Shown here in pieces: positions 1 through 64,000 of a DNA stretch of 64,000 bases. Origin of the DNA: Desulfosudis oleivorans (GTDB lineage Bacteria > Desulfobacterota > Desulfobacteria > Desulfobacterales > SURF-7); NCBI GenBank assembly GCA_020723325.1, contig DYJD01000005.1:62001-126000 (forward strand), written 5' to 3'. A program made the position numbers and the translations under genes. A model generated the notes under the pieces. That model saw nothing but the letters and a program-made list of their open reading frames with translations, was not told the DNA's origin and did not search any database. The stretch's first letter is position 1, and the number at the start of each line of letters is the position of its first letter.

Positions 1-20
1 GATTCGTGAATTCTTGGGTA

Positions 21-82
21 TTGTCTCTGTCATCCAACCTCTCGGGGTCGGGGTCGGTATCGGAATCGGTATCGAGTTTTTT
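21..82. repeat. GGTATC/GGGGTC intergenic repeat, copy 1
   Basis: The block CATCCAACCTCTCGGGGTCG followed by units of GGTATC, GGAATC and GGTATC and a T-run recurs almost unchanged at 11066-11126. An inverted version follows at 250-284, so the two could pair into a long stem. Related pairs lie at 10929-11000 and 24411-24560. Confidence 0.8.
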
Positions 83-140
83 CTTTTCCCCTCAAAGGCA
101 ATTCGCCAACGGGACTGGACAGGGCGGCCGGCCGATGTGC

Positions 141-164
141 AGGGGCGGTTCGCGAACCGCCCCT
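141..164. repeat. REP-like perfect palindrome
   Basis: A perfect 24-base palindrome with half-site AGGGGCGGTTCG. A degenerate relative (GTAGGGGCGATTCCCGAACC) is found near 28532-28555. It looks like a REP/BIME-type intergenic palindrome. Confidence 0.8.
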
Positions 165-249
165 ACGGAAAGGCTATCGTGTTAGGTCTTTAGGTCAGCA
201 GGGAAAACGCCCTGGTTTTTCGCATCCGGGGTCCCCCAATTTTTTTTTT

Positions 250-284
250 CGATACCGATCCCGATACCGACCCCGACCCCGAAA
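250..284. repeat. GGTATC/GGGGTC repeat, inverted copy
   Basis: Reads CGATACCGATCCCGATACCG followed by ACCCCG units and an A-run. It is the reverse complement type of the repeat at 42-76, so together they form an inverted pair about 170 bases apart. Confidence 0.8.
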
Positions 285-354
285 AAAAACGATATGCGAT
301 TGCCCTGTGATCTTCAGTCTTCAGCCTTCGGTCTATTCACCTACGCATTTCCAA

Positions 355-1158
355 TCAATGCCCCTTGAAATGATCCATGCACCGGGAGGTTCCCAGAACA
401 TCCCCCAGCCAGTCCACGAAACCGGAAGGAAAAAATTTGAACAAGGGGATGGTGTTCACCATAAAGGGCAGCTTGACGTAGGTCTTTTCTTTTTTCACTC
501 CGGCCACCACCTGTGCGGCCACATATTGGGGCTCAAGCATGGGACTCAGGGTGGGCGGATCAAAACCGGTGAACATGCCGGTGTTGATGATGGAGGGGCA
601 CACGCATGTGGTTTTCACGCCGGTATGGCCGAATTTCTTCATCTCCATGCGCAGGGCGTCGTTGAAGCCCACCACGGCAAACTTGCTGGCGCAGTAATCG
701 GCCAGCATGGGAATGGCCAGCATGCCGGCGGCCGAGGCGATGTTGACGATATGGCCGGAATTCCGTTTGATCATGCTGGGCAGGAATTGCTTGGTTATCC
801 AGATCACGCCGATGGCATTGACATCCATGGTGCGCTTGATGTCCTCATAGGAGCAGTCCACCAGGGATTTGCCCACCACGATGCCGGCGTTGTTCACCAG
901 CACATCCACCGGACCGAATTCCTGATTGATCCGGGCGCAGACGGATTCCACTTCTTCCTTGGAAGCCACGTTGCAAAGATACGTTTCCACCCGTACACCG
1001 CTGCGGCTGATTTCCGCGGCGGTCTGGTTCAACTGGACGGCATTGATGTCCAGCAGGGCCAGATCCGCTTTTTCCGCGGCGAACAGCTTGGCCATTTCCT
1101 TGCCGAGACCGGCGGCGCCGCCGGTGATGACGATTTTTTTGCGGGCCAGATTTTTCAC
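355..1158 (-). CDS. Short-chain dehydrogenase/reductase (SDR)
   Basis: A 267-residue classical SDR, probably an NAD(P)-dependent alcohol/ketone oxidoreductase. Visible signatures are the cofactor loop TGGAAGLG (12-19), NNAG (89-92), Asn114, Ser142 and the catalytic pair Tyr155-x3-Lys159. The hydrophobic C-terminus (PLFKFFPSGFVDWLG) resembles membrane-associated retinol/steroid-type SDRs. The start is GTG with GGAGGAGAAAG upstream; it overlaps the stop of the AOR gene as GTGA, so the two are translationally coupled. It is the last gene of the large operon. The substrate is not known; a hydroxyacyl-CoA or secondary alcohol intermediate is likely. Confidence 0.9.
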   Translation of the reverse strand: MKNLARKKIVITGGAAGLGKEMAKLFAAEKADLALLDINAVQLNQTAAEISRSGVRVETYLCNVASKEEVESVCARINQEFGPVDVLVNNAGIVVGKSLVDCSYEDIKRTMDVNAIGVIWITKQFLPSMIKRNSGHIVNIASAAGMLAIPMLADYCASKFAVVGFNDALRMEMKKFGHTGVKTTCVCPSIINTGMFTGFDPPTLSPMLEPQYVAAQVVAGVKKEKTYVKLPFMVNTIPLFKFFPSGFVDWLGDVLGTSRCMDHFKGH

Positions 1159-3095
1159 CTTTCTCCTCCTTTGTTCAGAGCCGGATTAAGCGTCGTAAAC
1201 TGCAGATCAAGGCGCTTCAAGGTTTTCGGGGTGGGAATTCCGTTTTCATCCCAACCCCGTAACTTGTAATACTTGGGAAGCATTTTTCCCAGGGGCACGC
1301 GGGTTTTGTCTTTACCGGGGATAAGCTGCTCGTCGGTAAAGCGTTTAGCCAGCGTGTCGTGTTCCTTATTGATTCCTTCCCGCAGGTTGAACATGCGTTC
1401 CAGGGTGTAACCCCTGGCTCCAGCCCTCAAGAAACGGCCGTAGTCCATTTTCATGCCCGTGGCCAGATGGATGAATTTGGAATGGGGCAAAAGCGGCAGG
1501 TGGAATTTCATCAGGAAAGGTGGCAGCTTCAGCAACATGTCGATGAGAAACCACGAATAGGTCAGAATTTTGCTCACCACCATGGACAAAATGCGATAGC
1601 CCGGCAGCACATAGGCGAAATTGGGGATGAAGGTCCAAGAGGTAAACAAGCAGTTACCGCCGGCGCTCACCGCCGCCATCAGGTCCTGATCTAGAACGAC
1701 CCAGCCGGGTTTGGAACGGAAATGAAAGGGGTCCAGGGTCATAGGGCCGCTGACTTCCAGATAGACCATGTAACCGCCGTCCAGATGGCAAGCCCCCCGG
1801 CTGGCCGTAGCATAGCCCAGGGCATGGCCCACACAAGCCCGGGGCTCATAGGCGGCCACTTCAAGTCCTTTCACATGGGCCGCGAAATCCTTGCCGCCGT
1901 ATTTTTCAGACAGGAAGCGCACGCCCTCGGCCAGATCCGCGCCCACCCCCCGTCGGGCGGCGATGTCCTGCAGAATCCCCGAAATATTTTCGGTTTTGCC
2001 GAACTCGATGCCGTTTTTCCACAAGCCTTTTTCATTCAGCTCAGCGGCGAATCCCAACACATTGCCCACGGTAATCGTGTCAATGCCCAGCAGATCCAGC
2101 TCATAATTCCAGCGGATGATGGCCTCCATGTCATTGATCAGCAGGTTGGAGCCCATGAGGCAGAGGATCTCGTATTCCGGACCCTTGACTTCCTTGCCTT
2201 CGATCTTCACCACCCGGCCGCAACGGATGGGGCAGGAAGTACAGCCGTAGTTCTTTACCAGGAAGTCACTGGCCAGGCGCTCGCCGCCGATCATGTAAGC
2301 ATCCTTGAAGGTGCCTTGGGAGAAGTTTTTGGTGGGCAGGGCATTGTGCACGGACAGGGCCGTGAGAAAACCGGATGTCCCGAAGCGCGGGGCGAATTCG
2401 CCCGTGGCTGGATGGCTGGTAAGCATGTGCACCCAGCCCTTGACGTCTTCCTTGAATTTCTCCCGGTCATGCAGCTCGATTTTGCGACTGCCGGAAGTCA
2501 CCATGCCTTTGAGGTTTTTAGAGCCCATCACCGCGCCCATACCGGTGCGGCCGTGCATGCGCTCCTGGGAGGCAATGGTGGCGTATTTCACCTGGTTCTC
2601 GCCGGCCGGGCCGATAGCCATGGTGCCGCCCTTGCCCAGGGCCTCCTGGGCCGCCATGGTATCTAAGCCCCACAAATGGGCCGCATCTTTAATCTGAACA
2701 TCATCCTCCTGGATTTCGAGATATACGGGCTTTGGTGCCCGGCCCCGGACCACGATCCCATCCCAGCCGGCGCGTTTCAAATGAATTCCGAAATTGCCGC
2801 CGCTGTTGGAGTGGCCGATGCCGCCGGTCAAGGGGCTACGGGCGGAAATATCAAAACGGCTGGAAGAAGGCGCACCAGTACCGGTCAGGGGCGAGGTCAT
2901 CACCACCAGGACATTCTCCGGCGACAGCGGGTCCACGCCCGGCGTCAGCTCATCCCAGAGGATCTTGGTGCTTAAAAAGCGTCCTCCCAAAAACCGCTCC
3001 CGATCCGCATCCTTTAGCGGATATTCGCCGATCCTTCCACTGGTCAGATCCACATCCAAAACCTTGCCGGCATACCCCTTGAATCGTGTGGCCAT
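1155..3095 (-). CDS. Aldehyde:ferredoxin oxidoreductase (tungsten AOR family)
   Basis: A 646-residue AOR-family protein, close to the family's usual length. The 4Fe-4S ligands appear as Cys285-x2-Cys288-x3-Cys292 plus Cys482, matching the spacing known for Pyrococcus AOR. The stretch around 181-197 (HGRTGMGAVMGSKNLKG) is the typical pterin-binding region. The family oxidises aldehydes, or in relatives reduces acids and aryl-CoA esters, with ferredoxin in the cytoplasm. Its place between an enoyl-CoA hydratase and a coupled SDR suggests oxidation of an aldehyde released during side-chain cleavage, or a low-potential reduction of a ring intermediate; the sequence does not decide. A truncated paralogue lies at 39413-40462. 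Confidence 0.93.
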   Translation of the reverse strand: MATRFKGYAGKVLDVDLTSGRIGEYPLKDADRERFLGGRFLSTKILWDELTPGVDPLSPENVLVVMTSPLTGTGAPSSSRFDISARSPLTGGIGHSNSGGNFGIHLKRAGWDGIVVRGRAPKPVYLEIQEDDVQIKDAAHLWGLDTMAAQEALGKGGTMAIGPAGENQVKYATIASQERMHGRTGMGAVMGSKNLKGMVTSGSRKIELHDREKFKEDVKGWVHMLTSHPATGEFAPRFGTSGFLTALSVHNALPTKNFSQGTFKDAYMIGGERLASDFLVKNYGCTSCPIRCGRVVKIEGKEVKGPEYEILCLMGSNLLINDMEAIIRWNYELDLLGIDTITVGNVLGFAAELNEKGLWKNGIEFGKTENISGILQDIAARRGVGADLAEGVRFLSEKYGGKDFAAHVKGLEVAAYEPRACVGHALGYATASRGACHLDGGYMVYLEVSGPMTLDPFHFRSKPGWVVLDQDLMAAVSAGGNCLFTSWTFIPNFAYVLPGYRILSMVVSKILTYSWFLIDMLLKLPPFLMKFHLPLLPHSKFIHLATGMKMDYGRFLRAGARGYTLERMFNLREGINKEHDTLAKRFTDEQLIPGKDKTRVPLGKMLPKYYKLRGWDENGIPTPKTLKRLDLQFTTLNPALNKGGER

Positions 3096-3177
3096 GAGCG
3101 TTCTCCCTGGTTTAGGCTATAGTCTATTCAAATTGACAGAAGTCCACCATTCCTAATTCGTAATTCCTAATTCATAA

Positions 3178-3981
3178 TTATCTTCCCTTGTATTGCGGCG
3201 CCCGCTTTTCTTTGAAAGCCCTGGGTCCTTCCTTGGCGTCCTCGCTCAGAAACACCGGGATGGCGATTTCCATTTCCTTGGCCAGACCCTCGTTGAGTGT
3301 CAGGCCGATGTTGGTGAGCACGGCCTTTTTGATGGCGGTCACGGCCATGGGGCCGTTGGCCACAATGAGCCGGGCATAGCGCTCGGCTTCGGTCAGCACC
3401 TGATCCCGGGGCACGACCTTGTTGACAAAGCCGTGGCGCAGGGCTTCCTCGGCGCTCATCAGTTCACCGGTGAGCAGGATTTCCATGGCCCGGGCATAGG
3501 GGAGCTGGCGCGGCAGCTTCACGCTGGAGCCGCCCATGGGGAAAATGGACCATTTGACTTCCTGCAGGCCGAATCTGGCCCCTTCGGCCGCCACCCGCAG
3601 ATCCGTGGAATAGAGCAGTTCCATGCCGCCGGCAATGGCCTGGCCGTTGACCGCGGCAATAACCGGCTTATACAGCTCAAAATCCCGCAGCAGGGCCTTC
3701 TGGGCCAAGAGCGGATTGCGCTGAATCTGCTTATCCGCCTCGGTTTCCGGTTTCTTGGCGCCGGTGAACAGGGGGATCAGTTTGCCGAGATCCGCACCGG
3801 AACAAAAGGTCTGATCCCCGGCGCCGGTGATGATGGCGCAGCGCAGGTTGCCGTCGTCGCGGTAGTCTTCCCAGGCTTTAAGCAGTTCCAGGACCGTTTC
3901 CGGATCAATGGCATTATGGGCCTCAGGCCGGTTAAGGGTCAGATAGGCAATGCCGTCTTTTTTTTCGTAGATGAGAGCCAT
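3178..3981 (-). CDS. Enoyl-CoA hydratase/isomerase
   Basis: A 267-residue crotonase-family protein. The oxyanion-hole region is FCSGADLG and GGMELLYSTD. Both hydratase glutamates are kept: one in GLQEVKWS and one in RAMEILLTGE, so water addition to a 2-enoyl-CoA is plausible. The start has AGGAGGTATC in front of ATG. It lies about 80 bases from the AOR gene and 76 bases from the DUF35 gene; both gaps carry short AT-rich direct repeats (AATTCCTAATTC, TCGAAATCCGAAA), so it may be a separate insertion into the operon. Substrate unknown. Confidence 0.92.
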   Translation of the reverse strand: MALIYEKKDGIAYLTLNRPEAHNAIDPETVLELLKAWEDYRDDGNLRCAIITGAGDQTFCSGADLGKLIPLFTGAKKPETEADKQIQRNPLLAQKALLRDFELYKPVIAAVNGQAIAGGMELLYSTDLRVAAEGARFGLQEVKWSIFPMGGSSVKLPRQLPYARAMEILLTGELMSAEEALRHGFVNKVVPRDQVLTEAERYARLIVANGPMAVTAIKKAVLTNIGLTLNEGLAKEMEIAIPVFLSEDAKEGPRAFKEKRAPQYKGR

Positions 3982-4057
3982 GATACCTCCTATAAAAAAA
4001 TTCGAATATCGAAATCCGAAAATCGAAACAATTCCAAAATAACAATATCAAATCAGC

Positions 4058-4522
4058 TCAAACATTCGGTTCAAAATGATCGATATCAAGAATGGTGTTG
4101 GTGGTTTTAGGACTGAATACCGCCTTTACCTTCATGCCGATTTTCACCTGATCAGGGTCGACGCCTTCTAAAATATGAACCATGGGGCTGTCCGCCCCTT
4201 CCAGCCGGATCATACCCAGCACAAACGGCGCCTTGCGGGGCAGATGTCTGTCATCATAACGCACCACGGTGAAATTGACCACTTCGCCTCCGGATTTCAA
4301 ATCCACCCAGTTGTTACGGATGTCCTCCATACAGCGCTCGCAGGTCTGGCGGGGGGGCACGAAAACCTTGTTGCAGCGTTTGCATTTCACCCCCATGATC
4401 TTTTGCTTGTCCCGCAGGGTGGTGATGAAGGTGCTGCCCACCCGTCCTGCAAAATAGGTGTACGGCAAGGCCAGTTTGCCTTCGATGGTGTAGCAATCGG
4501 TAGTGTCAAAACCTGGTTTCAT
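4058..4522 (-). CDS. DUF35 OB-fold protein with zinc ribbon
   Basis: A 154-residue protein with an N-terminal rubredoxin-like zinc ribbon (CKRC, then PPRQTCERC; C-x2-C-x10-C-x2-C) followed by an OB-fold, the DUF35 architecture. Such proteins bind thiolase-fold enzymes and are needed for their activity or CoA channelling (for example BbsA with BbsB, or ChsH2 with Ltp2). It is clearly homologous to the N-terminal half of the DUF35-MaoC fusion at 11177-12076, sharing EGKLALPY, YFAG and LDIDHF. It follows the SCP2-DUF35 gene after 11 bases and belongs to thiolase module 1. Confidence 0.9.
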   Translation of the reverse strand: MKPGFDTTDCYTIEGKLALPYTYFAGRVGSTFITTLRDKQKIMGVKCKRCNKVFVPPRQTCERCMEDIRNNWVDLKSGGEVVNFTVVRYDDRHLPRKAPFVLGMIRLEGADSPMVHILEGVDPDQVKIGMKVKAVFSPKTTNTILDIDHFEPNV

Positions 4523-4533
4523 GATCTTCTCCC

Positions 4534-5382
4534 CTATTCGTCGATTTCGAAATATTTGATGTCGTCGATGCTGCCGGTGCGCTCCTCGGCCCAGACCGGC
4601 CGCAGGCGCGTGCCGTGCACCACCTTGTCACCCAGCACGATGCCCATTTTGACCTTGTTGAGTTGATCCGGTCGCAGCAGATGCCAGAAAACCTCTTCGT
4701 CCTTGCAACCGTCCAGCAGAACCCCGATGGCGCCGTAAGGGGTCTCCCGGGTCTCGCCCGTGAGGGGCGCCGGGCTGGCATAGTAGCAGTACTCCAGCAT
4801 GCGCATCTCGCCCTTGGGGCCGATGGGCACCCATTCCGTATTTTTGACCCGGCAGATGGCGCAGACTTCCCGGGGGGGCGACTGCAGCCGGCCGCAAACC
4901 GGGCATTTGATGGCCAGGATCTGCTTTTCCTTCAGGGCTTTCAGGAATTTCCCCATGACCGGACCGGTGGCAAAGCGCTGGTTCACGGAAATGGTGCGCT
5001 TGAGCACCAGCAGTTCCTGCTCCTGGGTGATCTTTTCCCCAGGCAGAATGAATTTGGTGAAAAAGCGGCTGGTTTGGCCGAACAGGGCGAAATCCCCCTT
5101 TACCGTGAGTTTTCGGGAAGTAAAGGCCTCCATGCCGTCGACTTTGCCTACATTCAGGCCCACAAAAGTCTTGCCGTCCATGCTCACGGTAACATCGCAA
5201 CCGGTCAATTGGTCGACTTGGGCCAATTGCATTTTGCCGTCGGCGATGGTCAGTTTCCATTTGCCGTGATCCTTGATCTCGTATCCGAAGCTCCGGGAAA
5301 CCCCCCTCGCCCCTTCGGACCGAAAACGTTCCGCCATGCTGTCGAATATATCCGTAACTTTTACGCCGAAGTATTCAGTCAT
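4534..5382 (-). CDS. SCP2 sterol-carrier domain fused to DUF35
   Basis: A 282-residue fusion. Residues about 1-115 form an SCP2-like lipid-binding domain (KLTIADGKMQL, TVSMDGKTFVGLNVGKVDGM, KLTVKGDFAL). Residues about 145-282 form a DUF35 domain with zinc ribbon CPVCGRLQSPPREVCAIC. The C-terminal half is closely related to the C-terminus of the 1006-residue ligase fusion at 12102-15122 (PPREVCA, LSGETRETPY/LTGETRETPY, YFEI). It overlaps the upstream thiolase-fold gene by 8 bases, which supports a complex. The likely role is to present a hydrophobic acyl-CoA to the neighbouring thiolase-fold enzyme. Confidence 0.9.
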   Translation of the reverse strand: MTEYFGVKVTDIFDSMAERFRSEGARGVSRSFGYEIKDHGKWKLTIADGKMQLAQVDQLTGCDVTVSMDGKTFVGLNVGKVDGMEAFTSRKLTVKGDFALFGQTSRFFTKFILPGEKITQEQELLVLKRTISVNQRFATGPVMGKFLKALKEKQILAIKCPVCGRLQSPPREVCAICRVKNTEWVPIGPKGEMRMLEYCYYASPAPLTGETRETPYGAIGVLLDGCKDEEVFWHLLRPDQLNKVKMGIVLGDKVVHGTRLRPVWAEERTGSIDDIKYFEIDE

Positions 5383-6586
5383 GTTTCCCCCCCTGCCAGT
5401 TTAATTCCTTCTCGAGTAAGAACAACACGGTCCACATGGTCCCGCCGAATGAAGAGGCCATGGCATGCTTCACCGGCCGTGGAATCTGATGGGGCCCCGC
5501 ATCCCCCCGCACTTGCTTGGCGGCCTCGGCCACCCGGATCATGGCCGTGGCGCCGATGGGATTGGCGGCGATGACCCCGCCGGAAGGATTGATGGGTATC
5601 TTCCCGTTGATCATGATCTCCTTCTCTTCCACCAGCCGGATATGTTCATCCCCGCTGAGCAGGAAGAAATCCCGGATCCAGTCCAGGCCCCACCAGGCGG
5701 ACGGATCGTACATTTCAAATACATCGAAGTATTCCAAAGGATTTTCAATACCGTTGCGTTTGTAGAGGGTTTCCGCCGCAAAACGGTGGGTGGTTTCATT
5801 GGGGTAGTAATTGTTGCACAGATTAAGGGTCTCCTCCCGGTGCACGGTGATGTGATCCCGGATCCAGACCGGATTCTTGGAAATCTTTTTGGCCTTTTCC
5901 TCGGCTGAAAAAATCATGGCGCAGGCCCCGTCCGATTGGGAGCACATGTGGATCAAACGCAGATCGCCGATGAGGGGCGGCGAGTTCTTCATCAAGTCTT
6001 CCAGTTGATCCCATTCCAGGCCGAAGGCCCGGTGGGAGTTGGGATTCAGGCAGGCATGCTTGTCCATGATGATGCGATACATCATGGCAGCCCGCCGGGC
6101 CCGGTCCCCGCCGAATTCGGCGATGACCTTCACCGCCGCCGAATCCGTGAGGGCGCCGGATTGCAGTTTGCGGGCCCATAAGGGGTCCGCCATGTTGGTG
6201 ATGCCGCCGGTGGTGTGGCCCTCCTGGAGTTTTTCAAAGCCGATGGCCAGCACCGTATCGTACATGCCCGAAGCCACCAGGTTGTCCGCGGCCGCCACCA
6301 GGGTGCCGCCGGTGGTGCCGCCGGTGGTGAGGCGGAAGGCGTTTTTGCCGAATGCGCCGGTGCCCAGAGTGTGCCACATATCCGGCTGGTGCACCATTTC
6401 AAAAAGTTCCATGTTGCCGTGGACCACGCAATCAATGTCGTCCATGGTGAGCCCGGCATCGTCCAGGGCTTGACGCACGGCCTCGTGTATCATCTCGGGC
6501 TGGTTGACATCCTCCCGGTGACTGGAAAACTTGGTCTCGCCGATGCCTACAATGCCCACATTTCTGTTCTTTTTCCGATTTCCCAT
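5375..6586 (-). CDS. Thiolase-fold protein, type A, lacking the catalytic Cys (module 1)
   Basis: A 403-residue SCP-x/lipid-transfer-type thiolase homologue. The motif that normally carries the acylated cysteine reads RLTTGG (85-90), with Leu86 at the Cys position. The C-terminal GHP motif reads ANP (341-343) and the second Cys position is Ser379. Tyr293 sits in EMYDP, where thiolases usually have a His. Claisen chemistry therefore looks lost. Ltp2, another Cys-less thiolase homologue that works with a DUF35 partner, cleaves steroid side chains by retro-aldol reaction using tyrosines. The start with AGGGGAGACAT is preferred over one 21 bases upstream. The gene is highly similar to 15189-16367. 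Confidence 0.88.
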   Translation of the reverse strand: MGNRKKNRNVGIVGIGETKFSSHREDVNQPEMIHEAVRQALDDAGLTMDDIDCVVHGNMELFEMVHQPDMWHTLGTGAFGKNAFRLTTGGTTGGTLVAAADNLVASGMYDTVLAIGFEKLQEGHTTGGITNMADPLWARKLQSGALTDSAAVKVIAEFGGDRARRAAMMYRIIMDKHACLNPNSHRAFGLEWDQLEDLMKNSPPLIGDLRLIHMCSQSDGACAMIFSAEEKAKKISKNPVWIRDHITVHREETLNLCNNYYPNETTHRFAAETLYKRNGIENPLEYFDVFEMYDPSAWWGLDWIRDFFLLSGDEHIRLVEEKEIMINGKIPINPSGGVIAANPIGATAMIRVAEAAKQVRGDAGPHQIPRPVKHAMASSFGGTMWTVLFLLEKELNWQGGKHD

Positions 6587-6596
6587 ATGTCTCCCC

Positions 6597-7742
6597 TTAT
6601 CTCTCAAGGATTATCACCGCATGATGTTGTCCGGCCGGGCCGGTGGTGCCGTGGGCCAGGGCCCTGCCGGCATCCGCCACCTGGCGCTCCCCGGCCTCGC
6701 CGCGCAGTTGCAGGACCGCTTCCGTGGTCCGGGCCAAACCGCCCAGCATGATGGGATTGCCGTTCAACATGCCGCCGGAAAGGTTCACATGCTGCTTGTC
6801 CGGGCCGCCGGCATCGATCCAGGCCGCCCCCCGGCCGTCTTCCGCAAGGCCCACACCCTCGGCCCACAGGGGCAGTTGATAGGCGATGCTGTCATTCAAT
6901 TCCACAATGTCAAAGGCGTTTTGGGGGGCCGTGATCCCGGCCATGCGAAAAGCATAGGCCGCGGCTTTTTTCAGGGCAAAGTTGGCGGTGAGGTCCCGGT
7001 CCCCCAGGAAATAGCTGTCCATGCAACTGCCGAAGCCGGTGATCCATACGGGTTTGTCGGTGAATTCCCGGGCGCGCTCCTCGCAGCACAGCAGCATGGC
7101 CACGGCCCAGTCCGTCACCGGATACCAGTGCATTTCCCGGATGGGGTCGGCCAGCAAGGGGCTTTTGAGCACGGCCTCTTTGGTAACAGGCTCGTTATCA
7201 CGGGCATAGGGATTTTTGGCCCCGTTTTGGCGGGCCCGGGCCACGATCTCGGCCAGATGGCCGTCTCCCAGGCCGGATTTCTGCATATAGGCCCGGGCCT
7301 GGAAGGCGGCGGCGTTCAGGTAGTCCAGTCCCAGGGGCCGGGTGTAAAAGGGGTCAAAGGCCAGGTTGGTGCACATGCGCCGGCTTTCGGACTGGGACTC
7401 CTTGCAATGGCCGGTCACCAGAATCACGTCATCATGACCGGACAGGATGGATGCCATGGCATAGCCCAGGGCATTGGCCCCGTCCTGGGCCGCCTTTTCC
7501 TCGCCGCGGTAGTGGGCACCCACCACATCAGTCATGCCATTGTCGGAAATGGTACGGGCGTCGAACACATCGTCGGAACAGGTGACGATGTTGCGGATAC
7601 CCTTGTCCATGTCAAAGGTCACTCCGGTCTCACGGATCACGGCTTCCACGCATTCGAACAGCATGCTCTGAAAGCGCTGATACCAGATGTCCGCTTGGTT
7701 CTTGATTTGCGCAACGGCGCAAACGGCAACTCGTTGGCTCAT
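6597..7742 (-). CDS. Thiolase-fold protein, type B, lacking the catalytic Cys (module 1)
   Basis: A 381-residue thiolase-superfamily protein. The usual Cys motif is replaced by EEKAAQDGANALGYA. The C-terminal HP-type motif reads NGNPIMLGG, and the last motif HGTTGPAGQHHAVIIL has no Cys. It therefore lacks all standard thiolase catalytic residues and may form a heteromer with the type A partner 10 bases downstream. The start has AAAGGAGATCTT upstream. It is a clear paralogue of 16380-17552 (shared NMSGGML/NLSGGML, LQLRGEAG, GHCKESQ). Confidence 0.87.
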   Translation of the reverse strand: MSQRVAVCAVAQIKNQADIWYQRFQSMLFECVEAVIRETGVTFDMDKGIRNIVTCSDDVFDARTISDNGMTDVVGAHYRGEEKAAQDGANALGYAMASILSGHDDVILVTGHCKESQSESRRMCTNLAFDPFYTRPLGLDYLNAAAFQARAYMQKSGLGDGHLAEIVARARQNGAKNPYARDNEPVTKEAVLKSPLLADPIREMHWYPVTDWAVAMLLCCEERAREFTDKPVWITGFGSCMDSYFLGDRDLTANFALKKAAAYAFRMAGITAPQNAFDIVELNDSIAYQLPLWAEGVGLAEDGRGAAWIDAGGPDKQHVNLSGGMLNGNPIMLGGLARTTEAVLQLRGEAGERQVADAGRALAHGTTGPAGQHHAVIILER

Positions 7743-7872
7743 AAGATCTCCTTTATTTCGTATTTCGAATTGTAGTAGTCAGGAGACAGAAGTCAGGAGC
7801 CAGAATAATGCGGACTTCTGTTTCCTTTATTCTGAATTCTGTCTTCTGACTCCTGACTCCTTAAGCGGTTCC
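7743..7872. repeat. Imperfect inverted repeat in operon gap
   Basis: Arms near 7777-7807 (GTCAGGAGACAGAAGTCAGG onward) and 7829-7858 (TTCTGTCTTCTGACTCCTGA) can fold into a long imperfect hairpin. It looks like a mobile intergenic palindrome inserted within the operon and could be an RNA-processing or attenuation point. No gene is seen. Confidence 0.7.
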
Positions 7873-9708
7873 TCAAAATTTATACTTTCCGGATGTAATC
7901 TCTGCATACAGGTTCGAATCCAGCGGAACATAGTCATTCCGGCCCGGCAGCAAGGCGAAAATCGGTTCTTCAGTGGGACCGGATTCAAAGCCTTCTTGAC
8001 ACAGCACGGCTTTCTTCACCTTAAAAGTGGGCGTGACCTCGATTTCCTGCTTGAAACGGATGAACTTGGGCACGGCATAGGCCGGCAGGGTTTTATGCAG
8101 CGCCTCGGCCAGGACCTTGAGATCGAAATCTTCCGGCGGCACCGCCGGCACAATGGCGGCCATGCCGGCCCGGCCGTCGGTTTTGGGAATGGCCACGCCA
8201 TAGACCGCGGCCTGGTTCACCTGGGGCAGGGTGTTGATCACCTGCTCCACTTCGGTGGTGGAGACGTTTTCACCTTTCCAGCGGAAGGTGTCCCCCAGCC
8301 GGTCGCTGAACTGGATGTGGCGGAAACCCAGATCCCGGACAAAATCGCCGGTGTTCAACCAGACATCCCCTGGTTTGAAAACATTACGCAGGATTTTTTT
8401 GTCCGTGGCCTGCTTGTCCGTATAACCGTGAAAGGGCACTTTTTCCGAAATCTCCCCTATCAAAATGCCGGACTCGCCCTTGGCCACCCGCTGCAAAAAG
8501 CCGTCCGGCCCGGGGATCATGGTCTCGTTTTCCACGTCGTATTTGACGATGGCAAAGGGCGTGAGGCACATGCCCACGGTGTTGTCGACATTGAGCATGT
8601 TCACAAAGGCAAAACCGAATTCCGTGGCGCCGTACAGCTCGGAGATTTGCTTGATGGCGAAACGGTTTTTAAAGGTCTGCCAGATGTCCGGCCGCAAACC
8701 GTTGCCGATGCATTTTTTCATGGGGTTGTTCTGATCATCCGGCTGGGGAGGCTGATGCAGCAGGTAACGGCACATCTCGCCGATGTAGACAAAGGCCGTG
8801 GCCTTGAATTTTTGGGCGTCTTTGAAGAAGTTTGTGGCCGAAAACTTGCGGCGGATGGCGAAAGCCGAGCCCATGGAGGCGGCCACGGTCCAGCCCACGC
8901 AAAAGCCGGTGGTATGAAATAAAGGCAAGGGACAGTACAGAACATCATCAGGAGTCATGTTCATGATCAGGCGGCCCAGCCCGAACATGGCGGAAACCCA
9001 GCGCCGGTTGCCCATGATGGCCGCCTTGGGCAGGCCGGTGGTGCCGGAAGTGAAGATATAGCAGATGGGATCTTTGGCCTGCACCGCGGAGGTGGTGGCT
9101 GGATTTTCCACGGGTTTTCCTTTGGTGACGGTGTTCAGGTTTTTATAGCCCGGCGGCATGGGCCGTTGCCCCTGATCCGGCACATAATACAAACCTTCTT
9201 TTCCGGATAATCCCATGGCATGTCGCACCTCCTCAAAGGCCTGCACCAGCTCTTCGCCGATGACATACAGTTTACCTTTGGACACGCTGAGGCTGTGGAG
9301 CAGCACCTTGTCCCGCTGGTTGGTATTGATCAGGGCGGCGACGGCGCCGATCTTGGCAAAGGCCCCGGCAACGATCAGAAATTCCGGGCGGTTCTCCAGC
9401 ATGACTGTGACCGTATCACCTTTTTTAATGCCTTGCGAGATAAAATAGTGACAATGGCGATTGATAGCTTCATTCAGCTCCTGATGGGTCAGGCGCCGGT
9501 CCTCAAACAACACCGCGGTCTTGTCCGGATACAGCCGTGCGTTTTCCTCCAGTTTCCACCCCAGGGAAATATGGTCATCGTCCTTGACCCCCAGGGCGGA
9601 TTTGATGGATTTCACCACCGAGGGTAGTCGGGACATTTTTTCAGCCAGTCCGGGCAAAAGATCCCAGAACTTCAACAGGTCATTGTTATTGGAAGCAACT
9701 GCGGTCAT
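7873..9708 (-). CDS. FATP/very-long-chain acyl-CoA synthetase-like ligase
   Basis: A 611-residue adenylate-forming enzyme activating a carboxylic acid to its CoA thioester. The P-loop is FTSGTTGLPKA. The motif FRWKGENVSTTEV is the signature of the FATP/VLACS group, which includes enzymes for very long-chain and bile acids. The start at 9708 is preferred (AAGGAAATCCGTC upstream); an in-frame GTG at 9741 would overlap the dehydrogenase stop. It is cotranscribed with the acyl-CoA dehydrogenase immediately upstream. A bulky, hydrophobic acid substrate is inferred. Confidence 0.92.
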   Translation of the reverse strand: MTAVASNNNDLLKFWDLLPGLAEKMSRLPSVVKSIKSALGVKDDDHISLGWKLEENARLYPDKTAVLFEDRRLTHQELNEAINRHCHYFISQGIKKGDTVTVMLENRPEFLIVAGAFAKIGAVAALINTNQRDKVLLHSLSVSKGKLYVIGEELVQAFEEVRHAMGLSGKEGLYYVPDQGQRPMPPGYKNLNTVTKGKPVENPATTSAVQAKDPICYIFTSGTTGLPKAAIMGNRRWVSAMFGLGRLIMNMTPDDVLYCPLPLFHTTGFCVGWTVAASMGSAFAIRRKFSATNFFKDAQKFKATAFVYIGEMCRYLLHQPPQPDDQNNPMKKCIGNGLRPDIWQTFKNRFAIKQISELYGATEFGFAFVNMLNVDNTVGMCLTPFAIVKYDVENETMIPGPDGFLQRVAKGESGILIGEISEKVPFHGYTDKQATDKKILRNVFKPGDVWLNTGDFVRDLGFRHIQFSDRLGDTFRWKGENVSTTEVEQVINTLPQVNQAAVYGVAIPKTDGRAGMAAIVPAVPPEDFDLKVLAEALHKTLPAYAVPKFIRFKQEIEVTPTFKVKKAVLCQEGFESGPTEEPIFALLPGRNDYVPLDSNLYAEITSGKYKF

Positions 9709-9737
9709 GACGGATTTCCTTTCTTCTATATCTTCTA

Positions 9738-10901
9738 TCACAACATCATCTTGGAAATAATTTCTTTCATAATCTCGCTGGTGCCGCCGCCGATGGACAG
9801 GATGCGGTTGTCCCGGTACAGGCGTTCCACCAGATACCCGCGGCTGAAGCCGTAGCCGCCGAAGATCTGTACGGCATCATAGGTCACCTTGTCGCTCACG
9901 CTGCAAGCGAAATTCTTGGCCATGGACACCTGCTTGACCTGGTCCACTCCGGCGCCGATCTTGGCCGCCACCCTATAGGTAAACTCCGTGCTGGCCTCCA
10001 GCAAGGTGGCCATGTCCACCAGTTTGTGGCGGGTGACCTGATACCCCAGGATGGGCTTGCCGAAGACCTGGCGCTCCTTGGCGTATTTCATGGCTTCCTC
10101 CAAGGCCATACGCGCGGTCATGTTGGCCATCACTGCCAGGGACAAGCGCTCGGCCTGGAAGTTGATCATGATGCCGTAGAAGCCCTGGTTCTCCAAGCCG
10201 ATCAAATTGGCGGCCGGCACCCGGCAGTTGTCAAAAAAAAGTTCGGCCGTGTCCGAGGCCCACCAGCCCATTTTCTTGAGCTTGTTGGAAACGGAAAAGC
10301 CCGGGGTGTCGGTCTCGATGACCAGCAGGCTGATGCCGTGGGCGCCTTCGCCGCCGGTGCGCACGGCGCAGGTGATCTGGTCAGCCCGACAGCCGCTGGT
10401 GATGAAGGTCTTGCTGCCGTTGACGATGTAGTGATCCCCATCGCGCACGGCGGTGGTCTTGAGATTGGCCACATCCGAGCCGCCCGAGGGCTCGGTGATG
10501 GCCAGGGCCGCGATTTTTTCGCCGGCCAGCACCGGGGCCACGAATTTGCGTTTCTGCTCCTCTGTGCCCAGTTTCAGAATGGGCGGCAGGGCGATGTTGA
10601 GGGAACCCAGGCCGGCGGCAAAACCGCCCGAGCCGGAGCGCATCAGCTCCTCGCATACGGCGATCTGGTAAAAAACATCGCCCGGCGTGCCGCCGTACTC
10701 CTCAGGATAGCCGGTGCCCAGAATGCCCACATCCGCGGCCTTGCGGTACATCTCCCGGGGGAATTCGCCGGCTTCCTCCCACTCGTCGATATAGGGTTTG
10801 ACTTCCTTATTGATGAATTCACGCACCGCCTTGCGCACCATGTCATGGGACTTGGTGAAATACTCCTGGCAGGTGGTCTGGGTGTTGAAATCAAAAGACA
10901 T
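9738..10901 (-). CDS. Acyl-CoA dehydrogenase
   Basis: A 387-residue acyl-CoA dehydrogenase that introduces a 2,3-double bond with FAD and passes electrons to ETF. Typical motifs are [44 protein letters not shown] and [12 protein letters not shown]. The Glu of the medium-chain enzyme (YEGTSQ) is Gly here, but a Glu is present in FQAERLSLA, the position used by isovaleryl-CoA-type enzymes; a branched substrate is compatible. Upstream (10902-11176) is repeat-rich non-coding DNA. Confidence 0.93.
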
Positions 10902-10928
10902 AACTGTGTTACCCTTTCATAGTGACTT

Positions 10929-11000
10929 CGGTATCGGGGTCGATATCGGATTCGAAAAGATCAATTCGATTCCGATACCGATAGCGACCCCGACCCCGAT
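10929..11000. repeat. GGTATC/GGGGTC repeat, inverted pair
   Basis: CGGTATCGGGGTCGATATCG (from 10929) and CGATACCGATAGCGACCCCG (ending near 10995) form a hairpin with a loop of about 14 bases in the gap between the DUF35-MaoC gene and the acyl-CoA dehydrogenase gene. Confidence 0.8.
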
Positions 11001-11065
11001 GATGGACAGGATCGACTCATTACAATTGCCCCCAGTAACCTAGCGATCCGTGATGATTACGGTTT

Positions 11066-11126
11066 TGTCTCAATCATCCAACCTCTCGGGGTCGGTATCG
11101 GTATCGGAATCGGTATCGAGTTTTTT
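11066..11126. repeat. GGTATC/GGGGTC intergenic repeat, copy 2
   Basis: A near-identical direct copy of the element at 21-82, including the leading CATCCAACCTCTCGGGGTCG and the trailing T-run. It is in the same operon gap as the hairpin at 10929-11000. Confidence 0.8.
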
Positions 11127-11176
11127 GGGTCGGCCAAAACAAATAGTTGAGGCCAACCCACTTGTTATTATTACCC

Positions 11177-12076
11177 TTATTCCGGCAGCGGCACAGGCGG
11201 CATTACCAAAGCCGTGCCTTCCGCCACCAGTTCATCCTTCTGGTTGGTCCAGCGCAAAGCCATGCGCACCCAGCGGCGTTTTTCCAGCTTCTCCACGACT
11301 TCCCCCACGGCGGTGATGGTGTCGCCGAAATAAGTGGGGGCCTTGAAGCGCACCGTAATCTCCAGGGCCACGGTGCCCAGACCCGGCAGTTTCATGCCCA
11401 AAACCGGCGCGATCAGGCTCTGGGGCAGGGCCCCGTGGGCAATGCGCGTGCCGAAGGGTGTGCGTTTGGCAAACTCCTCGTTCAGGTGCATGGGATTGAA
11501 GTCGCCGGAAATCCCGGCAAACAGGTAGACGTCGGTCTCGGAAATGGTCTTGGTAAAGGAGGCTGACATGCCGATTTCCAGCTCGTCATAGGTGTAGCCC
11601 ATTTCCATCTTGGGTTTTTCCGCCATTGGTTTGAAATGGTCGATATCCAGGATGGTGGCAGTGGTGTTTTTGGCAAAAACCGCCTGGACCTTGAGACCGG
11701 TTTTCATCTTGGTGAGGGGCACGCCCTTGATGATGTGGGTGATGGGTGTGTCCGCGCCGTCCAGCTTGATGAGCCCCAGAATATAGGGCGGCTTCACCGG
11801 TTGATGGGGTTCTTCATAGCGGACGATGGTGAAGCCTGTGACCACACCGCTGTTTTTCACTTCCACCCAGTTCTGGGAGATATCCTCAAAACAAACCTCG
11901 CAGGTGGAACGGGGCGGCACGAATACTTTCTTGCATTTTTTGCATTCCAGGCCCTTGATTTTCTTCTCGTCCCGCAAGGAGATGAGGAAACGGCTGCCGG
12001 TGCTGCCGGCAAAATATTGATACGGAAGGGCGAGCTTGCCTTCAACGGTGAAACAATTGTCTTTTGCTGTAGTCAT
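11177..12076 (-). CDS. DUF35-MaoC hydratase fusion protein
   Basis: A 299-residue fusion. Residues about 1-155 are a DUF35 zinc-ribbon/OB-fold domain (CKKCKKVFVPPRSTCEVC). Residues about 165-299 are a MaoC-like hot-dog hydratase with the full hydratase-2 signature AGISGDFNPMHLNEEFA and AHGALP. Mycobacterial ChsH2 joins the same two domains in the opposite order; it hydrates a steroid-17-propenoyl-CoA and delivers it to the aldolase Ltp2. The likely job here is hydration of an enoyl-CoA and hand-over to the thiolase-fold pair. The DUF35 half is paralogous to 4058-4522. The start has AAGGAGAAACC upstream. Confidence 0.92.
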   Translation of the reverse strand: MTTAKDNCFTVEGKLALPYQYFAGSTGSRFLISLRDEKKIKGLECKKCKKVFVPPRSTCEVCFEDISQNWVEVKNSGVVTGFTIVRYEEPHQPVKPPYILGLIKLDGADTPITHIIKGVPLTKMKTGLKVQAVFAKNTTATILDIDHFKPMAEKPKMEMGYTYDELEIGMSASFTKTISETDVYLFAGISGDFNPMHLNEEFAKRTPFGTRIAHGALPQSLIAPVLGMKLPGLGTVALEITVRFKAPTYFGDTITAVGEVVEKLEKRRWVRMALRWTNQKDELVAEGTALVMPPVPLPE

Positions 12077-12101
12077 GGTTTCTCCTTATATAATCCCGAG
12101 A

Positions 12102-15100
12102 TCAGTCGATGATCTCAAAATATTCGATGTCCGTAATGGCACCCACCCGTTTCTCGCTCCAGACCGGTCTGACCCGCACCCCGCGTTTGGCCCGGTCCCG
12201 GTCCGAGGCTTTGAGCTCATGCCACATGGTTTCGTGGTCCTTGCAGCCGTCCAGGAGGAAATGGGCGGAGACATAGGGGGTTTCCCGGGTCTCGCCGCTC
12301 AATGGATCAGGGCTGGCATAGTAGGTGATGTCGGCGATGGAAAGCACGCCTTCCGGACCAACTTCCACCCACTCGTCGCAGCGCACCACGCATTCGGCGC
12401 AGACTTCCCTGGGCGGCACTTGCAACCGGCCGCATTCCGGGCATTTGTTGGCCAGAATCTTTTTATCCTTGAAGGCATTGAGGAATTTACCCATGACCGG
12501 TCCACTGGAGAACTTCTGGGGGATGGACAGGATCTGGCGTTTGACGATGAGTTCCTCAGCCTCTACGGCCTGTCCGGCTGCCGAAGGCGGCGTGTACTTT
12601 TTAAAGAACTTGGTGGCCTTGGTGAGCAGCCCCAGATCCCCTTCCACCTTCAGTTTGCCGGAAGTAAAAGCGGTCATGCCATCCAGCTTACCCAGGGTGA
12701 TGGCGATCCAATCCTTGGCATCGCAGGTGGTGGTGACATTGGGGCTGTGCAGGCCGGTCTTGACCTGCACCTTGCCGTCGGCCACGCACACGGTCCACTC
12801 CCCGCCGCCGGTGCCCTGGATGATATAGCCGTAATTGGCGGTGATGCCCTGGACTCCCTCGGGATTCACCCGGGATTCCATGGTGCCGAAAATGTCGGCC
12901 ACGGTCACCTGGGGGGCCGCGGCCGGCGGTGTGTATTTCTTGAAGAACTGGGTGGCCTTGGTGAGCAGTCCCAGGTCCCCTTCCACCTTCAGTTTACCGG
13001 AAGTAAAAGCGGTCATGCCGTCCAGCTTGCCCAGGGTGATGGCGATCCAGTCCTTGGCGTCAATGCTGGTGGTGACATTGGGGCTGTGCAGGCCTTCCTT
13101 GACCTTCACGGTGCCGTCGGCCACGCACACGGTCCACTCGCCGCCGCCGGTGCCGCCGATTTTATACCCGTAATTGGCGGTGATGCCCTTGACCCCGTCC
13201 GGATTCACCCGGGACTCCATGGTGCCGAAGATGTCGGCCACGGTCACTTCCGGCGCCGGGGCCGGGGGCTGGTATTTGCGGAAAAAGCCCGTGGCTTTGG
13301 TGAGCAGGCCCAGATCGCCCTCCACCTTCAGCTTACCCGAGGAGAAGGCGGTCATGCCGTCCAGCTTGCCCAGGGTGATGGCGATCCAGTCCTTGGCGTC
13401 GATGGTGGTGGTGACATTGGGGCTATGCAGGCCTTCCTTGACTTTCACCGTGCCGTCGGCCACGCACACCGTGTATTCACCGCCGCCGGTGCCGGTGATC
13501 TTATACCCGTAATTGGCTTTGATGCCGGCCACGCCCTCGGGAATCACCCGGGACTCCATGGTGCCGAAAATATCGGCCACCGTGGCTTCCGGTTTTTTCT
13601 CCTTGGGTGCGCCGTTCAAGCCCCAGACCCGCAATGTTTTCTTGAGTACTTTGCCGATGGGGCTCCTGGGAAAATCCCCTTCCAGGATTTCCACGTATTT
13701 TGGCACCTTGAAGCTCGCCAAATTCTTTTTGCAGAATTCGATGACTTCCGCTTCCGTGAGGCTGTCGTCCCGGGCCACCACGAACACCTTGACTTCCTCG
13801 CCCATGGTCTTGTCCGGCACGCCCACGGTGGCCGCCTCGGAGATTTTGGGATGGGTGGCCAGCAGATTGTCGATCTCCTTGGGGTAGATGTTCTCGCCGC
13901 CGCGGATGACCATATCCTTTTTGCGGTCCACGATGAAGATGTAGCCGTCGGCATCCTTGATGCCCACATCGCCGGTATGGAGATAGCCGTTCACGATGGT
14001 CTTGGCGGTCTCTTCGGGCTTGTTGTAATAGCCCTTCATGATATTGTCGCCCTTGATGACGATCTCGCCGGGTTCGTTGATGCCCAGTTCCTTGCCGTCA
14101 TCATCCACAATCTTGATTTCCTGGCCGGGCAGGGCCAGGCCGATGGACCCCACCTTGCGCACCCCTTCCCGGGGGTTGATGGTGCTCACGCAGGTCCCTT
14201 CGGTAAGACCGTAGCCTTCCACAATGGGGATCTTGAAGGTTTCTTCGAAACTCCGCATGGTCTCCTGGGTCAGGGGCGCGGCGCCACAGATACCGAATTC
14301 CATGGAGCTGAGGTTGTATTTCTGGCGGCTGGGGTCGGACAGCAGGATCTGATACACCGCCGGAACAGCGGACCAGAAGTTGACCTTATATTTTTCCACC
14401 ACTTCCCAGAATTCGCTGGCGCTGAACTGCTTGCGCAGGATGATATGATGGCCTTTCTGCATACTGGAGGTGCAGGTGAGCATGGCGTTCACATGAAAGA
14501 GGGGCAGGAAGCACAGGAAGTTCTTTTTCTCCTTGGTGTTCAAAGCCCCATTGATCCCGTTGGAGTCGCTTACCACGTTTTTGTGGGAGAGCAGTACGCC
14601 CTTGGGGTTGCCGGTGGTGCCGGAAGTATAGAAAATATAGGCCGTATCTTCAGGATCACAGTCGCACACCACCTTCTTGTCATCACCGTCTTTCAGCAGA
14701 TCAGCAAAGGCAATGTGGCCTTCCATGGGTTTTTCGCTGACTTCGATAATGGTTTTGAGGTGCGGGCATTTGGCCTTGATCTCCTTGAAAATGGGCAGGT
14801 ACTGATCTTCCACGATCAGACCGCAGCCTTTGGAGTCGTTGAGCAGGTACTCCACTTCCGGCCCCTTCCACCAGCCGTTGATGGGCCCTGCCACAGCGCC
14901 GATCTTGGCAATGGCAAAATAAGAGATCAGGGTCTGGGGGCTGTTCTGAACCCAGACATGGATGAAATCTCCTTTTTTGAAGCCCTGTTTCTTCAACGCA
15001 TTGGCCAGAATATGGACGCGTTTTTCCAAATCGCCGTAAGTGATCGTTTCATCATAAAACGTCATGTACGGATCTTTTTTGAATTTTTTGACGGCATCAT

Positions 15101-15122
15101 CAAAATAGTTGCCAAGGTTCAT
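12102..15122 (-). CDS. AMP-dependent acyl-CoA ligase fused to three SCP2 domains and DUF35
   Basis: A 1006-residue multidomain protein. Residues about 1-510 are an adenylate-forming acyl-CoA ligase with P-loop YTSGTTGNPKG (165-175), YLHTGDVGIKDADGY and PIGKVLKK. Residues about 511-849 are three near-identical tandem SCP2-like lipid-binding domains of 113 residues each (TVADIFGTMESRV, VCVADGTVKVKEGLHSPNVT, AITLGKLDGMTAF). Residues about 860-1006 are a DUF35 domain with CPECGRLQVPPREVCAEC. One chain thus carries CoA activation, lipid carriage and docking to a thiolase-fold partner. The C-terminal part is paralogous to the SCP2-DUF35 protein at 4534-5382. The start has AGGAGGCAATC upstream. I do not recognise this architecture from characterised proteins. 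Confidence 0.93.
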   Translation of the reverse strand: MNLGNYFDDAVKKFKKDPYMTFYDETITYGDLEKRVHILANALKKQGFKKGDFIHVWVQNSPQTLISYFAIAKIGAVAGPINGWWKGPEVEYLLNDSKGCGLIVEDQYLPIFKEIKAKCPHLKTIIEVSEKPMEGHIAFADLLKDGDDKKVVCDCDPEDTAYIFYTSGTTGNPKGVLLSHKNVVSDSNGINGALNTKEKKNFLCFLPLFHVNAMLTCTSSMQKGHHIILRKQFSASEFWEVVEKYKVNFWSAVPAVYQILLSDPSRQKYNLSSMEFGICGAAPLTQETMRSFEETFKIPIVEGYGLTEGTCVSTINPREGVRKVGSIGLALPGQEIKIVDDDGKELGINEPGEIVIKGDNIMKGYYNKPEETAKTIVNGYLHTGDVGIKDADGYIFIVDRKKDMVIRGGENIYPKEIDNLLATHPKISEAATVGVPDKTMGEEVKVFVVARDDSLTEAEVIEFCKKNLASFKVPKYVEILEGDFPRSPIGKVLKKTLRVWGLNGAPKEKKPEATVADIFGTMESRVIPEGVAGIKANYGYKITGTGGGEYTVCVADGTVKVKEGLHSPNVTTTIDAKDWIAITLGKLDGMTAFSSGKLKVEGDLGLLTKATGFFRKYQPPAPAPEVTVADIFGTMESRVNPDGVKGITANYGYKIGGTGGGEWTVCVADGTVKVKEGLHSPNVTTSIDAKDWIAITLGKLDGMTAFTSGKLKVEGDLGLLTKATQFFKKYTPPAAAPQVTVADIFGTMESRVNPEGVQGITANYGYIIQGTGGGEWTVCVADGKVQVKTGLHSPNVTTTCDAKDWIAITLGKLDGMTAFTSGKLKVEGDLGLLTKATKFFKKYTPPSAAGQAVEAEELIVKRQILSIPQKFSSGPVMGKFLNAFKDKKILANKCPECGRLQVPPREVCAECVVRCDEWVEVGPEGVLSIADITYYASPDPLSGETRETPYVSAHFLLDGCKDHETMWHELKASDRDRAKRGVRVRPVWSEKRVGAITDIEYFEIID
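12574..13590 (-). repeat. Three tandem 339-bp coding repeats (SCP2 domains)
   Basis: Three head-to-tail units of 339 bases (about 13590-13252, 13251-12913 and 12912-12574) inside the ligase fusion gene. They are very similar at nucleotide level, with identical blocks such as CAGCTTGCCCAGGGTGATGG, so the amplification looks recent or homogenised. Each encodes one SCP2 domain. Confidence 0.9.
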
Positions 15123-15188
15123 GATTGCCTCCTGAATATCTATGAGAAAAATCGGTTTGTTTTATATTTCCTGGTCAGTTGCGTGTGC

Positions 15189-16367
15189 TCAGGGCGCTTC
15201 CCGCGTGAGCAGCACCAGCACCGTCCACATGGTCCCGCCGAAGCCGGAGGCCAGGGCCTGGTTGACCTTCTTTTTCACCTGATGGTCGCCGGCGTCCCCC
15301 ATGATCTGCAGGGCTGCCTCAGCCACCCGCACCATGGCCGTGGCGCCGATGGGATTGGAAGCAGTCACGCCGCCGGAAGGATTCACCGGAAAACTTCCGT
15401 CAATGGTGATCTCGTCGTTTTCCACCATTTTAAGATGCGCGTCGCCTTCCAGCAGCAGGAATTCCCGCAGCCAGTCCAGGCCCCACCAACTGGAAGGATC
15501 GTACATTTCAAACATGTCGATTTCCTTGCGCGGGTTCTTGATCCCGTTTCTTTCAAACAGGGTCAGGGCCGCATAGCGATGGGAAGTCATGTAAGGCGCG
15601 TCGCCGAAAATGCAGAAGCTTTCTTCGCGGTGCACGGTGATGTGATCCTTGACCCAGGCCGGTTGCTTGCATAAAGCTTTGGCTTTTTCCTCGGAAGCAA
15701 AGATCATAGCGCAGGCCCCGTCGCTTTGGGAGCACATGTGAATCATGCGCAGTTCACCCACCAGGGCCGGTGAGCTTTTAGCCAGATCGTCGGCCTGATC
15801 GAACTCCAGGCCCAGACGGCGATGGGCATGCTTGTTTTTCATGGCGTGTTTATCCATGATGATGCGATATTTCATAGAGGCTTTTTTGGCGCGTTCCTCG
15901 CCGAACTCGTTGATCACGTCCGCGGCGGTCATGCCGGTGAGAGCCCCGGTCTGCAACTGCCGGGCCCACAGGGGGTCGGCCATGTTGGTGATGCCGCCGG
16001 TGGTGTGGCCTTCCTGAAGTTTTTCAAAACCCACGGCCAGGACGATGTCATGCAGGCCAGAGGAAACCAGATAATCCGCCACCCCCACCAGGGTGGCGCC
16101 GGTGGTGCCGCCGGTGGTCACCCGCAGGGATTCCTTGCCCAGGGTCCCGCTGCCTAGGGTATGCCATAGATCCGGCTGATGCACCATTTCAAATAATTCC
16201 ATGTTGCCGTGAACCACGCAATCAACATCCGCCATGGTGATGCCGGCGTGCTTGAGGGCCGCCACCACAGCTTCGTGGATCATCTCGGGCTGGTTGACTT
16301 CCTCCCGATGACTGGAATATACGGACTGTCCTACGCCGATAATGCCGACATTTCGATTCTTCTTCAT
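15189..16367 (-). CDS. Thiolase-fold protein, type A, lacking the catalytic Cys (module 2)
   Basis: A 392-residue paralogue of 5375-6586. The Cys motif reads RVTTGG (82-87) with Val83 in place of the cysteine. The C-terminal motif NPSGGVTASNPIGATA has Asn instead of His. EMYDPSSWWG keeps the tyrosine seen in the module 1 protein. It probably partners the type B protein encoded 12 bases upstream and the two DUF35 fusions encoded downstream. The start has GGAGGCGCAAGC upstream. Expected role: C-C bond cleavage of a beta-hydroxyacyl-CoA (Ltp2-like), or a structural subunit. Confidence 0.88.
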   Translation of the reverse strand: MKKNRNVGIIGVGQSVYSSHREEVNQPEMIHEAVVAALKHAGITMADVDCVVHGNMELFEMVHQPDLWHTLGSGTLGKESLRVTTGGTTGATLVGVADYLVSSGLHDIVLAVGFEKLQEGHTTGGITNMADPLWARQLQTGALTGMTAADVINEFGEERAKKASMKYRIIMDKHAMKNKHAHRRLGLEFDQADDLAKSSPALVGELRMIHMCSQSDGACAMIFASEEKAKALCKQPAWVKDHITVHREESFCIFGDAPYMTSHRYAALTLFERNGIKNPRKEIDMFEMYDPSSWWGLDWLREFLLLEGDAHLKMVENDEITIDGSFPVNPSGGVTASNPIGATAMVRVAEAALQIMGDAGDHQVKKKVNQALASGFGGTMWTVLVLLTREAP

Positions 16368-16379
16368 GCTTGCGCCTCC

Positions 16380-17552
16380 CTAATCCCGCGCCAAAATCGC
16401 GACTGTATGAAACTGCCCGGCCGGCCCCATGACACCATGGGCCAATGCCCTTTTTGCCTTTGCCACCTGACGATCGCCGGCCTCCCCGCGCAACTGCAGG
16501 GCGGCTTCGGCGGCCCGCACCAGACCGCCCAGGATCATCGGATTGCCGGCCAGCATGCCGCCGGACATATTCACGTGCTGTTTGTCCAGATTGCCGGCTT
16601 GCATCCATTCCGGACCTTTGCCTTCGTCGCACAGGCCCAGGCCTTCCAGCCACATGGGGAGCTGATAGGCGTATTGGTCGGATACTTCCAGCAGATCAAA
16701 AGCCTTGCGGGGGTCTTGGATGCCCGCGCGCTTATAAGCCCGGGCCGCGGCCTGTTTCAGGGCCGCATTGGAGGTGAGCTCCCGATCCCCTAGGAAAAAG
16801 CTGTCCATGCTGTTGCCCACGCCGGTGATCCATACGGGCTTGTCTGTGATTTTCACGGCGATTTCCTCGGCGGCCAGGATCATGCCCACGGCCCCGTCGG
16901 AAACCGGGTAGGCATGCAATTGCCGGATGGGATCAGCCAGCATCGCGGAGTTTAAGACTTCCGCGGCGGTCACCTGGGGTAGTTCTTTGATATTCGGATT
17001 CAGGGCGGCATTTTTACGGGCGCGCACCACGATATCGGCAAGCTGCTGGTCGGTCAGACCGGCCTTGGCCCCATAGGCCTGGGCCTGCAAACCCGCGGCG
17101 GCGCAGAAATCCAGCCCCACCGGCCGGGTGTAGAAAGGATCAAAGGCCACATGGGTCACCATGTTGCGGCTCTGGCCCTGGGACTCTTTACAGTGCCCCA
17201 TGATCAATACGATGTCGTTGTGGCCGGACTGAATGGCCGCCAGCCCATAGTAAATGGCCTGCAAACCCTCCTGGGCCACCTTTTCCTCGCAGCCGAAATG
17301 CCCGCCCAGCACGTCGGTCATGGCATTGTTGGAAATCGTGCGGGCGTCGAACAGGTCATCGGACACGCTGATGGTCATGTTGATGCCGGGTTTTTTCTTT
17401 TTCTGCTTTTGCAACTTGCGCGCAAAATCAACACCGGTCTGCTTCCTGAGGGAATCCAGGACATCGATGGCCATTCCCTGGAAGCGCTCCTGCCATTTGT
17501 TTCGTTCCCATGTTGTTTGCGCCACAGCGCAAATTGCCACTCGTCTTGCCAT
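16380..17552 (-). CDS. Thiolase-fold protein, type B, lacking the catalytic Cys (module 2)
   Basis: A 390-residue paralogue of 6597-7742. The stretch EEKVAQEGLQAIYYG aligns with the thiolase CSSGLQAI block, with Ala at the Cys position. AGNPMILGG replaces the GHP motif. The start at 17552 has GGAGG at 17559-17563, six bases away; earlier in-frame starts would run through the neighbouring gene. A basic insert near residues 60-70 (LQKQKKKKPG) is absent from the paralogue. It is probably a heteromeric partner of the type A gene. Confidence 0.87.
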   Translation of the reverse strand: MARRVAICAVAQTTWERNKWQERFQGMAIDVLDSLRKQTGVDFARKLQKQKKKKPGINMTISVSDDLFDARTISNNAMTDVLGGHFGCEEKVAQEGLQAIYYGLAAIQSGHNDIVLIMGHCKESQGQSRNMVTHVAFDPFYTRPVGLDFCAAAGLQAQAYGAKAGLTDQQLADIVVRARKNAALNPNIKELPQVTAAEVLNSAMLADPIRQLHAYPVSDGAVGMILAAEEIAVKITDKPVWITGVGNSMDSFFLGDRELTSNAALKQAAARAYKRAGIQDPRKAFDLLEVSDQYAYQLPMWLEGLGLCDEGKGPEWMQAGNLDKQHVNMSGGMLAGNPMILGGLVRAAEAALQLRGEAGDRQVAKAKRALAHGVMGPAGQFHTVAILARD

Positions 17553-17563
17553 TGTCATCCTCC

Positions 17564-18127
17564 TTAAAACCCGTGGGTTTCGGTGAAACAGTTCCAAAAA
17601 TCTCCGGCCTTGACGGCCCGGATGATCAAATCCTTGTCCCGCATGCAATCCATTTCAATCCAGGCCCGGCCGCACATGAGGCGGGTGTGGGCGTCGTCGG
17701 TGGCGACTTTGTGAAATGGAATCTCCGGGGTCTCATATTCCTTGGTGCGAAAACCTTTGGTGGTGATCTCCACCGCGTCCAGGGGAATCCGCTCGGCCAC
17801 GGTCATGATGCGATCCTTGACCTTGGCAAAGGGCAGATCCAGTTCCGATGGATGATTGAAAATATGCAGCACTTCCCTTTCCCCCTGGATACGATTCACA
17901 TGCACATAGCCCCGTTCAAACACCGTCATCTCCACTCCTGTAAAGATGATCATGTCCGTGCGCAGATCCTGCACGGCCGCATAGCAGTTGGAACGGATGA
18001 GGTAGTCATGGTCCGTGAGGGCGATGAAGTCAAAGCCCAGGCCCTCGTAGACCCGCACCACCTCGGCGATGGTCAGTTCGCCGTCCGAGCAGGTGGAATG
18101 CACATGCAACGCGCCTTTCAGGTGCAT
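17564..18127 (-). CDS. PHP-domain metal-dependent phosphoesterase-like protein
   Basis: A 187-residue PHP-superfamily protein. Metal-binding signatures are HVHS (8-11), SDG (14-16), TDHD (38-41), a Glu in FTGVEMT and a late DDAH. The family hydrolyses phosphoesters or phosphates of small metabolites; the length fits a minimal PHP domain. Its start overlaps the end of the TetR gene by 10 bases, so the two are coupled. A role in this catabolic operon is not obvious; signalling or repair of a phosphorylated cofactor are guesses. Confidence 0.85.
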   Translation of the reverse strand: MHLKGALHVHSTCSDGELTIAEVVRVYEGLGFDFIALTDHDYLIRSNCYAAVQDLRTDMIIFTGVEMTVFERGYVHVNRIQGEREVLHIFNHPSELDLPFAKVKDRIMTVAERIPLDAVEITTKGFRTKEYETPEIPFHKVATDDAHTRLMCGRAWIEMDCMRDKDLIIRAVKAGDFWNCFTETHGF

Positions 18128-18807
18128 GCGGTTTCCTTGAACAGATTGTTGATGCCGCCCACAATAAAGGCCACCGCATCCCGGCCGATGGCGCTGAAAT
18201 CCCGGCTGCGGTCCTGCCAGAACAGGTATTCATAGGCCACCCGTTCATAAATTCCCATGATGCTTACGGCGATCACCTCGGCGGAAAACCGGCTTTTGTA
18301 ATTCGAACCGAGATTGTCGCTCATGCGCTGCAGGGCGCTGAGCACATCGGCGGTGAGCTTGTCGAAGATTTCCTTGCGCCGTTCCTCCACCACCGGGCTC
18401 TGGCCCACGGATTCGCGGAAAAGGATGGCCACCTTCTCCGGATAGCGCCCGCAAAACTCCTGAAAAAAGATCCGGCCGGCCCGTTCAAATCCGGTCAGGG
18501 AGGCCCCAGCCTTCTTGAACTCATCGCCCAACAAGGCCCGCAGTCGAAAACCGATTTCGTCCAGCAACTGCACCAGCAGGTCCTCCTTGTTTTTGAAGTA
18601 GAAGTAAACCGCTCCCACCGATACTTCGGCAGCATCGGCAATACGCTCCATGCTGGTCTTGTGAAAGCCTTCCCGGGCGAACAGGGTTTCCGCCGCGCTC
18701 AAGATGGTCTGATAGCGCTGCTCCCGCTCCCGCTGCCGGCGCTGGGCGGTCTTGGAAAGCCCCGGTTCCTTTTTTTCAGCCGCGTCTTTTTCCCTGGTTT
18801 TCAACAT
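18118..18807 (-). CDS. TetR-family transcriptional regulator
   Basis: A 229-residue TetR/FadR-type repressor. The N-terminal HTH (TSMERIADAAEVSVGAVYFY, then FKNKEDLL) follows a basic lead. The C-terminal half would bind an effector, by family analogy an acyl-CoA. It lies inside the operon, sharing one base with the stop of the upstream acyl-CoA dehydrogenase gene (TAATG). It is a good candidate autoregulator of this operon and perhaps of the divergent one; the intergenic inverted repeat 21218-21321 is a possible target. Confidence 0.93.
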   Translation of the reverse strand: MLKTREKDAAEKKEPGLSKTAQRRQREREQRYQTILSAAETLFAREGFHKTSMERIADAAEVSVGAVYFYFKNKEDLLVQLLDEIGFRLRALLGDEFKKAGASLTGFERAGRIFFQEFCGRYPEKVAILFRESVGQSPVVEERRKEIFDKLTADVLSALQRMSDNLGSNYKSRFSAEVIAVSIMGIYERVAYEYLFWQDRSRDFSAIGRDAVAFIVGGINNLFKETACT

Positions 18808-19943
18808 TACGACAAACGTGCTCCTAAACTTTCATCACCGATTTTCACCCGGGCGATTTCCGTTGAAGTCCCCGCGATCTGACCGTATTTGGCGCAGCGA
18901 TAGGCCCTTTCCGCCACATTGCCGGACATGAAACCGGCCCCGGCCAGGATTTGTAGTGCGTTGCTGGCCACTTGCTCAGCGGATTCGGTGCAGAAGACTT
19001 TGGCGCACAGGGTCATGGATTCGGCTTCTTTGGGATTGTCGCTGGCGATCCAGGCCGCCCGGTATGCAAAGAGCTGGGAGGTCTGGACCAGGGTCAGCAT
19101 TTCGGAAAGTTTGAAGCCCACTTCCTGATAGGCGATCACCGGCCGGCCGCCGCTTTTATGGGTCTTGGCGTAATTCTTGGCCGCCTCCAAAGCGGCTTTC
19201 ATCAACCCCAGGCTGGCCCCCAGGATCACCTGGTTTTCCCACATGCGCAACAGCCCCAGGCTGGCCTGGCCTTGGGCCGGAATCAGCACCTGGGATGCCG
19301 GTATCGTGCAATCCGCAAGCCGCAGGCCGGCCATGGCCGTGCCCTCATAGCCCAGGGTGGCCATGCGGTTTTCCAGCACCAGGCCTTTGGTGTTTTTTTC
19401 AACCAGAAACAGGGCCGGCTTGCCGTCCAGCATGCCGGCCACCGCCAGCCAATCGGCGATGGGGCCGTTGACCACATATTGCTTGTTGCCGTTGATGACC
19501 ACACTGTCGCCGTTTTTCACGCCGGTGGTCTTTAAGGGCTCATTCTCCACGTTCAGAGCATCCTCGGACAAGGCCACGGCGCCCACAAGTTTGCCGGCCA
19601 GGAGGGGTGTCAGCCATTTGGCTTTCTGATCGGCATTGCCCCAGGTTTGAATGCTCCTGCCGAACACCCGGGTGCTCATTTCCACGGATAGAAACAGGGA
19701 CGGTGACAGGGCTGCCAGCACTTCCATGGCGCCCATGAGGCTGAGTAGACCCAAGTCCTTCTGAGGGGTGATTCCCAAACTCAAATACGGCGTTTCCGCC
19801 AGTTTGGCTAAAGCCCCACGGGTGGTCTGGCCGATGGCAGCCGTGTCCTCCTTTTCCGGATCATTTGCAGATGTGAATGCCTGCATCAGCTCGTGCAATT
19901 GCACAAAAAATGTAAATTCCTTTTCAGTGAAATCGTAATTCAT
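18807..19943 (-). CDS. Divergent acyl-CoA dehydrogenase subunit
   Basis: A 378-residue acyl-CoA dehydrogenase homologue with unusual motifs. The conserved ERxxFG segment reads THKSGGRPVIAYQ, and the C-terminal loop is IAGTSTEIARV. A Glu aligns with the isovaleryl-type base (MWENQVILGASLGLM), but the flanking Arg is Asn. FAD contacts may be partly lost. With the orthodox dehydrogenase gene just upstream (50 bases) it resembles the paired alpha/beta dehydrogenases of mycobacterial steroid catabolism, where one subunit is degenerate. Start 19943 (MNYDFTEKE) is chosen because AAGGGGAATAAAACC precedes it. Confidence 0.88.
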   Translation of the reverse strand: MNYDFTEKEFTFFVQLHELMQAFTSANDPEKEDTAAIGQTTRGALAKLAETPYLSLGITPQKDLGLLSLMGAMEVLAALSPSLFLSVEMSTRVFGRSIQTWGNADQKAKWLTPLLAGKLVGAVALSEDALNVENEPLKTTGVKNGDSVVINGNKQYVVNGPIADWLAVAGMLDGKPALFLVEKNTKGLVLENRMATLGYEGTAMAGLRLADCTIPASQVLIPAQGQASLGLLRMWENQVILGASLGLMKAALEAAKNYAKTHKSGGRPVIAYQEVGFKLSEMLTLVQTSQLFAYRAAWIASDNPKEAESMTLCAKVFCTESAEQVASNALQILAGAGFMSGNVAERAYRCAKYGQIAGTSTEIARVKIGDESLGARLS

Positions 19944-19993
19944 GGTTTTATTCCCCTTACTTTCCACGGCCGATATGCAAATCGCCGCTGTGG

Positions 19994-21136
19994 TTACATC
20001 AACTTGGAGATGATCATTTTCTGGATGTCGGATGTGCCGCCGCCAATGGGTGCCAGGCGGCTGTCCCGGAAAATCCGTTCCATGTCGTATTCATGGCAGT
20101 AGCCGTAGCCGCCGTGGAGCACTACGGCATCATTGGCCGGCGCCATGCTCCAGTCACCCACGAACAATTTGGCCACGGCCGCCTCCAGATGGTTCAAGGG
20201 CCGGCCCTGGTCCTTGCACCAAGCGATGCGGTAGACCAACGAACGGGCCGCTTCACCGAAAATGCGGATGTTGGCCAATTTGTGCTTGATGGCCTGGAAC
20301 TGGCCAATGGAACGGCCGAACTGCTCCCGGCCCTTGGCATATTCGGCGCAGCGTTTGAGCATATATGTGGAAGCGCCCACAAACGGCGCCAGCAACGCGC
20401 TACGGTCCCATTCCACGGTTTGCATGGACATATTGAAGCCGTCGCCTTCCTTGCCCAGCAGGTTTTCCGCCGGAACTTCGCAGTTGTTCAGGAACAGTTC
20501 CGAGGTCTGGGAGGTGCGCACGCCCATCTTGATGATGTTGGGACCCGAGGAAAAACCCGGTGTTCCTTTTTCAACGATAAAGGCCGAGATGCCGGCATGC
20601 TTCAATTCCGGGCTGGTCTTGGCGTAGATCACGGCCACATCGGCAATGGGACCGTTGGTGATGAAGATCTTGCTGCCGTTCAGGACATATTTGTCCCCCT
20701 TTTTTTCCGCCGTGGTTTTCATGGAAGCCACATCCGAGCCGGCATCCGGTTCGGTCAGGCCCATGCAGCCGATCCATTCGCCGCTGGCCAGTTTGGGAAT
20801 GTATTTCTTGCGCTGGGCATCCGTGGCATGGCGGAACAAGGTGTCGGCGCACAAAAACGTGTGGGCGCCCAGGGCCAGGGTCAGACCCCCGTCCACACCG
20901 GCTTCCCCCAGGGCTTCCCCGGCCAGGACAGTGGTGATGACGTCGGCCCCGCCGCCGCCCAACTCTTCTGGAAAATGCAGTCCCAGAATGCCGAACTCGC
21001 CCAGTTTACGAAAGGACTCAAAATCAAATTCTTTGTTCAGGTCATGCTCCTGGACCCGGGGTACGATTTCTTTCTTGGCAAAGCGGATAACTTCTTTTTT
21101 GAACATCAACTGTTCTTTGGTGAATGCAAAATCCAT
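19994..21136 (-). CDS. Acyl-CoA dehydrogenase (first gene of the operon)
   Basis: A 380-residue acyl-CoA dehydrogenase with standard motifs: MGLTEPDAGSDVASMKTTAE, GSKIFITNG, YAKGREQFGRSIGQFQ, VLHGGYGYC and GGGTSDIQKMII. The catalytic Glu of medium-chain enzymes is Gly; at the isovaleryl-type position an Asp is found (VEWDRSALLA). It likely forms a heteromer with the divergent dehydrogenase encoded downstream. The start has GGGAGAGGCCG upstream. It is the promoter-proximal gene and faces the BKACE operon across about 590 bases. Confidence 0.93.
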   Translation of the reverse strand: MDFAFTKEQLMFKKEVIRFAKKEIVPRVQEHDLNKEFDFESFRKLGEFGILGLHFPEELGGGGADVITTVLAGEALGEAGVDGGLTLALGAHTFLCADTLFRHATDAQRKKYIPKLASGEWIGCMGLTEPDAGSDVASMKTTAEKKGDKYVLNGSKIFITNGPIADVAVIYAKTSPELKHAGISAFIVEKGTPGFSSGPNIIKMGVRTSQTSELFLNNCEVPAENLLGKEGDGFNMSMQTVEWDRSALLAPFVGASTYMLKRCAEYAKGREQFGRSIGQFQAIKHKLANIRIFGEAARSLVYRIAWCKDQGRPLNHLEAAVAKLFVGDWSMAPANDAVVLHGGYGYCHEYDMERIFRDSRLAPIGGGTSDIQKMIISKLM

Positions 21137-21217
21137 CGGCCTCTCCCATCCTTAATTAAAATTGAGCCACGGCTTCCGGTTTGAGTGCTTAAGAACCGGC
21201 CCATGTTGAAAATAAAA

Positions 21218-21321
21218 TTCAAGCTCCGCGCCGAATGAAAGGCATGTCTTGTCATAATTGGCACAGGTCATTGCAGATCCTTTTTTTATTTCAAGATTCC
21301 TGAATCGGCGCGGAACTTGAA
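21218..21321. promoter_or_regulatory. Inverted repeat in divergent promoter region
   Basis: The left arm TTCAAGCTCCGCGCCGA (21218-21234) and right arm TCGGCGCGGAACTTGAA (21305-21321) match at 16 of 17 positions and are about 70 bases apart. It could be a looping operator pair for a regulator such as the TetR at 18118-18807, or a structured leader of the minus-strand operon mRNA. Confidence 0.55.
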
Positions 21322-21618
21322 GCTGAATATTTATTCACAATTCAAACCTTATTCATGTTAATAATTCTATTCAAAAACAAAGTCAAGTTTTTTCTTACAA
21401 CTTCTTTATAAAATGCATACATTTTATATAAATTACTGTTTTTATGTGATTATTTTACAATACAAACCCAGCGGCGTATTCTGCAATAATGCTACAAACC
21501 CATCCAATTTTCGTCTCTTTTTATGAAAATTTGCGCCTCCTGATTGGATCAATTCTGTAAAAAATAATTATTCAATAACATAATTAAATTCAATAGAAAA
21601 GTTTTATTCTTTTTCATA

Positions 21619-21647
21619 TTGACATTTGGTTTATCTTTAGATATTCA
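21619..21647 (+). promoter_or_regulatory. Candidate promoter of the BKACE operon
   Basis: A consensus TTGACA at 21619-21624 is followed after 17 bases by a weak -10 (TATTCA, 21642-21647). It lies about 80 bases before the BKACE start. The -10 match is poor, so this is tentative. Confidence 0.4.
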
Positions 21648-21723
21648 GATCTCGAATGAATTTTAAACGCACATGCGATTCATTATGGAATCATCAATCA
21701 ATAATTCAATTTGGAGGTGTCAC

Positions 21724-22584
21724 ATGTCGAACAAGGTTATCATCACGGCGGCTTTATCCGGTGCAGGGACTTTCAAAAACAACAATCCGGCGGTGCCCTA
21801 TACGCCCCAAGAATTTGCCGAGGAGGCTGCCAAATGTTACAAGGCCGGGGCCGCCATGGTGCATGTGCATGCCCGACAAGACGACGGCATGCCCACCCAT
21901 GAGGTCGCCCGCATCCGCGAGACCCATGATGCTATCAAAGACAAGACCCCGGAGTTGATCGTCAATCTCAGTTCAGCCGTGGGCATGGGCAAAACCGCCG
22001 AGCAAAGAATCAATCAAATCATCGAAATCAAGCCGGAAATGGCCTCCCTGAACACCAACACCATGAACTTTGCCATTGTGGACCGCAAATCCGGCCTGAT
22101 CATGATCGACTATGTGTTTGAAAACACCTTCACCATGCTGCAAAATTTCGGCAAAGCCATGGAAGAAAACAATGTGAAGCCCGAAGCGGAAATCTACGAC
22201 ATCGGCGGCTTGGACAATTTCCTCCTCATTTCCAAACAAGGCTTTTTCTCAGCGCCGGTGAATTTCAATTTCGTGTGGGGCGTGGCCGGCGGCCAGCGTT
22301 TCCGGCCGGAAGCCTTCACCACCCTGGTGAATGCCTTGCCGCCCAACAGCAATTTCACCACCTGCGGCGTGGGCAACGACGAGTTCCCGGCCATCATGCA
22401 GTCCTGCCTCATGGGCGGCCATATGCGCGTGGGTCTGGAAGACAATGTGCGCACCCCCAAAGGCGAATTGGCCAAGGGCAGCTACGAGCTGGTGGAGTGG
22501 GCCGTGCGCATTGCCGAAATCATGGACCGGGCCCCGGCCACACCGGATGAAGCCAGAGCCATCATGGGCTTTAAAAAACGTTAG
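21724..22584 (+). CDS. Beta-keto acid cleavage enzyme (BKACE, DUF849 family)
   Basis: A 286-residue BKACE-family protein. These enzymes condense a beta-keto acid with acetyl-CoA and split it into acetoacetate and a shortened acyl-CoA. The Zn site is visible as VHVHAR (two His) near residue 45 and the later HMRVGLEDN (Glu). Start 21724 has GGAGG six bases upstream (21713-21717); an in-frame ATG 51 bases earlier lacks one. It is the first gene of an operon with a two-subunit CoA-transferase-like enzyme. Inferred role: removing a two-carbon unit from a beta-keto acid made by the divergent pathway. Confidence 0.9.
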   Translation: MSNKVIITAALSGAGTFKNNNPAVPYTPQEFAEEAAKCYKAGAAMVHVHARQDDGMPTHEVARIRETHDAIKDKTPELIVNLSSAVGMGKTAEQRINQIIEIKPEMASLNTNTMNFAIVDRKSGLIMIDYVFENTFTMLQNFGKAMEENNVKPEAEIYDIGGLDNFLLISKQGFFSAPVNFNFVWGVAGGQRFRPEAFTTLVNALPPNSNFTTCGVGNDEFPAIMQSCLMGGHMRVGLEDNVRTPKGELAKGSYELVEWAVRIAEIMDRAPATPDEARAIMGFKKR

Positions 22585-22636
22585 GCCTGTGATATATGGC
22601 CGCAGGATGAAAAAACCGATTAAGGAGGAATTACCA

Positions 22637-23626
22637 TTGAACATCATCGATCAAGGCCAAGGAGAATTGTTTTTGGATCCGGATCCGGACAAGGCCAGGG
22701 AATTTTTCCGGACAAAAAACCGCAAGCAGGTAAACAAGGTGATGGACCTGAAGGACGCCATCGCCCGTTTTGTCAAAGACGGCGACTATCTGGCCATCGG
22801 CGGCTTCGGCGCCAACCGCACCCCCATAGCCGCTTGCCATGAAATCGTCCGGCAAAAAAAGAAAAACCTGGGATTTGCCGGGCATACTTCCACCCATGAC
22901 ATGGAAGTGCTCAGCGCCGGCGAAGTCTACGACCGCATTGACGTGGCCTATGTCATCGGCCTGGAGGCCCGCGGTCTGTCGCCCTGCTCCCGCCAATACA
23001 TGGAAAGCGGCAAGGTCAAAGTCACCGAATGGACCAATTACAGTCTGGCGGCGCGTTTGCGGGCCGCGGCCATGGGCGTGCCCTTTGTGCCCACTCGCAA
23101 TGTCATGGGCACCGACACCATTAAATACAGCGCGGCCAAAACCGTTGAATGTCCCTTTACCGGTAAAAAAGTGGTATTGATGCCGGCCCTGTACCCGGAT
23201 GTCTCGGTCATTCACGTGCATGAAGCCGATGTTTACGGCAACGCCAGGTTCAGGGGTATTGCCGTGGCGGACATCGACCTGGCCAATGCTTCCAAGCGCC
23301 TCATCATCACCACCGAACGACTGATCCACAGCGACGAGATCAAACGGGATCCATCCGCCACGCGCATCCCCTATTTCCTGGTGGACGCTGTATGCGAAGT
23401 GCCTTACGGCGCCTATCCCGGCACCATGCCCTATGAGTATTTCTCGGATGAGGCCCATCTCAGGGAATGGCTCAATGTGGAAAAGGACCCGGCGGAATTC
23501 AAGGCCTTCCTTGCCAAGAACATCTTTGACTGCAAGGACCATGAAGAATACATCGCCAGAAACGGCGGGATGAAAAAAATGCTGGAACTCAGAGCCAAGG
23601 AACTGCTCTTATTCAAGGAGGTATAG
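22637..23626 (+). CDS. CoA-transferase family I, subunit A (GctA/IpdA-like)
   Basis: A 329-residue alpha subunit of the glutaconate CoA-transferase/IpdA type. Typical blocks are GDYLAIGGFGANRTPIA and EWTNYSLAARLRAAAMGVPF, with Glu131 conserved in the EWTN block, then PTRNVMGTD. In cholesterol degraders the homologous pair IpdAB hydrolyses a ring rather than transferring CoA. The start is taken as TTG at 22637 because AAGGAGG lies eight bases before it; an ATG at 22607 would give ten more residues without a good ribosome site. Subunit B begins two bases after the stop. Confidence 0.9.
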   Translation: MNIIDQGQGELFLDPDPDKAREFFRTKNRKQVNKVMDLKDAIARFVKDGDYLAIGGFGANRTPIAACHEIVRQKKKNLGFAGHTSTHDMEVLSAGEVYDRIDVAYVIGLEARGLSPCSRQYMESGKVKVTEWTNYSLAARLRAAAMGVPFVPTRNVMGTDTIKYSAAKTVECPFTGKKVVLMPALYPDVSVIHVHEADVYGNARFRGIAVADIDLANASKRLIITTERLIHSDEIKRDPSATRIPYFLVDAVCEVPYGAYPGTMPYEYFSDEAHLREWLNVEKDPAEFKAFLAKNIFDCKDHEEYIARNGGMKKMLELRAKELLLFKEV

Positions 23627-23628
23627 TC

Positions 23629-24396
23629 GTGGCCGAATACAATGCAATGGAAATAATGATCTGCGTCGCGGCCAGGGAACTGGAAAACGGCGCCACAGTG
23701 GGTGTGGGCACCGGCGCACCCTGCGCCGCAGCCATGCTGGCTCAAAAAACAACCGCACCGGATCTGGTGATCATGTTCGAGGCCGGCGGCATTTATCCGA
23801 CCCTGCCGGAAATGCCCATTTCCGTAGGCGACTCGCGCACATTCTACAAGGCGGCCATGGCCGGCAGCATGGGCGACATTATGGAAGCCTGCTCCCGCGG
23901 TTTTGTGGATTACACCTTTTTGGGCGGGGCCCAGATCGACATGTACGGCAACCTCAATTCCACCGTCATCGGCAATCACGCCAAACCCAAGGTGCGCTTT
24001 CCCGGCAGCGGCGGGGCCAATGATTTTGCCTCCTTCTGCTGGCGCATGATGGTCATGACCCCCCAGAACAACCGGCGTTTCGTGGAAAAGGTGGATTTTC
24101 TCACCACCCCCGGCTGGCTCCAGGGCGGCGACTCCCGGGCCAAATCCGGCCTGCCCCTGGGCAGCGGACCTTATAAAATCATCACCGACATGGCCATTAT
24201 GGATTTTGAGCCCCAGTCCAAACGCATGCGCGTGATTTCCATCCATCCAGGCTATTCCTTCAAGGATGTCCAGGAAAACTGCGGATTCGAATTGCTTAAG
24301 GCCCCCCAATTGGCCGATACTCCGGCACCCTCGGATGAAGAACTGCGTCTGCTACGGGAGGAAATTGATCCGTATCGGTATGTGATTGGAAGATAG
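23629..24396 (+). CDS. CoA-transferase family I, subunit B (GctB/IpdB-like)
   Basis: A 255-residue beta subunit. The N-terminal AARELENGATVGVGTGAPCA and the FEAGGIYPTLPEMPISVGD region are typical; a Glu sits in MFEAGG where family members keep their catalytic or structural acid. It starts with GTG preceded by AAGGAGG inside the end of subunit A, so the two are coupled. Whether it transfers CoA or acts as a CoA-ester hydrolase like IpdAB cannot be told from sequence. The next gene, a transporter, follows after a repeat-rich gap. Confidence 0.9.
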   Translation: MAEYNAMEIMICVAARELENGATVGVGTGAPCAAAMLAQKTTAPDLVIMFEAGGIYPTLPEMPISVGDSRTFYKAAMAGSMGDIMEACSRGFVDYTFLGGAQIDMYGNLNSTVIGNHAKPKVRFPGSGGANDFASFCWRMMVMTPQNNRRFVEKVDFLTTPGWLQGGDSRAKSGLPLGSGPYKIITDMAIMDFEPQSKRMRVISIHPGYSFKDVQENCGFELLKAPQLADTPAPSDEELRLLREEIDPYRYVIGR

Positions 24397-24410
24397 AAAA
24401 GTCCTTTTTT

Positions 24411-24560
24411 CGGGGTCGGGGTCGCTATCGGTATCGGAATCGAAAATGCTGATCAAATGAGCAAGTCAAGTCGCTCGTCGGCATGGATGATTTTCATTAC
24501 CTGAATATCGAGAAACATATTGTTTCGATACCGATACCGAACCCGATACCGACCCCGAAA
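24411..24560. repeat. GGTATC/GGGGTC repeat, inverted pair
   Basis: CGGGGTCGGGGTCGCTATCG (from 24411) and CGATACCGATACCGAACCCG (from about 24526) can pair across about 80 bases. This is the same family as at 42-284 and 10929-11126. Confidence 0.8.
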
Positions 24561-24600
24561 AAACCCCGAGAAATTCCTCCTGAGTTTCTATTTTATCCGG

Positions 24601-24629
24601 TTGACAGAACCATTTTTTTTGGCGATATT
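24601..24629 (+). promoter_or_regulatory. Candidate sigma-70-type promoter of MFS gene
   Basis: A consensus -35 TTGACA (24601-24606), a 17-base spacer and -10 GATATT (24624-24629, 4 of 6 matches) lie 80 bases before the start of the transporter gene. It suggests the transporter can be expressed separately from the BKACE operon. Confidence 0.5.
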
Positions 24630-24708
24630 CGCTCCTTTGCCCGCTGGACGGGTGCGCAAGGTTTTGGAAAAGGTACGATAACATTATATATAAAAAAGGA
24701 GCAAAACC

Positions 24709-26046
24709 ATGTCTGAAACAATTTCAAAAGTGCCGGCAAAAGCCTGGATCACCACCTTTGCCGGCACGGCGGTCAATCTTTGCCTGGGCATTTTATATGC
24801 CTGGAGCATCTGGAAAAAAGCCTTGGTCAATGTGGACAAAGCCGGCGAAGCCATGACCGGCATCAACAGCGGCTGGACCTATCTCACCAATGCCCAAGCG
24901 TCAACACCTTTTTCACTATGTGTCATTATTTTCGCCTTGATGATGATCCCCGGCGGCCGCATCCAGGATAAATACAGCCCCAGGGTGGGTGCCACCCTGG
25001 GCGGCCTGTTGCTGGCCCTGGGATGCATCCTGGCCGGTCTCATGAAAAGCTATCTGGGTCTCATCATCGGTTTCGGCGTCATCGGCGGAATCGGCATGGG
25101 CCTTGGTTATGCAGCGCCCACGCCGGCGGCCCTCAAATGGTTCGGCCCCCATCGCCGTGGCATGGTGGCCGGCATCGTGGTGGCCGGTTACGGCGGAGCC
25201 GCCATTTACATCGGTGCCGTGGGCCAGTTGCTCATTGATCGCTTCGGCATCACCGGCAGTTTTGTGGGTCTGGGAATCAGCTTTGCCGTGATAGTAATCA
25301 TTGCCGGTCAACTGCTGTTCACTCCGCCCGAGGGATATAATCCGCCGGTCCCTGCTGAAGCCGGTGCCAAAAAAACAGAAAATATAGACTGGTCCGCCGG
25401 TGAAATGCTGAAAACCTGGCAGTTTTACGCTTTGGTGGTGCTGTTCATCATCAGCACCCAGTCCGGCCTACTGATCATCGCCAACGCCGCCGGCTTGCTC
25501 CAGGAGGCTGGCAACAAAATGGCTTTCCTGGCGGCCAATGCCTGGCTCATCGTTTCCTACGGCGGTTTGGTCAACGCCGCCGGACGGGTGGGCACCGGCA
25601 TGTATTCGGACAAGATCGGACGGCTGAACGCCTATTGCTTCAACAGCGCGGTTTCAGCGATCTGCCTGTTCCTGCTGCCCTATGTGATTTCCACCAAAAA
25701 TGTGCCCCTGTTGTTTCTAGTGGTGGGTATCGCCTACTGGCAATACGGCGGCGGACTTTCCCTGCTGCCGTCCTTTACCGCCGACTTCTTCGGCTCTAAA
25801 AACCTGGGCGTTAATTACGGCCTGGTGTTCATCGGCTGGGGCTGCGGCTTTTTCATGGCCAAACTGGGCGGCACCATCGAAGATCTCACCGGCAGTCTGA
25901 ATTACGCCTTTTATATTTCCGGCGGCCTGCTCATCCTGGGCATCCTGCTGGCCCGCCAGATCACGCGGCCGCAGCGGGTAATAGAAACAGAAACCTATGT
26001 CCAGCCCGCAATGGTCAGAGAAGTTCTGTCGACTCAAAACACTTAG
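24709..26046 (+). CDS. MFS transporter, OFA (oxalate/formate antiporter-like) family
   Basis: A 445-residue integral membrane protein with about 12 hydrophobic helices. Features typical of the OFA group are the early ILYAWSIWKKAL, the loop PGGRIQDKYSPRVGATLGG and the second-half loop GRVGTGMYSDKIGRLN. OFA members exchange small mono- or dicarboxylates in the inner membrane. Placement after the BKACE and CoA-transferase genes suggests uptake or export of a carboxylate from this pathway. AAGGAG lies seven bases before the ATG. Confidence 0.92.
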   Translation: MSETISKVPAKAWITTFAGTAVNLCLGILYAWSIWKKALVNVDKAGEAMTGINSGWTYLTNAQASTPFSLCVIIFALMMIPGGRIQDKYSPRVGATLGGLLLALGCILAGLMKSYLGLIIGFGVIGGIGMGLGYAAPTPAALKWFGPHRRGMVAGIVVAGYGGAAIYIGAVGQLLIDRFGITGSFVGLGISFAVIVIIAGQLLFTPPEGYNPPVPAEAGAKKTENIDWSAGEMLKTWQFYALVVLFIISTQSGLLIIANAAGLLQEAGNKMAFLAANAWLIVSYGGLVNAAGRVGTGMYSDKIGRLNAYCFNSAVSAICLFLLPYVISTKNVPLLFLVVGIAYWQYGGGLSLLPSFTADFFGSKNLGVNYGLVFIGWGCGFFMAKLGGTIEDLTGSLNYAFYISGGLLILGILLARQITRPQRVIETETYVQPAMVREVLSTQNT

Positions 26047-26392
26047 CGCCCAAACAACCCTCGGGCAGATCAAGCGGGGCAGCCGCGTCTTCATTCGGTA
26101 CCGGCTGCGGCGCGCCCCGTCACTTGATCAAAACCATGGTAGCCTCTGCCTGATTTGTTATAAGTACACCAATTTCCGGTCTTTTGTTATTGGCATATTG
26201 AATGAAATCAATTTTAAATATGTTAAAAGTTTAAAAATATTACCGGATCGGCCACCGGTTTGCTTTCTCATGTGGATCGGCCTTGATCATCTTTTGAGCC
26301 GTTACCCCTCGGTGGGAGCGGCTTCTATCTGCGATTTAGCCAAAATAATGAAAAGGTCATATAGGCCTGAAAAATTGAGAGATGATCAAAAG
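26047..26392. other. Intergenic DNA after MFS gene
   Basis: Contains an imperfect GC-rich inverted repeat (26068-26130) and a REP-like block GTGGGAGCGGCTTC (26312-26325) that recurs inverted at 53651-53673. No convincing gene is seen here. Confidence 0.55.
26068..26130 (+). terminator. Candidate terminator hairpin after MFS gene
   Basis: GATCAAGCGGGGCAGCCGCG and a tail ending CGCGCCCCGTCACTTGATC form an imperfect long stem 22 bases after the MFS stop. There is no clear T-run, so it may be a mobile inverted repeat rather than a factor-independent terminator. Confidence 0.45.
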
Positions 26393-26770
26393 ATGGAGAT
26401 GAACGAGAGATCCCTCCCTATTGTCATATTGGCTTTCATTGTTGCCGTAACGTTCGCAGCATTCTTATACCTACAGATGTGTACTGCATCTATTGATGAG
26501 AATTATCAGATTGGCATATCGAGAATTATAATTTTTCATCCCGGTCTTCTGGTTCTGCTGATTTTACTGTTGACAATGATTGTTCCAGGAAGGTCCGGCA
26601 AAGAAGTCTGCTCATTTTCACTGCTGTTTAGCAGAATGGCTATTTTGCTGTGTATTGGACTTGGTACTCTATATGTTGTCCTCGAATTTTTTCCAGCCAA
26701 AAGTCAATGGAGCTTTCCACATGAACGTACTCTAAAGAAGACGATTGTAATTTCCCTACTCGATTATTGA
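26393..26770 (+). CDS. Possible small membrane protein
   Basis: An open frame of 125 residues with three hydrophobic segments (LPIVILAFIVAVTFAAFLYL, FHPGLLVLLILLLTMIVPG and RMAILLCIGLGTLYVVLEFF). No family is recognised. The two possible ATGs (26393 and 26399) lack a clear ribosome site, and the end overlaps the 3' end of the convergent secreted-protein gene by 15 bases. The hydrophobic pattern and lack of repeats support coding; start and reality are uncertain. Confidence 0.4.
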   Translation: MEMNERSLPIVILAFIVAVTFAAFLYLQMCTASIDENYQIGISRIIIFHPGLLVLLILLLTMIVPGRSGKEVCSFSLLFSRMAILLCIGLGTLYVVLEFFPAKSQWSFPHERTLKKTIVISLLDY

Positions 26771-27976
26771 ATTCGTCACTTCAATCGGCGTGTCGCTATG
26801 CATCGAGATACTCGGATACACCGGATACCACGATCCGCCGATATTATTGCGGATCATGGATTGGTCGATCCGGATGTTCCCTGTATGGTCGTTGGTTACG
26901 AAAAAAATGGACGCGCCGTGTTCGTTAACCTCATTGTATTCCATAAGTGTTCCTAAAACAGTCAACGTCATCTTATTGCCGTCGTTGTAAATGGCACCGC
27001 CGCTGCCGCCGCCCGGCGTGCCGGGTTTTTGCGGATTCGCGCCATACCCGATCGCCCGGTTATACGAAAAAAGGCTGTTGATAATCGTCCACGAAACACC
27101 GATGCTGCTGATTCCTCCGCCGTTGGAACCGACATTCCCCAGGTCGCTTCTCCCGCCGAACGTGCTGGTGACCACATACACGGGAAGATCCTGATATTGA
27201 TCGAAAACCCGGATGGCCGCCCCGCCAACGTCCGGTCCCACGTCATCGCACACATTGTTGAAGAAACGGCAGTTGACGACCTTGAAGCGGCCGCCGCGCA
27301 CAAAAATAGCCCCGCCGCCGCCCGGATCATAGGTATTTTCGTCGCTCACGCCCTTGGCGTTACCATGGACAAAAGTCAGATTCTGCACTGTCAGGCGGGG
27401 ATGATCCTGGTCGTTGCAATGCGGCGTGGTCCAGACCTGGGCAGGATCGCAGGTATTCTGATAAAGTATCCTGACCTTGTCTCCGCCGCTCAACGTCACC
27501 TTTCCGCCGCCGTCGATCACGGTATCAGGCCCTTTATTGTTAAAAATCTTGGCGGTCCGATCGAGAGTGATGGTCACCGGATTTGGACCGCAATTAAAGG
27601 TAATGATTCCGCCGTTTGCCACGGCATTTACAAAAGCGCCGCTTGTGCAGCTCCCGGGTGTGCCGTTGCCGACGACAGTGTTCGGATTCGAAGTATTCTC
27701 GGCCCTGGCTTCTTCCGGGATATTGTAATGGCCGTCCGGGTTGCCGGCCGGCGGAAGACCGTCGTCAATGCGCTTGCCAAAAGCACCTGCAACGAAACCA
27801 AGGCAATCCGGGTCGAAATCCACGCTATAGGCTGCTAAATCCAAACCATCGACGTCACTGTCACCATCGCGATCAGCGATGCATTCGGCCAGTGCCAAGG
27901 CGCCGAACACGCCTAACAGGATCGGGATCAAAATGAGCACCAGTGGTTTGTTCTTTAATAGCAATTTTGTCAGCAT
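26756..27976 (-). CDS. Secreted right-handed beta-helix protein with dockerin-like segment
   Basis: A 406-residue exported protein. Residues 1-31 form a signal peptide ending ALAEC. Residues 34-50 (DRDGDSDVDGLDLAAY) resemble a calcium-binding dockerin/EF-hand loop. The rest shows parallel beta-helix features: Asn/Gly-rich rungs such as NPVTITLDRTAKI, LTVQNLTFVHGNAKG and WTIINSLFSYNRAIG, as in polymorphic or choice-of-anchor outer-surface proteins. No catalytic residues are recognised. The start has GGAG eight bases upstream. A cell-surface or polysaccharide-related role is likely. Confidence 0.8.
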   Translation of the reverse strand: MLTKLLLKNKPLVLILIPILLGVFGALALAECIADRDGDSDVDGLDLAAYSVDFDPDCLGFVAGAFGKRIDDGLPPAGNPDGHYNIPEEARAENTSNPNTVVGNGTPGSCTSGAFVNAVANGGIITFNCGPNPVTITLDRTAKIFNNKGPDTVIDGGGKVTLSGGDKVRILYQNTCDPAQVWTTPHCNDQDHPRLTVQNLTFVHGNAKGVSDENTYDPGGGGAIFVRGGRFKVVNCRFFNNVCDDVGPDVGGAAIRVFDQYQDLPVYVVTSTFGGRSDLGNVGSNGGGISSIGVSWTIINSLFSYNRAIGYGANPQKPGTPGGGSGGAIYNDGNKMTLTVLGTLMEYNEVNEHGASIFFVTNDHTGNIRIDQSMIRNNIGGSWYPVYPSISMHSDTPIEVTNSIIE

Positions 27977-28804
27977 GTCGTTTGCTCCGTTCAATTGACA
28001 TTTTTATGCGCACAGGTGTCTTATTTACAACATTTAGCGCATAAAATAATCAGCAATAGACATGCCAAACATAAATAAATTAAAACTTCCTGTAAAAACA
28101 ATCACCAAAGCCTTTACAATCTCTGAACCGGTTACAAAACGTTCACGCATTGTTACAGAGATTGCATAGGACGATTTAGAATTCCTTGACGGTTCATCGT
28201 TTCTCCCCCTTGATCCGCAAACAGGGGGGATCACATGCAAATTTTTTTCAATCCTATTCCCTCTCGTTCCCAAGCCCCAGCTTGGGAACATTGTGCCCGG
28301 AAGCCCCGGCTTCCAAATTTACGATATGGATCAAATAAATGTGGTCTCTATTTTATGGGAAGCAGGGCTTCCAGGTAATGGGTTCCCAAGCTGGGGCTTG
28401 GGAACCAGCTTGGCTATCCACATCATGGGTATCACTTGAAAAAATATTCCCTGCCCCTGTTGTGATAGAAACCCTGAAAACCCAAAGCATTTCCTTGGCT
28501 GACACCAAGATCCAATGGGCTGGTCTATCGTAGGGGCGATTCCCGAACCGCCCCCACCCATGGGCAGGATGCCCAGATTATTCCTGTTAGCGGATCGCCA
28601 AGGATGATGGTGTATAAAATCCATTTGCGTGGCGAACACAATGAGGTGAGACCATCAGTCTGAAAGACATGTCTCATTCCAAAAAGCCACATGTGATTCC
28701 TCTTGATCTGTAAACTGATCCGCTTGATGAAAAGGCTCAAAAAGTTTATGCTGCAAAAATATCCGTCTGGATGCGTCGGTATCTGAATAGCCGAATTCTG
28801 GATG
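27977..28804. other. Repeat-rich intergenic region
   Basis: No gene could be supported. Contents include palindromes of the GTTCCCAAGC type (28266-28289 and 28381-28406), a smaller GGAAGCC/GGCTTCC pair (near 28299 and 28360) and a degenerate GTAGGGGCG REP-like element (28532-28555). An AGGGGGAGAAACGATG start-like site near 28200 on the minus strand opens only 14 codons. Confidence 0.6.
28266..28406. repeat. Paired GTTCCCAAGC palindromes
   Basis: Two near-perfect palindromes, GTTCCCAAGC-CCCA-GCTTGGGAAC (28266-28289) and its close relative at 28381-28406, flank about 90 bases together with matching GGAAGC-type hairpins. The arrangement resembles a miniature inverted-repeat element. Confidence 0.75.
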
Positions 28805-29090
28805 GCGCTGCAGGTCATCCTTATCCCTGGACATGAGTCCCCGGAGTCTGAATCGGCGACTGAGCGAGGAGCAGACAATCTATCGCGAGATTCTGGAGGA
28901 TATGCGCCGGGAATTGTCGGCCTGCTATCTGAGTCAGTACAGTTCTTCGGGGATCGAGGTGGCTTTCCGGTTGGGGTATGCGGATTCGAGCAAATTTCAC
29001 CCGGGCCTTCAAACGCTGGTTCAACGTTTCACCCAGCAGCTATCGGACAGGAGAAGGGCGCGCTGAAATGAAAAACAATATCCGGTCGTA
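28805..29090 (+). pseudogene. AraC-family C-terminal HTH remnant with frameshift
   Basis: The frame from about 28833 reads an AraC-type HTH (MSPRSLNRRLSEEQ, RRELSACYL, EVAFRLGYADSS). After CAAATTT near 28990-28997 the match continues only in the next frame (FTRAFKRWFNVSPSSYR). Removing one A of the run restores DSSNFTRAFKRW. The N-terminal sensor half is absent and a stop lies just upstream, so this is a fragment of a transcriptional regulator gene. Confidence 0.8.
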
Positions 29091-29103
29091 GCAGGAGTGA
29101 GTG

Positions 29104-29598
29104 ATGGAAGAAATACGCAAAAGCAGAACCCAAATGAAAAACCAAGACAAACAACTGCAGCAGTTGGGAGAACAGCTGGCGGCAGTGTCACCTGAGGCCT
29201 TGGAGAGGCTTGATATATCGGAAGAACTCCTGGAGGCGGTGCGTTTGGTATGGGAAATAAAGAGCCATGGGGCCAAGCGTCGGCAGATGAAGCACATCGG
29301 CGGCCTCATGCGCAACATGGATACGGAATCCCTGGAGCGCCTGCTGAATGATTTCAGGCGCAGGGATACCCACAAGGCCCTTGCCTTCAAAAGAATAGAA
29401 ACCTGGCGGGACGAGCTGAAAGCCGGCAATATCGCCCTGGTGGAGGAGATCCTGGCAAGCTGCCCGGCAGGCGAACGAAACCACCTGATACATCTATCGT
29501 TGAACGCCCAGAAGGAATGTGCGGCAGAAGGAAAAGGCGGAAAAGCCTCGCGGACGCTGTTCCGCTATCTCAGACAGATTACCGGCAGTGAGCTGTAA
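29104..29598 (+). CDS. darP: DarP/YjgA-like ribosome-associated protein (DUF615)
   Basis: A 164-residue charged, helical protein of the YjgA/DarP family, which in E. coli associates with late 50S precursors and aids peptidyl-transferase-centre maturation. Recognised blocks are SKTQ-like SRTQMKNQDKQLQQLGEQL, RRQMKHIGGLMRN and RRDTHKALAFKRIETWRDEL. The ATG at 29104 is preferred (AGGAG at 29093-29097, six bases away) over the GTG three bases earlier. It stands alone, downstream of the AraC remnant and convergent with the histidine kinase. Confidence 0.9.
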   Translation: MEEIRKSRTQMKNQDKQLQQLGEQLAAVSPEALERLDISEELLEAVRLVWEIKSHGAKRRQMKHIGGLMRNMDTESLERLLNDFRRRDTHKALAFKRIETWRDELKAGNIALVEEILASCPAGERNHLIHLSLNAQKECAAEGKGGKASRTLFRYLRQITGSEL

Positions 29599-29620
29599 TA
29601 TCAGCCAATGGAACCGACTC

Positions 29621-32491
29621 CTATCGGATCTTTTTTTCTAATAGTTGTCTCAGTATTTTGGAAAGCTCGTTCATCCGAAAGGGTTTTTGAATGAATCCGT
29701 CGCAACCCCGGGAAAGGATGTCGGCTGCTTCGCTATCGGCGCTGTAGCCGCTGGACAGCAGAATGCGGACGTCTGGTTTTATGGTTCTCAGGCGGTCAAA
29801 TGCCTGGCCGCCGCCCATGATAGGCATAATCATGTCCAGAATAATCAGATCAATGGTTTCCTGTTGAGCGGCAAACACTGCGCAGGCTTCCTGACCATTA
29901 GTGGCTGTGATCACTTCATAACCCAGCTCCCGCAGCATTTCCTCACCGACATCCCGGAATTCGTATTCATCGTCCACTATAAGGATGGTTTCGCTGCCTT
30001 TTTGCGCCTGCTCTTCCGGCTGGCTGATCTCCTCTGCTTTTTTTTCAGAGGCGGGTAAATAAATTTTAAAGATGCTGCCTTTGCCCAGCTCACTGTAAAC
30101 ATCGATATTCCCATTGTGATTTTTGACAATCCCGTAAGCCGATGCCAAGCCGAGCCCGGTGCCTTTGCCCACTTCCTTAGTGGTGAAAAACGGATCGAAG
30201 ATCCTCTTTTTGACTTCCTTGTCCATGCCGTGGCCTGTATCCCGCACCGAAATCATCACATAGGGCCCGGGTTCGCTCAAATGCTGTTTGGCAAGAATTT
30301 TCGAGAGCACCATATTTTCGCTTTCCACGAATAATTCCCCCCCATCAGGCATGGCGTCCGCCGCATTGATAAACAGATTCAGGAGGACCTGGTCTATTTG
30401 GGTCGAATCGCCTTCCACAGTCCACAGATTTTCCTGTAAATGGGTATGAATGAGGATTTGTCTGCGCGTTCTTCCGAACATCTCCAAGGATTCGCGGATC
30501 AGCAGATTAAGATTGATGGGGCAGACCTGATACTTGCCCCTGCGGGCATATCCCAACAATTGCCTGGCGAGATTGGCGCCGCGATGAACGATTTTTTCGA
30601 TGGTTTTTAAGCGGGTCAAGGCCCGCCCGCCTTCAGGGAGATAGATTTGCAAAAGACCGATATTACCCAGGATGCTCCCCAGCAGGTTGTTGAAGTCGTG
30701 GGCGATACCGCCGGCCAGGGTACCGATGGCCTCCATTTTCTGCATGCGGATGATATTCTCTTCCGTGCGCTTTCTTTCGGAAAGATCCCGGACAGCCGTA
30801 ACCCGCAAGGTCTTGCCGAAGTAATGGCATTCCTTGCCTTCCAATTCAATGGGAAAGATCGTGCCGTTTTTTTTCTGCCCCTTGATTTCATAAGGTTCAT
30901 GAAACAAGTCGCGAATATTCCGATAAATCAGATCATGATATTCCGGACAGGCGCACAATTTGATGACATCTTTTCCAATCACTTCTTCCCGCTGGTATCC
31001 GAACATGGCGGCAAAAGACTCGTTGCAGTCAATGGCAATGCCTTTGTCGTGGAATAAAACGCCTTCGATAGTCACCTCGGAAAGGCGCTTATAGCGTTCC
31101 TGGCTCTCATGATGGGCCTGCTCGGCGAGCTTGCGCTGGGTGATTTCCGTATGAATGCCGACCATCCGGGCCGGCCGTCCCGCTGGATCGGTCTCGACCA
31201 CCTTGCCTCGGCCCAACACCCAACTGTAGTCACCGTTTTTTTTCCGGGCGCGGAATTCGGCGTTGAATTTTTCGCTCTTGCCTTTCAGGTGATCGATCAG
31301 CGCACTCCGCAAGGCCTGCACGTCTTCCGGATGCACCAGGCGCCACCAATCTTCGACCCTATTGGGAAATTCATTCGGCACATATCCCAACATATGGTAA
31401 TATCGTGGGTCTGCATAGATGACATTCGTCGGGATATCCCAATCCCAGATGCCGTCGTTGGTGGCCTCCAGCACTTTGGAAAACCGTTCCTCGCTTTGAC
31501 GGACAGACTCATGGGCGCGTTTCTGCTCGATGGCCATCGCGATCTGCCCGGAAACAGTATGAAGTACATTCAAATCAGGGGCGTCAAAATAATCGGCGTC
31601 CGAGTCATGGTGAATTCCGATGGCGCCGATGATGCGATCCCTGCCTTTTAGGGGCACACCCACCCAAACTGCCGGAATCTCTGTGGGTGATACCATCCCG
31701 ACTTTCCGGACCATCTCCAGGATGTCCTTTTGATTGAAAACCATGGAACGGCCGGTCTTGACCACTTCCATGACGAGTGGCCGCAATATGTTCCTGCTCG
31801 TATCGATTTCCGGTCGATTACTGGCATCTCCCGCCCAAGAGGGGTAGAGGATGATTTCGTTGGCGGCATCGTATAAGGCGATGAAAAAATTGGCGGCATC
31901 GATGACCCGGTTCATGATGCGGTGGATGGAGCGATACAGTGCGGAAAGATCCACGCTGGTGTTGACGGCATTGGAGATGGAATACAGGGCCTGATTGATT
32001 TCATCCAACCGGTTCCGGTCCTTGATTTCCTGTTGAAGTCTTTGATTCATTAGCGAAATTTCATGGGTACGCTCCTGAACCAGCCTTTCCAGCTCGTCCT
32101 GATTGCGTTTGGTCTGGATATGCGCGTTGACCCTCGCCCTGACGATCATCGGATTGAACGGTTTGGTGATGTAATCCACCGCGCCGGCAACAAAACCCTT
32201 GTTCTGACCTTCTTCGGAATCCATGGCGGTAAGAAAAATCACCGGGATGCCGGCTGTTTTCGGATTGCTTTTCAGTTGCCGGCAAACTTCATAGCCATCC
32301 ATTCCCGGCATGTTGATGTCCAGCAGGATCAATTCAAGCCGGGGGCTTGCGGATGCGACTTCGATGCCGGCGCTGCCGCTTTCGGAAACAAGGACATCGT
32401 AATCCGGTTTCAGACTGTGAGCCAGCAACTCGGTATCCAGCGGTGTGTCGTCGATGATCAGTATTTGTTTTTTGGTGTGGGTTTTATCCAT
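29621..32491 (-). CDS. Hybrid sensor histidine kinase (REC-GAF-PAS-PAS-HisKA-HATPase-REC)
   Basis: A 956-residue cytosolic signalling protein without membrane segments. Order: an N-terminal receiver (Asp in [15 protein letters not shown]), a coiled linker, a GAF-type domain (about 180-330), two PAS domains (about 345-600), a histidine kinase with phospho-acceptor in [14 protein letters not shown] and ATP-binding boxes ([27 protein letters not shown]), then a second receiver ([14 protein letters not shown]). A leading receiver suggests it is the target of another kinase. No response regulator gene is adjacent. The start is uncertain; an in-frame start up to 21 bases upstream is possible and neither has a strong ribosome site. 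Confidence 0.92.
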
Positions 32492-33034
32492 GATTGTCGC
32501 CCTGCTCTGCAATTATGATGATACCCTAAGCCTCAAGGATACATTTTGTCAATATTATTGAGGAACAGCGAAGGAGACCCAACGCATTTCCCACCTGACT
32601 GGTGGGGAGCACGGGGACTGGAGGGACTGGAGCTCGGGGACATTCGATATTCCGGTTGTCAATGGAGCGCGAGGACAGGTTCAATACCTAACATTCGAAA
32701 CATACGACTTATATGCAAAAAAAAACTGAAATTAAGATTGTTGCCTGGATCAGGATTCCATAGCGGGCCCTTACCTGCAGGCCATGCCACAAAGGTTTCG
32801 ACTTCGCGCCTTCCACCCTTTTGATTCAATTTAAAAGCTACTAAAGAAGGAACAATCAGAAAGTTTCCTTGGGATATTCTTCGCACTGAGGCCTTTTTCG
32901 GAGTGCGCAAACTTGTTTGCGCTTTTAAAAGCGGCGACATGTCGCCGCACTCCAAAGACTTGCCAACATTTGCGGTGTAAGCGTGGTCAGATCCTGAATC
33001 TTGAAAATAACTATTCACTGCTGCAAGGAAAATA
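32492..33034. other. Repeat-rich intergenic region before SDR fragment
   Basis: No gene is supported. It holds a 54-base nested inverted repeat (32900-32953), a GGTTCAATACCTAA block at 32675 that recurs at 33366, and a block near 32740-32770 resembling part of the 33507-36452 gene (codons WNPDPxNN). From about 32872 the DNA is a direct copy of 48159 onward. Confidence 0.6.
32900..32953. repeat. Nested inverted repeat, copy 1
   Basis: Ends GGAGTGCG and CGCACTCC enclose two smaller palindromes, GCGCAAAC/GTTTGCGC and GCGGCGACATGTCGCCGC. The same 54-base element, with single differences, is at 48188-48241. Confidence 0.85.
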
Positions 33035-33352
33035 CTAGAAGACAAACAAATCCGCCCCGCCAGCCACCGGCACGGCCGCACCGGTTATGTAACCGGCCGC
33101 ATCAGAGGCCAGGAAGGCCACCAGGGCGGCGACTTCTTCCGGCCGACCCATGCGCTGCATGGCGATGCGCTTCCGGATGCGGGCCTGCATGTCCGGGCGA
33201 TGCAGGCCTCGGTTTGGATGAATCCGGGCAAAACCGCGTTGACCGTAATCCCATGCCGGGCCCCTTCCAGGGCCAGACTCCGGGAAAGGCCGAGCAGTCC
33301 GGCTTTTGAGGCGCCGTAACCCGGCTGGGCAAAGGCGCCCATTTCCGCCGTG
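33035..33352 (-). pseudogene. SDR 3' fragment with 7-base deletion
   Basis: A copy of the last third of the SDR gene at 52750, from [14 protein letters not shown] to the shared C-terminal GGADLFVF and stop. Seven bases are missing after TTTGGATGAATC-proximal codons (the intact gene has AVSLHRPDM where this copy shifts frame), so it cannot encode the SDR end. It ends abruptly near 33352 next to a second copy of GGTTCAATACCTAA. Confidence 0.85.
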
Positions 33353-33506
33353 AAGGGAGCGCGGGGTTCAATACCTAATTATATTCAGAAAAAACTGAAA
33401 ATAAGTCGGAGTGCTTTTTCTATTCGTCTTCCATGTTTCCCTATCGAACGTCATCAGCCTGGGAGTGAAAAGCCTTACGTCTGCCCCATCACAGAACGAC
33501 ACTGTT

Positions 33507-36452
33507 TTAATGTGGCCAGACCGGCGGATAACTCGACCGATATCTATTCCACATGCTCTTGGTAAATGGCGTGACCTTCTGCATTTGTTGCTCCCCGCCG
33601 GTGATCGTCATCCACCGGTCTACAAAATCGAAAAGAGCGTCATGGTTCCAGGCCTGTTTTTGCCCCATGATATGGACGGCAAGGACAAATCCCGGATAGC
33701 TGCATGTGGTGGTGGCTCTATAAACAGCATTCCAGTCCTTATCATCCTGATAAGGATGCGTGGCGTGGCGTATCCCCCATTCCGGCAGACCGATGTCGGA
33801 GGTTTCATAGGGCTGCGAATTGTTGCGTGGATCAGGATTCCATTGTGGACTGTGGGTTCTGTCAACATCATCCTGTGAGACGTAAAATGTATTTCCATCT
33901 TCCTGGAAGAGGGTGGGCCAGGTGCCGACACCTTGCATATGCGCATCATCCAGCATGAGGCCGGCAAAAAGAATCGGCCATTTCCGCCCCTGGTTAAAAC
34001 CGCCGTTGGGACGCCAGAAGCCGCCATTGTCCGCTATTCCGGCGAGATCTATCCCCAATTGAACAAATTCCATCAACAAGGTATCCTTTGTGTTGTTTCC
34101 CGCTAACTCTGAATAGTTAAGATTCAGCAGCAATGCCGCATCCCCGATCTTCTTGGCAATTTCACGCCCATAATCATCCATGTTTTCAGATGGATGAACG
34201 TATGACCCCAGATAGTCGTTGACATGATCCAACCACACCCGCGCAAAGGCGTCCTCCATGGTTTTTACATCCGGAATGGAGGTTATTCCGGTTGTGCTTA
34301 AGTTCATCAGCAGATGTGACCGCAGTTGACTGACGTTGAACCGGACGGCTTTATCGCCCCCTGCATAGGGTGGACGGAAACTACCCCTTGTTGCCGGTGC
34401 GGCAAGACAGGTCAATACAGCTGCCGCCCTTGTGACCGGGCGTGGGGTCTGGGTGGTTCCATTGAACGCCGGACAGCCCGGCTCAGCATCGGTGGCGGAA
34501 CGATAAAGCCAACTGACCGTCGATACCAGGCTCTGATTTGTGCTCAGCACCAACGGATTGTCAAAGGAAATAGGCCGGCCGTTTGGATGGGACGCATTCA
34601 GGCCGGCATCATAGGAAGTGAGCGAATGGTCATAGCCTTGCCGCGTATCTGTACCGGGATTGATCATGGATCCATCCTGGCCCTGGACCGGGGTGAATCC
34701 ATGGACATGATAACCGTTGGTTATGGCAATGATCGTTGCCGGGCCGACAACCCAGTAATCACCGTTGGCGAACTGGCCAAATTCATAGGCTCTGTCCAAG
34801 GTCCAGGTGATTCCGTTCTGGGTGATGGCCATGGGACTTAGGACCATCTTGGCAAGATGCCCAATCTCCATGGGCGCCAAGGCGCGATCATAGATGCGCA
34901 CATCGTCCAGATGACCGGCAAACGGGTTTTGTCCCAGGGGATTGGCGCCGATGGTGGTTTTCTGATTGGCCATGACGTTCATCGCCCCGACGACGCTCGC
35001 CCGGCTTTCCTCTTTTCCATCAACGTAAAGGATGAGCTCGCCGTTCTCGAAGGTCAAGGCAACATGATACCACTGATCAGGCGCCAGCACGGTTTGACCG
35101 AAGATGTAATGGGTACCGCTGGTGGTTCGAATGCAGGCCCTGATCTTTTTGGATTCAATCCGCATCATGAACGGATAAATATAGCGACCCCGCTGGATAA
35201 GGACTTGGGTTCCGCGACTCAGGATGACCGCAGGCTTCACCCACATGGCCACGGTCATATCACCGGTAAGACCAAAAGCCTGGTTGCCGGCATCCAGGTA
35301 GTCATCCACGCCATCGAAACGCAGGCTTCCCATCACATTGCCGGCGTCCCAAACCGGACCGTTCAGTAAAGCCGCCGGATTGCCGAGGCCGGAAGCATCA
35401 GCGGCCACAACCCCGTCTTCTTCATCCAGTTTCCAATGGGCCGCCAATCCTGCCGACAGGTCCATCACCGGGGTTAGCGCCGACGCCGGCGCCGAATCAG
35501 CGGACTCGTTTCCGTTCACGTCCACGGCCCTGACCGTATAGGTGTAGCGGGTGGCAGGACTCAGCCCCGTATCACTGTAAAAAGCCACGTCACTGTTTCC
35601 CACCCAGGCGCCGTCTCTATAAATCTGGTAGCTGGAAAGGAGTGTCTCAGGGGCCTGCCATTGCAGATCGATCTGTTGGAAAGAGATCGCACGCGCTGTC
35701 AGCCCCGTGGGCGTCGCCGGCCGGGTATGAATCATTCCGGCCATGACTTGGGCGATATCGTCCGAAGTCAGGGCTTGATTGTAGATCACCGCATCATCGA
35801 TCATGCCGTTGAAAGGACTCGATCCTGTGGGACCACCGCCCACCGAACTCACATCCTGGATCGTTGTGGCCAGGGGCCCGGTGACGGCCCTGCGGCTGTC
35901 TTCCTGGCCGTTGATATACAATACCTGCTCATTTTCCCGGTAGGTCAAGGCCACATGGTACCATTGCCTGTACTCAAGGGTGGCGAAGGACAAGAAATAC
36001 CGGGTTCCCGCAGTAGTCCGAATACAGGTCTGGATCCGTTGTCCGCTCATTTGTATCAGGAAGGGATACACATAGCGACCCGCCTGGACTATGACTTGGT
36101 AGGAACGATTGAAGTTGGGACCGCTCGGATAAATCCAGGCGGCGGCGGTGAACTCCTGGGAAATCCTGAAATTCGCCGCGCCCAGATTCAACCGATCATC
36201 GACACCGTCAAAGGTCAGGGCGCCATTCTCGATCCCGGCGCTCCAGGCTGCATGGTTTATTATCGTGCCGTTCTGGCTGTTTCCGGAAGCGTCATAGGCC
36301 GTAGACCCTTCCGTCTCGTCCAGTTTCCAGTATGCCACGGGAATCGGGTCTGATGCCGCCGCCAGCGCCTCCAGCCGGGTACCCCACAAGCCACTTAGAA
36401 AGAACATCACAGAAAGTCCCCATACCAGACATATCTTGACTCTGTTTAGCAT
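33507..36452 (-). CDS. Large secreted protein with two LamG domains and FN3
   Basis: A 981-residue exported protein. A signal peptide (residues about 1-33, ending RLEALAA) is followed by a LamG/concanavalin-like domain (about 38-220), an FN3 domain (about 226-305), a second LamG domain (about 315-520), and a C-terminal region (about 525-981). That region has conserved-looking Trp/His-rich stretches (NGDYWVVGPATI, DNGGFWRPNGGFNQGRKWP, HATHPYQDDKDWN) that I cannot assign; a polysaccharide-active helical domain is a guess. The start 36452 follows GAGGATGAA. It lies 30 bases after the upstream paralogue and shares its signal peptide type. Confidence 0.85.
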   Translation of the reverse strand: MLNRVKICLVWGLSVMFFLSGLWGTRLEALAAASDPIPVAYWKLDETEGSTAYDASGNSQNGTIINHAAWSAGIENGALTFDGVDDRLNLGAANFRISQEFTAAAWIYPSGPNFNRSYQVIVQAGRYVYPFLIQMSGQRIQTCIRTTAGTRYFLSFATLEYRQWYHVALTYRENEQVLYINGQEDSRRAVTGPLATTIQDVSSVGGGPTGSSPFNGMIDDAVIYNQALTSDDIAQVMAGMIHTRPATPTGLTARAISFQQIDLQWQAPETLLSSYQIYRDGAWVGNSDVAFYSDTGLSPATRYTYTVRAVDVNGNESADSAPASALTPVMDLSAGLAAHWKLDEEDGVVAADASGLGNPAALLNGPVWDAGNVMGSLRFDGVDDYLDAGNQAFGLTGDMTVAMWVKPAVILSRGTQVLIQRGRYIYPFMMRIESKKIRACIRTTSGTHYIFGQTVLAPDQWYHVALTFENGELILYVDGKEESRASVVGAMNVMANQKTTIGANPLGQNPFAGHLDDVRIYDRALAPMEIGHLAKMVLSPMAITQNGITWTLDRAYEFGQFANGDYWVVGPATIIAITNGYHVHGFTPVQGQDGSMINPGTDTRQGYDHSLTSYDAGLNASHPNGRPISFDNPLVLSTNQSLVSTVSWLYRSATDAEPGCPAFNGTTQTPRPVTRAAAVLTCLAAPATRGSFRPPYAGGDKAVRFNVSQLRSHLLMNLSTTGITSIPDVKTMEDAFARVWLDHVNDYLGSYVHPSENMDDYGREIAKKIGDAALLLNLNYSELAGNNTKDTLLMEFVQLGIDLAGIADNGGFWRPNGGFNQGRKWPILFAGLMLDDAHMQGVGTWPTLFQEDGNTFYVSQDDVDRTHSPQWNPDPRNNSQPYETSDIGLPEWGIRHATHPYQDDKDWNAVYRATTTCSYPGFVLAVHIMGQKQAWNHDALFDFVDRWMTITGGEQQMQKVTPFTKSMWNRYRSSYPPVWPH

Positions 36453-36482
36453 TTCATCCTCCTGGCACAACACCTTTGACTT

Positions 36483-39047
36483 TTATGGTTCATAACAGCC
36501 TGCGCTGTGGTGGTTCCCATCCCGATTTTGACCGTCTTTGGTGATAAAACCGGACAATTCGACACGGCCGAGACTGTCACTGGACTGCTGCTCAGAGTTG
36601 CCAAAATTGATGGCCTCTGATCCCGGCGCATAGGTAAAATCGATGACTTTACCGTGCCCATGTGGAAGGATCAGATCCGTGCCCTCCCAAGTCCATGAAA
36701 AATCGAGCTCGCCGTTAAAAAAACCGTTGGTGAAATAGTCAGGGGCATAGCCTGTCTGGCTGGTGATTACCTTGGAACCGCTGGCGATATTCCCCTGGGG
36801 TAGAAAAGTCCATTTGCCGTTTGGAGTTGTCAAGGATGACCAGAAAATATTTCCGCCCTCCTGCACCGTGGCATACCATTCTCCGAAACTCGCCATGCCT
36901 ACAAAAATATTGTTATAGAGCGCGAGGCCCGAGCCATCGTGGCCGGCCGCAACGTTTGATAGGGTGAACACCATGCCGTATTGCATGGGGCCGGCCGACA
37001 CATCATAGCGTTTTCGGCCCACCAGGATATTGTTCCGGACGACGATATTGTTGCCTACGCGGTTCAGCCTCAGCCCGATTTGTGTTTGCGGGTCGTACAG
37101 CAGATTGTTTTCGATGAGAATGTTGTTGTAAATGGCCGGACAATCCGGATCGTCATAGAGCATGATGGTGGAGGAGGTGCCACCATTATGGAAGATATTG
37201 TTGCGAACCGTGACATCCGAACTGCGTATGGAAATGAAACTGGCATGGTAGTTCTGATTCAGGGCCCGCGGCGCCCAATCCTCGGCTTTGGACCAGTTGC
37301 TGTCATAGCAATTATTGCCTTCGATGAGACTATCCCTGCAATAGGCGCCTGAACCGATAAAGGTCGATGTGATGTTGTGGATATGATTGCTCAGCAAGCT
37401 GACGCGCGCGCTGTTCTGATAAGCGATCCCTCTTGTGACCCTGTAAATATGGCATCCCTCGATCACGACATCGTTGCAGCTTGTAAGATAAACCCCATAT
37501 GGTGTCAGATGTTTGTTGGTTCCGAAAATTTCGCAATTCATAAACATCAGGTGGTCGGAATTCAAGGCATTGATCGGACTCGCGGTTTTCATATAGGTGT
37601 TTTGCCGGGATTGGGCATACTGGGGATCGGTGCTTCCCGGATGCGCCGCCTGCCAGGCGGCATCACCGGCTGGATTGACCCAGGCCGGAGCGACTGTGAC
37701 CCCATAAAAAGCCAAATAGACGTTCCTGCTGCTGTTAAAACGAGAACTGATGTTGGTAATAACCGGATTATGACCAACATCGTTAATATATGACACCCAG
37801 GCTGCCCGGCCGGTTGTGTTTTCAACATAGGCGCCATAGTTCCCGCTACGCAAGAAAATTCCATCGCCGTCTTTGGCAACCGATTGGACTTTTGCCAAAG
37901 TTTTCCAGGGATTGGTGCTGGTGCCGTTCCCATTGATGTCATCCCCTTGAGCGGCATCCAAATAGAATGTATTGCCGGTAATGAGTTCAAGGGCAATTTC
38001 CCGGTCGGACTTACTATACGTAATGGCATTGACCGAATCGGTATATGCAGAAACACCCTGTGCATTAAAAGCGCAGACCCGGAAAAAATACGTCGCCCCT
38101 GCCGATAAACCAACAATTGAAAAAGAGGTTGCATCCGCCGATAGCGCAGCGACGTCCAGGAAGTTCAATCCATCGGTGGAACTCTGAATGGTAAAACCGG
38201 TTTCATTTACAGAGTTGTCCGTCCAGGTTAAGTCTATCTGAGATGAAGAAACGGCTGTTGCGGATAGGTTGGACGGTGCCGGCAAAGGGGCAGGCGGCGT
38301 GTCGCCGTTTTCCAGAAGAGTCTTGATTTCAATTTCTGCCAGCGCTCTGCTATAAATCCTAACCTCATCCAGGCAGCCGTTGAAAGGATTGGACAGCATC
38401 GGGCTCATTCCCAGAGTTGTCTTTTGATTGCTTTGGGTGACGATCTCCCCTGGAAGCGTGCTTTTACTATTTGGCTTGCCATTGACATAAAGAGTCATGG
38501 TACCATTTGAATATGTCAAAGCCAGATGGTTCCATGCATCCGCGGTCAAGCTTTCCACCCCATAAAGATAATTGGTCCCTGACTTGGTGCGGATACAGGC
38601 TCTCGGCCTGTTCCCTTCAAGCCTGATCATAAAAGGATAGACATATAGCCCCCGCTGGATGAGAACCTGGCTGTTTCTATTGGTGTTCAATCCATTAGGC
38701 TTAACCCATAAGGATATGGACACCTCATTTGAAAGGCCGAACGATGAACTTCCAGCATCCGCAAAATCGTCTTTTCCATCGAAACAAAGCGCTTCGGAAA
38801 ACCGGCCTTCCCCCCAAGCAGGAGTGCTGCCTAGAATTAAATGGTTGTTGCCGGAGCTATCCGCCATGGTTCCGTTCATTGTCCAAAGGGCTTCAAGTCC
38901 CAATGCCGGTGGAACTTGGCCAAGGGCATCTGATTCCGCAGCCAACGCTTCCATCCTCATATTCCAAAAGCTACCCGGCGTACAATGTACTAAAAAGGAT
39001 ATGAGGGAAAGTCCACATACCAAGCATATCTTCAATCTGTCCAGCAT
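36483..39047 (-). CDS. Secreted LamG-FN3-beta-helix protein
   Basis: An 854-residue exported protein. A signal peptide (about 1-38, ending MEALAAES) precedes a LamG domain (about 55-235), an FN3 domain (about 245-340) and a long right-handed beta-helix (about 345-854) with pectate-lyase-like rungs (VFLTSCNDVVIEGCHIYRVT-type: LTSCNDVVIEGCHIY, VRNNIFHNGG, IVVRNNILVG). The signal peptide and LamG repeat are paralogous to the downstream gene. The start 39047 has GAGG five bases upstream. It probably binds or degrades an extracellular polysaccharide; no lyase catalytic residues could be assigned. Confidence 0.85.
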   Translation of the reverse strand: MLDRLKICLVCGLSLISFLVHCTPGSFWNMRMEALAAESDALGQVPPALGLEALWTMNGTMADSSGNNHLILGSTPAWGEGRFSEALCFDGKDDFADAGSSSFGLSNEVSISLWVKPNGLNTNRNSQVLIQRGLYVYPFMIRLEGNRPRACIRTKSGTNYLYGVESLTADAWNHLALTYSNGTMTLYVNGKPNSKSTLPGEIVTQSNQKTTLGMSPMLSNPFNGCLDEVRIYSRALAEIEIKTLLENGDTPPAPLPAPSNLSATAVSSSQIDLTWTDNSVNETGFTIQSSTDGLNFLDVAALSADATSFSIVGLSAGATYFFRVCAFNAQGVSAYTDSVNAITYSKSDREIALELITGNTFYLDAAQGDDINGNGTSTNPWKTLAKVQSVAKDGDGIFLRSGNYGAYVENTTGRAAWVSYINDVGHNPVITNISSRFNSSRNVYLAFYGVTVAPAWVNPAGDAAWQAAHPGSTDPQYAQSRQNTYMKTASPINALNSDHLMFMNCEIFGTNKHLTPYGVYLTSCNDVVIEGCHIYRVTRGIAYQNSARVSLLSNHIHNITSTFIGSGAYCRDSLIEGNNCYDSNWSKAEDWAPRALNQNYHASFISIRSSDVTVRNNIFHNGGTSSTIMLYDDPDCPAIYNNILIENNLLYDPQTQIGLRLNRVGNNIVVRNNILVGRKRYDVSAGPMQYGMVFTLSNVAAGHDGSGLALYNNIFVGMASFGEWYATVQEGGNIFWSSLTTPNGKWTFLPQGNIASGSKVITSQTGYAPDYFTNGFFNGELDFSWTWEGTDLILPHGHGKVIDFTYAPGSEAINFGNSEQQSSDSLGRVELSGFITKDGQNRDGNHHSAGCYEP

Positions 39048-39412
39048 GTCATCCTCACTTTCATTGCCCTGATAACGAAAATAAAATGTTATCAAAACAG
39101 CTTTACAAAAATGATACCATGATTTTTAGTATTTTATAAAAAAATGAATTTATTAATTTAAATTGTTCAACAAGTCTAATTTACCAATAAATCTTTACCT
39201 TTCTGTATATTTTTTTATGCCTCCTGTACATTTATGTACATATTTAGATAGACCTATAATGGGGGGCGACTCCCCCGTCATAATGAAAGGATAGCAGGAA
39301 AAAATCAGCCACCAGGGTTAACAATTAAGAATATCAAGTAGACAAGGTAAAATAAAATATCCTCGGTTGTTTCTCTTTTCAACAAATAAATGGCATCCTG
39401 CGAATCTTGTCG
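39048..39412. other. AT-rich intergenic region
   Basis: No gene is seen. It should hold the promoter of the secreted-protein pair. Notable are the palindrome TGTACATTTATGTACA (39225-39240), which could be an operator, and a short hairpin GGGGGGCGACTCCCCC (39261-39276) that may mark the end of the upstream minus-strand transcript. Confidence 0.55.
39225..39240. promoter_or_regulatory. TGTACA palindrome, possible operator
   Basis: TGTACA-TTTA-TGTACA, a perfect inverted repeat of 6-base arms, about 180 bases upstream of the LamG-beta-helix gene start in AT-rich DNA. The binding factor is unknown. Confidence 0.4.
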
Positions 39413-40462
39413 TCATGATTTTTTGATCTTCAGCTTTGCTAGCAGTTTTTCCGTCGGAATCCCCTGCTCGTCGAATCCCCTTACCTGATAATAACGATCC
39501 AGCATTTTCTCCAGGGGGACTTTACAGCTCGCGCCATCGATCTCAAGCTCTTCACAGAGGAACCGGGTTGGCAGGGTATCGTCTTTCCTGGATATTCCTT
39601 CTCTTATATTCAAATAACGTTCCAACACATGAATCCGCTCGCCGGCTTCAAGGAGCTTTCTCTTGGTCATTGCAATCCCGGTAATGGCTGAAAAGAAACC
39701 GGTATAGAGGCGCAAGTCAGTCGTTCCCAAGGCCAGCCTGGGCAGGTTCTGCATCAAAAAGCGGATAAGCGGTTGAGGAGTGATTTTCATCAAAGGAGAC
39801 ATCAGGGGATAGGCACTGAGCGTCATCAGGCAGACGGAGAGGGAATTCACGCAGTTGATGATATTTTCGTTGAACTTAACCACCTCCACGTTTGGCAGCC
39901 GGGTAAACCGGTTTACATACTTCAGATCCACTTCCTGAAAGACGGCATAGGCGGAGTTGTGATCACCACCTTTATTGGCAACGGCATAAGACAGGGCATG
40001 GCCGAAAGCGCCGCGGCCATCATAGGCGGGAATCTCCAGGCCTTTGACATGCATGGCAAATTCTTCACCTCCGTATTTCTCCGAGAGGGCTCTGACGCCC
40101 ATGGCCATGTCTTTGCCCAGTCCCCTTTGAAAAACAATATCTGTTATCGCTTCTTCCAATCCCTCTGTCGAGCCGAACCTCAGATTTGTTTGCAGTATGC
40201 TTTTTTCAGTCGCCTCCATCACCCAGCCCAAGGTTCCGCCCAACGATATTGTATCTATCCCGTATTGCGTGCATAGGTCATTGAGGACCGTGATTTTTTC
40301 CAGATCGAAGATGCCGAGGTTTGCTCCTAATAAACTCAGCGTTTCATATTCGGGCAGTTTCTTGGTTTTTCCGCTGATGGTCGTCTTCTTTCCGCAGCTG
40401 ATGAAGCAATATTTACAGGGAGAATGCTTGGCCTGGTAGTGTTCAACCATGTGTTCCCCCAA
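39413..40462 (-). pseudogene. AOR family gene lacking its N-terminal half
   Basis: A 349-residue frame matching only the second half of aldehyde:ferredoxin oxidoreductases. It begins next to the 4Fe-4S motif (CKYCFISCG, equal to residues 285-292 of the AOR at 1155-3095) and runs to a normal C-terminus. The N-terminal domain that binds the tungstopterin face is missing, and only 21 bases separate it from the upstream SDR stop, so it was deleted. The putative TTG start (40462) or ATG (40450) has no good ribosome site. It is a relic or, less likely, a partial subunit. Confidence 0.8.
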
Positions 40463-40483
40463 AATTAAGTGGGAGCAATATCT

Positions 40484-41068
40484 CTATCCTCCCAATCTTC
40501 CCGACCCTTCCAGTAAATCTTCCGCCATGTCCCGATTGAGTTTTGTTACCCCAACGACATCCATGAGCCTTGCCGCAAAGCCTGGAAATAATTCATTCAT
40601 GGCAAGAATTACCCGCAATCTCCATGCCCCAGGTGATACAATTACCTGTTGCCTAGGATTTCGGATACATTTTATCACGGCTTCAGCCACCGCATTGGGT
40701 AGAACTTCACCCACCATCACCGGAGTTTTATATTCTTTTAAGGCCTTTTTTCTATAATCCGCAAACATGCCAGCGCTGTTTACATACCCGGGAATAACAA
40801 CGGACAAGCCTACACCACTGCCTTCCAATTCATCTCTGAGAGCGGCCGACCACTGGATAAGCCCGGCTTTTCTGGCGGCATAAGCTGCTTGAAAGGGGAT
40901 GCCGAACTTTTGTACCTCGGCAAGTTTTCGATTCAGATTTTCTACTTCACCGGGTAGGTCCACCAAGGCCAGATTTACCTGGGCCCTGGCCAGACAGCGG
41001 GCGATATGCCAGCCGATTCCTTTTGCTGCTCCGGTAATAATTGCATTTTTTCCTGATAGATTTTTCAT
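40484..41068 (-). pseudogene. SDR gene with internal deletion
   Basis: A 194-residue frame starting as a normal SDR (NAIITGAAKGIGWHIA) but jumping from LAEVQKFGIPFQ directly to AAYAARKAGLIQWSAAL. About 80 residues are missing, including the NNAG motif, the central strands and the catalytic Ser; the Tyr-x3-Lys pair remains. The reading frame stays open, so the deletion is in frame. It is coupled to the upstream gene by an ATGA overlap. Catalysis is unlikely. Confidence 0.75.
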
Positions 41069-41790
41069 TGATGCCCTCCAATCTGACTACGCTTCGGCAA
41101 GAAAGCCAGCACCTGGGTATCTTCACCCATAGTGCCCCGCATATTCACGCCCAGCACAGACAGTATCGGTTTCCCCAGGCCAATGTGGTTAAGGTCCTGA
41201 TAGATCGGGCTCTCGGGCGGGACCGTATAGCTAACCTTGGATAATCCGTAATTTGCCTTGAAGCTGTTCCGGCAGAATATCAGCTTGTCTTCCAGAATTG
41301 ATGCCGCTTTTCCTCCGAGTTTCAAGGGCAGTGAGCCGAAAGCGCCTGTGTAGCTTATCGTGATCAGATCTTTATCCACCAGTTTTATGGCAATGTGCCC
41401 AGCCGCATGTGCCTTCCAATCCCATGAGAACTCGGCCAGTTGTTTTGGCAAACCGAAATTCCTTATTCCACCGATCTGGGATTTGGGGTTGTCCACATAA
41501 ATATGTGTTACATAAAACCCACAGGTGCATCCGGCCCGTATCAAGGCTGGAGCAATGATCAGTTCATGGTAAGGCAGGGTCGATTCCGGCCCCATGCTGG
41601 TCATGAAAACCAACCCGATGGTTTTACCACATCCAATCGAGACGATATCAAGCTCTTCAGGGATATAGTGCCTTACTCGGCCGATATCGATAAGGTGGAT
41701 CATCATAAGATGTCCTTTGTCACCGACTGGAAGCCATATCTCGCCTTGCTTGGGAATCTCGCCCTGTTTGGCATAATATTTTTGCATCAT
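41065..41790 (-). CDS. Acetoacetate decarboxylase-like protein
   Basis: A 241-residue protein of the acetoacetate decarboxylase (ADC) superfamily. LPYHEL (Glu76), IYVDNPKSQIGGIRNFGLPKQLAEF (segment 97-121) match ADC blocks. The Schiff-base Lys is kept (Lys116) but the neighbouring Lys that lowers its pKa in true ADC is Gln117, so it may be an aldolase/dehydratase-type relative rather than a decarboxylase. It is between the START-domain gene and the deleted SDR in the TetR-controlled cluster. The start has only a weak ribosome site. Confidence 0.75.
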   Translation of the reverse strand: MMQKYYAKQGEIPKQGEIWLPVGDKGHLMMIHLIDIGRVRHYIPEELDIVSIGCGKTIGLVFMTSMGPESTLPYHELIIAPALIRAGCTCGFYVTHIYVDNPKSQIGGIRNFGLPKQLAEFSWDWKAHAAGHIAIKLVDKDLITISYTGAFGSLPLKLGGKAASILEDKLIFCRNSFKANYGLSKVSYTVPPESPIYQDLNHIGLGKPILSVLGVNMRGTMGEDTQVLAFLPKRSQIGGHQ

Positions 41791-41879
41791 TTATTCTTTT
41801 CTGGTTCGATAATACTGACCTGATTACGTTTCAACATAGACCGTAAACTTATGAGCTGCCTGCCTATAAAGATTCACCG

Positions 41880-42509
41880 CTAATTGACGCTTTCGTTATA
41901 TTTTACCATTTGCTTCATTCCCAAAAGAGTCTCATAGGGAAGACTTGTACTCATCATGTTGACAATGGATATCGGGATATTTCCACCAGGATTGCAACGC
42001 ATGGAATAGGTAACGTGGGTGTGTGAATCGTCGATGGCACGAAAAATCCACTGACCGGTAACTTCTTTGATGCGCAGATTGGTTTTGGTCTCCGGAGCCT
42101 TGGCATCCGTAACCGCTCTGAAATTTACGATCATGGCCCCTGGTTCAGGAAGAAAGTCGCGTTGCACCACGGAATCTCTGTCCTGAAGCGGCCAAGGCAT
42201 GGCCGTCACATGATAGAGAACATCGCTCATATCCCCCAGGGCTCTAACCAGCTTTGCTGTATTGGTGTTGGGCATCCAGCGGGTTTGGGATGAAACATCT
42301 TTCAACACGCCCACGCAAATATCCCTGGGAGCATCAATAATGGTCTCCCCTTTGAACTCATGACATTCCGAACCCGTAACTGCTCTTGTATAAACATCTA
42401 TATTTTGCTTGCTTAGAACCTTCTGCCATTCCACATCTGAATACACGAATGGAACGCCCACAATTCCCAAAACCAGTCCCATGGCAATCATTCTGATTTT
42501 TGCCTTCAT
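41880..42509 (-). CDS. Exported START-domain lipid-binding protein
   Basis: A 209-residue protein with a signal peptide (MKAKIRMIAMGLVLGIVGVP, then FVYS). The rest matches START/SRPBCC lipid-binding folds: WQKVLSKQNIDVYTR, SQTRWMPNTNTAKLVRALG, MPWPLQDRDSVVQRDF and YSMRCNPGGNIP. Such proteins bind sterols or other hydrophobic ligands in a cavity; here the site would be periplasmic. The start 42509 follows AAGGAG by seven bases. It is 17 bases after an SDR gene, so probably in the same transcript. It may carry the hydrophobic substrate of this cluster. Confidence 0.85.
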   Translation of the reverse strand: MKAKIRMIAMGLVLGIVGVPFVYSDVEWQKVLSKQNIDVYTRAVTGSECHEFKGETIIDAPRDICVGVLKDVSSQTRWMPNTNTAKLVRALGDMSDVLYHVTAMPWPLQDRDSVVQRDFLPEPGAMIVNFRAVTDAKAPETKTNLRIKEVTGQWIFRAIDDSHTHVTYSMRCNPGGNIPISIVNMMSTSLPYETLLGMKQMVKYNESVN

Positions 42510-42526
42510 GTTGTATCTCCTTATAT

Positions 42527-43357
42527 TTATAGTGTTTGTTGACAATTCTCAGCATCAAATTTCGTTTTATAACCGGGGTTTCTGCTCATGAAGAACATGA
42601 ATATATAGGAAGCCAGTTTTCTTGGAATAAAACGGAAAAAGAAAACTGTACTTTTGTTTAAAAAGCCTGGAACGACGATTGTCTTTCCCTTCATCAGCGC
42701 GCGATATCCCGTGGCCGCAACATGTCCGGCGCTCGTTTGGAGGCCGGGAAGGCTGAAAGCTCTGACATCAGTCATGGCGGCTCTTTTTGCAAATTCAGTC
42801 CGCGTCGCTCCAGGGCAAAGGGCGGTCACGGTAATACCGGTCCCCTTGAGCTCTTGTGACAAGGCTTCCGAAAAGCTCAATACATATGCCTTGGTGGCGC
42901 AGTAGACGGCGTTCAGGGGGCCGGCGGCATAGGATCCCACTGAGCCGACATTCAGGATCTTTCCTTCGCTCCGCTTCAACATTTCGGGTAAAAACAATTT
43001 CGTAAGCTGAGTCAGGGACGTCAGGTTGGTTTGTATCATCTGTGCTTCTTTTTGAGGATCTGTTTCTGAAAACAGGCCATAAACCTGGAAACCGGCATTG
43101 TTTACCAGAAAGTCGATTTGAATCCCCCGGCCCCGCAGTTCGGAAAAAATTTCGCCGGCTGCTGTTGGAACAGCTAAATCCTTTGAAATTATTGTCACTG
43201 AAATTTTGTATTTCTCCTTGAATTCAGACGCGGCTTTTTCAAGATTGCTGATATTTCTGGCCACCAAAACAAGATTGTGCCCGTCTTTTGCGAATTGTTT
43301 GGCAAGTTCATAGCCAATGCCACAGGTCGCTCCGGTAACGAGTGCTGTTTTTTTCAT
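42527..43357 (-). CDS. Short-chain dehydrogenase (DltE/YqjQ-like SDR)
   Basis: A 276-residue SDR with cofactor loop TGATCGIGYELA near the N-terminus, NNAG (in FLVNNAGFQVYG), catalytic Ser in NVGSVGSYAAG and Tyr/Lys in YCATKAYVLSF. It is of the group acting on lipid-like or ketone substrates. The start 43357 is chosen for the GGAG nine bases upstream and because it places the Rossmann motif at residue 9; longer frames add only Lys/Glu-rich sequence. It is the first gene of the cluster divergent from a TetR gene, with operator palindromes between them. Confidence 0.9.
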   Translation of the reverse strand: MKKTALVTGATCGIGYELAKQFAKDGHNLVLVARNISNLEKAASEFKEKYKISVTIISKDLAVPTAAGEIFSELRGRGIQIDFLVNNAGFQVYGLFSETDPQKEAQMIQTNLTSLTQLTKLFLPEMLKRSEGKILNVGSVGSYAAGPLNAVYCATKAYVLSFSEALSQELKGTGITVTALCPGATRTEFAKRAAMTDVRAFSLPGLQTSAGHVAATGYRALMKGKTIVVPGFLNKSTVFFFRFIPRKLASYIFMFFMSRNPGYKTKFDAENCQQTL

Positions 43358-43718
43358 TTTTTCTATCTCCTCTCTTTTTCCTTTTTCTTTCAATTTAGTA
43401 ATTACCTTTTCGATTAGCCTTCTTAATTTACGTCTTGAATTTCATTTTTATGACCATGAGTCATTTATATTATGACCGTCGGTCATTTGTCAATAATAAT
43501 TTTCATTTTTAATAATTTAAAATTGTATTGATCTTTGTTTATAAATATATAATATATAGACATTATAAATGACCAAGTATCATTAAAACTGAAATATAAC
43601 CATAATTATACCCTTAAAATATATTAATAAATGATTAATGGCCAATTATTGAATATTTGCTTTCGACGGATGCCGATGCTATTGCACGGGACACCAACAG
43701 AAAAAAAGGGAACAAGCC
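43358..43718. other. AT-rich divergent promoter region (SDR / TetR)
   Basis: No gene is seen. The stretch separates the SDR-START-ADC cluster from the plus-strand TetR gene and carries two ATGAC-type palindromes (43450-43464, 43472-43486) and a weaker one (43569-43582). Confidence 0.7.
43450..43486. promoter_or_regulatory. Tandem TetR-type operators
   Basis: Two palindromes with centres 22 bases apart: ATGACCATGAGTCAT (arms ATGAC/GTCAT, 43450-43464) and the perfect ATGACC-GTC-GGTCAT (43472-43486). A third partial site, ATGACCAAGTATCAT, is at 43569-43582. Their position between the TetR gene and the SDR cluster makes them likely binding sites for the TetR protein, repressing the cluster and itself. 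Confidence 0.75.
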
Positions 43719-44366
43719 ATGCGAGCAAGAAGTGATGAACAAAAATCCTTGCGGCGTCAACTCCTTCTGGATGTCGCCACCGGTCTTTTGAACAGAACGT
43801 CTTATAACGAAATCAATATGTCCACCATCGCCAAGGCCGCGGGATTGGCCAAGGGAACGATTTACCTCTATTTCCGTTCCAAGGAGGAGTTATTCCTGGC
43901 CATCTTCGAGGATCAACTCAAAGGATGGTTTACTGAAATCAATGCGGGCCTAAAAGGGGCCTCCCCAAAAGGCGACATTCGGAATATTGTTAATCTGTTC
44001 TGCAAATCCTTGTTGAAACGGCCGATGCTGACCCAGTTGTTGCCGATACTCCATACGATCCTTGAACAAAACATACAATATGACGTCGCCCTGCGGTTTA
44101 AAAGGAACCTGCTTGAAATTGTTCTGCAAACAGGTGAAATGATCGAGTCGAATCTTTTGTTTCTTAAGGCCGGCGAGGGGGTGTTCGTTTGCTTGAGGGT
44201 TTACGCCATTATCCTTGGCATCCAGCAATTGACCAATAATGCGCCGGTTATCAAGGAAGTCATTGCCAACGAACCCGATATGAAGGTTTTTGAACTCGAT
44301 TTCATGAGTGAGTTGGAAACAACTATAATGATTTTGCTTAAAGGAATGAAGAACAGCCCATGTTAA
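43719..44366 (+). CDS. TetR-family transcriptional regulator
   Basis: A 215-residue TetR-type repressor. The HTH is STIAKAAGLAKGTIYLYFRS (residues about 34-53), followed by the usual KEELFLAIFE helix. The rest is helical and ligand-binding. It is transcribed away from the SDR-START-ADC cluster, with ATGACC/GGTCAT palindromes in between, so it most likely represses that cluster and responds to an acyl-CoA or lipid. Confidence 0.93.
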   Translation: MRARSDEQKSLRRQLLLDVATGLLNRTSYNEINMSTIAKAAGLAKGTIYLYFRSKEELFLAIFEDQLKGWFTEINAGLKGASPKGDIRNIVNLFCKSLLKRPMLTQLLPILHTILEQNIQYDVALRFKRNLLEIVLQTGEMIESNLLFLKAGEGVFVCLRVYAIILGIQQLTNNAPVIKEVIANEPDMKVFELDFMSELETTIMILLKGMKNSPC

Positions 44367-44524
44367 GGTGAATAAATGAAAGCCAACGGGGCAGATCCTG
44401 CGAACCACGCAAAGTGCTCTTATTTCTATTTATAAGAGGGTAAAGATACGGCAATTTCGGGCATGAAAATATGGATGAAAATACGAAAGTTAAATCGGAT
44501 GATCCCCACTGTTGCCTTAGCAGC

Positions 44525-45382
44525 TTACCGCTTACTTTCTGAATTGTGAAAAAATCGTTCCATACACTGATTGACCTCATCCGGTTTTTCCCGCATGACC
44601 AGGTGCCCGCAATCATCGAACACAACGAATGTATCGGGATTGAAGGTTTCGGTAAAATTTTTTCCGCCTGAAACCCTCAGAACCTTGTTTGCTCCCCCCC
44701 ACACGATCATGACGGGCGGGAAATCAGCCGGTTTTTCCATCTTGTCGAGGTACCTGAACGTGTCGAAATTCATCAGAAGGGTGTTCAGGATTCCCAAATG
44801 TCCGTCCTTTTTATGGAGTTGTCTCACATGCTGGATAAACGCATCATCCTGTTCACCGATTTTCCCATATTGTCCTTCCAGGCCCATTAAAATATACCTG
44901 TCCGGTAGAACAATTTTCGGCGCGAGGAAATTGAACAGCTTCCTTACAGCGGTGCTGTGTTTCAGTTTGTACAGATATCCGTATGCGCCGGATTTCAGCG
45001 TATTCTCTGTGGCCACATTGAACAGGGCCAGGGCCTTGATTCGAGCGGGTTCAGCAAACGTGTAGTTGAGGGATACGGCTCCCCCCACGCACAGGCCCAC
45101 AAGGATGATGTCTTTGAGGTCAAAGGTTTCGATAAAAGATTTGAGCAAGTCCGTATAAAACGGCAGGGAATAATCCGTGATAAATGGCCGGTCTGATAAG
45201 CCGTAACCGAGAAAATCGATACCAAACACCTCATGGGTTTTGCTGAAAAAAGCCATTTGATGATCCCAGATGTGATGATCGTTTCCCGCGTCGTGGAGAA
45301 AAATCATGGGCGAGCCGGCCCCGGACCTTGTGTAGCGAACCCTATATCCGCGAAACATAAAACTGTTGATATGCTTTTCCAT
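44525..45382 (-). CDS. Alpha/beta hydrolase-fold protein with Cys at the nucleophile position
   Basis: A 285-residue alpha/beta hydrolase. The oxyanion region FLHDAGNDHHIWD and the helix GIDFLGYGLSDRP are typical. The nucleophile elbow reads G96-L-C98-V-G100, with Cys instead of Ser. The His is present in DDCGHLVMREKP, but the usual Asp loop reads WGGANKVL, so the acid may be missing. It could be a thiol-based hydrolase, a C-C lyase or an inactive member. It is convergent with the TetR gene and has a weak ribosome site. Confidence 0.85.
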   Translation of the reverse strand: MEKHINSFMFRGYRVRYTRSGAGSPMIFLHDAGNDHHIWDHQMAFFSKTHEVFGIDFLGYGLSDRPFITDYSLPFYTDLLKSFIETFDLKDIILVGLCVGGAVSLNYTFAEPARIKALALFNVATENTLKSGAYGYLYKLKHSTAVRKLFNFLAPKIVLPDRYILMGLEGQYGKIGEQDDAFIQHVRQLHKKDGHLGILNTLLMNFDTFRYLDKMEKPADFPPVMIVWGGANKVLRVSGGKNFTETFNPDTFVVFDDCGHLVMREKPDEVNQCMERFFHNSESKR

Positions 45383-45562
45383 TTAATAATCTCATACCGT
45401 TACATTAATAGTAGTTTTATACAAGGTAGCAAAAAAAGAGGAAATCCGAAGCTCAAATGACATAGATGCGCCCTTTGAAAAAAATGTTGCCCATGGATCT
45501 AAATTAGTAATTAATGGTATATCTTCTAATGGCGTTGCTCAAGATGGATTTGATACTTATTT

Positions 45563-45982
45563 TTACCCATTCGGTTCCGCTTTGAACGCAAACACCACGT
45601 TTCCAATGCCGCCGCACTTAACGCCGACATCGATGCAGCAAACCTTGTTCAAATGCATCTCATTCGGATCAACCCCGGCATAGACAAGCTCCTGAGCCGT
45701 CCAGATGAGCTGCGATATACTGCTGATGGCAAAGGCGCAGGTTCTTTTAGGGTTCATCTCGGGGATCAGACAACCGAAGCCGTCAAAATACAGCTTGTCC
45801 CCGACCCTGTGCTGCGCCCCGCATCCGCCGGACTTTATCACCTCACAGACAAATTTTGTTTGCATCAGCAACGGCAGCTTGGCCACGATGCCGGCTGTTT
45901 TAGGATTATTGCGAAATTGCGCCATTTCCTCATCATCGTACCCCAACTGGGCTTTGACCATTTCCCACAACTGGTCATTCAT
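45563..45982 (-). CDS. Cysteine-containing protein resembling the TIGR04076 family
   Basis: A 139-residue protein. The core (FVCEVIKSGGCGAQHRVGDK, then FDGFGCLIPEMNP, then ISQLIWTAQELVYAG) has the Cys/Gly pattern (G-C-x-x-x-H-x-x-GD) of small TIGR04076-type proteins of unknown function, often next to hydrogenases or radical enzymes in anaerobes. Further Cys residues (NKVCCIDVGVKCGG) could bind a metal. A strong AAAGGAGGAGAGATAAA precedes the ATG. It is divergent from the GlxA-type regulator. The family match is from memory and only moderate. Confidence 0.7.
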   Translation of the reverse strand: MNDQLWEMVKAQLGYDDEEMAQFRNNPKTAGIVAKLPLLMQTKFVCEVIKSGGCGAQHRVGDKLYFDGFGCLIPEMNPKRTCAFAISSISQLIWTAQELVYAGVDPNEMHLNKVCCIDVGVKCGGIGNVVFAFKAEPNG

Positions 45983-46101
45983 TTTATCTCTCCTCCTTTG
46001 TTTTTTAGCATCATCATATCAGTTGCCTTGGACAGACAGAAGTGGCATATTTGACAAAAAAAAGGGGAAATGCGTCAATTCTTGGAGACAAGGGGGTGAT
46101 C

Positions 46102-47097
46102 ATGAAAAAAGTTACCGTTCTGGCATTACACGCAGCCCAGGCTTCGAGCATCACCGGCCCCATGGATGTTTTTATCTTTGCGGGGGTGCTGTGGAATTTG
46201 GCCTGTGGCAAACCGCCGACGCCTTTTTTCGAAGTGACGGTCGCTTCTGTTGACGGCAAGACCGTCAAATGCCTTAACCGGCTGAATATCGAACCGCATT
46301 GCAGCATTCACGATGTCCGGAATACAGATTTGATCATCCTTTGTGCAGTGGCCGGCCATATCGAAAAATGGATTGAAAAGCACCGGGAGGTCGTTCGGTG
46401 GTTGCAAGAGCAATATGAGGCCGGGGCACAAATCGCAAGTAGCTGTACCGGGGCTTTTCTACTTGCGGAAACAGGACTTTTAAACGGCAAAACCGCCACG
46501 ACCCACTGGGGTTTTGTGGATCTTTTCCGGCAACGCTACCCCCTTGTTCATCTCCGCCCGGATTCGATGATCACCGATGAGGGGGATCTGTACTGTTCCG
46601 GCGGTTCAAACTCATACAACGATTTATCGTTTTACCTCGTAGAAAAGTTATGCAGCAGGGAAGTCGCCGTGCATTGTGCAAAGGCCATGGTTCAGGATTT
46701 CGGCCGTGTCACCCAGGCACCTTATGCTGCTTTTCCTTTCCCTAAAGCCCATAATGAAAAAGATATCCTCGCTGCCCAGAGATGGATCGAGGAAAATTAT
46801 GATACGGATATCACCGTCCCCATAATCGCTTCAAAATTCGGGGTGAGCAAGCGAACCTTTGAGCGCCGCTTCAAGCGATCCACCGGTGACTCCCCCCTCC
46901 TCTATCTGCAGAAGGTGCGCATCAATGCGGCCAAGGCCTTATTGGAAAAACCCTCTTCCACTTTCGAGGATGTGACCTATCAGGTGGGATACAAAGACAT
47001 CAGTTCCTTCCGAAAGATCTTTCAGCGTCATACCGGCCTTCGCCCCAAGGAGTATCAGCGGCTGTTCCAACAAAAGCATCCATTACACACCGGATAA
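46102..47097 (+). CDS. GlxA-type transcriptional regulator (DJ-1/PfpI + AraC HTH)
   Basis: A 331-residue activator. Residues about 1-175 form a DJ-1/PfpI-like domain with Cys elbow SSCTGAFLLAETGLL and TTHW. Residues about 215-325 form the AraC double HTH (SKFGVSKRTFERRFKRSTGD and YQVGYKDISSFRKIFQRHTG). The start 46102 is chosen because AAGGGGGTGATC precedes it; upstream in-frame starts are less plausible. It is divergent from the small Cys protein gene, a likely target. Its ligand is unknown. Confidence 0.92.
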   Translation: MKKVTVLALHAAQASSITGPMDVFIFAGVLWNLACGKPPTPFFEVTVASVDGKTVKCLNRLNIEPHCSIHDVRNTDLIILCAVAGHIEKWIEKHREVVRWLQEQYEAGAQIASSCTGAFLLAETGLLNGKTATTHWGFVDLFRQRYPLVHLRPDSMITDEGDLYCSGGSNSYNDLSFYLVEKLCSREVAVHCAKAMVQDFGRVTQAPYAAFPFPKAHNEKDILAAQRWIEENYDTDITVPIIASKFGVSKRTFERRFKRSTGDSPLLYLQKVRINAAKALLEKPSSTFEDVTYQVGYKDISSFRKIFQRHTGLRPKEYQRLFQQKHPLHTG

Positions 47098-47156
47098 TCA
47101 CCCGGCTCCGAAAAAAAATTCTTGTTTTCAGGCCATGCAATTTCCGATCGATTATT

Positions 47157-48044
47157 TCACGGGAGTTCTTGCCCAGAATCCTTTTCAAAAAATCCACATA
47201 TACAAGGCCTGGGGTTGCCTTCGGTATATACATCAAAACGAAAACCGGTCTCCATTTCAGCGCCTCGGACTGTCACCTGGCAGCCGTAGTAGATCGGGCC
47301 CTTGAAACAAATATTCAATCGGTCACCCGTGAACTTTTCGGAAACGCCTTCCACGGTTTTAGACAGCACCAACATGGGCTGGGCGAAATCCCGCTCAAAC
47401 CCCAATATTTTTGCGTATAACGCATTATAGTGAATCCCGTTGCTGTCTCCGCTGATCTTGGCGAACCGGAATCCCAATCCTTCCGGTAGAAACCATTGCC
47501 CAATGACCGGCTCGTCCTGAATCGACTCCATATCAACGGATCCTTGAACCGGATCGGGCTCACCATAGCGGCCCCGGTAAAAAAAGGTCTGAATGCTTTT
47601 CCATATGGTTTCGCCGCTGCTATCTATGGTTGTGACCAGATCCACTTCCAATCCTTTTTGCACTATCCGGCGTTCATCCATACGACAAGTGATGTTCATC
47701 TTGTCATCATAACGGATTTCACGACGCTGAATGATCCGGGTCCGGGTATTCAGGGACCGAAAGATGGTCAGCGGTGCCCTGGAATGCCCTAGCACGCGAA
47801 TGGCCAAGGGGAATACAAAGGACAAGGGATAGATCATATTGATTCCCCTGCCGGGTTCCAGGCCGCAAATTTTTTGGAATTCATTTAAATGCTCCGGAAC
47901 AATGACGGCATTTCGCCAGACAGCGCAAATCGGGCTGATATTGTTCCGGGGGTCAAATTTTCTGCTGATTCCCCAGAATGCTTTTGCCAGGGCAATAATC
48001 GCGGACGGACGCTTTTCATATTGTAAACAAATAACCTCAGACAT
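47157..48044 (-). CDS. MaoC-like (double hot-dog) dehydratase-family protein
   Basis: A 295-residue protein. The C-terminal half has a hydratase-2-like block FRFAKISGDSNGIHYNALYA followed by KILGFERDFAQPMLV; the catalytic Asp and His are present though NP is NG and the usual HG after the Pro is missing. The N-terminal half looks like a degenerate hot-dog domain. It would hydrate an enoyl-CoA or act as a carrier. The start 48044 follows GGAAGGAGAGAA. A palindrome at 48113-48138 upstream may control it. It is convergent with the GlxA-type gene and stands apart from other catabolic genes. Confidence 0.82.
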   Translation of the reverse strand: MSEVICLQYEKRPSAIIALAKAFWGISRKFDPRNNISPICAVWRNAVIVPEHLNEFQKICGLEPGRGINMIYPLSFVFPLAIRVLGHSRAPLTIFRSLNTRTRIIQRREIRYDDKMNITCRMDERRIVQKGLEVDLVTTIDSSGETIWKSIQTFFYRGRYGEPDPVQGSVDMESIQDEPVIGQWFLPEGLGFRFAKISGDSNGIHYNALYAKILGFERDFAQPMLVLSKTVEGVSEKFTGDRLNICFKGPIYYGCQVTVRGAEMETGFRFDVYTEGNPRPCICGFFEKDSGQELP

Positions 48045-48112
48045 TTCTCTCCTTCCTGACAGCATTGAAACCCTACGATATTGACCGCGGCTGTTCTTTG
48101 TTTTTATCTATT

Positions 48113-48138
48113 AGAATATTATTCTAATATAATATTCT
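48113..48138. promoter_or_regulatory. Operator-like inverted repeat before MaoC-like gene
   Basis: AGAATATTA and TAATATTCT form 9-base perfect arms around 8 bases, about 70 bases upstream of the gene start in AT-rich DNA. It resembles MarR/TetR-type operators. The regulator is unknown. Confidence 0.55.
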
Positions 48139-48187
48139 GAGTCAAGTTTTTTCTCTAGGATATATTCTTCGCATTGAGGCCTTTTTC

Positions 48188-48241
48188 GGAGTGCGCAAAC
48201 TCGTTTGCGCTTTTAAAAGCGGCGACATGTCGCCGCACTCC
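48188..48241. repeat. Nested inverted repeat, copy 2
   Basis: Same element as 32900-32953: GGAGTGCG/CGCACTCC ends with GCGCAAAC/GTTTGCGC and GCGGCGACATGTCGCCGC inside. Confidence 0.85.
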
Positions 48242-48323
48242 AAAGACTTGCCGACATTTGCTGAGTAAGCGGGATCAGATCCTGAATCTTGAAAAATAGC
48301 TATACACAACTGCAAGGAAAATA

Positions 48324-48588
48324 TTAGAAGACAAACAAATCCGCCCCGCCGGCCACCGGCAAGACGGCGCCGGTTATGTAACCGGCCGCATCGGAGGCCA
48401 GGAAGGACACCAGGGCGGCGACCTCTTCCGGCCGGCCCATGCGCTGCATGGCGATGCGCTTCCGGATGCGGGCCCGCATGTCCGGCCGATGCAGGCTCAC
48501 GGCCTCGGTTTGGATGAATCCTGGCAAAACCGCGTTGACCGTGATCCCATGCCGGGCCCCTTCCAGGGATAGGGTCTCGGGAAAGGCC
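48324..48588 (-). pseudogene. SDR 3' fragment
   Basis: Encodes the last 80 or so residues of the SDR at 52750 ([36 protein letters not shown] and C-terminal GGADLFVF) in an intact frame, but nothing of the Rossmann part or active site. Similarity ends near 48588, where a perfect palindrome TTGGTTCGGGCCGAACCAA begins. It is a duplicated gene end at the border of the restriction-modification island. Confidence 0.85.
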
Positions 48589-48684
48589 GTTGGTTCGGGC
48601 CGAACCAAGCGAGGTGTTTGTATTTCCAGTTAAAAGAGGGTAAGAATACGATGTGCTACGACCTTATCAGTCGAAATATTTGCT

Positions 48685-49650
48685 TTATTGAAAATATTCA
48701 AACCGAAACTTACTGGCTTCAATATATTCCTTATTTTCCTCAATAGCAATCCAACGTCTATTCAACCCCTCAGCCACCATCCCAAGTGTATTGGATCCAG
48801 CGAACGGATCAAGCACAATATCATATAAATCTGTTAGCATTTTAATAAAAAATTCAGGTAATGCGGCTGGGAAACGGGCAGGATGAATCTTTATCCCAGC
48901 CTCTTTACAGCGCTTTGTATATAAATCGTTTGCTGAATTATTCCCGAAGCGTAGAAGATCAACTGGAAGATCTTCTATGACATTTCCTGGAATACTCCCT
49001 CCAGCATCAACTTTATCAAACGAGCTCTTAATATTATGACCAGAAGGTCTCACTGCCGCCCGAACCCCGCGTTTGCTTAAGCGGATCATGTCCTCACTAT
49101 ACGGTTTTAACACATTTCGATTATTGGCTTTGGGGAATGGTGTTTTTGAAAACCACCAAACATATTCAACGGAATCCTTGATACGAATACGACGTACCGT
49201 TACCCATTCGGCCGGCATCGGCATCTTTGCAGGGTTATACCAAAAACACTCCTGGGCAAGATGAAATTTTACTTCCTCTACCATCGCTATTAAAAGCTTA
49301 AAATGATAGATACTCCTAGTTGGCGTACCTTTGTTATAACTTCCCCCAATATTCAATATAAAAGATCCATCATCCTGCAAAATCCTAAAAATTTCTTTGG
49401 CAAACGGTAGGAACCATGCTATGTAATCATTTTTATTGACATTCCCATATTCTTTCTTGAAGTGAAGCGCATAGGGCGGCGAGGTAATAACCGCGTTAAT
49501 GGAGTTGTCGGGTATATGCTTAAGAATCTCAAGGGAGTCACCTAAAAATGCGGCTCCAAAATCTGTTGAATAAAAAGGCAGTCTGGCATGTATAAACGAG
49601 GTAACAGGATCAAGCTTTTTAACGGTGTGACTAAATATAGTTGTTTGCAT
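48685..49650 (-). CDS. Type II-like DNA methyltransferase (N4-cytosine/N6-adenine, beta class)
   Basis: A 321-residue DNA methyltransferase using S-adenosylmethionine. The catalytic motif IV TSPPY (56-60) precedes the SAM-binding motif I ([20 protein letters not shown], near 285-305), the beta-class order; TSPPY is common in m4C enzymes and also found in m6A ones. The start 49650 has GGAG six bases upstream. Codon use is AT-rich, unlike the catabolic operons. It is divergent from the HTH-nuclease gene; together they look like a restriction-modification pair. Recognition sequence unknown. Confidence 0.9.
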
Positions 49651-49717
49651 GAGCTTCTCCATGTGCCGAACGTAGCATAAAAACTGAATAATGAAAATCT
49701 AACAAAATGGGTTAACA

Positions 49718-50587
49718 TTGTCAACCGATTTGCAGAAAAAAATTAATTTAACAGAATGGATATCTCAAGCGGAAGCCGCTCGCCTTCGTGGGGTTAGTAG
49801 GCAAGCTATATCGAAACTGATCCGAAAAATAAAATTAAATACATTGGAGGTGGGTGGGCACGTACTGGTAAACCGCCATGAAGTGTTGGAATATGCGGGT
49901 GAAAGTGCGGGCAGGCCGAAAAGCGACATGAGTTTACAAAAAATAAAAGAGCTTATCGACAAATGCAATGAAGAGCAATGCAAAGATGTTTTGAACTATA
50001 TAAGAAAAAGAGTTAATATTCATCCCCTGGAAAAACAACTCAATTGTTCTGCGGAGATTATTTTAGAGTCAATTGCACGTGCAGCAGACATTACTATCCG
50101 AGGAATTCGCGGTATCATTACAGAGGTTGCATTTAAGCAAGAGATTATAGATAAGTTAGATTCTTGGCGAGATATTACACCGACAGGCGAATTACCATAT
50201 GATTTTCTTCTATCTGATGGGACCCGTCAGATTAATATACAAGTAAAAATGCAGCGAAAAGAAAAACAAGTTCCATTAATCAGAAGTGGTAAATGGGTTG
50301 CTGAAACTCAAAGAACCCGGAATGGTATAAAAGGAGGAAAAGAAACAAGGCCATATCGATTTGGTGAATTCGATATTTTAGCGGTTTCTTTACAACCTTC
50401 AACCGGGAACTGGAATAGCTTTATGTATACGGTGGGCAATTGGCTTATACCAAGAACAAAAGACCCTGCTCTAATACGAGTGATGCAACCGGTTTCCATG
50501 ACGGCAGATGATGATTGGAGTGATAGTTTAGACAAATGTATTGATTGGTTTTTTTCCGGAAAACAAAAAACAATCAGAGAAAAATGA
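49718..50587 (+). CDS. HTH-PD-(D/E)XK nuclease, probable cognate restriction endonuclease
   Basis: A 289-residue protein. Residues about 14-62 form a DNA-binding helix-turn-helix of excisionase/MerR type (QAEAARLRGVSRQAISKLIR). After a helical linker the second half shows a PD-(D/E)XK-like pattern: Glu136 (ITEVAFKQE), Asp162 (LPYDFLLSDG) and Gln175-x-Lys177 (INIQVKMQRK). The place beside a methyltransferase supports a restriction enzyme. The HTH could also make it autoregulatory, as in controller proteins. The likely start is TTG at 49718; a TTG twelve bases on is an alternative. The DNA is AT-rich. Confidence 0.78.
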   Translation: MSTDLQKKINLTEWISQAEAARLRGVSRQAISKLIRKIKLNTLEVGGHVLVNRHEVLEYAGESAGRPKSDMSLQKIKELIDKCNEEQCKDVLNYIRKRVNIHPLEKQLNCSAEIILESIARAADITIRGIRGIITEVAFKQEIIDKLDSWRDITPTGELPYDFLLSDGTRQINIQVKMQRKEKQVPLIRSGKWVAETQRTRNGIKGGKETRPYRFGEFDILAVSLQPSTGNWNSFMYTVGNWLIPRTKDPALIRVMQPVSMTADDDWSDSLDKCIDWFFSGKQKTIREK

Positions 50588-50714
50588 ATCAAGTGCCGCA
50601 GGTCGTCCGCGAAATCGGCGGGTTGTAGGCTGTCGGGTTGGATGGTAAAAGTTTATATATTATGAGCGTCCACAACACAAACTACATGAGATATTTTTTG
50701 ACGAAGGAGGAGCA

Positions 50715-52598
50715 GTGGAAAAATTTCTTGTGAATATGGCCATTGTGAAAGTCAACTGGGATAGCAGTGAGAAGGATCTCCTTGATAACTATATACCACT
50801 GGTCGCCTACATCTTAAAGATTTATCGCAACGACATTATCTCACTTGAAGACTTCAAAAATCAGTTTGCAAAAGTGGCAGAATTCGAAATGCCGACTGGT
50901 GCTATAGCGAGTCTCCTAAAAAGAGCGAGCAAACGACATGGATTTATCACTAAGAATGCCAAGGGTTTATATATAATAAATCGAGCGTCATTACCTTCTT
51001 CAAGATATGAAGAAATAAGAGATAATGAAATAAGAAAATATAATGGTCTCAAGGATAGATTCTTAGAATATTGCCTGCGAAATTATAATATTAAGTTAGC
51101 CCCAGAAGAGGTTGATAAATATTTTTTTGAGATTCTTTATGAGATTGCCCCAGCTTTATTCAGATGTGTTTCAGACATAGACAATATTAAAATAGAAAAA
51201 AAGCATCAAACTAAGTACATGATTAGTAGATTTGTCTCTCATGCATATCATTCGGACCAAACATCTTTTGAAACAATTGAGTCTTTTGTACGTGGTGCCA
51301 TGTTAACCGAAACTTTCTATTATTCTGCTCCTACTGAACTTCAAGGGAAAATGAGAAGAGTAGAGGTATATTTTGATACACAATTTTTACTTAGATCAAT
51401 AGGACTTTGCGAAAAAAAATTTTCTGAACCATGCCTTGAGTTAGTTAACATCCTTAAGTCTATGTCAGTAAAAATGCGTTGCTTCCGAGATACTTTTGAT
51501 CAAATGCACGGTATACTTTTCGCAGCTTCTTCGCAGCTTAAAAGTAGAGGACGAATAATGCCGAGAAAGCCTGGCGACGTTTGGGATTATTATAACATAA
51601 CCTCAGCTAAAGCATCTGACGTAGAATTAGACATAGCTTTATTGGAAAAAAAACTTAACAAACTAGGTATATTTATTATTAATAGACCTGCTCATGAAAA
51701 AGAACTAACAGTAGATGAAAAAGAATTAGCCAAAGAAATAGAACAAGAAATAAAATTCCAATCTGAATCATCACGTAATCATGATATAGATTGTTTAACA
51801 GCAATACATAGACTGCGATGTGGCAAACCACAAAAATATTTAGAATCGTGTGACGCAATATTTATTACTACTAATACTGCCTTGGCCAGAGCATCAACTA
51901 GATTTTTTAATAAAAACTATGGGGTTTCGGATGCAGCCATATGTATGTCAGATCAAGTATTTACAACATTAGTTTGGCTAAAAGCTGTAAAGAAAGCTCC
52001 AAACCTGCCCAAGCATAGGCTTGTTGCAAACTGCTTTGCTGCTCTACAGCCTTCGACTGAACTATGGCTCCGTTATATAGAAGAAGCAAATATTTTGAAG
52101 GAAAAAGGCGAAATTACTGAGGAAGATTATGCTGTCCTTATTCACAGTTTAGAAGCACGAAACAGACTTATGGATCTTACGCTTGGAGAAGACGATATTA
52201 TCCGTGGAAACGTTCGCGATGTTCTTGAAGAGGCTAAAAGAAAGTATACCCATGAGCTTTCAAGTCAGCTTACGCAGACAAGATCTACCTTGGAGCTACA
52301 GTATAATAAGCTCGAAAGTTTGATTGTTAAGGTAGACAATGTTCTTCATCGATGTCTATCTATTATACTACTAATCTCCTGGTATGCTATACTTATCAAA
52401 GCGATTTTTATGTCTTCACCAGATCAGTTGGACAAAACAAATATCATATCTTGGGACGCTTGGGCTTTTTGGCTATTTTCATTATTGACAATAGCAAACC
52501 TTGTCTCTGGATACAAGGTATATGATTTCTGTAAAAATGTTGCAGACAAGATATCAAACATTTTCACTAAGTGGCTAAGAAAAATACTTATCGCTTAA
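50715..52598 (+). CDS. Membrane-anchored PIN-like nuclease candidate
   Basis: A 627-residue AT-rich gene product not matching a named family known to me. Residues about 40-95 resemble a winged helix. Residues about 215-410 show a PIN-like acidic pattern: Asp221 (VEVYFDTQFL), Asp259 (CFRDTFDQM), Asp357/Asp359 (RNHDIDCLTA) and Asp380 with Thr-Asn (CDAIFITTNTALA). Residues about 500-540 are coiled coil, and two hydrophobic helices (about 545-566 and 580-600) end the protein. Such a layout fits an RNase effector held at the membrane. It follows the restriction endonuclease gene by 127 bases. The start is GTG after AAGGAGGAG. Confidence 0.7.
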   Translation: MEKFLVNMAIVKVNWDSSEKDLLDNYIPLVAYILKIYRNDIISLEDFKNQFAKVAEFEMPTGAIASLLKRASKRHGFITKNAKGLYIINRASLPSSRYEEIRDNEIRKYNGLKDRFLEYCLRNYNIKLAPEEVDKYFFEILYEIAPALFRCVSDIDNIKIEKKHQTKYMISRFVSHAYHSDQTSFETIESFVRGAMLTETFYYSAPTELQGKMRRVEVYFDTQFLLRSIGLCEKKFSEPCLELVNILKSMSVKMRCFRDTFDQMHGILFAASSQLKSRGRIMPRKPGDVWDYYNITSAKASDVELDIALLEKKLNKLGIFIINRPAHEKELTVDEKELAKEIEQEIKFQSESSRNHDIDCLTAIHRLRCGKPQKYLESCDAIFITTNTALARASTRFFNKNYGVSDAAICMSDQVFTTLVWLKAVKKAPNLPKHRLVANCFAALQPSTELWLRYIEEANILKEKGEITEEDYAVLIHSLEARNRLMDLTLGEDDIIRGNVRDVLEEAKRKYTHELSSQLTQTRSTLELQYNKLESLIVKVDNVLHRCLSIILLISWYAILIKAIFMSSPDQLDKTNIISWDAWAFWLFSLLTIANLVSGYKVYDFCKNVADKISNIFTKWLRKILIA

Positions 52599-52749
52599 TT
52601 TCATAACGCACTTTCCGCACTCTCTTTTGTCAATTTTTCTATATTTATTCATTCTGTTACTATTTACGGTTTCAAAAATATTTCTGTAATAACGCTCAAT
52701 GCTTGAACGAAGGAAGTAGAGTCCCGTACACACAACTGCAAGGCAAATA

Positions 52750-53574
52750 TTAGAAGACAAACAAATCCGCCCCGCCGGCCACGGGCAAGGCCGCGCCGGT
52801 TATGTAGCCGGCTGCATCAGAGGCCAGGAAGGTTACCAGGGCGGCGACTTCTTCCGGCCGCCCCATGCGCTGCATGGCGATGCGCTTCCGGATGCGGGCC
52901 TGCATGTCCGGGCGATGCAGACTCACGGCCTCGGTTTGGATGAATCCGGGCAAAACCGCGTTCACCGTGATTCCATGCCGGGCCCCTTCCAGGGCCAGAC
53001 TCCGGGAAAGACCGAGTAGTCCGGCTTTTGAAGCGCCGTAGCCGGGCTGGGCAAAGGCGCCCATTTCCGCCGTGAATGAGGAGATCTGGATGATCCTTCC
53101 CCATTTTTTCTGCTTCATGCCGGGCCACACGGCCCTGGCGCAGTGGAAAGCCCCGGACAGGTTCACCCGGATGTCCCTTTCCCAGTCTTCAGGGGTCTGG
53201 TGTTCGAGCAAGGCCAGGCTGTCCATAACAGCGGCGTTGTTTACCAGAATGTCCACGCCACCGAAGGCTTCCGTCACTTGGGAAACCACTTCCCGTATAT
53301 CTTCCGGCCTGCCGACGTCCATTTGAAACCACTTACTGCGGACACCCATGGCCTGGATTTCCCGGGCAGTGGCCACAGTGCGGACATTATCGGTACTCGC
53401 GAAATGGGCGGCCAGCACGCTGTACCGGGCCAACTGTTCAGCATCCACCGGCGCATCTTCACTCAAAAGATCCGTCACCACCACATCCGCACCGGCCTGG
53501 CCCAAGGCCAGGGCCATGGCGCGTCCCAATCCTCGTGAGGCGCCGGTCACTAGAGCCACCTTGCCGGTCAACAT
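52750..53574 (-). CDS. Short-chain dehydrogenase (intact member of the triplicated SDR)
   Basis: A 274-residue classical SDR if started at 53574, which places the cofactor loop TGASRGLG at residue 9. Other motifs are NNAAV (NAG-like), catalytic Ser in QISSFTAEMG and Tyr-Lys in YGASKAG. NAGs and FabG-like C-terminus (PGFIQTEAV) suggest a beta-ketoacyl or hydroxy-steroid-type substrate. The frame is open to 53706, but that part includes a REP-like repeat (53651-53673), and no candidate start has a good ribosome site. Fragments of its 3' end recur at 33035 and 48324. Confidence 0.88.
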   Translation of the reverse strand: MLTGKVALVTGASRGLGRAMALALGQAGADVVVTDLLSEDAPVDAEQLARYSVLAAHFASTDNVRTVATAREIQAMGVRSKWFQMDVGRPEDIREVVSQVTEAFGGVDILVNNAAVMDSLALLEHQTPEDWERDIRVNLSGAFHCARAVWPGMKQKKWGRIIQISSFTAEMGAFAQPGYGASKAGLLGLSRSLALEGARHGITVNAVLPGFIQTEAVSLHRPDMQARIRKRIAMQRMGRPEEVAALVTFLASDAAGYITGAALPVAGGADLFVF

Positions 53575-53650
53575 GGGGGATATTGACAATTTTGATACGC
53601 CATTATCCAACATATAAATATTTTCATCCATGACTATCATTTCAGCCGAA

Positions 53651-53673
53651 TCGCGGCTGGAAGCCGCTCCCAC
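53651..53673. repeat. REP-like GCGGCTGGAAGCCGC palindrome
   Basis: TCGCGGCTGGAAGCCGCTCC with the following CAC is an imperfect palindrome; an inverted relative (GTGGGAGCGGCTTC) lies at 26312-26325. It lies at the 5' end of the open SDR frame, which argues that translation starts further downstream. Confidence 0.6.
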
Positions 53674-53820
53674 AACTGGGACGGCCGAAACGGCGATTAA
53701 GGCCATATTTTCTTAGCAGTACATGAAGAAAAACTTAAAATTGACCGGCGCAGCCGGTAAAACTTCATGTCCTTCGAGTACTTCAGCCAAGCGGGTGGTA
53801 GAAAATAAAATATAAAAAAA

Positions 53821-55050
53821 TCACATTCCCAGTTTGAAAATCCGGTCGGCGTTTTTCCAGAAGATCTTGCTCTGGTCCTCCCTGGACAATGCCAGTCCTC
53901 TGATCATGTCTATATGTTCCCGAGGACTGATGGGCACAGCGGCGTAGTCCGTGCCGAACAGCACATGGTCGATGCCGAAGGTGTCGATGGCATAGCGCAC
54001 GCCCAGGGGATTGAAGCCCATGGTATCTGCATACAGGTTGGTGCGGAAGTATTCGCTGGGCTTTTGCCGGCATTTCGCCGCCTGCCCCTCGGGCAGCCCC
54101 TTATATCCCAGGCGATAGCCGAAATCCAGACGCCCGGCGATGTTGGGCAAGGCCGCCCCCATGTGCGCCAGCACCACCTTCAGTCCAGGATAGCGATCAA
54201 ACACACCGCTGTAGATCATGCGGGCCACGGCCATGGTGGTGTCAAAGGGCCTGCCGATCATTTCTTCCAACCGGTAGACGTCCATTTTTTCATGCCCGAT
54301 GGGCACAAAGGGTGGGTGGATGAAAACCGGCACATCCTTTTCCTGGACGTATCGCCAAAAGGGCTCGGCCGCCTCCCCATCCGGAAATTCCCCGTCCCAA
54401 CTGCTGCATATGGCAATGCCTTTGGCCGGGTATTCGGTCAGGCAGCGTTTACATTCAGCCGTGCAATCCTCATCCAGGGGATTCACACTGACCATGAAAA
54501 TCGCCTTGTCCGGATACGGCTCAACCATCTTGGCGGTGGCGTCATTGAAGCGGCGCGTGATCTCCCCGTCAGGCAGAAAAAATAGGGATCGGCAGATACT
54601 CTCAAGACCCATGGAAAAACTAATCAGGCTCAAGGTCACTCCGGCCTCACCCTGCTCCTTCATCTGCAGGTCCATGTCTTTCATCTGGGGATAAATGACT
54701 GAAGTAATGCCCGCCATGGTGGCGGATGAATACTCTTCGTTCTCTTTCAGGTGCATGCGCTTTTCGGCGATATAGCGCGTCAGCTCCCCGGCCATGCCGG
54801 ACGCCTCCGGGATGCAATGCCGGTGGACATCCACAATCGGCGAGTCCATTGAAGGGGCGAGTCCGCCTTGGATAGGTATCGAGATTCGAGGCCCGGTCCC
54901 CGGAGGATCATTCAACGCGGGTGCGGAAGCAGTAAAAAGAGGAGTCAGGCCCAGGCCGGCCAAACCGATACCGGCTTGTCTCAAGAAGGATCGTCGTGAA
55001 AACACGGATAGAGCCTTCGGTGGTTGTTTTTTTTCTTGGTAGTCATTCAT
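53821..55050 (-). CDS. Tat-exported amidohydrolase-family (amidohydrolase 2) protein
   Basis: A 409-residue protein with a twin-arginine signal (Arg19-Arg20 in VFSRRSFLRQAG, hydrophobic stretch to about 47). The mature part is a metal-dependent TIM barrel of the ACMSD/resorcylate decarboxylase group: DVHRH (74-78), VFIHPPFV, VVLAHMGAALP and LFGTDYAAVP supply metal ligands. These enzymes decarboxylate or hydrate aromatic or cyclic acids. Export to the periplasm is unusual for the group. AGGGAGGG precedes the ATG. It is downstream of the truncated condensation-like gene. Confidence 0.88.
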   Translation of the reverse strand: MNDYQEKKQPPKALSVFSRRSFLRQAGIGLAGLGLTPLFTASAPALNDPPGTGPRISIPIQGGLAPSMDSPIVDVHRHCIPEASGMAGELTRYIAEKRMHLKENEEYSSATMAGITSVIYPQMKDMDLQMKEQGEAGVTLSLISFSMGLESICRSLFFLPDGEITRRFNDATAKMVEPYPDKAIFMVSVNPLDEDCTAECKRCLTEYPAKGIAICSSWDGEFPDGEAAEPFWRYVQEKDVPVFIHPPFVPIGHEKMDVYRLEEMIGRPFDTTMAVARMIYSGVFDRYPGLKVVLAHMGAALPNIAGRLDFGYRLGYKGLPEGQAAKCRQKPSEYFRTNLYADTMGFNPLGVRYAIDTFGIDHVLFGTDYAAVPISPREHIDMIRGLALSREDQSKIFWKNADRIFKLGM

Positions 55051-55132
55051 ATATATCCCTCCCTTTGATAGACTTAACGAATCGGTTGATCGATATCCTC
55101 ATTGCATTTCGCATGAATAGTCAATAACTCTA

Positions 55133-55726
55133 TCAAAAGATTGACAGCATATTTCGGATAAAGAAGCACCACCATCCACCGCCCTTTCTTAACATGGATT
55201 CAACATAAGGTAAAAAAACATCCTGTTTCTCAATCAATAACGTCTGGATCGGATCGGGGTACACCCGATTCAGGAGTGCATTGAAAAAATTGGCCATCGA
55301 GATGCCGTCGGATATGGAGTGATGAAAACAAACAATGAACTCTTGGATCAATGGCTGACATTCGTTGGATGTCAGCCATGTGAATCGCCATAAGCATGGG
55401 GCGGATTCGGCAAACGGCGTATTGATTTTTTCTTCAACGACAGCCATCCAACTGGTTTCACTGTTTCGAAAAATGATCTCAAATGGGAGAGGAGGATTTT
55501 CGATTACAAAAAAAGCCCGTTTATGGTCGTATTCGGTATCGAACACAGCCCGCAAGGCAGGATAAATATTCTGCACGCCTTTTAGAGCTTGACACAGCCT
55601 TTCCTCATCTAAAGCCCCCTCTATTTGCAGCATACCCACTAAAATTGTCGCACCATTGGCATAATCGTGACATATTTTGGAATAATGTTCCGTAAGGCCT
55701 AATTTCCGCTTATGTAACATGACCAC
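55133..55726 (-). pseudogene. Truncated condensation-domain/acyltransferase protein
   Basis: A 197-residue frame matching the N-terminal half of condensation-domain or PapA/WES-type acyltransferases, including the catalytic HHSISDG (HHxxxDG). The C-terminal half, needed to close the active-site channel, is missing; the frame ends in a hydrophobic tail (WWCFFIRNMLSIF). Full-length relatives exceed 400 residues. It begins 14 bases after a remnant of another gene, so it probably lies at a rearrangement junction. Possibly inactive. Confidence 0.7.
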
Positions 55727-55740
55727 AACTCCCGAGGAGG

Positions 55741-55887
55741 TTAAATTTGTGGGAACCCCTCCATATATTGATCATTGGGATATCCGTCCGGGGCGGCATA
55801 GCCCACGTTCATGGGCGCCACTGCCAGCCGGTTCTTCAGTTCCATGTCGCCGATGGTAATGGGTTCAAACAAGGCATCGTATGGCAT
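55741..55887 (-). pseudogene. N-terminal remnant of an Old-Yellow-Enzyme-like reductase
   Basis: A 48-codon frame starting MPYDALFEPITIGDMELKNR and continuing AVAPMNVGYAAPDG before a stop. It matches the N-terminus of FMN-dependent enoate reductases such as the gene at 57126-58484 (IGPIELKNRIVMAPMNEA). It keeps a ribosome site (GAAGGAG) and lies 11 bases after the amidohydrolase gene. The rest of the gene is gone. Confidence 0.82.
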
Positions 55888-55898
55888 CGTATTCTCCT

Positions 55899-56909
55899 TC
55901 AGGCTTGAATGCGTCGTTTGGCAGTGTCGATTCCCAAGAGCCGGCCCAGATTCCCGCCGAAAATTTTGCGGCGGTCCTCGGGGGTGATGGCCGGATAACC
56001 ATAGGACTTCTGCATGTCCTCCGGAATCTGGAATTCCCGCATACCGATGACGGCGCTGCGGATCTGGGCCCCGTAGCCGGCGTAATCGGTGCCCCAGATG
56101 ATCTTGTCCGGCCCCACCCAGCGCAGGGCCTCGCCGATGATCTTGGCGAATTTGCGCGGGGCGCAGACAGCCCAGGGCAGGAGCAGGCTCAGGCAGACAT
56201 ACACATTGGGATGGCCCATGGCGATCATGTTCAAATCGTCGCAGTAGGGATAGCCCATGTGAAAGGCATTGATCTTCAAGCCGGGAAAATCCCGGGCCAC
56301 ATCATCGAGATAAATGGGCAAGGCGTATTTGCTTTTGCCGGGCGGCACCCAGCAAAAACCAGTGTGGATGTCCAGGACGATGTTGAGCTCCTCGGCTTTC
56401 TTATAGAACGGCCACAGGTCCGGGTCATTGATATAGGTGTCCTCCGGCGGATAGAATTTAAAAATTTTTGCCCCCTTTTCCTTGGCCCAGTATTCCAGCT
56501 CCCAGATGGTGTTTTGGACGCCTTTATGCTTGATGGGCGAAATGTTGGGCTGGTACATGAAACGCGCCGGATTGCTTTCCACCACCTTGGCCATTTCGCC
56601 GTTGGTGCACCAGCGGCTGGTATAACAGGTGGTGTCCATCATGGACTCCGGCAGCAGGCAGGCCAAATCCACGCCGTATTTGTCCATGGCCGCCAGCAGG
56701 GAAGCGGGATCCGCGGTTTTCACCATTTCCCAGGCTTCCATGCCCTCGTAGGCCTCGGGCGGCATGCCCGTAATCATGGGCCGGTGGATGTTGTCAATGG
56801 CCCGCCACCACATCTGGACGCCGGGGAAATGGTCGATATGCGTCATATCGCCGATTAAATGAGGTTCGGGGTCGATTTTAAAATAATCGTCTCTTTCAAC
56901 ATTACTCAT
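55899..56909 (-). CDS. Amidohydrolase-family (amidohydrolase 2) protein
   Basis: A 336-residue cytosolic TIM-barrel protein of the amidohydrolase 2 group. Typical blocks are IVLDIHTGFCW, GLKINAFHMGYPYCDDLN and IIWGTDYAGYGAQIR. The N-terminal HxH pair is replaced by HIDHFPG, so the metal site may differ. Members act as decarboxylases or hydrolases on cyclic acids, including CoA-pathway intermediates. GGAGGTATTAATT precedes the ATG; this ribosome site overlaps the end of an SDR remnant. It is in the same transcript as the flavin reductase, ligase and dehydrogenase genes upstream. Confidence 0.85.
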   Translation of the reverse strand: MSNVERDDYFKIDPEPHLIGDMTHIDHFPGVQMWWRAIDNIHRPMITGMPPEAYEGMEAWEMVKTADPASLLAAMDKYGVDLACLLPESMMDTTCYTSRWCTNGEMAKVVESNPARFMYQPNISPIKHKGVQNTIWELEYWAKEKGAKIFKFYPPEDTYINDPDLWPFYKKAEELNIVLDIHTGFCWVPPGKSKYALPIYLDDVARDFPGLKINAFHMGYPYCDDLNMIAMGHPNVYVCLSLLLPWAVCAPRKFAKIIGEALRWVGPDKIIWGTDYAGYGAQIRSAVIGMREFQIPEDMQKSYGYPAITPEDRRKIFGGNLGRLLGIDTAKRRIQA

Positions 56910-56923
56910 AATTAATACCTCCT

Positions 56924-57031
56924 TTAGATTAGCCGGATATGCAGGGGGTTATTTTCAGCGAGCAACATCGCCACAGCCTTTCCGATTCCGGAAGCCGCGC
57001 GGGTAACAAGCACCCACCGCTGCTTATTCAT
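56924..57031 (-). pseudogene. N-terminal SDR remnant
   Basis: A 35-codon frame, MNKQRWVLVTRAASGIGKAV then AMLLAENN, matching only the first beta-alpha unit of an SDR (TGxxxGIG altered to TRAASGIG). The remainder is deleted up to the ribosome site of the amidohydrolase gene. It is another relic in this cluster. Confidence 0.8.
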
Positions 57032-57125
57032 TATTTACCCCGCTAACATATTTGATAACGGATTCGTCCCTTCGCCGAAGCCTATCCACATGACGCTTCA
57101 GTGAAAGTCATATCTGGCCCGGTTC

Positions 57126-58484
57126 CTACCGTTGCGTGCGTCCCTGCAACGACCTCCAGCTCTTTTGGATATAACCCAACTCTTTCTTCCACCACGGACG
57201 ATCAAGTGACGGCATGGGCGCTCTCATCACGCCTTCAGGGATAAGTGCCTCATGTTTCTGCCACGGGCCGATCTTGTATTCATCCATGGCATATTCCCTT
57301 CCCAGGTTCGGGTTTTGCGTGCATGCGGGAGTAAGCGCAGCAAGGAAGCGCATGACACAAGTATTGCATCGCGAGCACCGGACGATCTCTTTTGCTTTTC
57401 CGGCATTAAGCTTGTTCACGTATTCCGGGTCGCAGTAAAGCTGCCTTCCCATGGCCTGGAGGTCGTACTTACCGTCGGCAATGTTCTTTTCGATCTTGAC
57501 CGGATCGTGCTGAGAGGCGACAATGACCGGAATCTTGAGCGCCTTCTTGAATGCCTCTCCATGCTCAGGGATGTGCCTGGAACGGTCCATGTCCGTGATG
57601 AGGTGGCCGCTTTCCTCGTAGCCGGCGCCATCGGACAGACTGATATAATCCAGACCTATAGCCTCCAAGTCCTTGGCAACATCGATCATCTCTTCCTCGG
57701 TCAGACCTCCCTGCATATGCTCTTCCGCGCTGATCCGGCATCCAACGGCTACTCCCGGGCAGGCATAGCGGATCTGTTCGGCGACTTCCATGAGAAAACG
57801 CTTGCGATTGCGCCATTCTCCGCCGTACATGTCCGAGCGTTTGTTGGAGAGAGGAGACAAGAACTGATGTTCGAGATATCCGTGCGGCGCGTGAATCTCT
57901 ATGGCATCGAACCCGCAGACGACTGCGAGCTGGCAGCTGTTGGCGAATTCTTTTTGTTCGCTGCGGATCACTTCTATAGACATCTCGCGCGTCATTTGTC
58001 CTGTCATATAGGATCTTGAATATTCAATGACAGCATAAAGATCCGCAAGATGGTTGGGCGATTTTTCAGCCGCTATCTCATAGGGCAGACCGGCAGTTGC
58101 AGCCGGGGCGAGCTTATGATGATCATAGGAATGGCCTTGTCTGCCGAAACCAATCGTCATCTGAGCCGCAATCCTCGATCCGAAATAGTGAACCCGGTCT
58201 GTCAGGTCACCCAATCCATGCATGTGCCCCTGATGGTAGAGATGCGGATTCCTGCCGGCCGGGAACTCTCCCGCCAGCCTGGTGCCCATGATCGCACCCG
58301 TGGTGATTAATCCGGTGCCGCCTTTTGCCCGAGCCCCAAAATATGCAATATACGGCTCACCGACTTCACCGTTTGCCTGGCATAATGCCTCGTTCATCGG
58401 GGCCATTACGATCCGGTTCTTCAATTCAATCGGGCCGATCTTGATCTTTGATAAAATGTGCTTGAATTCTTGATTTTCCGACAT
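57126..58484 (-). CDS. FMN/4Fe-4S enoate reductase-like protein lacking the FAD domain
   Basis: A 452-residue NADH:flavin oxidoreductase of the Old-Yellow-Enzyme superfamily. The FMN barrel shows IGPIELKNRIVMAPMN, EIHAPHGYLEHQFLSP and RSDMYGGEWRNRKRF. A cluster CSRCNTCVMRF with a later Cys (TPACTQNPN) matches the 4Fe-4S site of 2,4-dienoyl-CoA reductase and bile-acid BaiCD/H enzymes. These relatives have about 640-680 residues with a C-terminal FAD/NAD domain; here it is absent. Electrons would have to come from a separate protein. The start 58484 follows AAGGAG. Confidence 0.9.
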   Translation of the reverse strand: MSENQEFKHILSKIKIGPIELKNRIVMAPMNEALCQANGEVGEPYIAYFGARAKGGTGLITTGAIMGTRLAGEFPAGRNPHLYHQGHMHGLGDLTDRVHYFGSRIAAQMTIGFGRQGHSYDHHKLAPAATAGLPYEIAAEKSPNHLADLYAVIEYSRSYMTGQMTREMSIEVIRSEQKEFANSCQLAVVCGFDAIEIHAPHGYLEHQFLSPLSNKRSDMYGGEWRNRKRFLMEVAEQIRYACPGVAVGCRISAEEHMQGGLTEEEMIDVAKDLEAIGLDYISLSDGAGYEESGHLITDMDRSRHIPEHGEAFKKALKIPVIVASQHDPVKIEKNIADGKYDLQAMGRQLYCDPEYVNKLNAGKAKEIVRCSRCNTCVMRFLAALTPACTQNPNLGREYAMDEYKIGPWQKHEALIPEGVMRAPMPSLDRPWWKKELGYIQKSWRSLQGRTQR

Positions 58485-58628
58485 TTCAGTTCTCCTTTTC
58501 ATGGTATTGCTGTCCCGCCGAGTTCCTCCGGCGCTAAAGGGATAATGAGCCTGTCCGCAGCTCTGGAGAGCACGGGCTCTCGATCCCTCCCCTGAACAGT
58601 CAGGAGAGGATGGTATACTTTGTCCTGA

Positions 58629-60209
58629 TCATCCGATCTGCCTGTTACGGCCTTGCCAGAAAGCCGCCTTGATCTCCTTTTTCAAAACCTTTCCAATGAT
58701 GGATGTGGGCAGTTTGTCCCAGAAGACAACCGACTTGGGGCATTTATACCCGGCCAGCCGTTCTTTGCAGAAAGCGACAAGCTCTTCTTCGGTGACTTTT
58801 TGGCCGGGATACAGGACCACGACCGCCTTTACTATTTCACCCCAGCGGGGATCTGGCGCCGAGACCACGGCACATTCGGCAACGGCTTCATGCTGATAAA
58901 GGACATCCTCGGTTTCCTTAGGATAGACGTTTTCTCCCCCGGAAATAATCATGTCCGCTTTGCGGTCGGTTAAAAACACGTACCCATCTTCATCCATGTA
59001 GCCCATATCGCCGGTGTGGTACCACCCGTCCTGTAAGGTCTCGGTGGTTTTTCCCGGATCCTTCCAGTAGCCCTTCATGATGTGTTTTCCAGTGACGCAT
59101 ATTTCGCCTGTCTGTCCGAACGGCTGCGGCCTGCCCTGACCATCGGCGATCTTGATCCGGGAACAGGGGGCGGCTTTTCCGGCGCTGGCCAGTAAACGTG
59201 ATCGAGGCCCCTTTATGTCGTGGTCCCGGTAACTTAAAATCGTTACCGCGCCGCCGGCGGTTTCGGTGGCGCCATACCCTTGAGAAAAAATATTACCGAA
59301 CCGCTTGATGCATTTTTTGAGAACTTCCGTGGGGAATGGACTGCCGGCATAAGTCATGTAAATAAGGCTGGAAATATCGTATTTATCCGTTTGAGGATAG
59401 TCGGCCAGCCAGCCGTAAATCGTCGGCACCAGGTTGATATGGGCGCATTGCTCATCCTGAATCAGCCGTAGGATTTCACCCAAATCCATCTTGCGGTTGA
59501 TGACGACCTTGCCGCCGATGGAAAGTGTCAACAGTACCGGCCACAGGGAAACATGAAACATGGGCAGCACCATGCAGGTGGAAAACCGCCTGTTCGCTCC
59601 CAGGTTGGCCAACTCGGTCGAGGCTGTCAGAACAGTATTCATGGTGGTGGTCATCAGGCTGCGGTGGGTCAGCATGACCCCCTTGGGAAGACCGGTGGTG
59701 CCGCCGGTGTACATGAGAATGGCCAGATCCTGTTCGTCGACCGGCGAGGCAGGTACCGGCTCTCTTTCCGGGTGTGTGCTTATCAGTTCTTCGTAGGACA
59801 GGTACCCGTCAATGAAATTATCAATGGAAATCCAGTAGCGGATATTTGTCAGGGAGCCCTGGATGGAGCGGGCACTGTCTTCAAATCCATGCCCCACCAA
59901 AAACAGGGTGGATTCACCGTGGTTGATGACGTATGCCAGTTCTTCATTGGCCAGTCGGTGGTTTTGCGGGCAGACACAGACCCCGATTTTTGCCGCAGCA
60001 AAATAAATTTCCACGTACTGATTGCAGTTTTCCGCCAGAACCGCCAGATGATCGCCTTTTCTGCAGCCGAAAGCCGTTAAGGCATTGGCCAGACGGTTGA
60101 CCCGGGCGTTCAGCTGCCGGTAGGTCATGCGGGTTTTTTCAAAAACGATGGCTTCCCAGTCCGGAAAATGGATGGCCCCATATGTGGGAATATCTCCTAA
60201 GGTATACAT
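58629..60209 (-). CDS. AMP-dependent acyl-CoA ligase
   Basis: A 526-residue adenylate-forming ligase with P-loop MYTGGTTGLPKG, QGYGATETAGG, GWYHTGDMGYMDEDGYVFL and the C-terminal Lys in IGKVLKKEIK. It makes an acyl-CoA from the free acid, ATP and CoA. It begins 19 bases after the acyl-CoA dehydrogenase stop with AAAGGAGGAGAAGTC upstream. It presumably activates the substrate of this operon; the specificity cannot be read. Confidence 0.92.
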   Translation of the reverse strand: MYTLGDIPTYGAIHFPDWEAIVFEKTRMTYRQLNARVNRLANALTAFGCRKGDHLAVLAENCNQYVEIYFAAAKIGVCVCPQNHRLANEELAYVINHGESTLFLVGHGFEDSARSIQGSLTNIRYWISIDNFIDGYLSYEELISTHPEREPVPASPVDEQDLAILMYTGGTTGLPKGVMLTHRSLMTTTMNTVLTASTELANLGANRRFSTCMVLPMFHVSLWPVLLTLSIGGKVVINRKMDLGEILRLIQDEQCAHINLVPTIYGWLADYPQTDKYDISSLIYMTYAGSPFPTEVLKKCIKRFGNIFSQGYGATETAGGAVTILSYRDHDIKGPRSRLLASAGKAAPCSRIKIADGQGRPQPFGQTGEICVTGKHIMKGYWKDPGKTTETLQDGWYHTGDMGYMDEDGYVFLTDRKADMIISGGENVYPKETEDVLYQHEAVAECAVVSAPDPRWGEIVKAVVVLYPGQKVTEEELVAFCKERLAGYKCPKSVVFWDKLPTSIIGKVLKKEIKAAFWQGRNRQIG

Positions 60210-60228
60210 GACTTCTCCTCCTTTATGG

Positions 60229-61392
60229 TTACGCCCACGACTTGGGCAGGCCCTGGAACTGCATGAGCATGTTCTTGCTCATCTCGTTGGAAATGGGCGA
60301 AAACTGCAATTGATACGCATCCCGCAGATAGCGCTGCATGGGATATTCATAACAGATGCCGTAGCCGCCCATGATCTCCGCCCCGAAGCGGCCGGCGTGC
60401 AGAGCCCCTTCCGCGGCCACCAGCTTGGCCATGGTGGCTTCCAGATGATAGGGTCGGCCCTGGTCGCACAACCAGGCGGCCTTGTAGGTCAGGTTGCGGG
60501 CGTTTTCCAGGTTGATGCACATATCCGCGAGGTAGTGCTGCAGGATCTGGAAACGGCTGATGGGCCCGCCAAAGGCCTGGCGCTGCTGGGCGTATTGGAA
60601 GGCATCCTCATAGGCGGCGGCCATGAGCCCCACCCCCATCATGGCGCAGCCGATGCGTTCGGGATTGAGCACCGTCAACATTTCGTACCATCCTCCGCCC
60701 CGGCTTCCCAGAATGTTTTCAGCCGGAATTTCCACGTTGGAGAAGGTGATGCCCACCGAGTCGCAGTGATGACAGCTAATCTTGGGAATGCGGGTAATGG
60801 TGATACCCTTGGAATCGGACGGTATCAGCAATACGGAAAGCGACTGGCTGGGTTTGGCGTCGGTTTCGGTTTTGCAGATTGTAATCATGAAATCCGAGGC
60901 ATGGGCGCCGGTGATAAACACCTTTTCACCGTTGATAACCCAGCGCCCGTCTTTTTCTTCGGCAAATGTCGAGATCGAACCCAAAATATCGGTTCCGCCG
61001 GCAGGTTCGGTGAGAGCCATACACATTTTCAACTTGCCCTCCCCCAACAGCGGGAGGTATTTTTCTTTCTGGGCCTTGGTGCCCATCTCCGCGATAAATC
61101 GGGTGCCGAAACCGATGGTGGTGCCCACGGCCAGGGCCACGGACATGGAGGCCTTGCAGATCTCCTCATAGGCAAGCATGCCGTCCACCAGGCCAAGCCC
61201 CTCACCGCCGTATTCTTTGGGGATATTGTATTGAAACAGGCCGATGTCCACAAATTTCCGCCAGAGTTCCGGCGGCGGGAAATCAACGTTTTCGTCCAGC
61301 CAGGCCACATAGTCCTTGTTCAATTCCTGTTTGCAGAACCGGGCCATTTCGTTGCGGATCATTTCCTGTTCTTTGGTGAAACCGAAATCCAT
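60229..61392 (-). CDS. Acyl-CoA dehydrogenase
   Basis: A 387-residue acyl-CoA dehydrogenase with MALTEPAGGTDILGS, GEKVFITGAHASD, YAQQRQAFGGPISRFQ and EIMGGYGICYE. The Glu of medium-chain enzymes is absent in the C-terminal loop (FSPISNEMSKN), but one is present in LNPERIGCA at the isovaleryl-type position. The start 61392 (MDFGFTKEQ) has AAGGAGCAATCA upstream; longer frames run into the hydratase gene. It is coupled to the enoyl-CoA hydratase gene. Confidence 0.92.
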   Translation of the reverse strand: MDFGFTKEQEMIRNEMARFCKQELNKDYVAWLDENVDFPPPELWRKFVDIGLFQYNIPKEYGGEGLGLVDGMLAYEEICKASMSVALAVGTTIGFGTRFIAEMGTKAQKEKYLPLLGEGKLKMCMALTEPAGGTDILGSISTFAEEKDGRWVINGEKVFITGAHASDFMITICKTETDAKPSQSLSVLLIPSDSKGITITRIPKISCHHCDSVGITFSNVEIPAENILGSRGGGWYEMLTVLNPERIGCAMMGVGLMAAAYEDAFQYAQQRQAFGGPISRFQILQHYLADMCINLENARNLTYKAAWLCDQGRPYHLEATMAKLVAAEGALHAGRFGAEIMGGYGICYEYPMQRYLRDAYQLQFSPISNEMSKNMLMQFQGLPKSWA

Positions 61393-61402
61393 TGATTGCT
61401 CC

Positions 61403-62233
61403 TTATGCGTCGGCATCCGCCGGCTGGTTCTGTTGTTTTTGCAAGTGGGTCGAACCCTTCGGTTGGGCCCGGAACTGCTCCAGCATCGCCTGGATATCCG
61501 GGGCATAGGTCAGCCATTGGATGGCATTGCGTTCCACGGCCAAGGCGGTTTCCAGATCGCAGCCGTCCGCAGAGCGGGCCATGACTTCCTTGGCCATGCG
61601 CAGGGCCATGGGTTTCTTGGCGGCGATACCGGCCACAATCTTTTCGAATTCCGATTCAAAAAGGTCATCGGGAAAAACCCGGGTGAGAAAACCCATTTCG
61701 TACAACTCCCGAGCCGTATAGTCTTTGCGGCCGCTGTAGACCAGCTCCCGGGCCCGGAAAACCGGCAGGCTGCGGGGCAGCCGCACCGTGCCGCCCCAGC
61801 CGGGCAAAATTCCCATGTTGATCTCCGTCATGCCCATTCGGGAGGATTCGGCGGCATAGATCAGATCACAGGCCAGGGCCAGTTCCAAACCACCGGCCAG
61901 GCAATGGCCGTGGATTTTGGCCACTACCACTTTCTCGCAGCCGGTGATGGCCCGCTGTACATCCAGCCCTTCATGGGCCAGCCAGTCGAGGCTGTGGCGG
62001 TGCTCGGCCAGGGAGGGGAAAATTTCCAGATCGCCGCCGGTGCAAAAGGCCTTTTCACCGGCGCCGGCCAGCACCACTACCCCTACTTCGGCCTCGTCCC
62101 GGACTTGACGGAAGGCCCGGATCAATTCCGCAGCCATCAGCCGGTTGATGGCATTGCGTTTTTCCGGACGGTTCAGGGTGATCCGGCAGACCGTCTCGTT
62201 GATCTTATATAAAATGGTTTGATAGTCGCTCAT
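61403..62233 (-). CDS. Enoyl-CoA hydratase/isomerase
   Basis: A 276-residue crotonase-family protein. The region FCTGGDLEIFPS carries the oxyanion-hole glycine; HGHCLAGGLELALACDL and the two hydratase Glu residues (TEINMGILPGWGG and RARELVYSGR) are present. It should hydrate a 2-enoyl-CoA. The start 62233 has AGGAGG six bases upstream, a GTG six bases earlier being the alternative. It is between the DUF35 and dehydrogenase genes. Confidence 0.93.
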   Translation of the reverse strand: MSDYQTILYKINETVCRITLNRPEKRNAINRLMAAELIRAFRQVRDEAEVGVVVLAGAGEKAFCTGGDLEIFPSLAEHRHSLDWLAHEGLDVQRAITGCEKVVVAKIHGHCLAGGLELALACDLIYAAESSRMGMTEINMGILPGWGGTVRLPRSLPVFRARELVYSGRKDYTARELYEMGFLTRVFPDDLFESEFEKIVAGIAAKKPMALRMAKEVMARSADGCDLETALAVERNAIQWLTYAPDIQAMLEQFRAQPKGSTHLQKQQNQPADADA

Positions 62234-62244
62234 CTTCACCTCCT

Positions 62245-62655
62245 CTAACCCTTCACCGGCCGAAAATAGGGCAAATGAAATTCATCATTGAGCTTGTGAA
62301 AAACGACTTCCACCTCCATATCCATGTGGATGTCCTCGGGCCGGCAGTCCACGATGCGGGTCATCATGCGCACACCTTCCTCCAGATCCACATAAGCGAT
62401 GGTATACGGCAGGTCTTCCCAGAAACGCGGCTCCACCATGTCATAGGCAGTGGAGAATGTATGAATTCTGCCCCGGCCGCCGGCTTCAATCCAATTGAGA
62501 TTACCGGACCAGCATTCCGGGCAGAATTTGCGCGGGTAGAAAATGTTATTCTGACAATCCTGGCAGCGCTGGATCAGCAAGCAGCCTTCCCGGCAGCCTT
62601 CCCAAAATTTTTTCGACCATGGCTGGGTCAATGGCATCGGTCTTGTGGTATCCAT
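62245..62655 (-). CDS. DUF35 OB-fold protein with zinc ribbon
   Basis: A 136-residue DUF35 protein: zinc ribbon CQDCQNNIFYPRKFCPEC, then OB-fold (GRIHTFSTAYDMVEP, YTIAYVDLEEGVRMMTRI). It is the partner of the thiolase encoded immediately upstream; its ribosome site GGAGGGAGGTG lies in the end of the thiolase gene. This is the two-gene arrangement known from BbsAB and Ltp2/ChsH2-type enzymes. Confidence 0.92.
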   Translation of the reverse strand: MDTTRPMPLTQPWSKKFWEGCREGCLLIQRCQDCQNNIFYPRKFCPECWSGNLNWIEAGGRGRIHTFSTAYDMVEPRFWEDLPYTIAYVDLEEGVRMMTRIVDCRPEDIHMDMEVEVVFHKLNDEFHLPYFRPVKG

Positions 62656-62656
62656 A

Positions 62657-63838
62657 TTACACCTCCCTCCCCCAAATGGTGGCGATGTTGTTGAAACCGG
62701 AGCCGCCCGAAGTGTTCTGGAAAACATAAAGGCAATCCTTAACCTGGCGTTCACCGGCCTTGCCCATGAGCTGCCGGGCGGTTTCTACATACGTGGCCGC
62801 GCTGACCCCGGAACCCGTATGACCGCGACCTGGGGCGTCCCCCATGGTGGACCAGGGAATATCCCCGCCAAAAGCCATACGGCCTTGGGCAAAATACTCC
62901 CCTCCCCGGCCCTCCGGTGCCACCCCCAGCATTTCGGCCATCAAGGGATGGGCCAGGGGATAGGCCAGATAGCAGTTCCAAATATTGACATCCCCACGGC
63001 TGATGCCGGCCTGGGCCAGGGCCTCCTCAGCGGTACTGCGCAGGCCGTCCTTGACCTGATCGAAATTCCGCAAGACCGGCGTGCCGCTGAAGTAGCGCAC
63101 TGCTTCCCCCAGTTTGTAGGCCGCCGGCTTCTTCATTTTACGGGCGTCCGCCGCCGACACCACCACCATGGCGCTGCCGCCGTCGGCCAGCCGATTGCTC
63201 TCACGCTTGTGCAAGGGAGTGTTGATCATGGCGGAAGCCAGCACCTTTTCCACGGACGGCACTTCCTTGCCGTAAAACAGGGAATGGGGGTCTTTCACGG
63301 CCCAGGAGCGCAGAGAAGTAACAACCGCCGCCATTTGCTCAGGAGTACACCCGCTTTCGTGCATATAGCGGTTGGCCATGAGCCCCATGATGAGGTTGTA
63401 GGTGGAACCGAAGGGATACTCCCATTGCATATCCACCCCGGCCCTGGCAAAGAAATTGATGGTATCCTCCATGGGGATGTCCGAGTGGACGGTGACATGG
63501 GGGATGAGCACGGCCCGGGCCACTCCTGAATGGATATACTGCTCTGCCAGGCGCAGGCAATTGCTGGTGCCGGCGCCGCCGGCGTTACAAATGCAATTGT
63601 CCTTACAGCCCTTCAACCCCAGTTCCTCCGGCAATTTTCCAAAGGCCAGCTCCGCGGCGATGACCGGCTGGGCCTGGGGTGATGTGGCGATCACCCCTTC
63701 GATATCGTTCTTGTGCAGTCCGGCATCCCGGATGGCCTCCATACACACCTCATAGAGAATATCCCAACGGGTTCTCTCCGGCATGATACGGGTGGGTACT
63801 TCACCGATTCCGATGATGGCAAGGTTTGGTTGCGCCAT
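62657..63838 (-). CDS. Thiolase (SCP-x/acetyl-CoA acetyltransferase-like)
   Basis: A 393-residue thiolase-superfamily protein. Unlike the four in the first operon it has a Cys where the nucleophile is expected (CICNAGGAGTSN, aligned with the RLTTGG motif of the others) and a GHTGSG segment near the C-terminus. It is thus a possible active thiolase, working with the adjacent DUF35 protein. The start 63838 (MAQPNLAIIGIGE) follows AGAGGAGGAAAA; longer frames are less likely. It is the first gene of the second catabolic operon in this window. Confidence 0.9.
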   Translation of the reverse strand: MAQPNLAIIGIGEVPTRIMPERTRWDILYEVCMEAIRDAGLHKNDIEGVIATSPQAQPVIAAELAFGKLPEELGLKGCKDNCICNAGGAGTSNCLRLAEQYIHSGVARAVLIPHVTVHSDIPMEDTINFFARAGVDMQWEYPFGSTYNLIMGLMANRYMHESGCTPEQMAAVVTSLRSWAVKDPHSLFYGKEVPSVEKVLASAMINTPLHKRESNRLADGGSAMVVVSAADARKMKKPAAYKLGEAVRYFSGTPVLRNFDQVKDGLRSTAEEALAQAGISRGDVNIWNCYLAYPLAHPLMAEMLGVAPEGRGGEYFAQGRMAFGGDIPWSTMGDAPGRGHTGSGVSAATYVETARQLMGKAGERQVKDCLYVFQNTSGGSGFNNIATIWGREV

Positions 63839-64000
63839 TTTTCCTCCTCTTGGTCTCCCTGCCGGCCCCGCGGCAGAGTTCATACTGATGTCATTCTTTT
63901 TGTGGTGACCCATGACCATTATAATTTATAGATCTGAATGACACCTCATTTTTTGTTTACAATTATAAATCACTTCTGTCAACAAATTTTTAAAAAAATA
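63839..64000. other. AT-rich leader/promoter region at window end
   Basis: No gene is seen. On the minus strand a TTGACA (63977-63982) is followed by AT-rich DNA with a TATAAT-like box near 63932-63938, but spacings are not ideal. ATGACC-type words near 63911-63920 resemble the TetR half-sites at 43450-43486. It probably contains the promoter of the thiolase operon. Confidence 0.4.

Follow-up and report, generated by a model that had tools for sequence, protein, structure and literature searches.

A DUF35-MaoC fusion lineage in Desulfobacterales: a probable PhaJ-type hydratase and its likely origin in a duplicated cassette

What a DUF35 domain does in front of a MaoC hydratase, and how the two came to share one chain, is the question raised by an open reading frame of Desulfosudis oleivorans. 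The frame encodes a 299-aa protein and lies in the window, that is, the whole stretch of 64,000 nucleotides analysed here (contig DYJD01000005.1, positions 62,001 to 126,000). Pfam placed zf-ChsH2 at residues 36-65 (E 5.9e-6), OB_ChsH2_C at residues 70-134 (E 4.4e-12) and MaoC at residues 174-271 (E 1.3e-20), all above the curated cut-offs. The ORF check and Pfam thereby bore out the position (11177-12076) and the order of DUF35 before MaoC given in the initial annotation, which named no strand, and this order is the reverse of that in ChsH2 (MaoC-DUF35), to which the protein had been compared. ChsH2 was nevertheless the wrong yardstick. Shy, a proteobacterial DUF35-MaoC steroid side-chain hydratase described in JBC in 2024, already has an N-terminal DUF35 and a C-terminal catalytic MaoC, according to the accessible text of its description (PMC11321319; PDB 8vwr, 9myr). 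The DUF35-MaoC order itself is thus already known from Shy.

By using a scan of genome contigs, the fused frame was found in 24 of 70 related loci (L007-L030), at 71-84% identity and with its flanking genes kept, so that the fusion is neither chance nor an assembly fault; most of the other relatives among the 70 loci match the MaoC half alone. The frame in L023 is short by 16 residues at a contig edge, and a contig edge also truncates the one in L031. The collection from all loci comprises 26 distinct fused sequences, and the named records among them belong to Desulfobacterales or to unspecified deltaproteobacterial or proteobacterial assemblies. With so many recurrences of the fused frame, a merged-gene artefact was ruled out. 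The full fusion is present in 4 of the 297 genomes of the phylum, all four with the domain order seen in the window, and none of the 463 matching records of a plasmid search covers 80% of the fused protein in one place.

The fused gene belongs to the first of two related cassettes (Table 1), ordered thB1-thA1-[ligase-SCP2x3-DUF35]-[DUF35-MaoC], with no separate MaoC gene within it; the second reads thB2-thA2-[SCP2-DUF35]-DUF35. Between the two cassettes, identity amounts to 57% for thB, 68% for thA and 59% for the last DUF35 domains, and the order thB-thA-[SCP2..DUF35]-[DUF35-MaoC]-ACAD1 is kept across relatives.

Table 1. Coordinates in the window of the fused gene, its domains and its neighbours.
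Feature	Position	Strand	Basis or remark
DUF35-MaoC fusion	11177..12076	(-)	299 aa; Pfam domains and fused homologues
DUF35 zinc ribbon and OB fold, residues 36-134	11675..11971	(-)	Pfam; Cys4 in 26/26 fused sequences
Linker, about residues 151-162	11591..11626	(-)	Low pLDDT and gap between domain envelopes
MaoC, predicted PhaJ-type (R)-hydratase domain, residues 163-287, dyad D192/H197	11216..11590	(-)	Pfam, PhaJ match, motif GDFNPMH
CoA ligase, 3 SCP2 and DUF35 in one protein, 1006 aa; first DUF35 of cassette 1	12102..15122	(-)	Pfam
thA1, SCP2-thiolase-like; Gly at nucleophile position, YDPS replaces HDCF	15189..16367	(-)	Pfam, alignment
thB1, thiolase-like partner; degenerate motifs (SDQY, GNPMI)	16380..17648	(-)	Pfam, alignment
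PHP-domain protein and TetR regulator before cassette 1	17564..18807	(-)	
ACAD2 and ACAD3, two further acyl-CoA dehydrogenases, upstream	18807..21136	(-)	
ACAD1, acyl-CoA dehydrogenase adjoining the fusion	9738..10901	(-)	
Second acyl-CoA ligase-like gene	7873..9741	(-)	
thB2, cassette 2	6597..7742	(-)	Pfam
thA2, cassette 2	5375..6607	(-)	Pfam
SCP2-DUF35, cassette 2	4534..5382	(-)	Pfam
Stand-alone DUF35, cassette 2	4058..4522	(-)	Pfam, DUF35 tree
Crotonase-type enoyl-CoA hydratase/isomerase after cassette 2	3178..3981	(-)	
Aldehyde:ferredoxin oxidoreductase-like protein	1155..3095	(-)	

Several features of the surroundings deserve a record of their own. Relatives of the 1006-aa protein differ in how many SCP2 domains are called, and in cassette 1, as in the related cassettes L169-L171, the small PHP-domain protein (17564-18127 in the window) immediately precedes thB. 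Divergent from the operon, on the plus strand, a beta-keto acid cleavage enzyme (BKACE) and a two-subunit CoA-transferase are encoded at 21673-24396, and their relatives sit inside the cassette-2 cluster in L169-L171. A third unit, with one DUF35 and one thiolase-like gene, lies beside crotonase and acyl-CoA dehydrogenase genes at the window end (62245-63919). The aldehyde:ferredoxin oxidoreductase-like protein (AOR) suggests a possible fate for an aldehyde product; its linkage was seen in the window and at the edge of L026 only, with none beside L194, L195 and L197 in the stretches examined, which weakens it as a conserved partner. A 349-aa ORF at 39413-40462 matches the AOR-like protein over its C-terminal residues 271-622 alone and is perhaps a truncated copy. 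At 48685-50587, a DNA methyltransferase-like ORF is divergent from one resembling a restriction endonuclease, as read by eye from the translations.

The MaoC half carries the Asp/His dyad D192/H197 within the motif GDFNPMH, which is present in all 26 fused sequences, and its nearest solved relative by sequence is PhaJ (5cpg, E 3.3e-29), a stand-alone protein without DUF35. An AlphaFold2 model of the fusion reached a mean pLDDT of 87.2 and a pTM of 0.50, a value too low for the placement of the domains relative to each other to be read from the model. Its MaoC half matches PhaJ 1iq6 with Z 20.5 and rmsd 1.1 over 132 residues, above the Z of 12.0 for the Shy hydratase crystal structure 8vwr, and this better match would point to a pocket of the usual (R)-hydratase kind and not to the opened steroid cleft of Shy. 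Therefore, the MaoC half is probably a PhaJ-type (R)-specific 2-enoyl-CoA hydratase, as predicted from sequence and model. The DUF35 half fits ChsH2-DUF35 6ok1 (Z 13.3) and Shy-DUF35 9myr (Z 12.6), and it also matches DUF35 chains of condensing complexes; the rows of the fold library are mostly MaoC, so a family missing there proves nothing.

The zinc ribbon of the DUF35 half holds four cysteines (C45-x2-C48-x10-C59-x2-C62), a C-x2-C-x10-C-x2-C pattern kept in 26/26 fused sequences, and its zinc stretch, CKKCKKVFVPPRSTCEVC, contains no His. The site of CtShy is Cys3His1 in contrast, while the five Shy-like proteins compared here have both the Cys4 pattern and a His. Between the two domains, pLDDT falls below 50 at residues 153-157 alone. 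The gap between the domain envelopes is 12-14 residues in the 26 fused sequences versus 38-51 in the five Shy-like proteins; the linker modelled for CtShy is given as 26 residues in the available part of PMC12329534, a measure that differs from the envelope gap.

The two halves were placed in separate phylogenies, with alignments of fewer than 140 columns for both domains. The closest DUF35 in the window is the stand-alone gene at 4058-4522, as the initial annotation had proposed: identity to the fused half is 59%, compared with 30% for the gene at 12102 and 23% for the gene at 4534. Fused rows form one group in both DUF35 trees (SH-aLRT 93 in the tree that took 151 of 156 rows; 100/90 in the one that took 99 of 156, from which mostly SCP2-DUF35 and long-branch rows were dropped). 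Their sister comprises the stand-alone cassette-2 DUF35 genes, the one at 4058 included, and three DUF35-BKACE fusions, the whole making a 51-row group with support 99 in the 151-row tree. The thA tree, made by a quick method and holding the window's own thA2 twice (L006), splits in the same manner, with 17 cassette-1 rows against 17 cassette-2 rows, among them the DUF35-BKACE loci. Such fusions occur at L170 (12451-13872), L171 (7269-8696), L083, L091 and L093, and in L169 DUF35 and BKACE are separate neighbouring genes at the place where L170 and L171 have the fusion. Members of one DUF35 lineage have been joined on separate occasions to MaoC and, in other Desulfobacterota, to BKACE.

In a first MaoC tree, the fused rows fall together with seven stand-alone rows, one of them a contig-edge fragment (L033), in a 34-row group (99/100); a further MaoC tree took 100 of 107 rows, seven long or partial rows having been dropped. 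The analysis neither establishes nor refutes that the fused MaoC halves by themselves form one group (AU p 0.419), and one or more fissions may have occurred. Stand-alone MaoC relatives adjoin a relative of ACAD1 in L034, L082, L084 and L092, just as the fusion itself does. The simplest account of these relationships would be a block duplication of a thB-thA-DUF35-DUF35 cassette, after which, in one of the copies, the last DUF35 and a stand-alone MaoC gene beside it became one frame.

The chemistry to which the hydratase might contribute depends on its thiolase-like neighbours. Read from the alignment, Gly87 of thA1 aligns with Cys85 of an archaeal thiolase and its MYDPS with VHDCF; Tyr289 is present, the third position of the YDxx motif is Pro, and thB is without thiolase active-site motifs. 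Lacking the nucleophilic Cys, thA should therefore not perform normal thiolysis. The aldolase Sal has a Gly at the nucleophile position as well, with a YDCY motif and a catalytic Tyr and Cys, and the position of the thA Pro is held by this Cys in Sal and by a His in Ltp2, in the accessible account (PMC12329534); the cleavage chemistry of thA may thus differ. Our best guess for thA1/thB1, by analogy with Sal, is retro-aldol cleavage, with the Pro as a warning.

These elements can be assembled into a route that we hold to be moderately probable, together with the duplication origin outlined above. A CoA ligase would activate an acid, acyl-CoA dehydrogenases would convert it to the enoyl-CoA, and the MaoC domain would add water to give a (3R)-3-hydroxyacyl-CoA, which thA1/thB1, without a thiolase nucleophile, would cut by a retro-aldol reaction, releasing an acyl-CoA together with a carbonyl product. 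The DUF35 half would act as an adaptor, binding thA1/thB1 in the way that the DUF35 of Shy binds Sal and that of ChsH2 binds its aldolase (PMC11321319, in the part available), and such docking would hold the hydratase beside the enzyme that uses its product.

The same parts could be run in the biosynthetic direction, with MaoC as a (3R)-hydroxyacyl-CoA dehydratase or supplier and thA/thB condensing like HMG-CoA synthase/thiolase or PhlABC. Condensing complexes contain DUF35 too (PMC2954200, PMC6392133, as far as their accessible text goes), and the match of the fused DUF35 half to their chains agrees with it, but thA has lost the Cys that the HMG-CoA synthase/thiolase and PhlABC complexes keep, and the conserved neighbourhood, with its three acyl-CoA dehydrogenases, CoA ligases, TetR regulator and SCP2 modules, has a catabolic look; we consider this direction unlikely. 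Less probable still is that the fusion serves co-expression or stability only, with DUF35 either not docking on thA/thB or docking without benefit to flux. Such a reading draws on the Shy-Sal system, in which hydration did not require DUF35 and the test for channelling was negative (PMC11321319, PMC12329534, in the portions available). Against it stand the physical binding of aldolases by the DUF35 domains of Shy and ChsH2, the adjacency of DUF35 and thiolase genes in 51 complete cassettes, a count that left out runs without DUF35, and the separate fusions of DUF35 to MaoC and to BKACE.

Descent from the known fusions is a poorer explanation than either. The idea that the protein is a Shy orthologue, that is, a steroid side-chain hydratase with a Sal-type aldolase, gains from the shared order, the dyad and the thiolase-like neighbours, and a joint group of fused MaoC and Shy was not rejected (AU p 0.0858), although unconstrained MaoC trees keep them apart. 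It was dropped on the DUF35 half, where forcing fused and Shy domains together cost 60.6 log units (AU p 0.000144). Identity to the five Shy-like proteins is 30-37% for MaoC and 22-30% for DUF35, PhaJ is a better structural match than the Shy crystal structure, the zinc stretch is without His, and the partner motif is YDPS instead of the YDCY found in neighbours at all five Shy-like loci, which makes orthology very improbable. Circular permutation of ChsH2, or an ancestor shared with it, is the reading we credit least: the two proteins have the same two Pfam domains, but Shy-like and ChsH2-like DUF35 domains fall elsewhere in the DUF35 trees, three ChsH2-like rows forming their own group (100/98) in the 99-row tree, the seven stand-alone genes (one a fragment) are nearer to the MaoC half, and the MaoC domain of ChsH2 is without the dyad (PMC11321319, in its accessible text). 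Thus, the fusion is probably independent of both ChsH2 and Shy, as far as the trees can tell. The independent origin put forward in the initial annotation appears to stand against ChsH2 and, for the DUF35 half, is strongly supported against Shy, whereas for the MaoC half independence from Shy is the favoured but less secure reading.

The inference drawn in that annotation, that convergent fusion supports channelling from hydratase to aldolase, does not follow. Shy-Sal is the characterised system closest to this one, and there a competing dehydrogenase captured 93 +/- 1% of the hydrated product; the authors concluded that there is no significant channelling (PMC12329534, in the part available). 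Recurrent fusion supports co-recruitment to one complex instead, although the shorter linker makes the question worth asking again here.

A further pattern concerns the numbers of genes. Of 51 complete cassettes, 50 have as many thiolase as DUF35 genes (30 at 2:2 and 20 at 1:1), the exception being L137 from Rhodococcus (2 thiolase : 1 DUF35); as the loci were collected by their DUF35 or MaoC matches and many are closely related, 50/51 describes a pattern and not a probability. Left out of the count were runs lying within 900 bases of the end of a contig, those lacking thiolase or lacking DUF35, and repeated thiolase ends. Outside the 51 are L017, which reads 2:0 because a split in its ligase gene leaves the DUF35 at too great a distance, and the ChsH2 loci L189 and L190, in which a MaoC gene lies in between. 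A link to the Ltp3/Ltp4/Rv3521 genes of M. tuberculosis is a possible lead; among the open-licence papers listed by a search, none was named as functional work on them.

Since the numbers match, it is conceivable, and we put it forward tentatively, that thA/thB assemble into an asymmetric heteromer whose two DUF35 sockets are not equivalent, one for the ligase/SCP2 module and one for an enzyme that handles the product or makes the substrate (MaoC here, BKACE elsewhere), DUF35 being an interchangeable plug. In the Sal and Ltp2 structures, a thiolase-fold dimer sits between two DUF35 domains (PMC12329534, accessible part). PhlABC is a counter-example in principle, as it has two types of thiolase-superfamily subunit, each homodimeric, and a single DUF35 gene and kind (PMC6392133, accessible part).

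Set beside the characterised systems, the fusion shares with Shy the N-terminal DUF35, the single catalytic MaoC at the C-terminus and a gene adjoining a thiolase-fold partner, but differs in its PhaJ-type MaoC, its DUF35 from another branch, its shorter linker and its partner, a thA/thB pair with a second DUF35 and SCP2/CoA-ligase modules. ChsH2, which works with ChsH1 and Ltp2, likewise joins MaoC and DUF35 in one chain and binds a thiolase-fold aldolase through DUF35, as the fusion would; unlike the fusion, with its reversed order and its dyad, it needs ChsH1 (PMC11321319, in the text available). The zinc ribbon, OB fold and thiolase partners are common to SSO2064, PhlB, BbsA and the DUF35 of HMG-CoA synthase/thiolase. 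Fusions of DUF35 to thiolases, Rossmann domains, SCP2 and hot-dog dehydratases were listed in the 2010 SSO2064 paper, where BKACE is absent from the accessible list (PMC2954200). A search of open-licence papers returned no report of a Desulfobacterales DUF35-MaoC fusion or of a DUF35-BKACE fusion, and the available parts of papers on Streptomyces orphan genes (PMC13118837) and benzene degradation (PMC13101534) hold nothing on a DUF35-MaoC fusion. New, as far as this search reached, are the PhaJ-type fusion lineage in Desulfobacterales together with its proposed origin by duplication of a cassette, the fusions of DUF35 to BKACE, and the equal thiolase/DUF35 gene counts.

The fusion is a second, apparently separate, case of a DUF35 in front of a catalytic MaoC, and one in which before and after are both visible: the stand-alone MaoC, the stand-alone DUF35 of the sister cassette, and the same DUF35 lineage on BKACE. 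With such a series, the idea that DUF35 is a docking plug of general use can be tested. If the two-socket arrangement were true, this plug would make the thiolase-fold core a modular anaerobic line for acyl-CoA cleavage that proceeds without 3-ketoacyl thiolysis.
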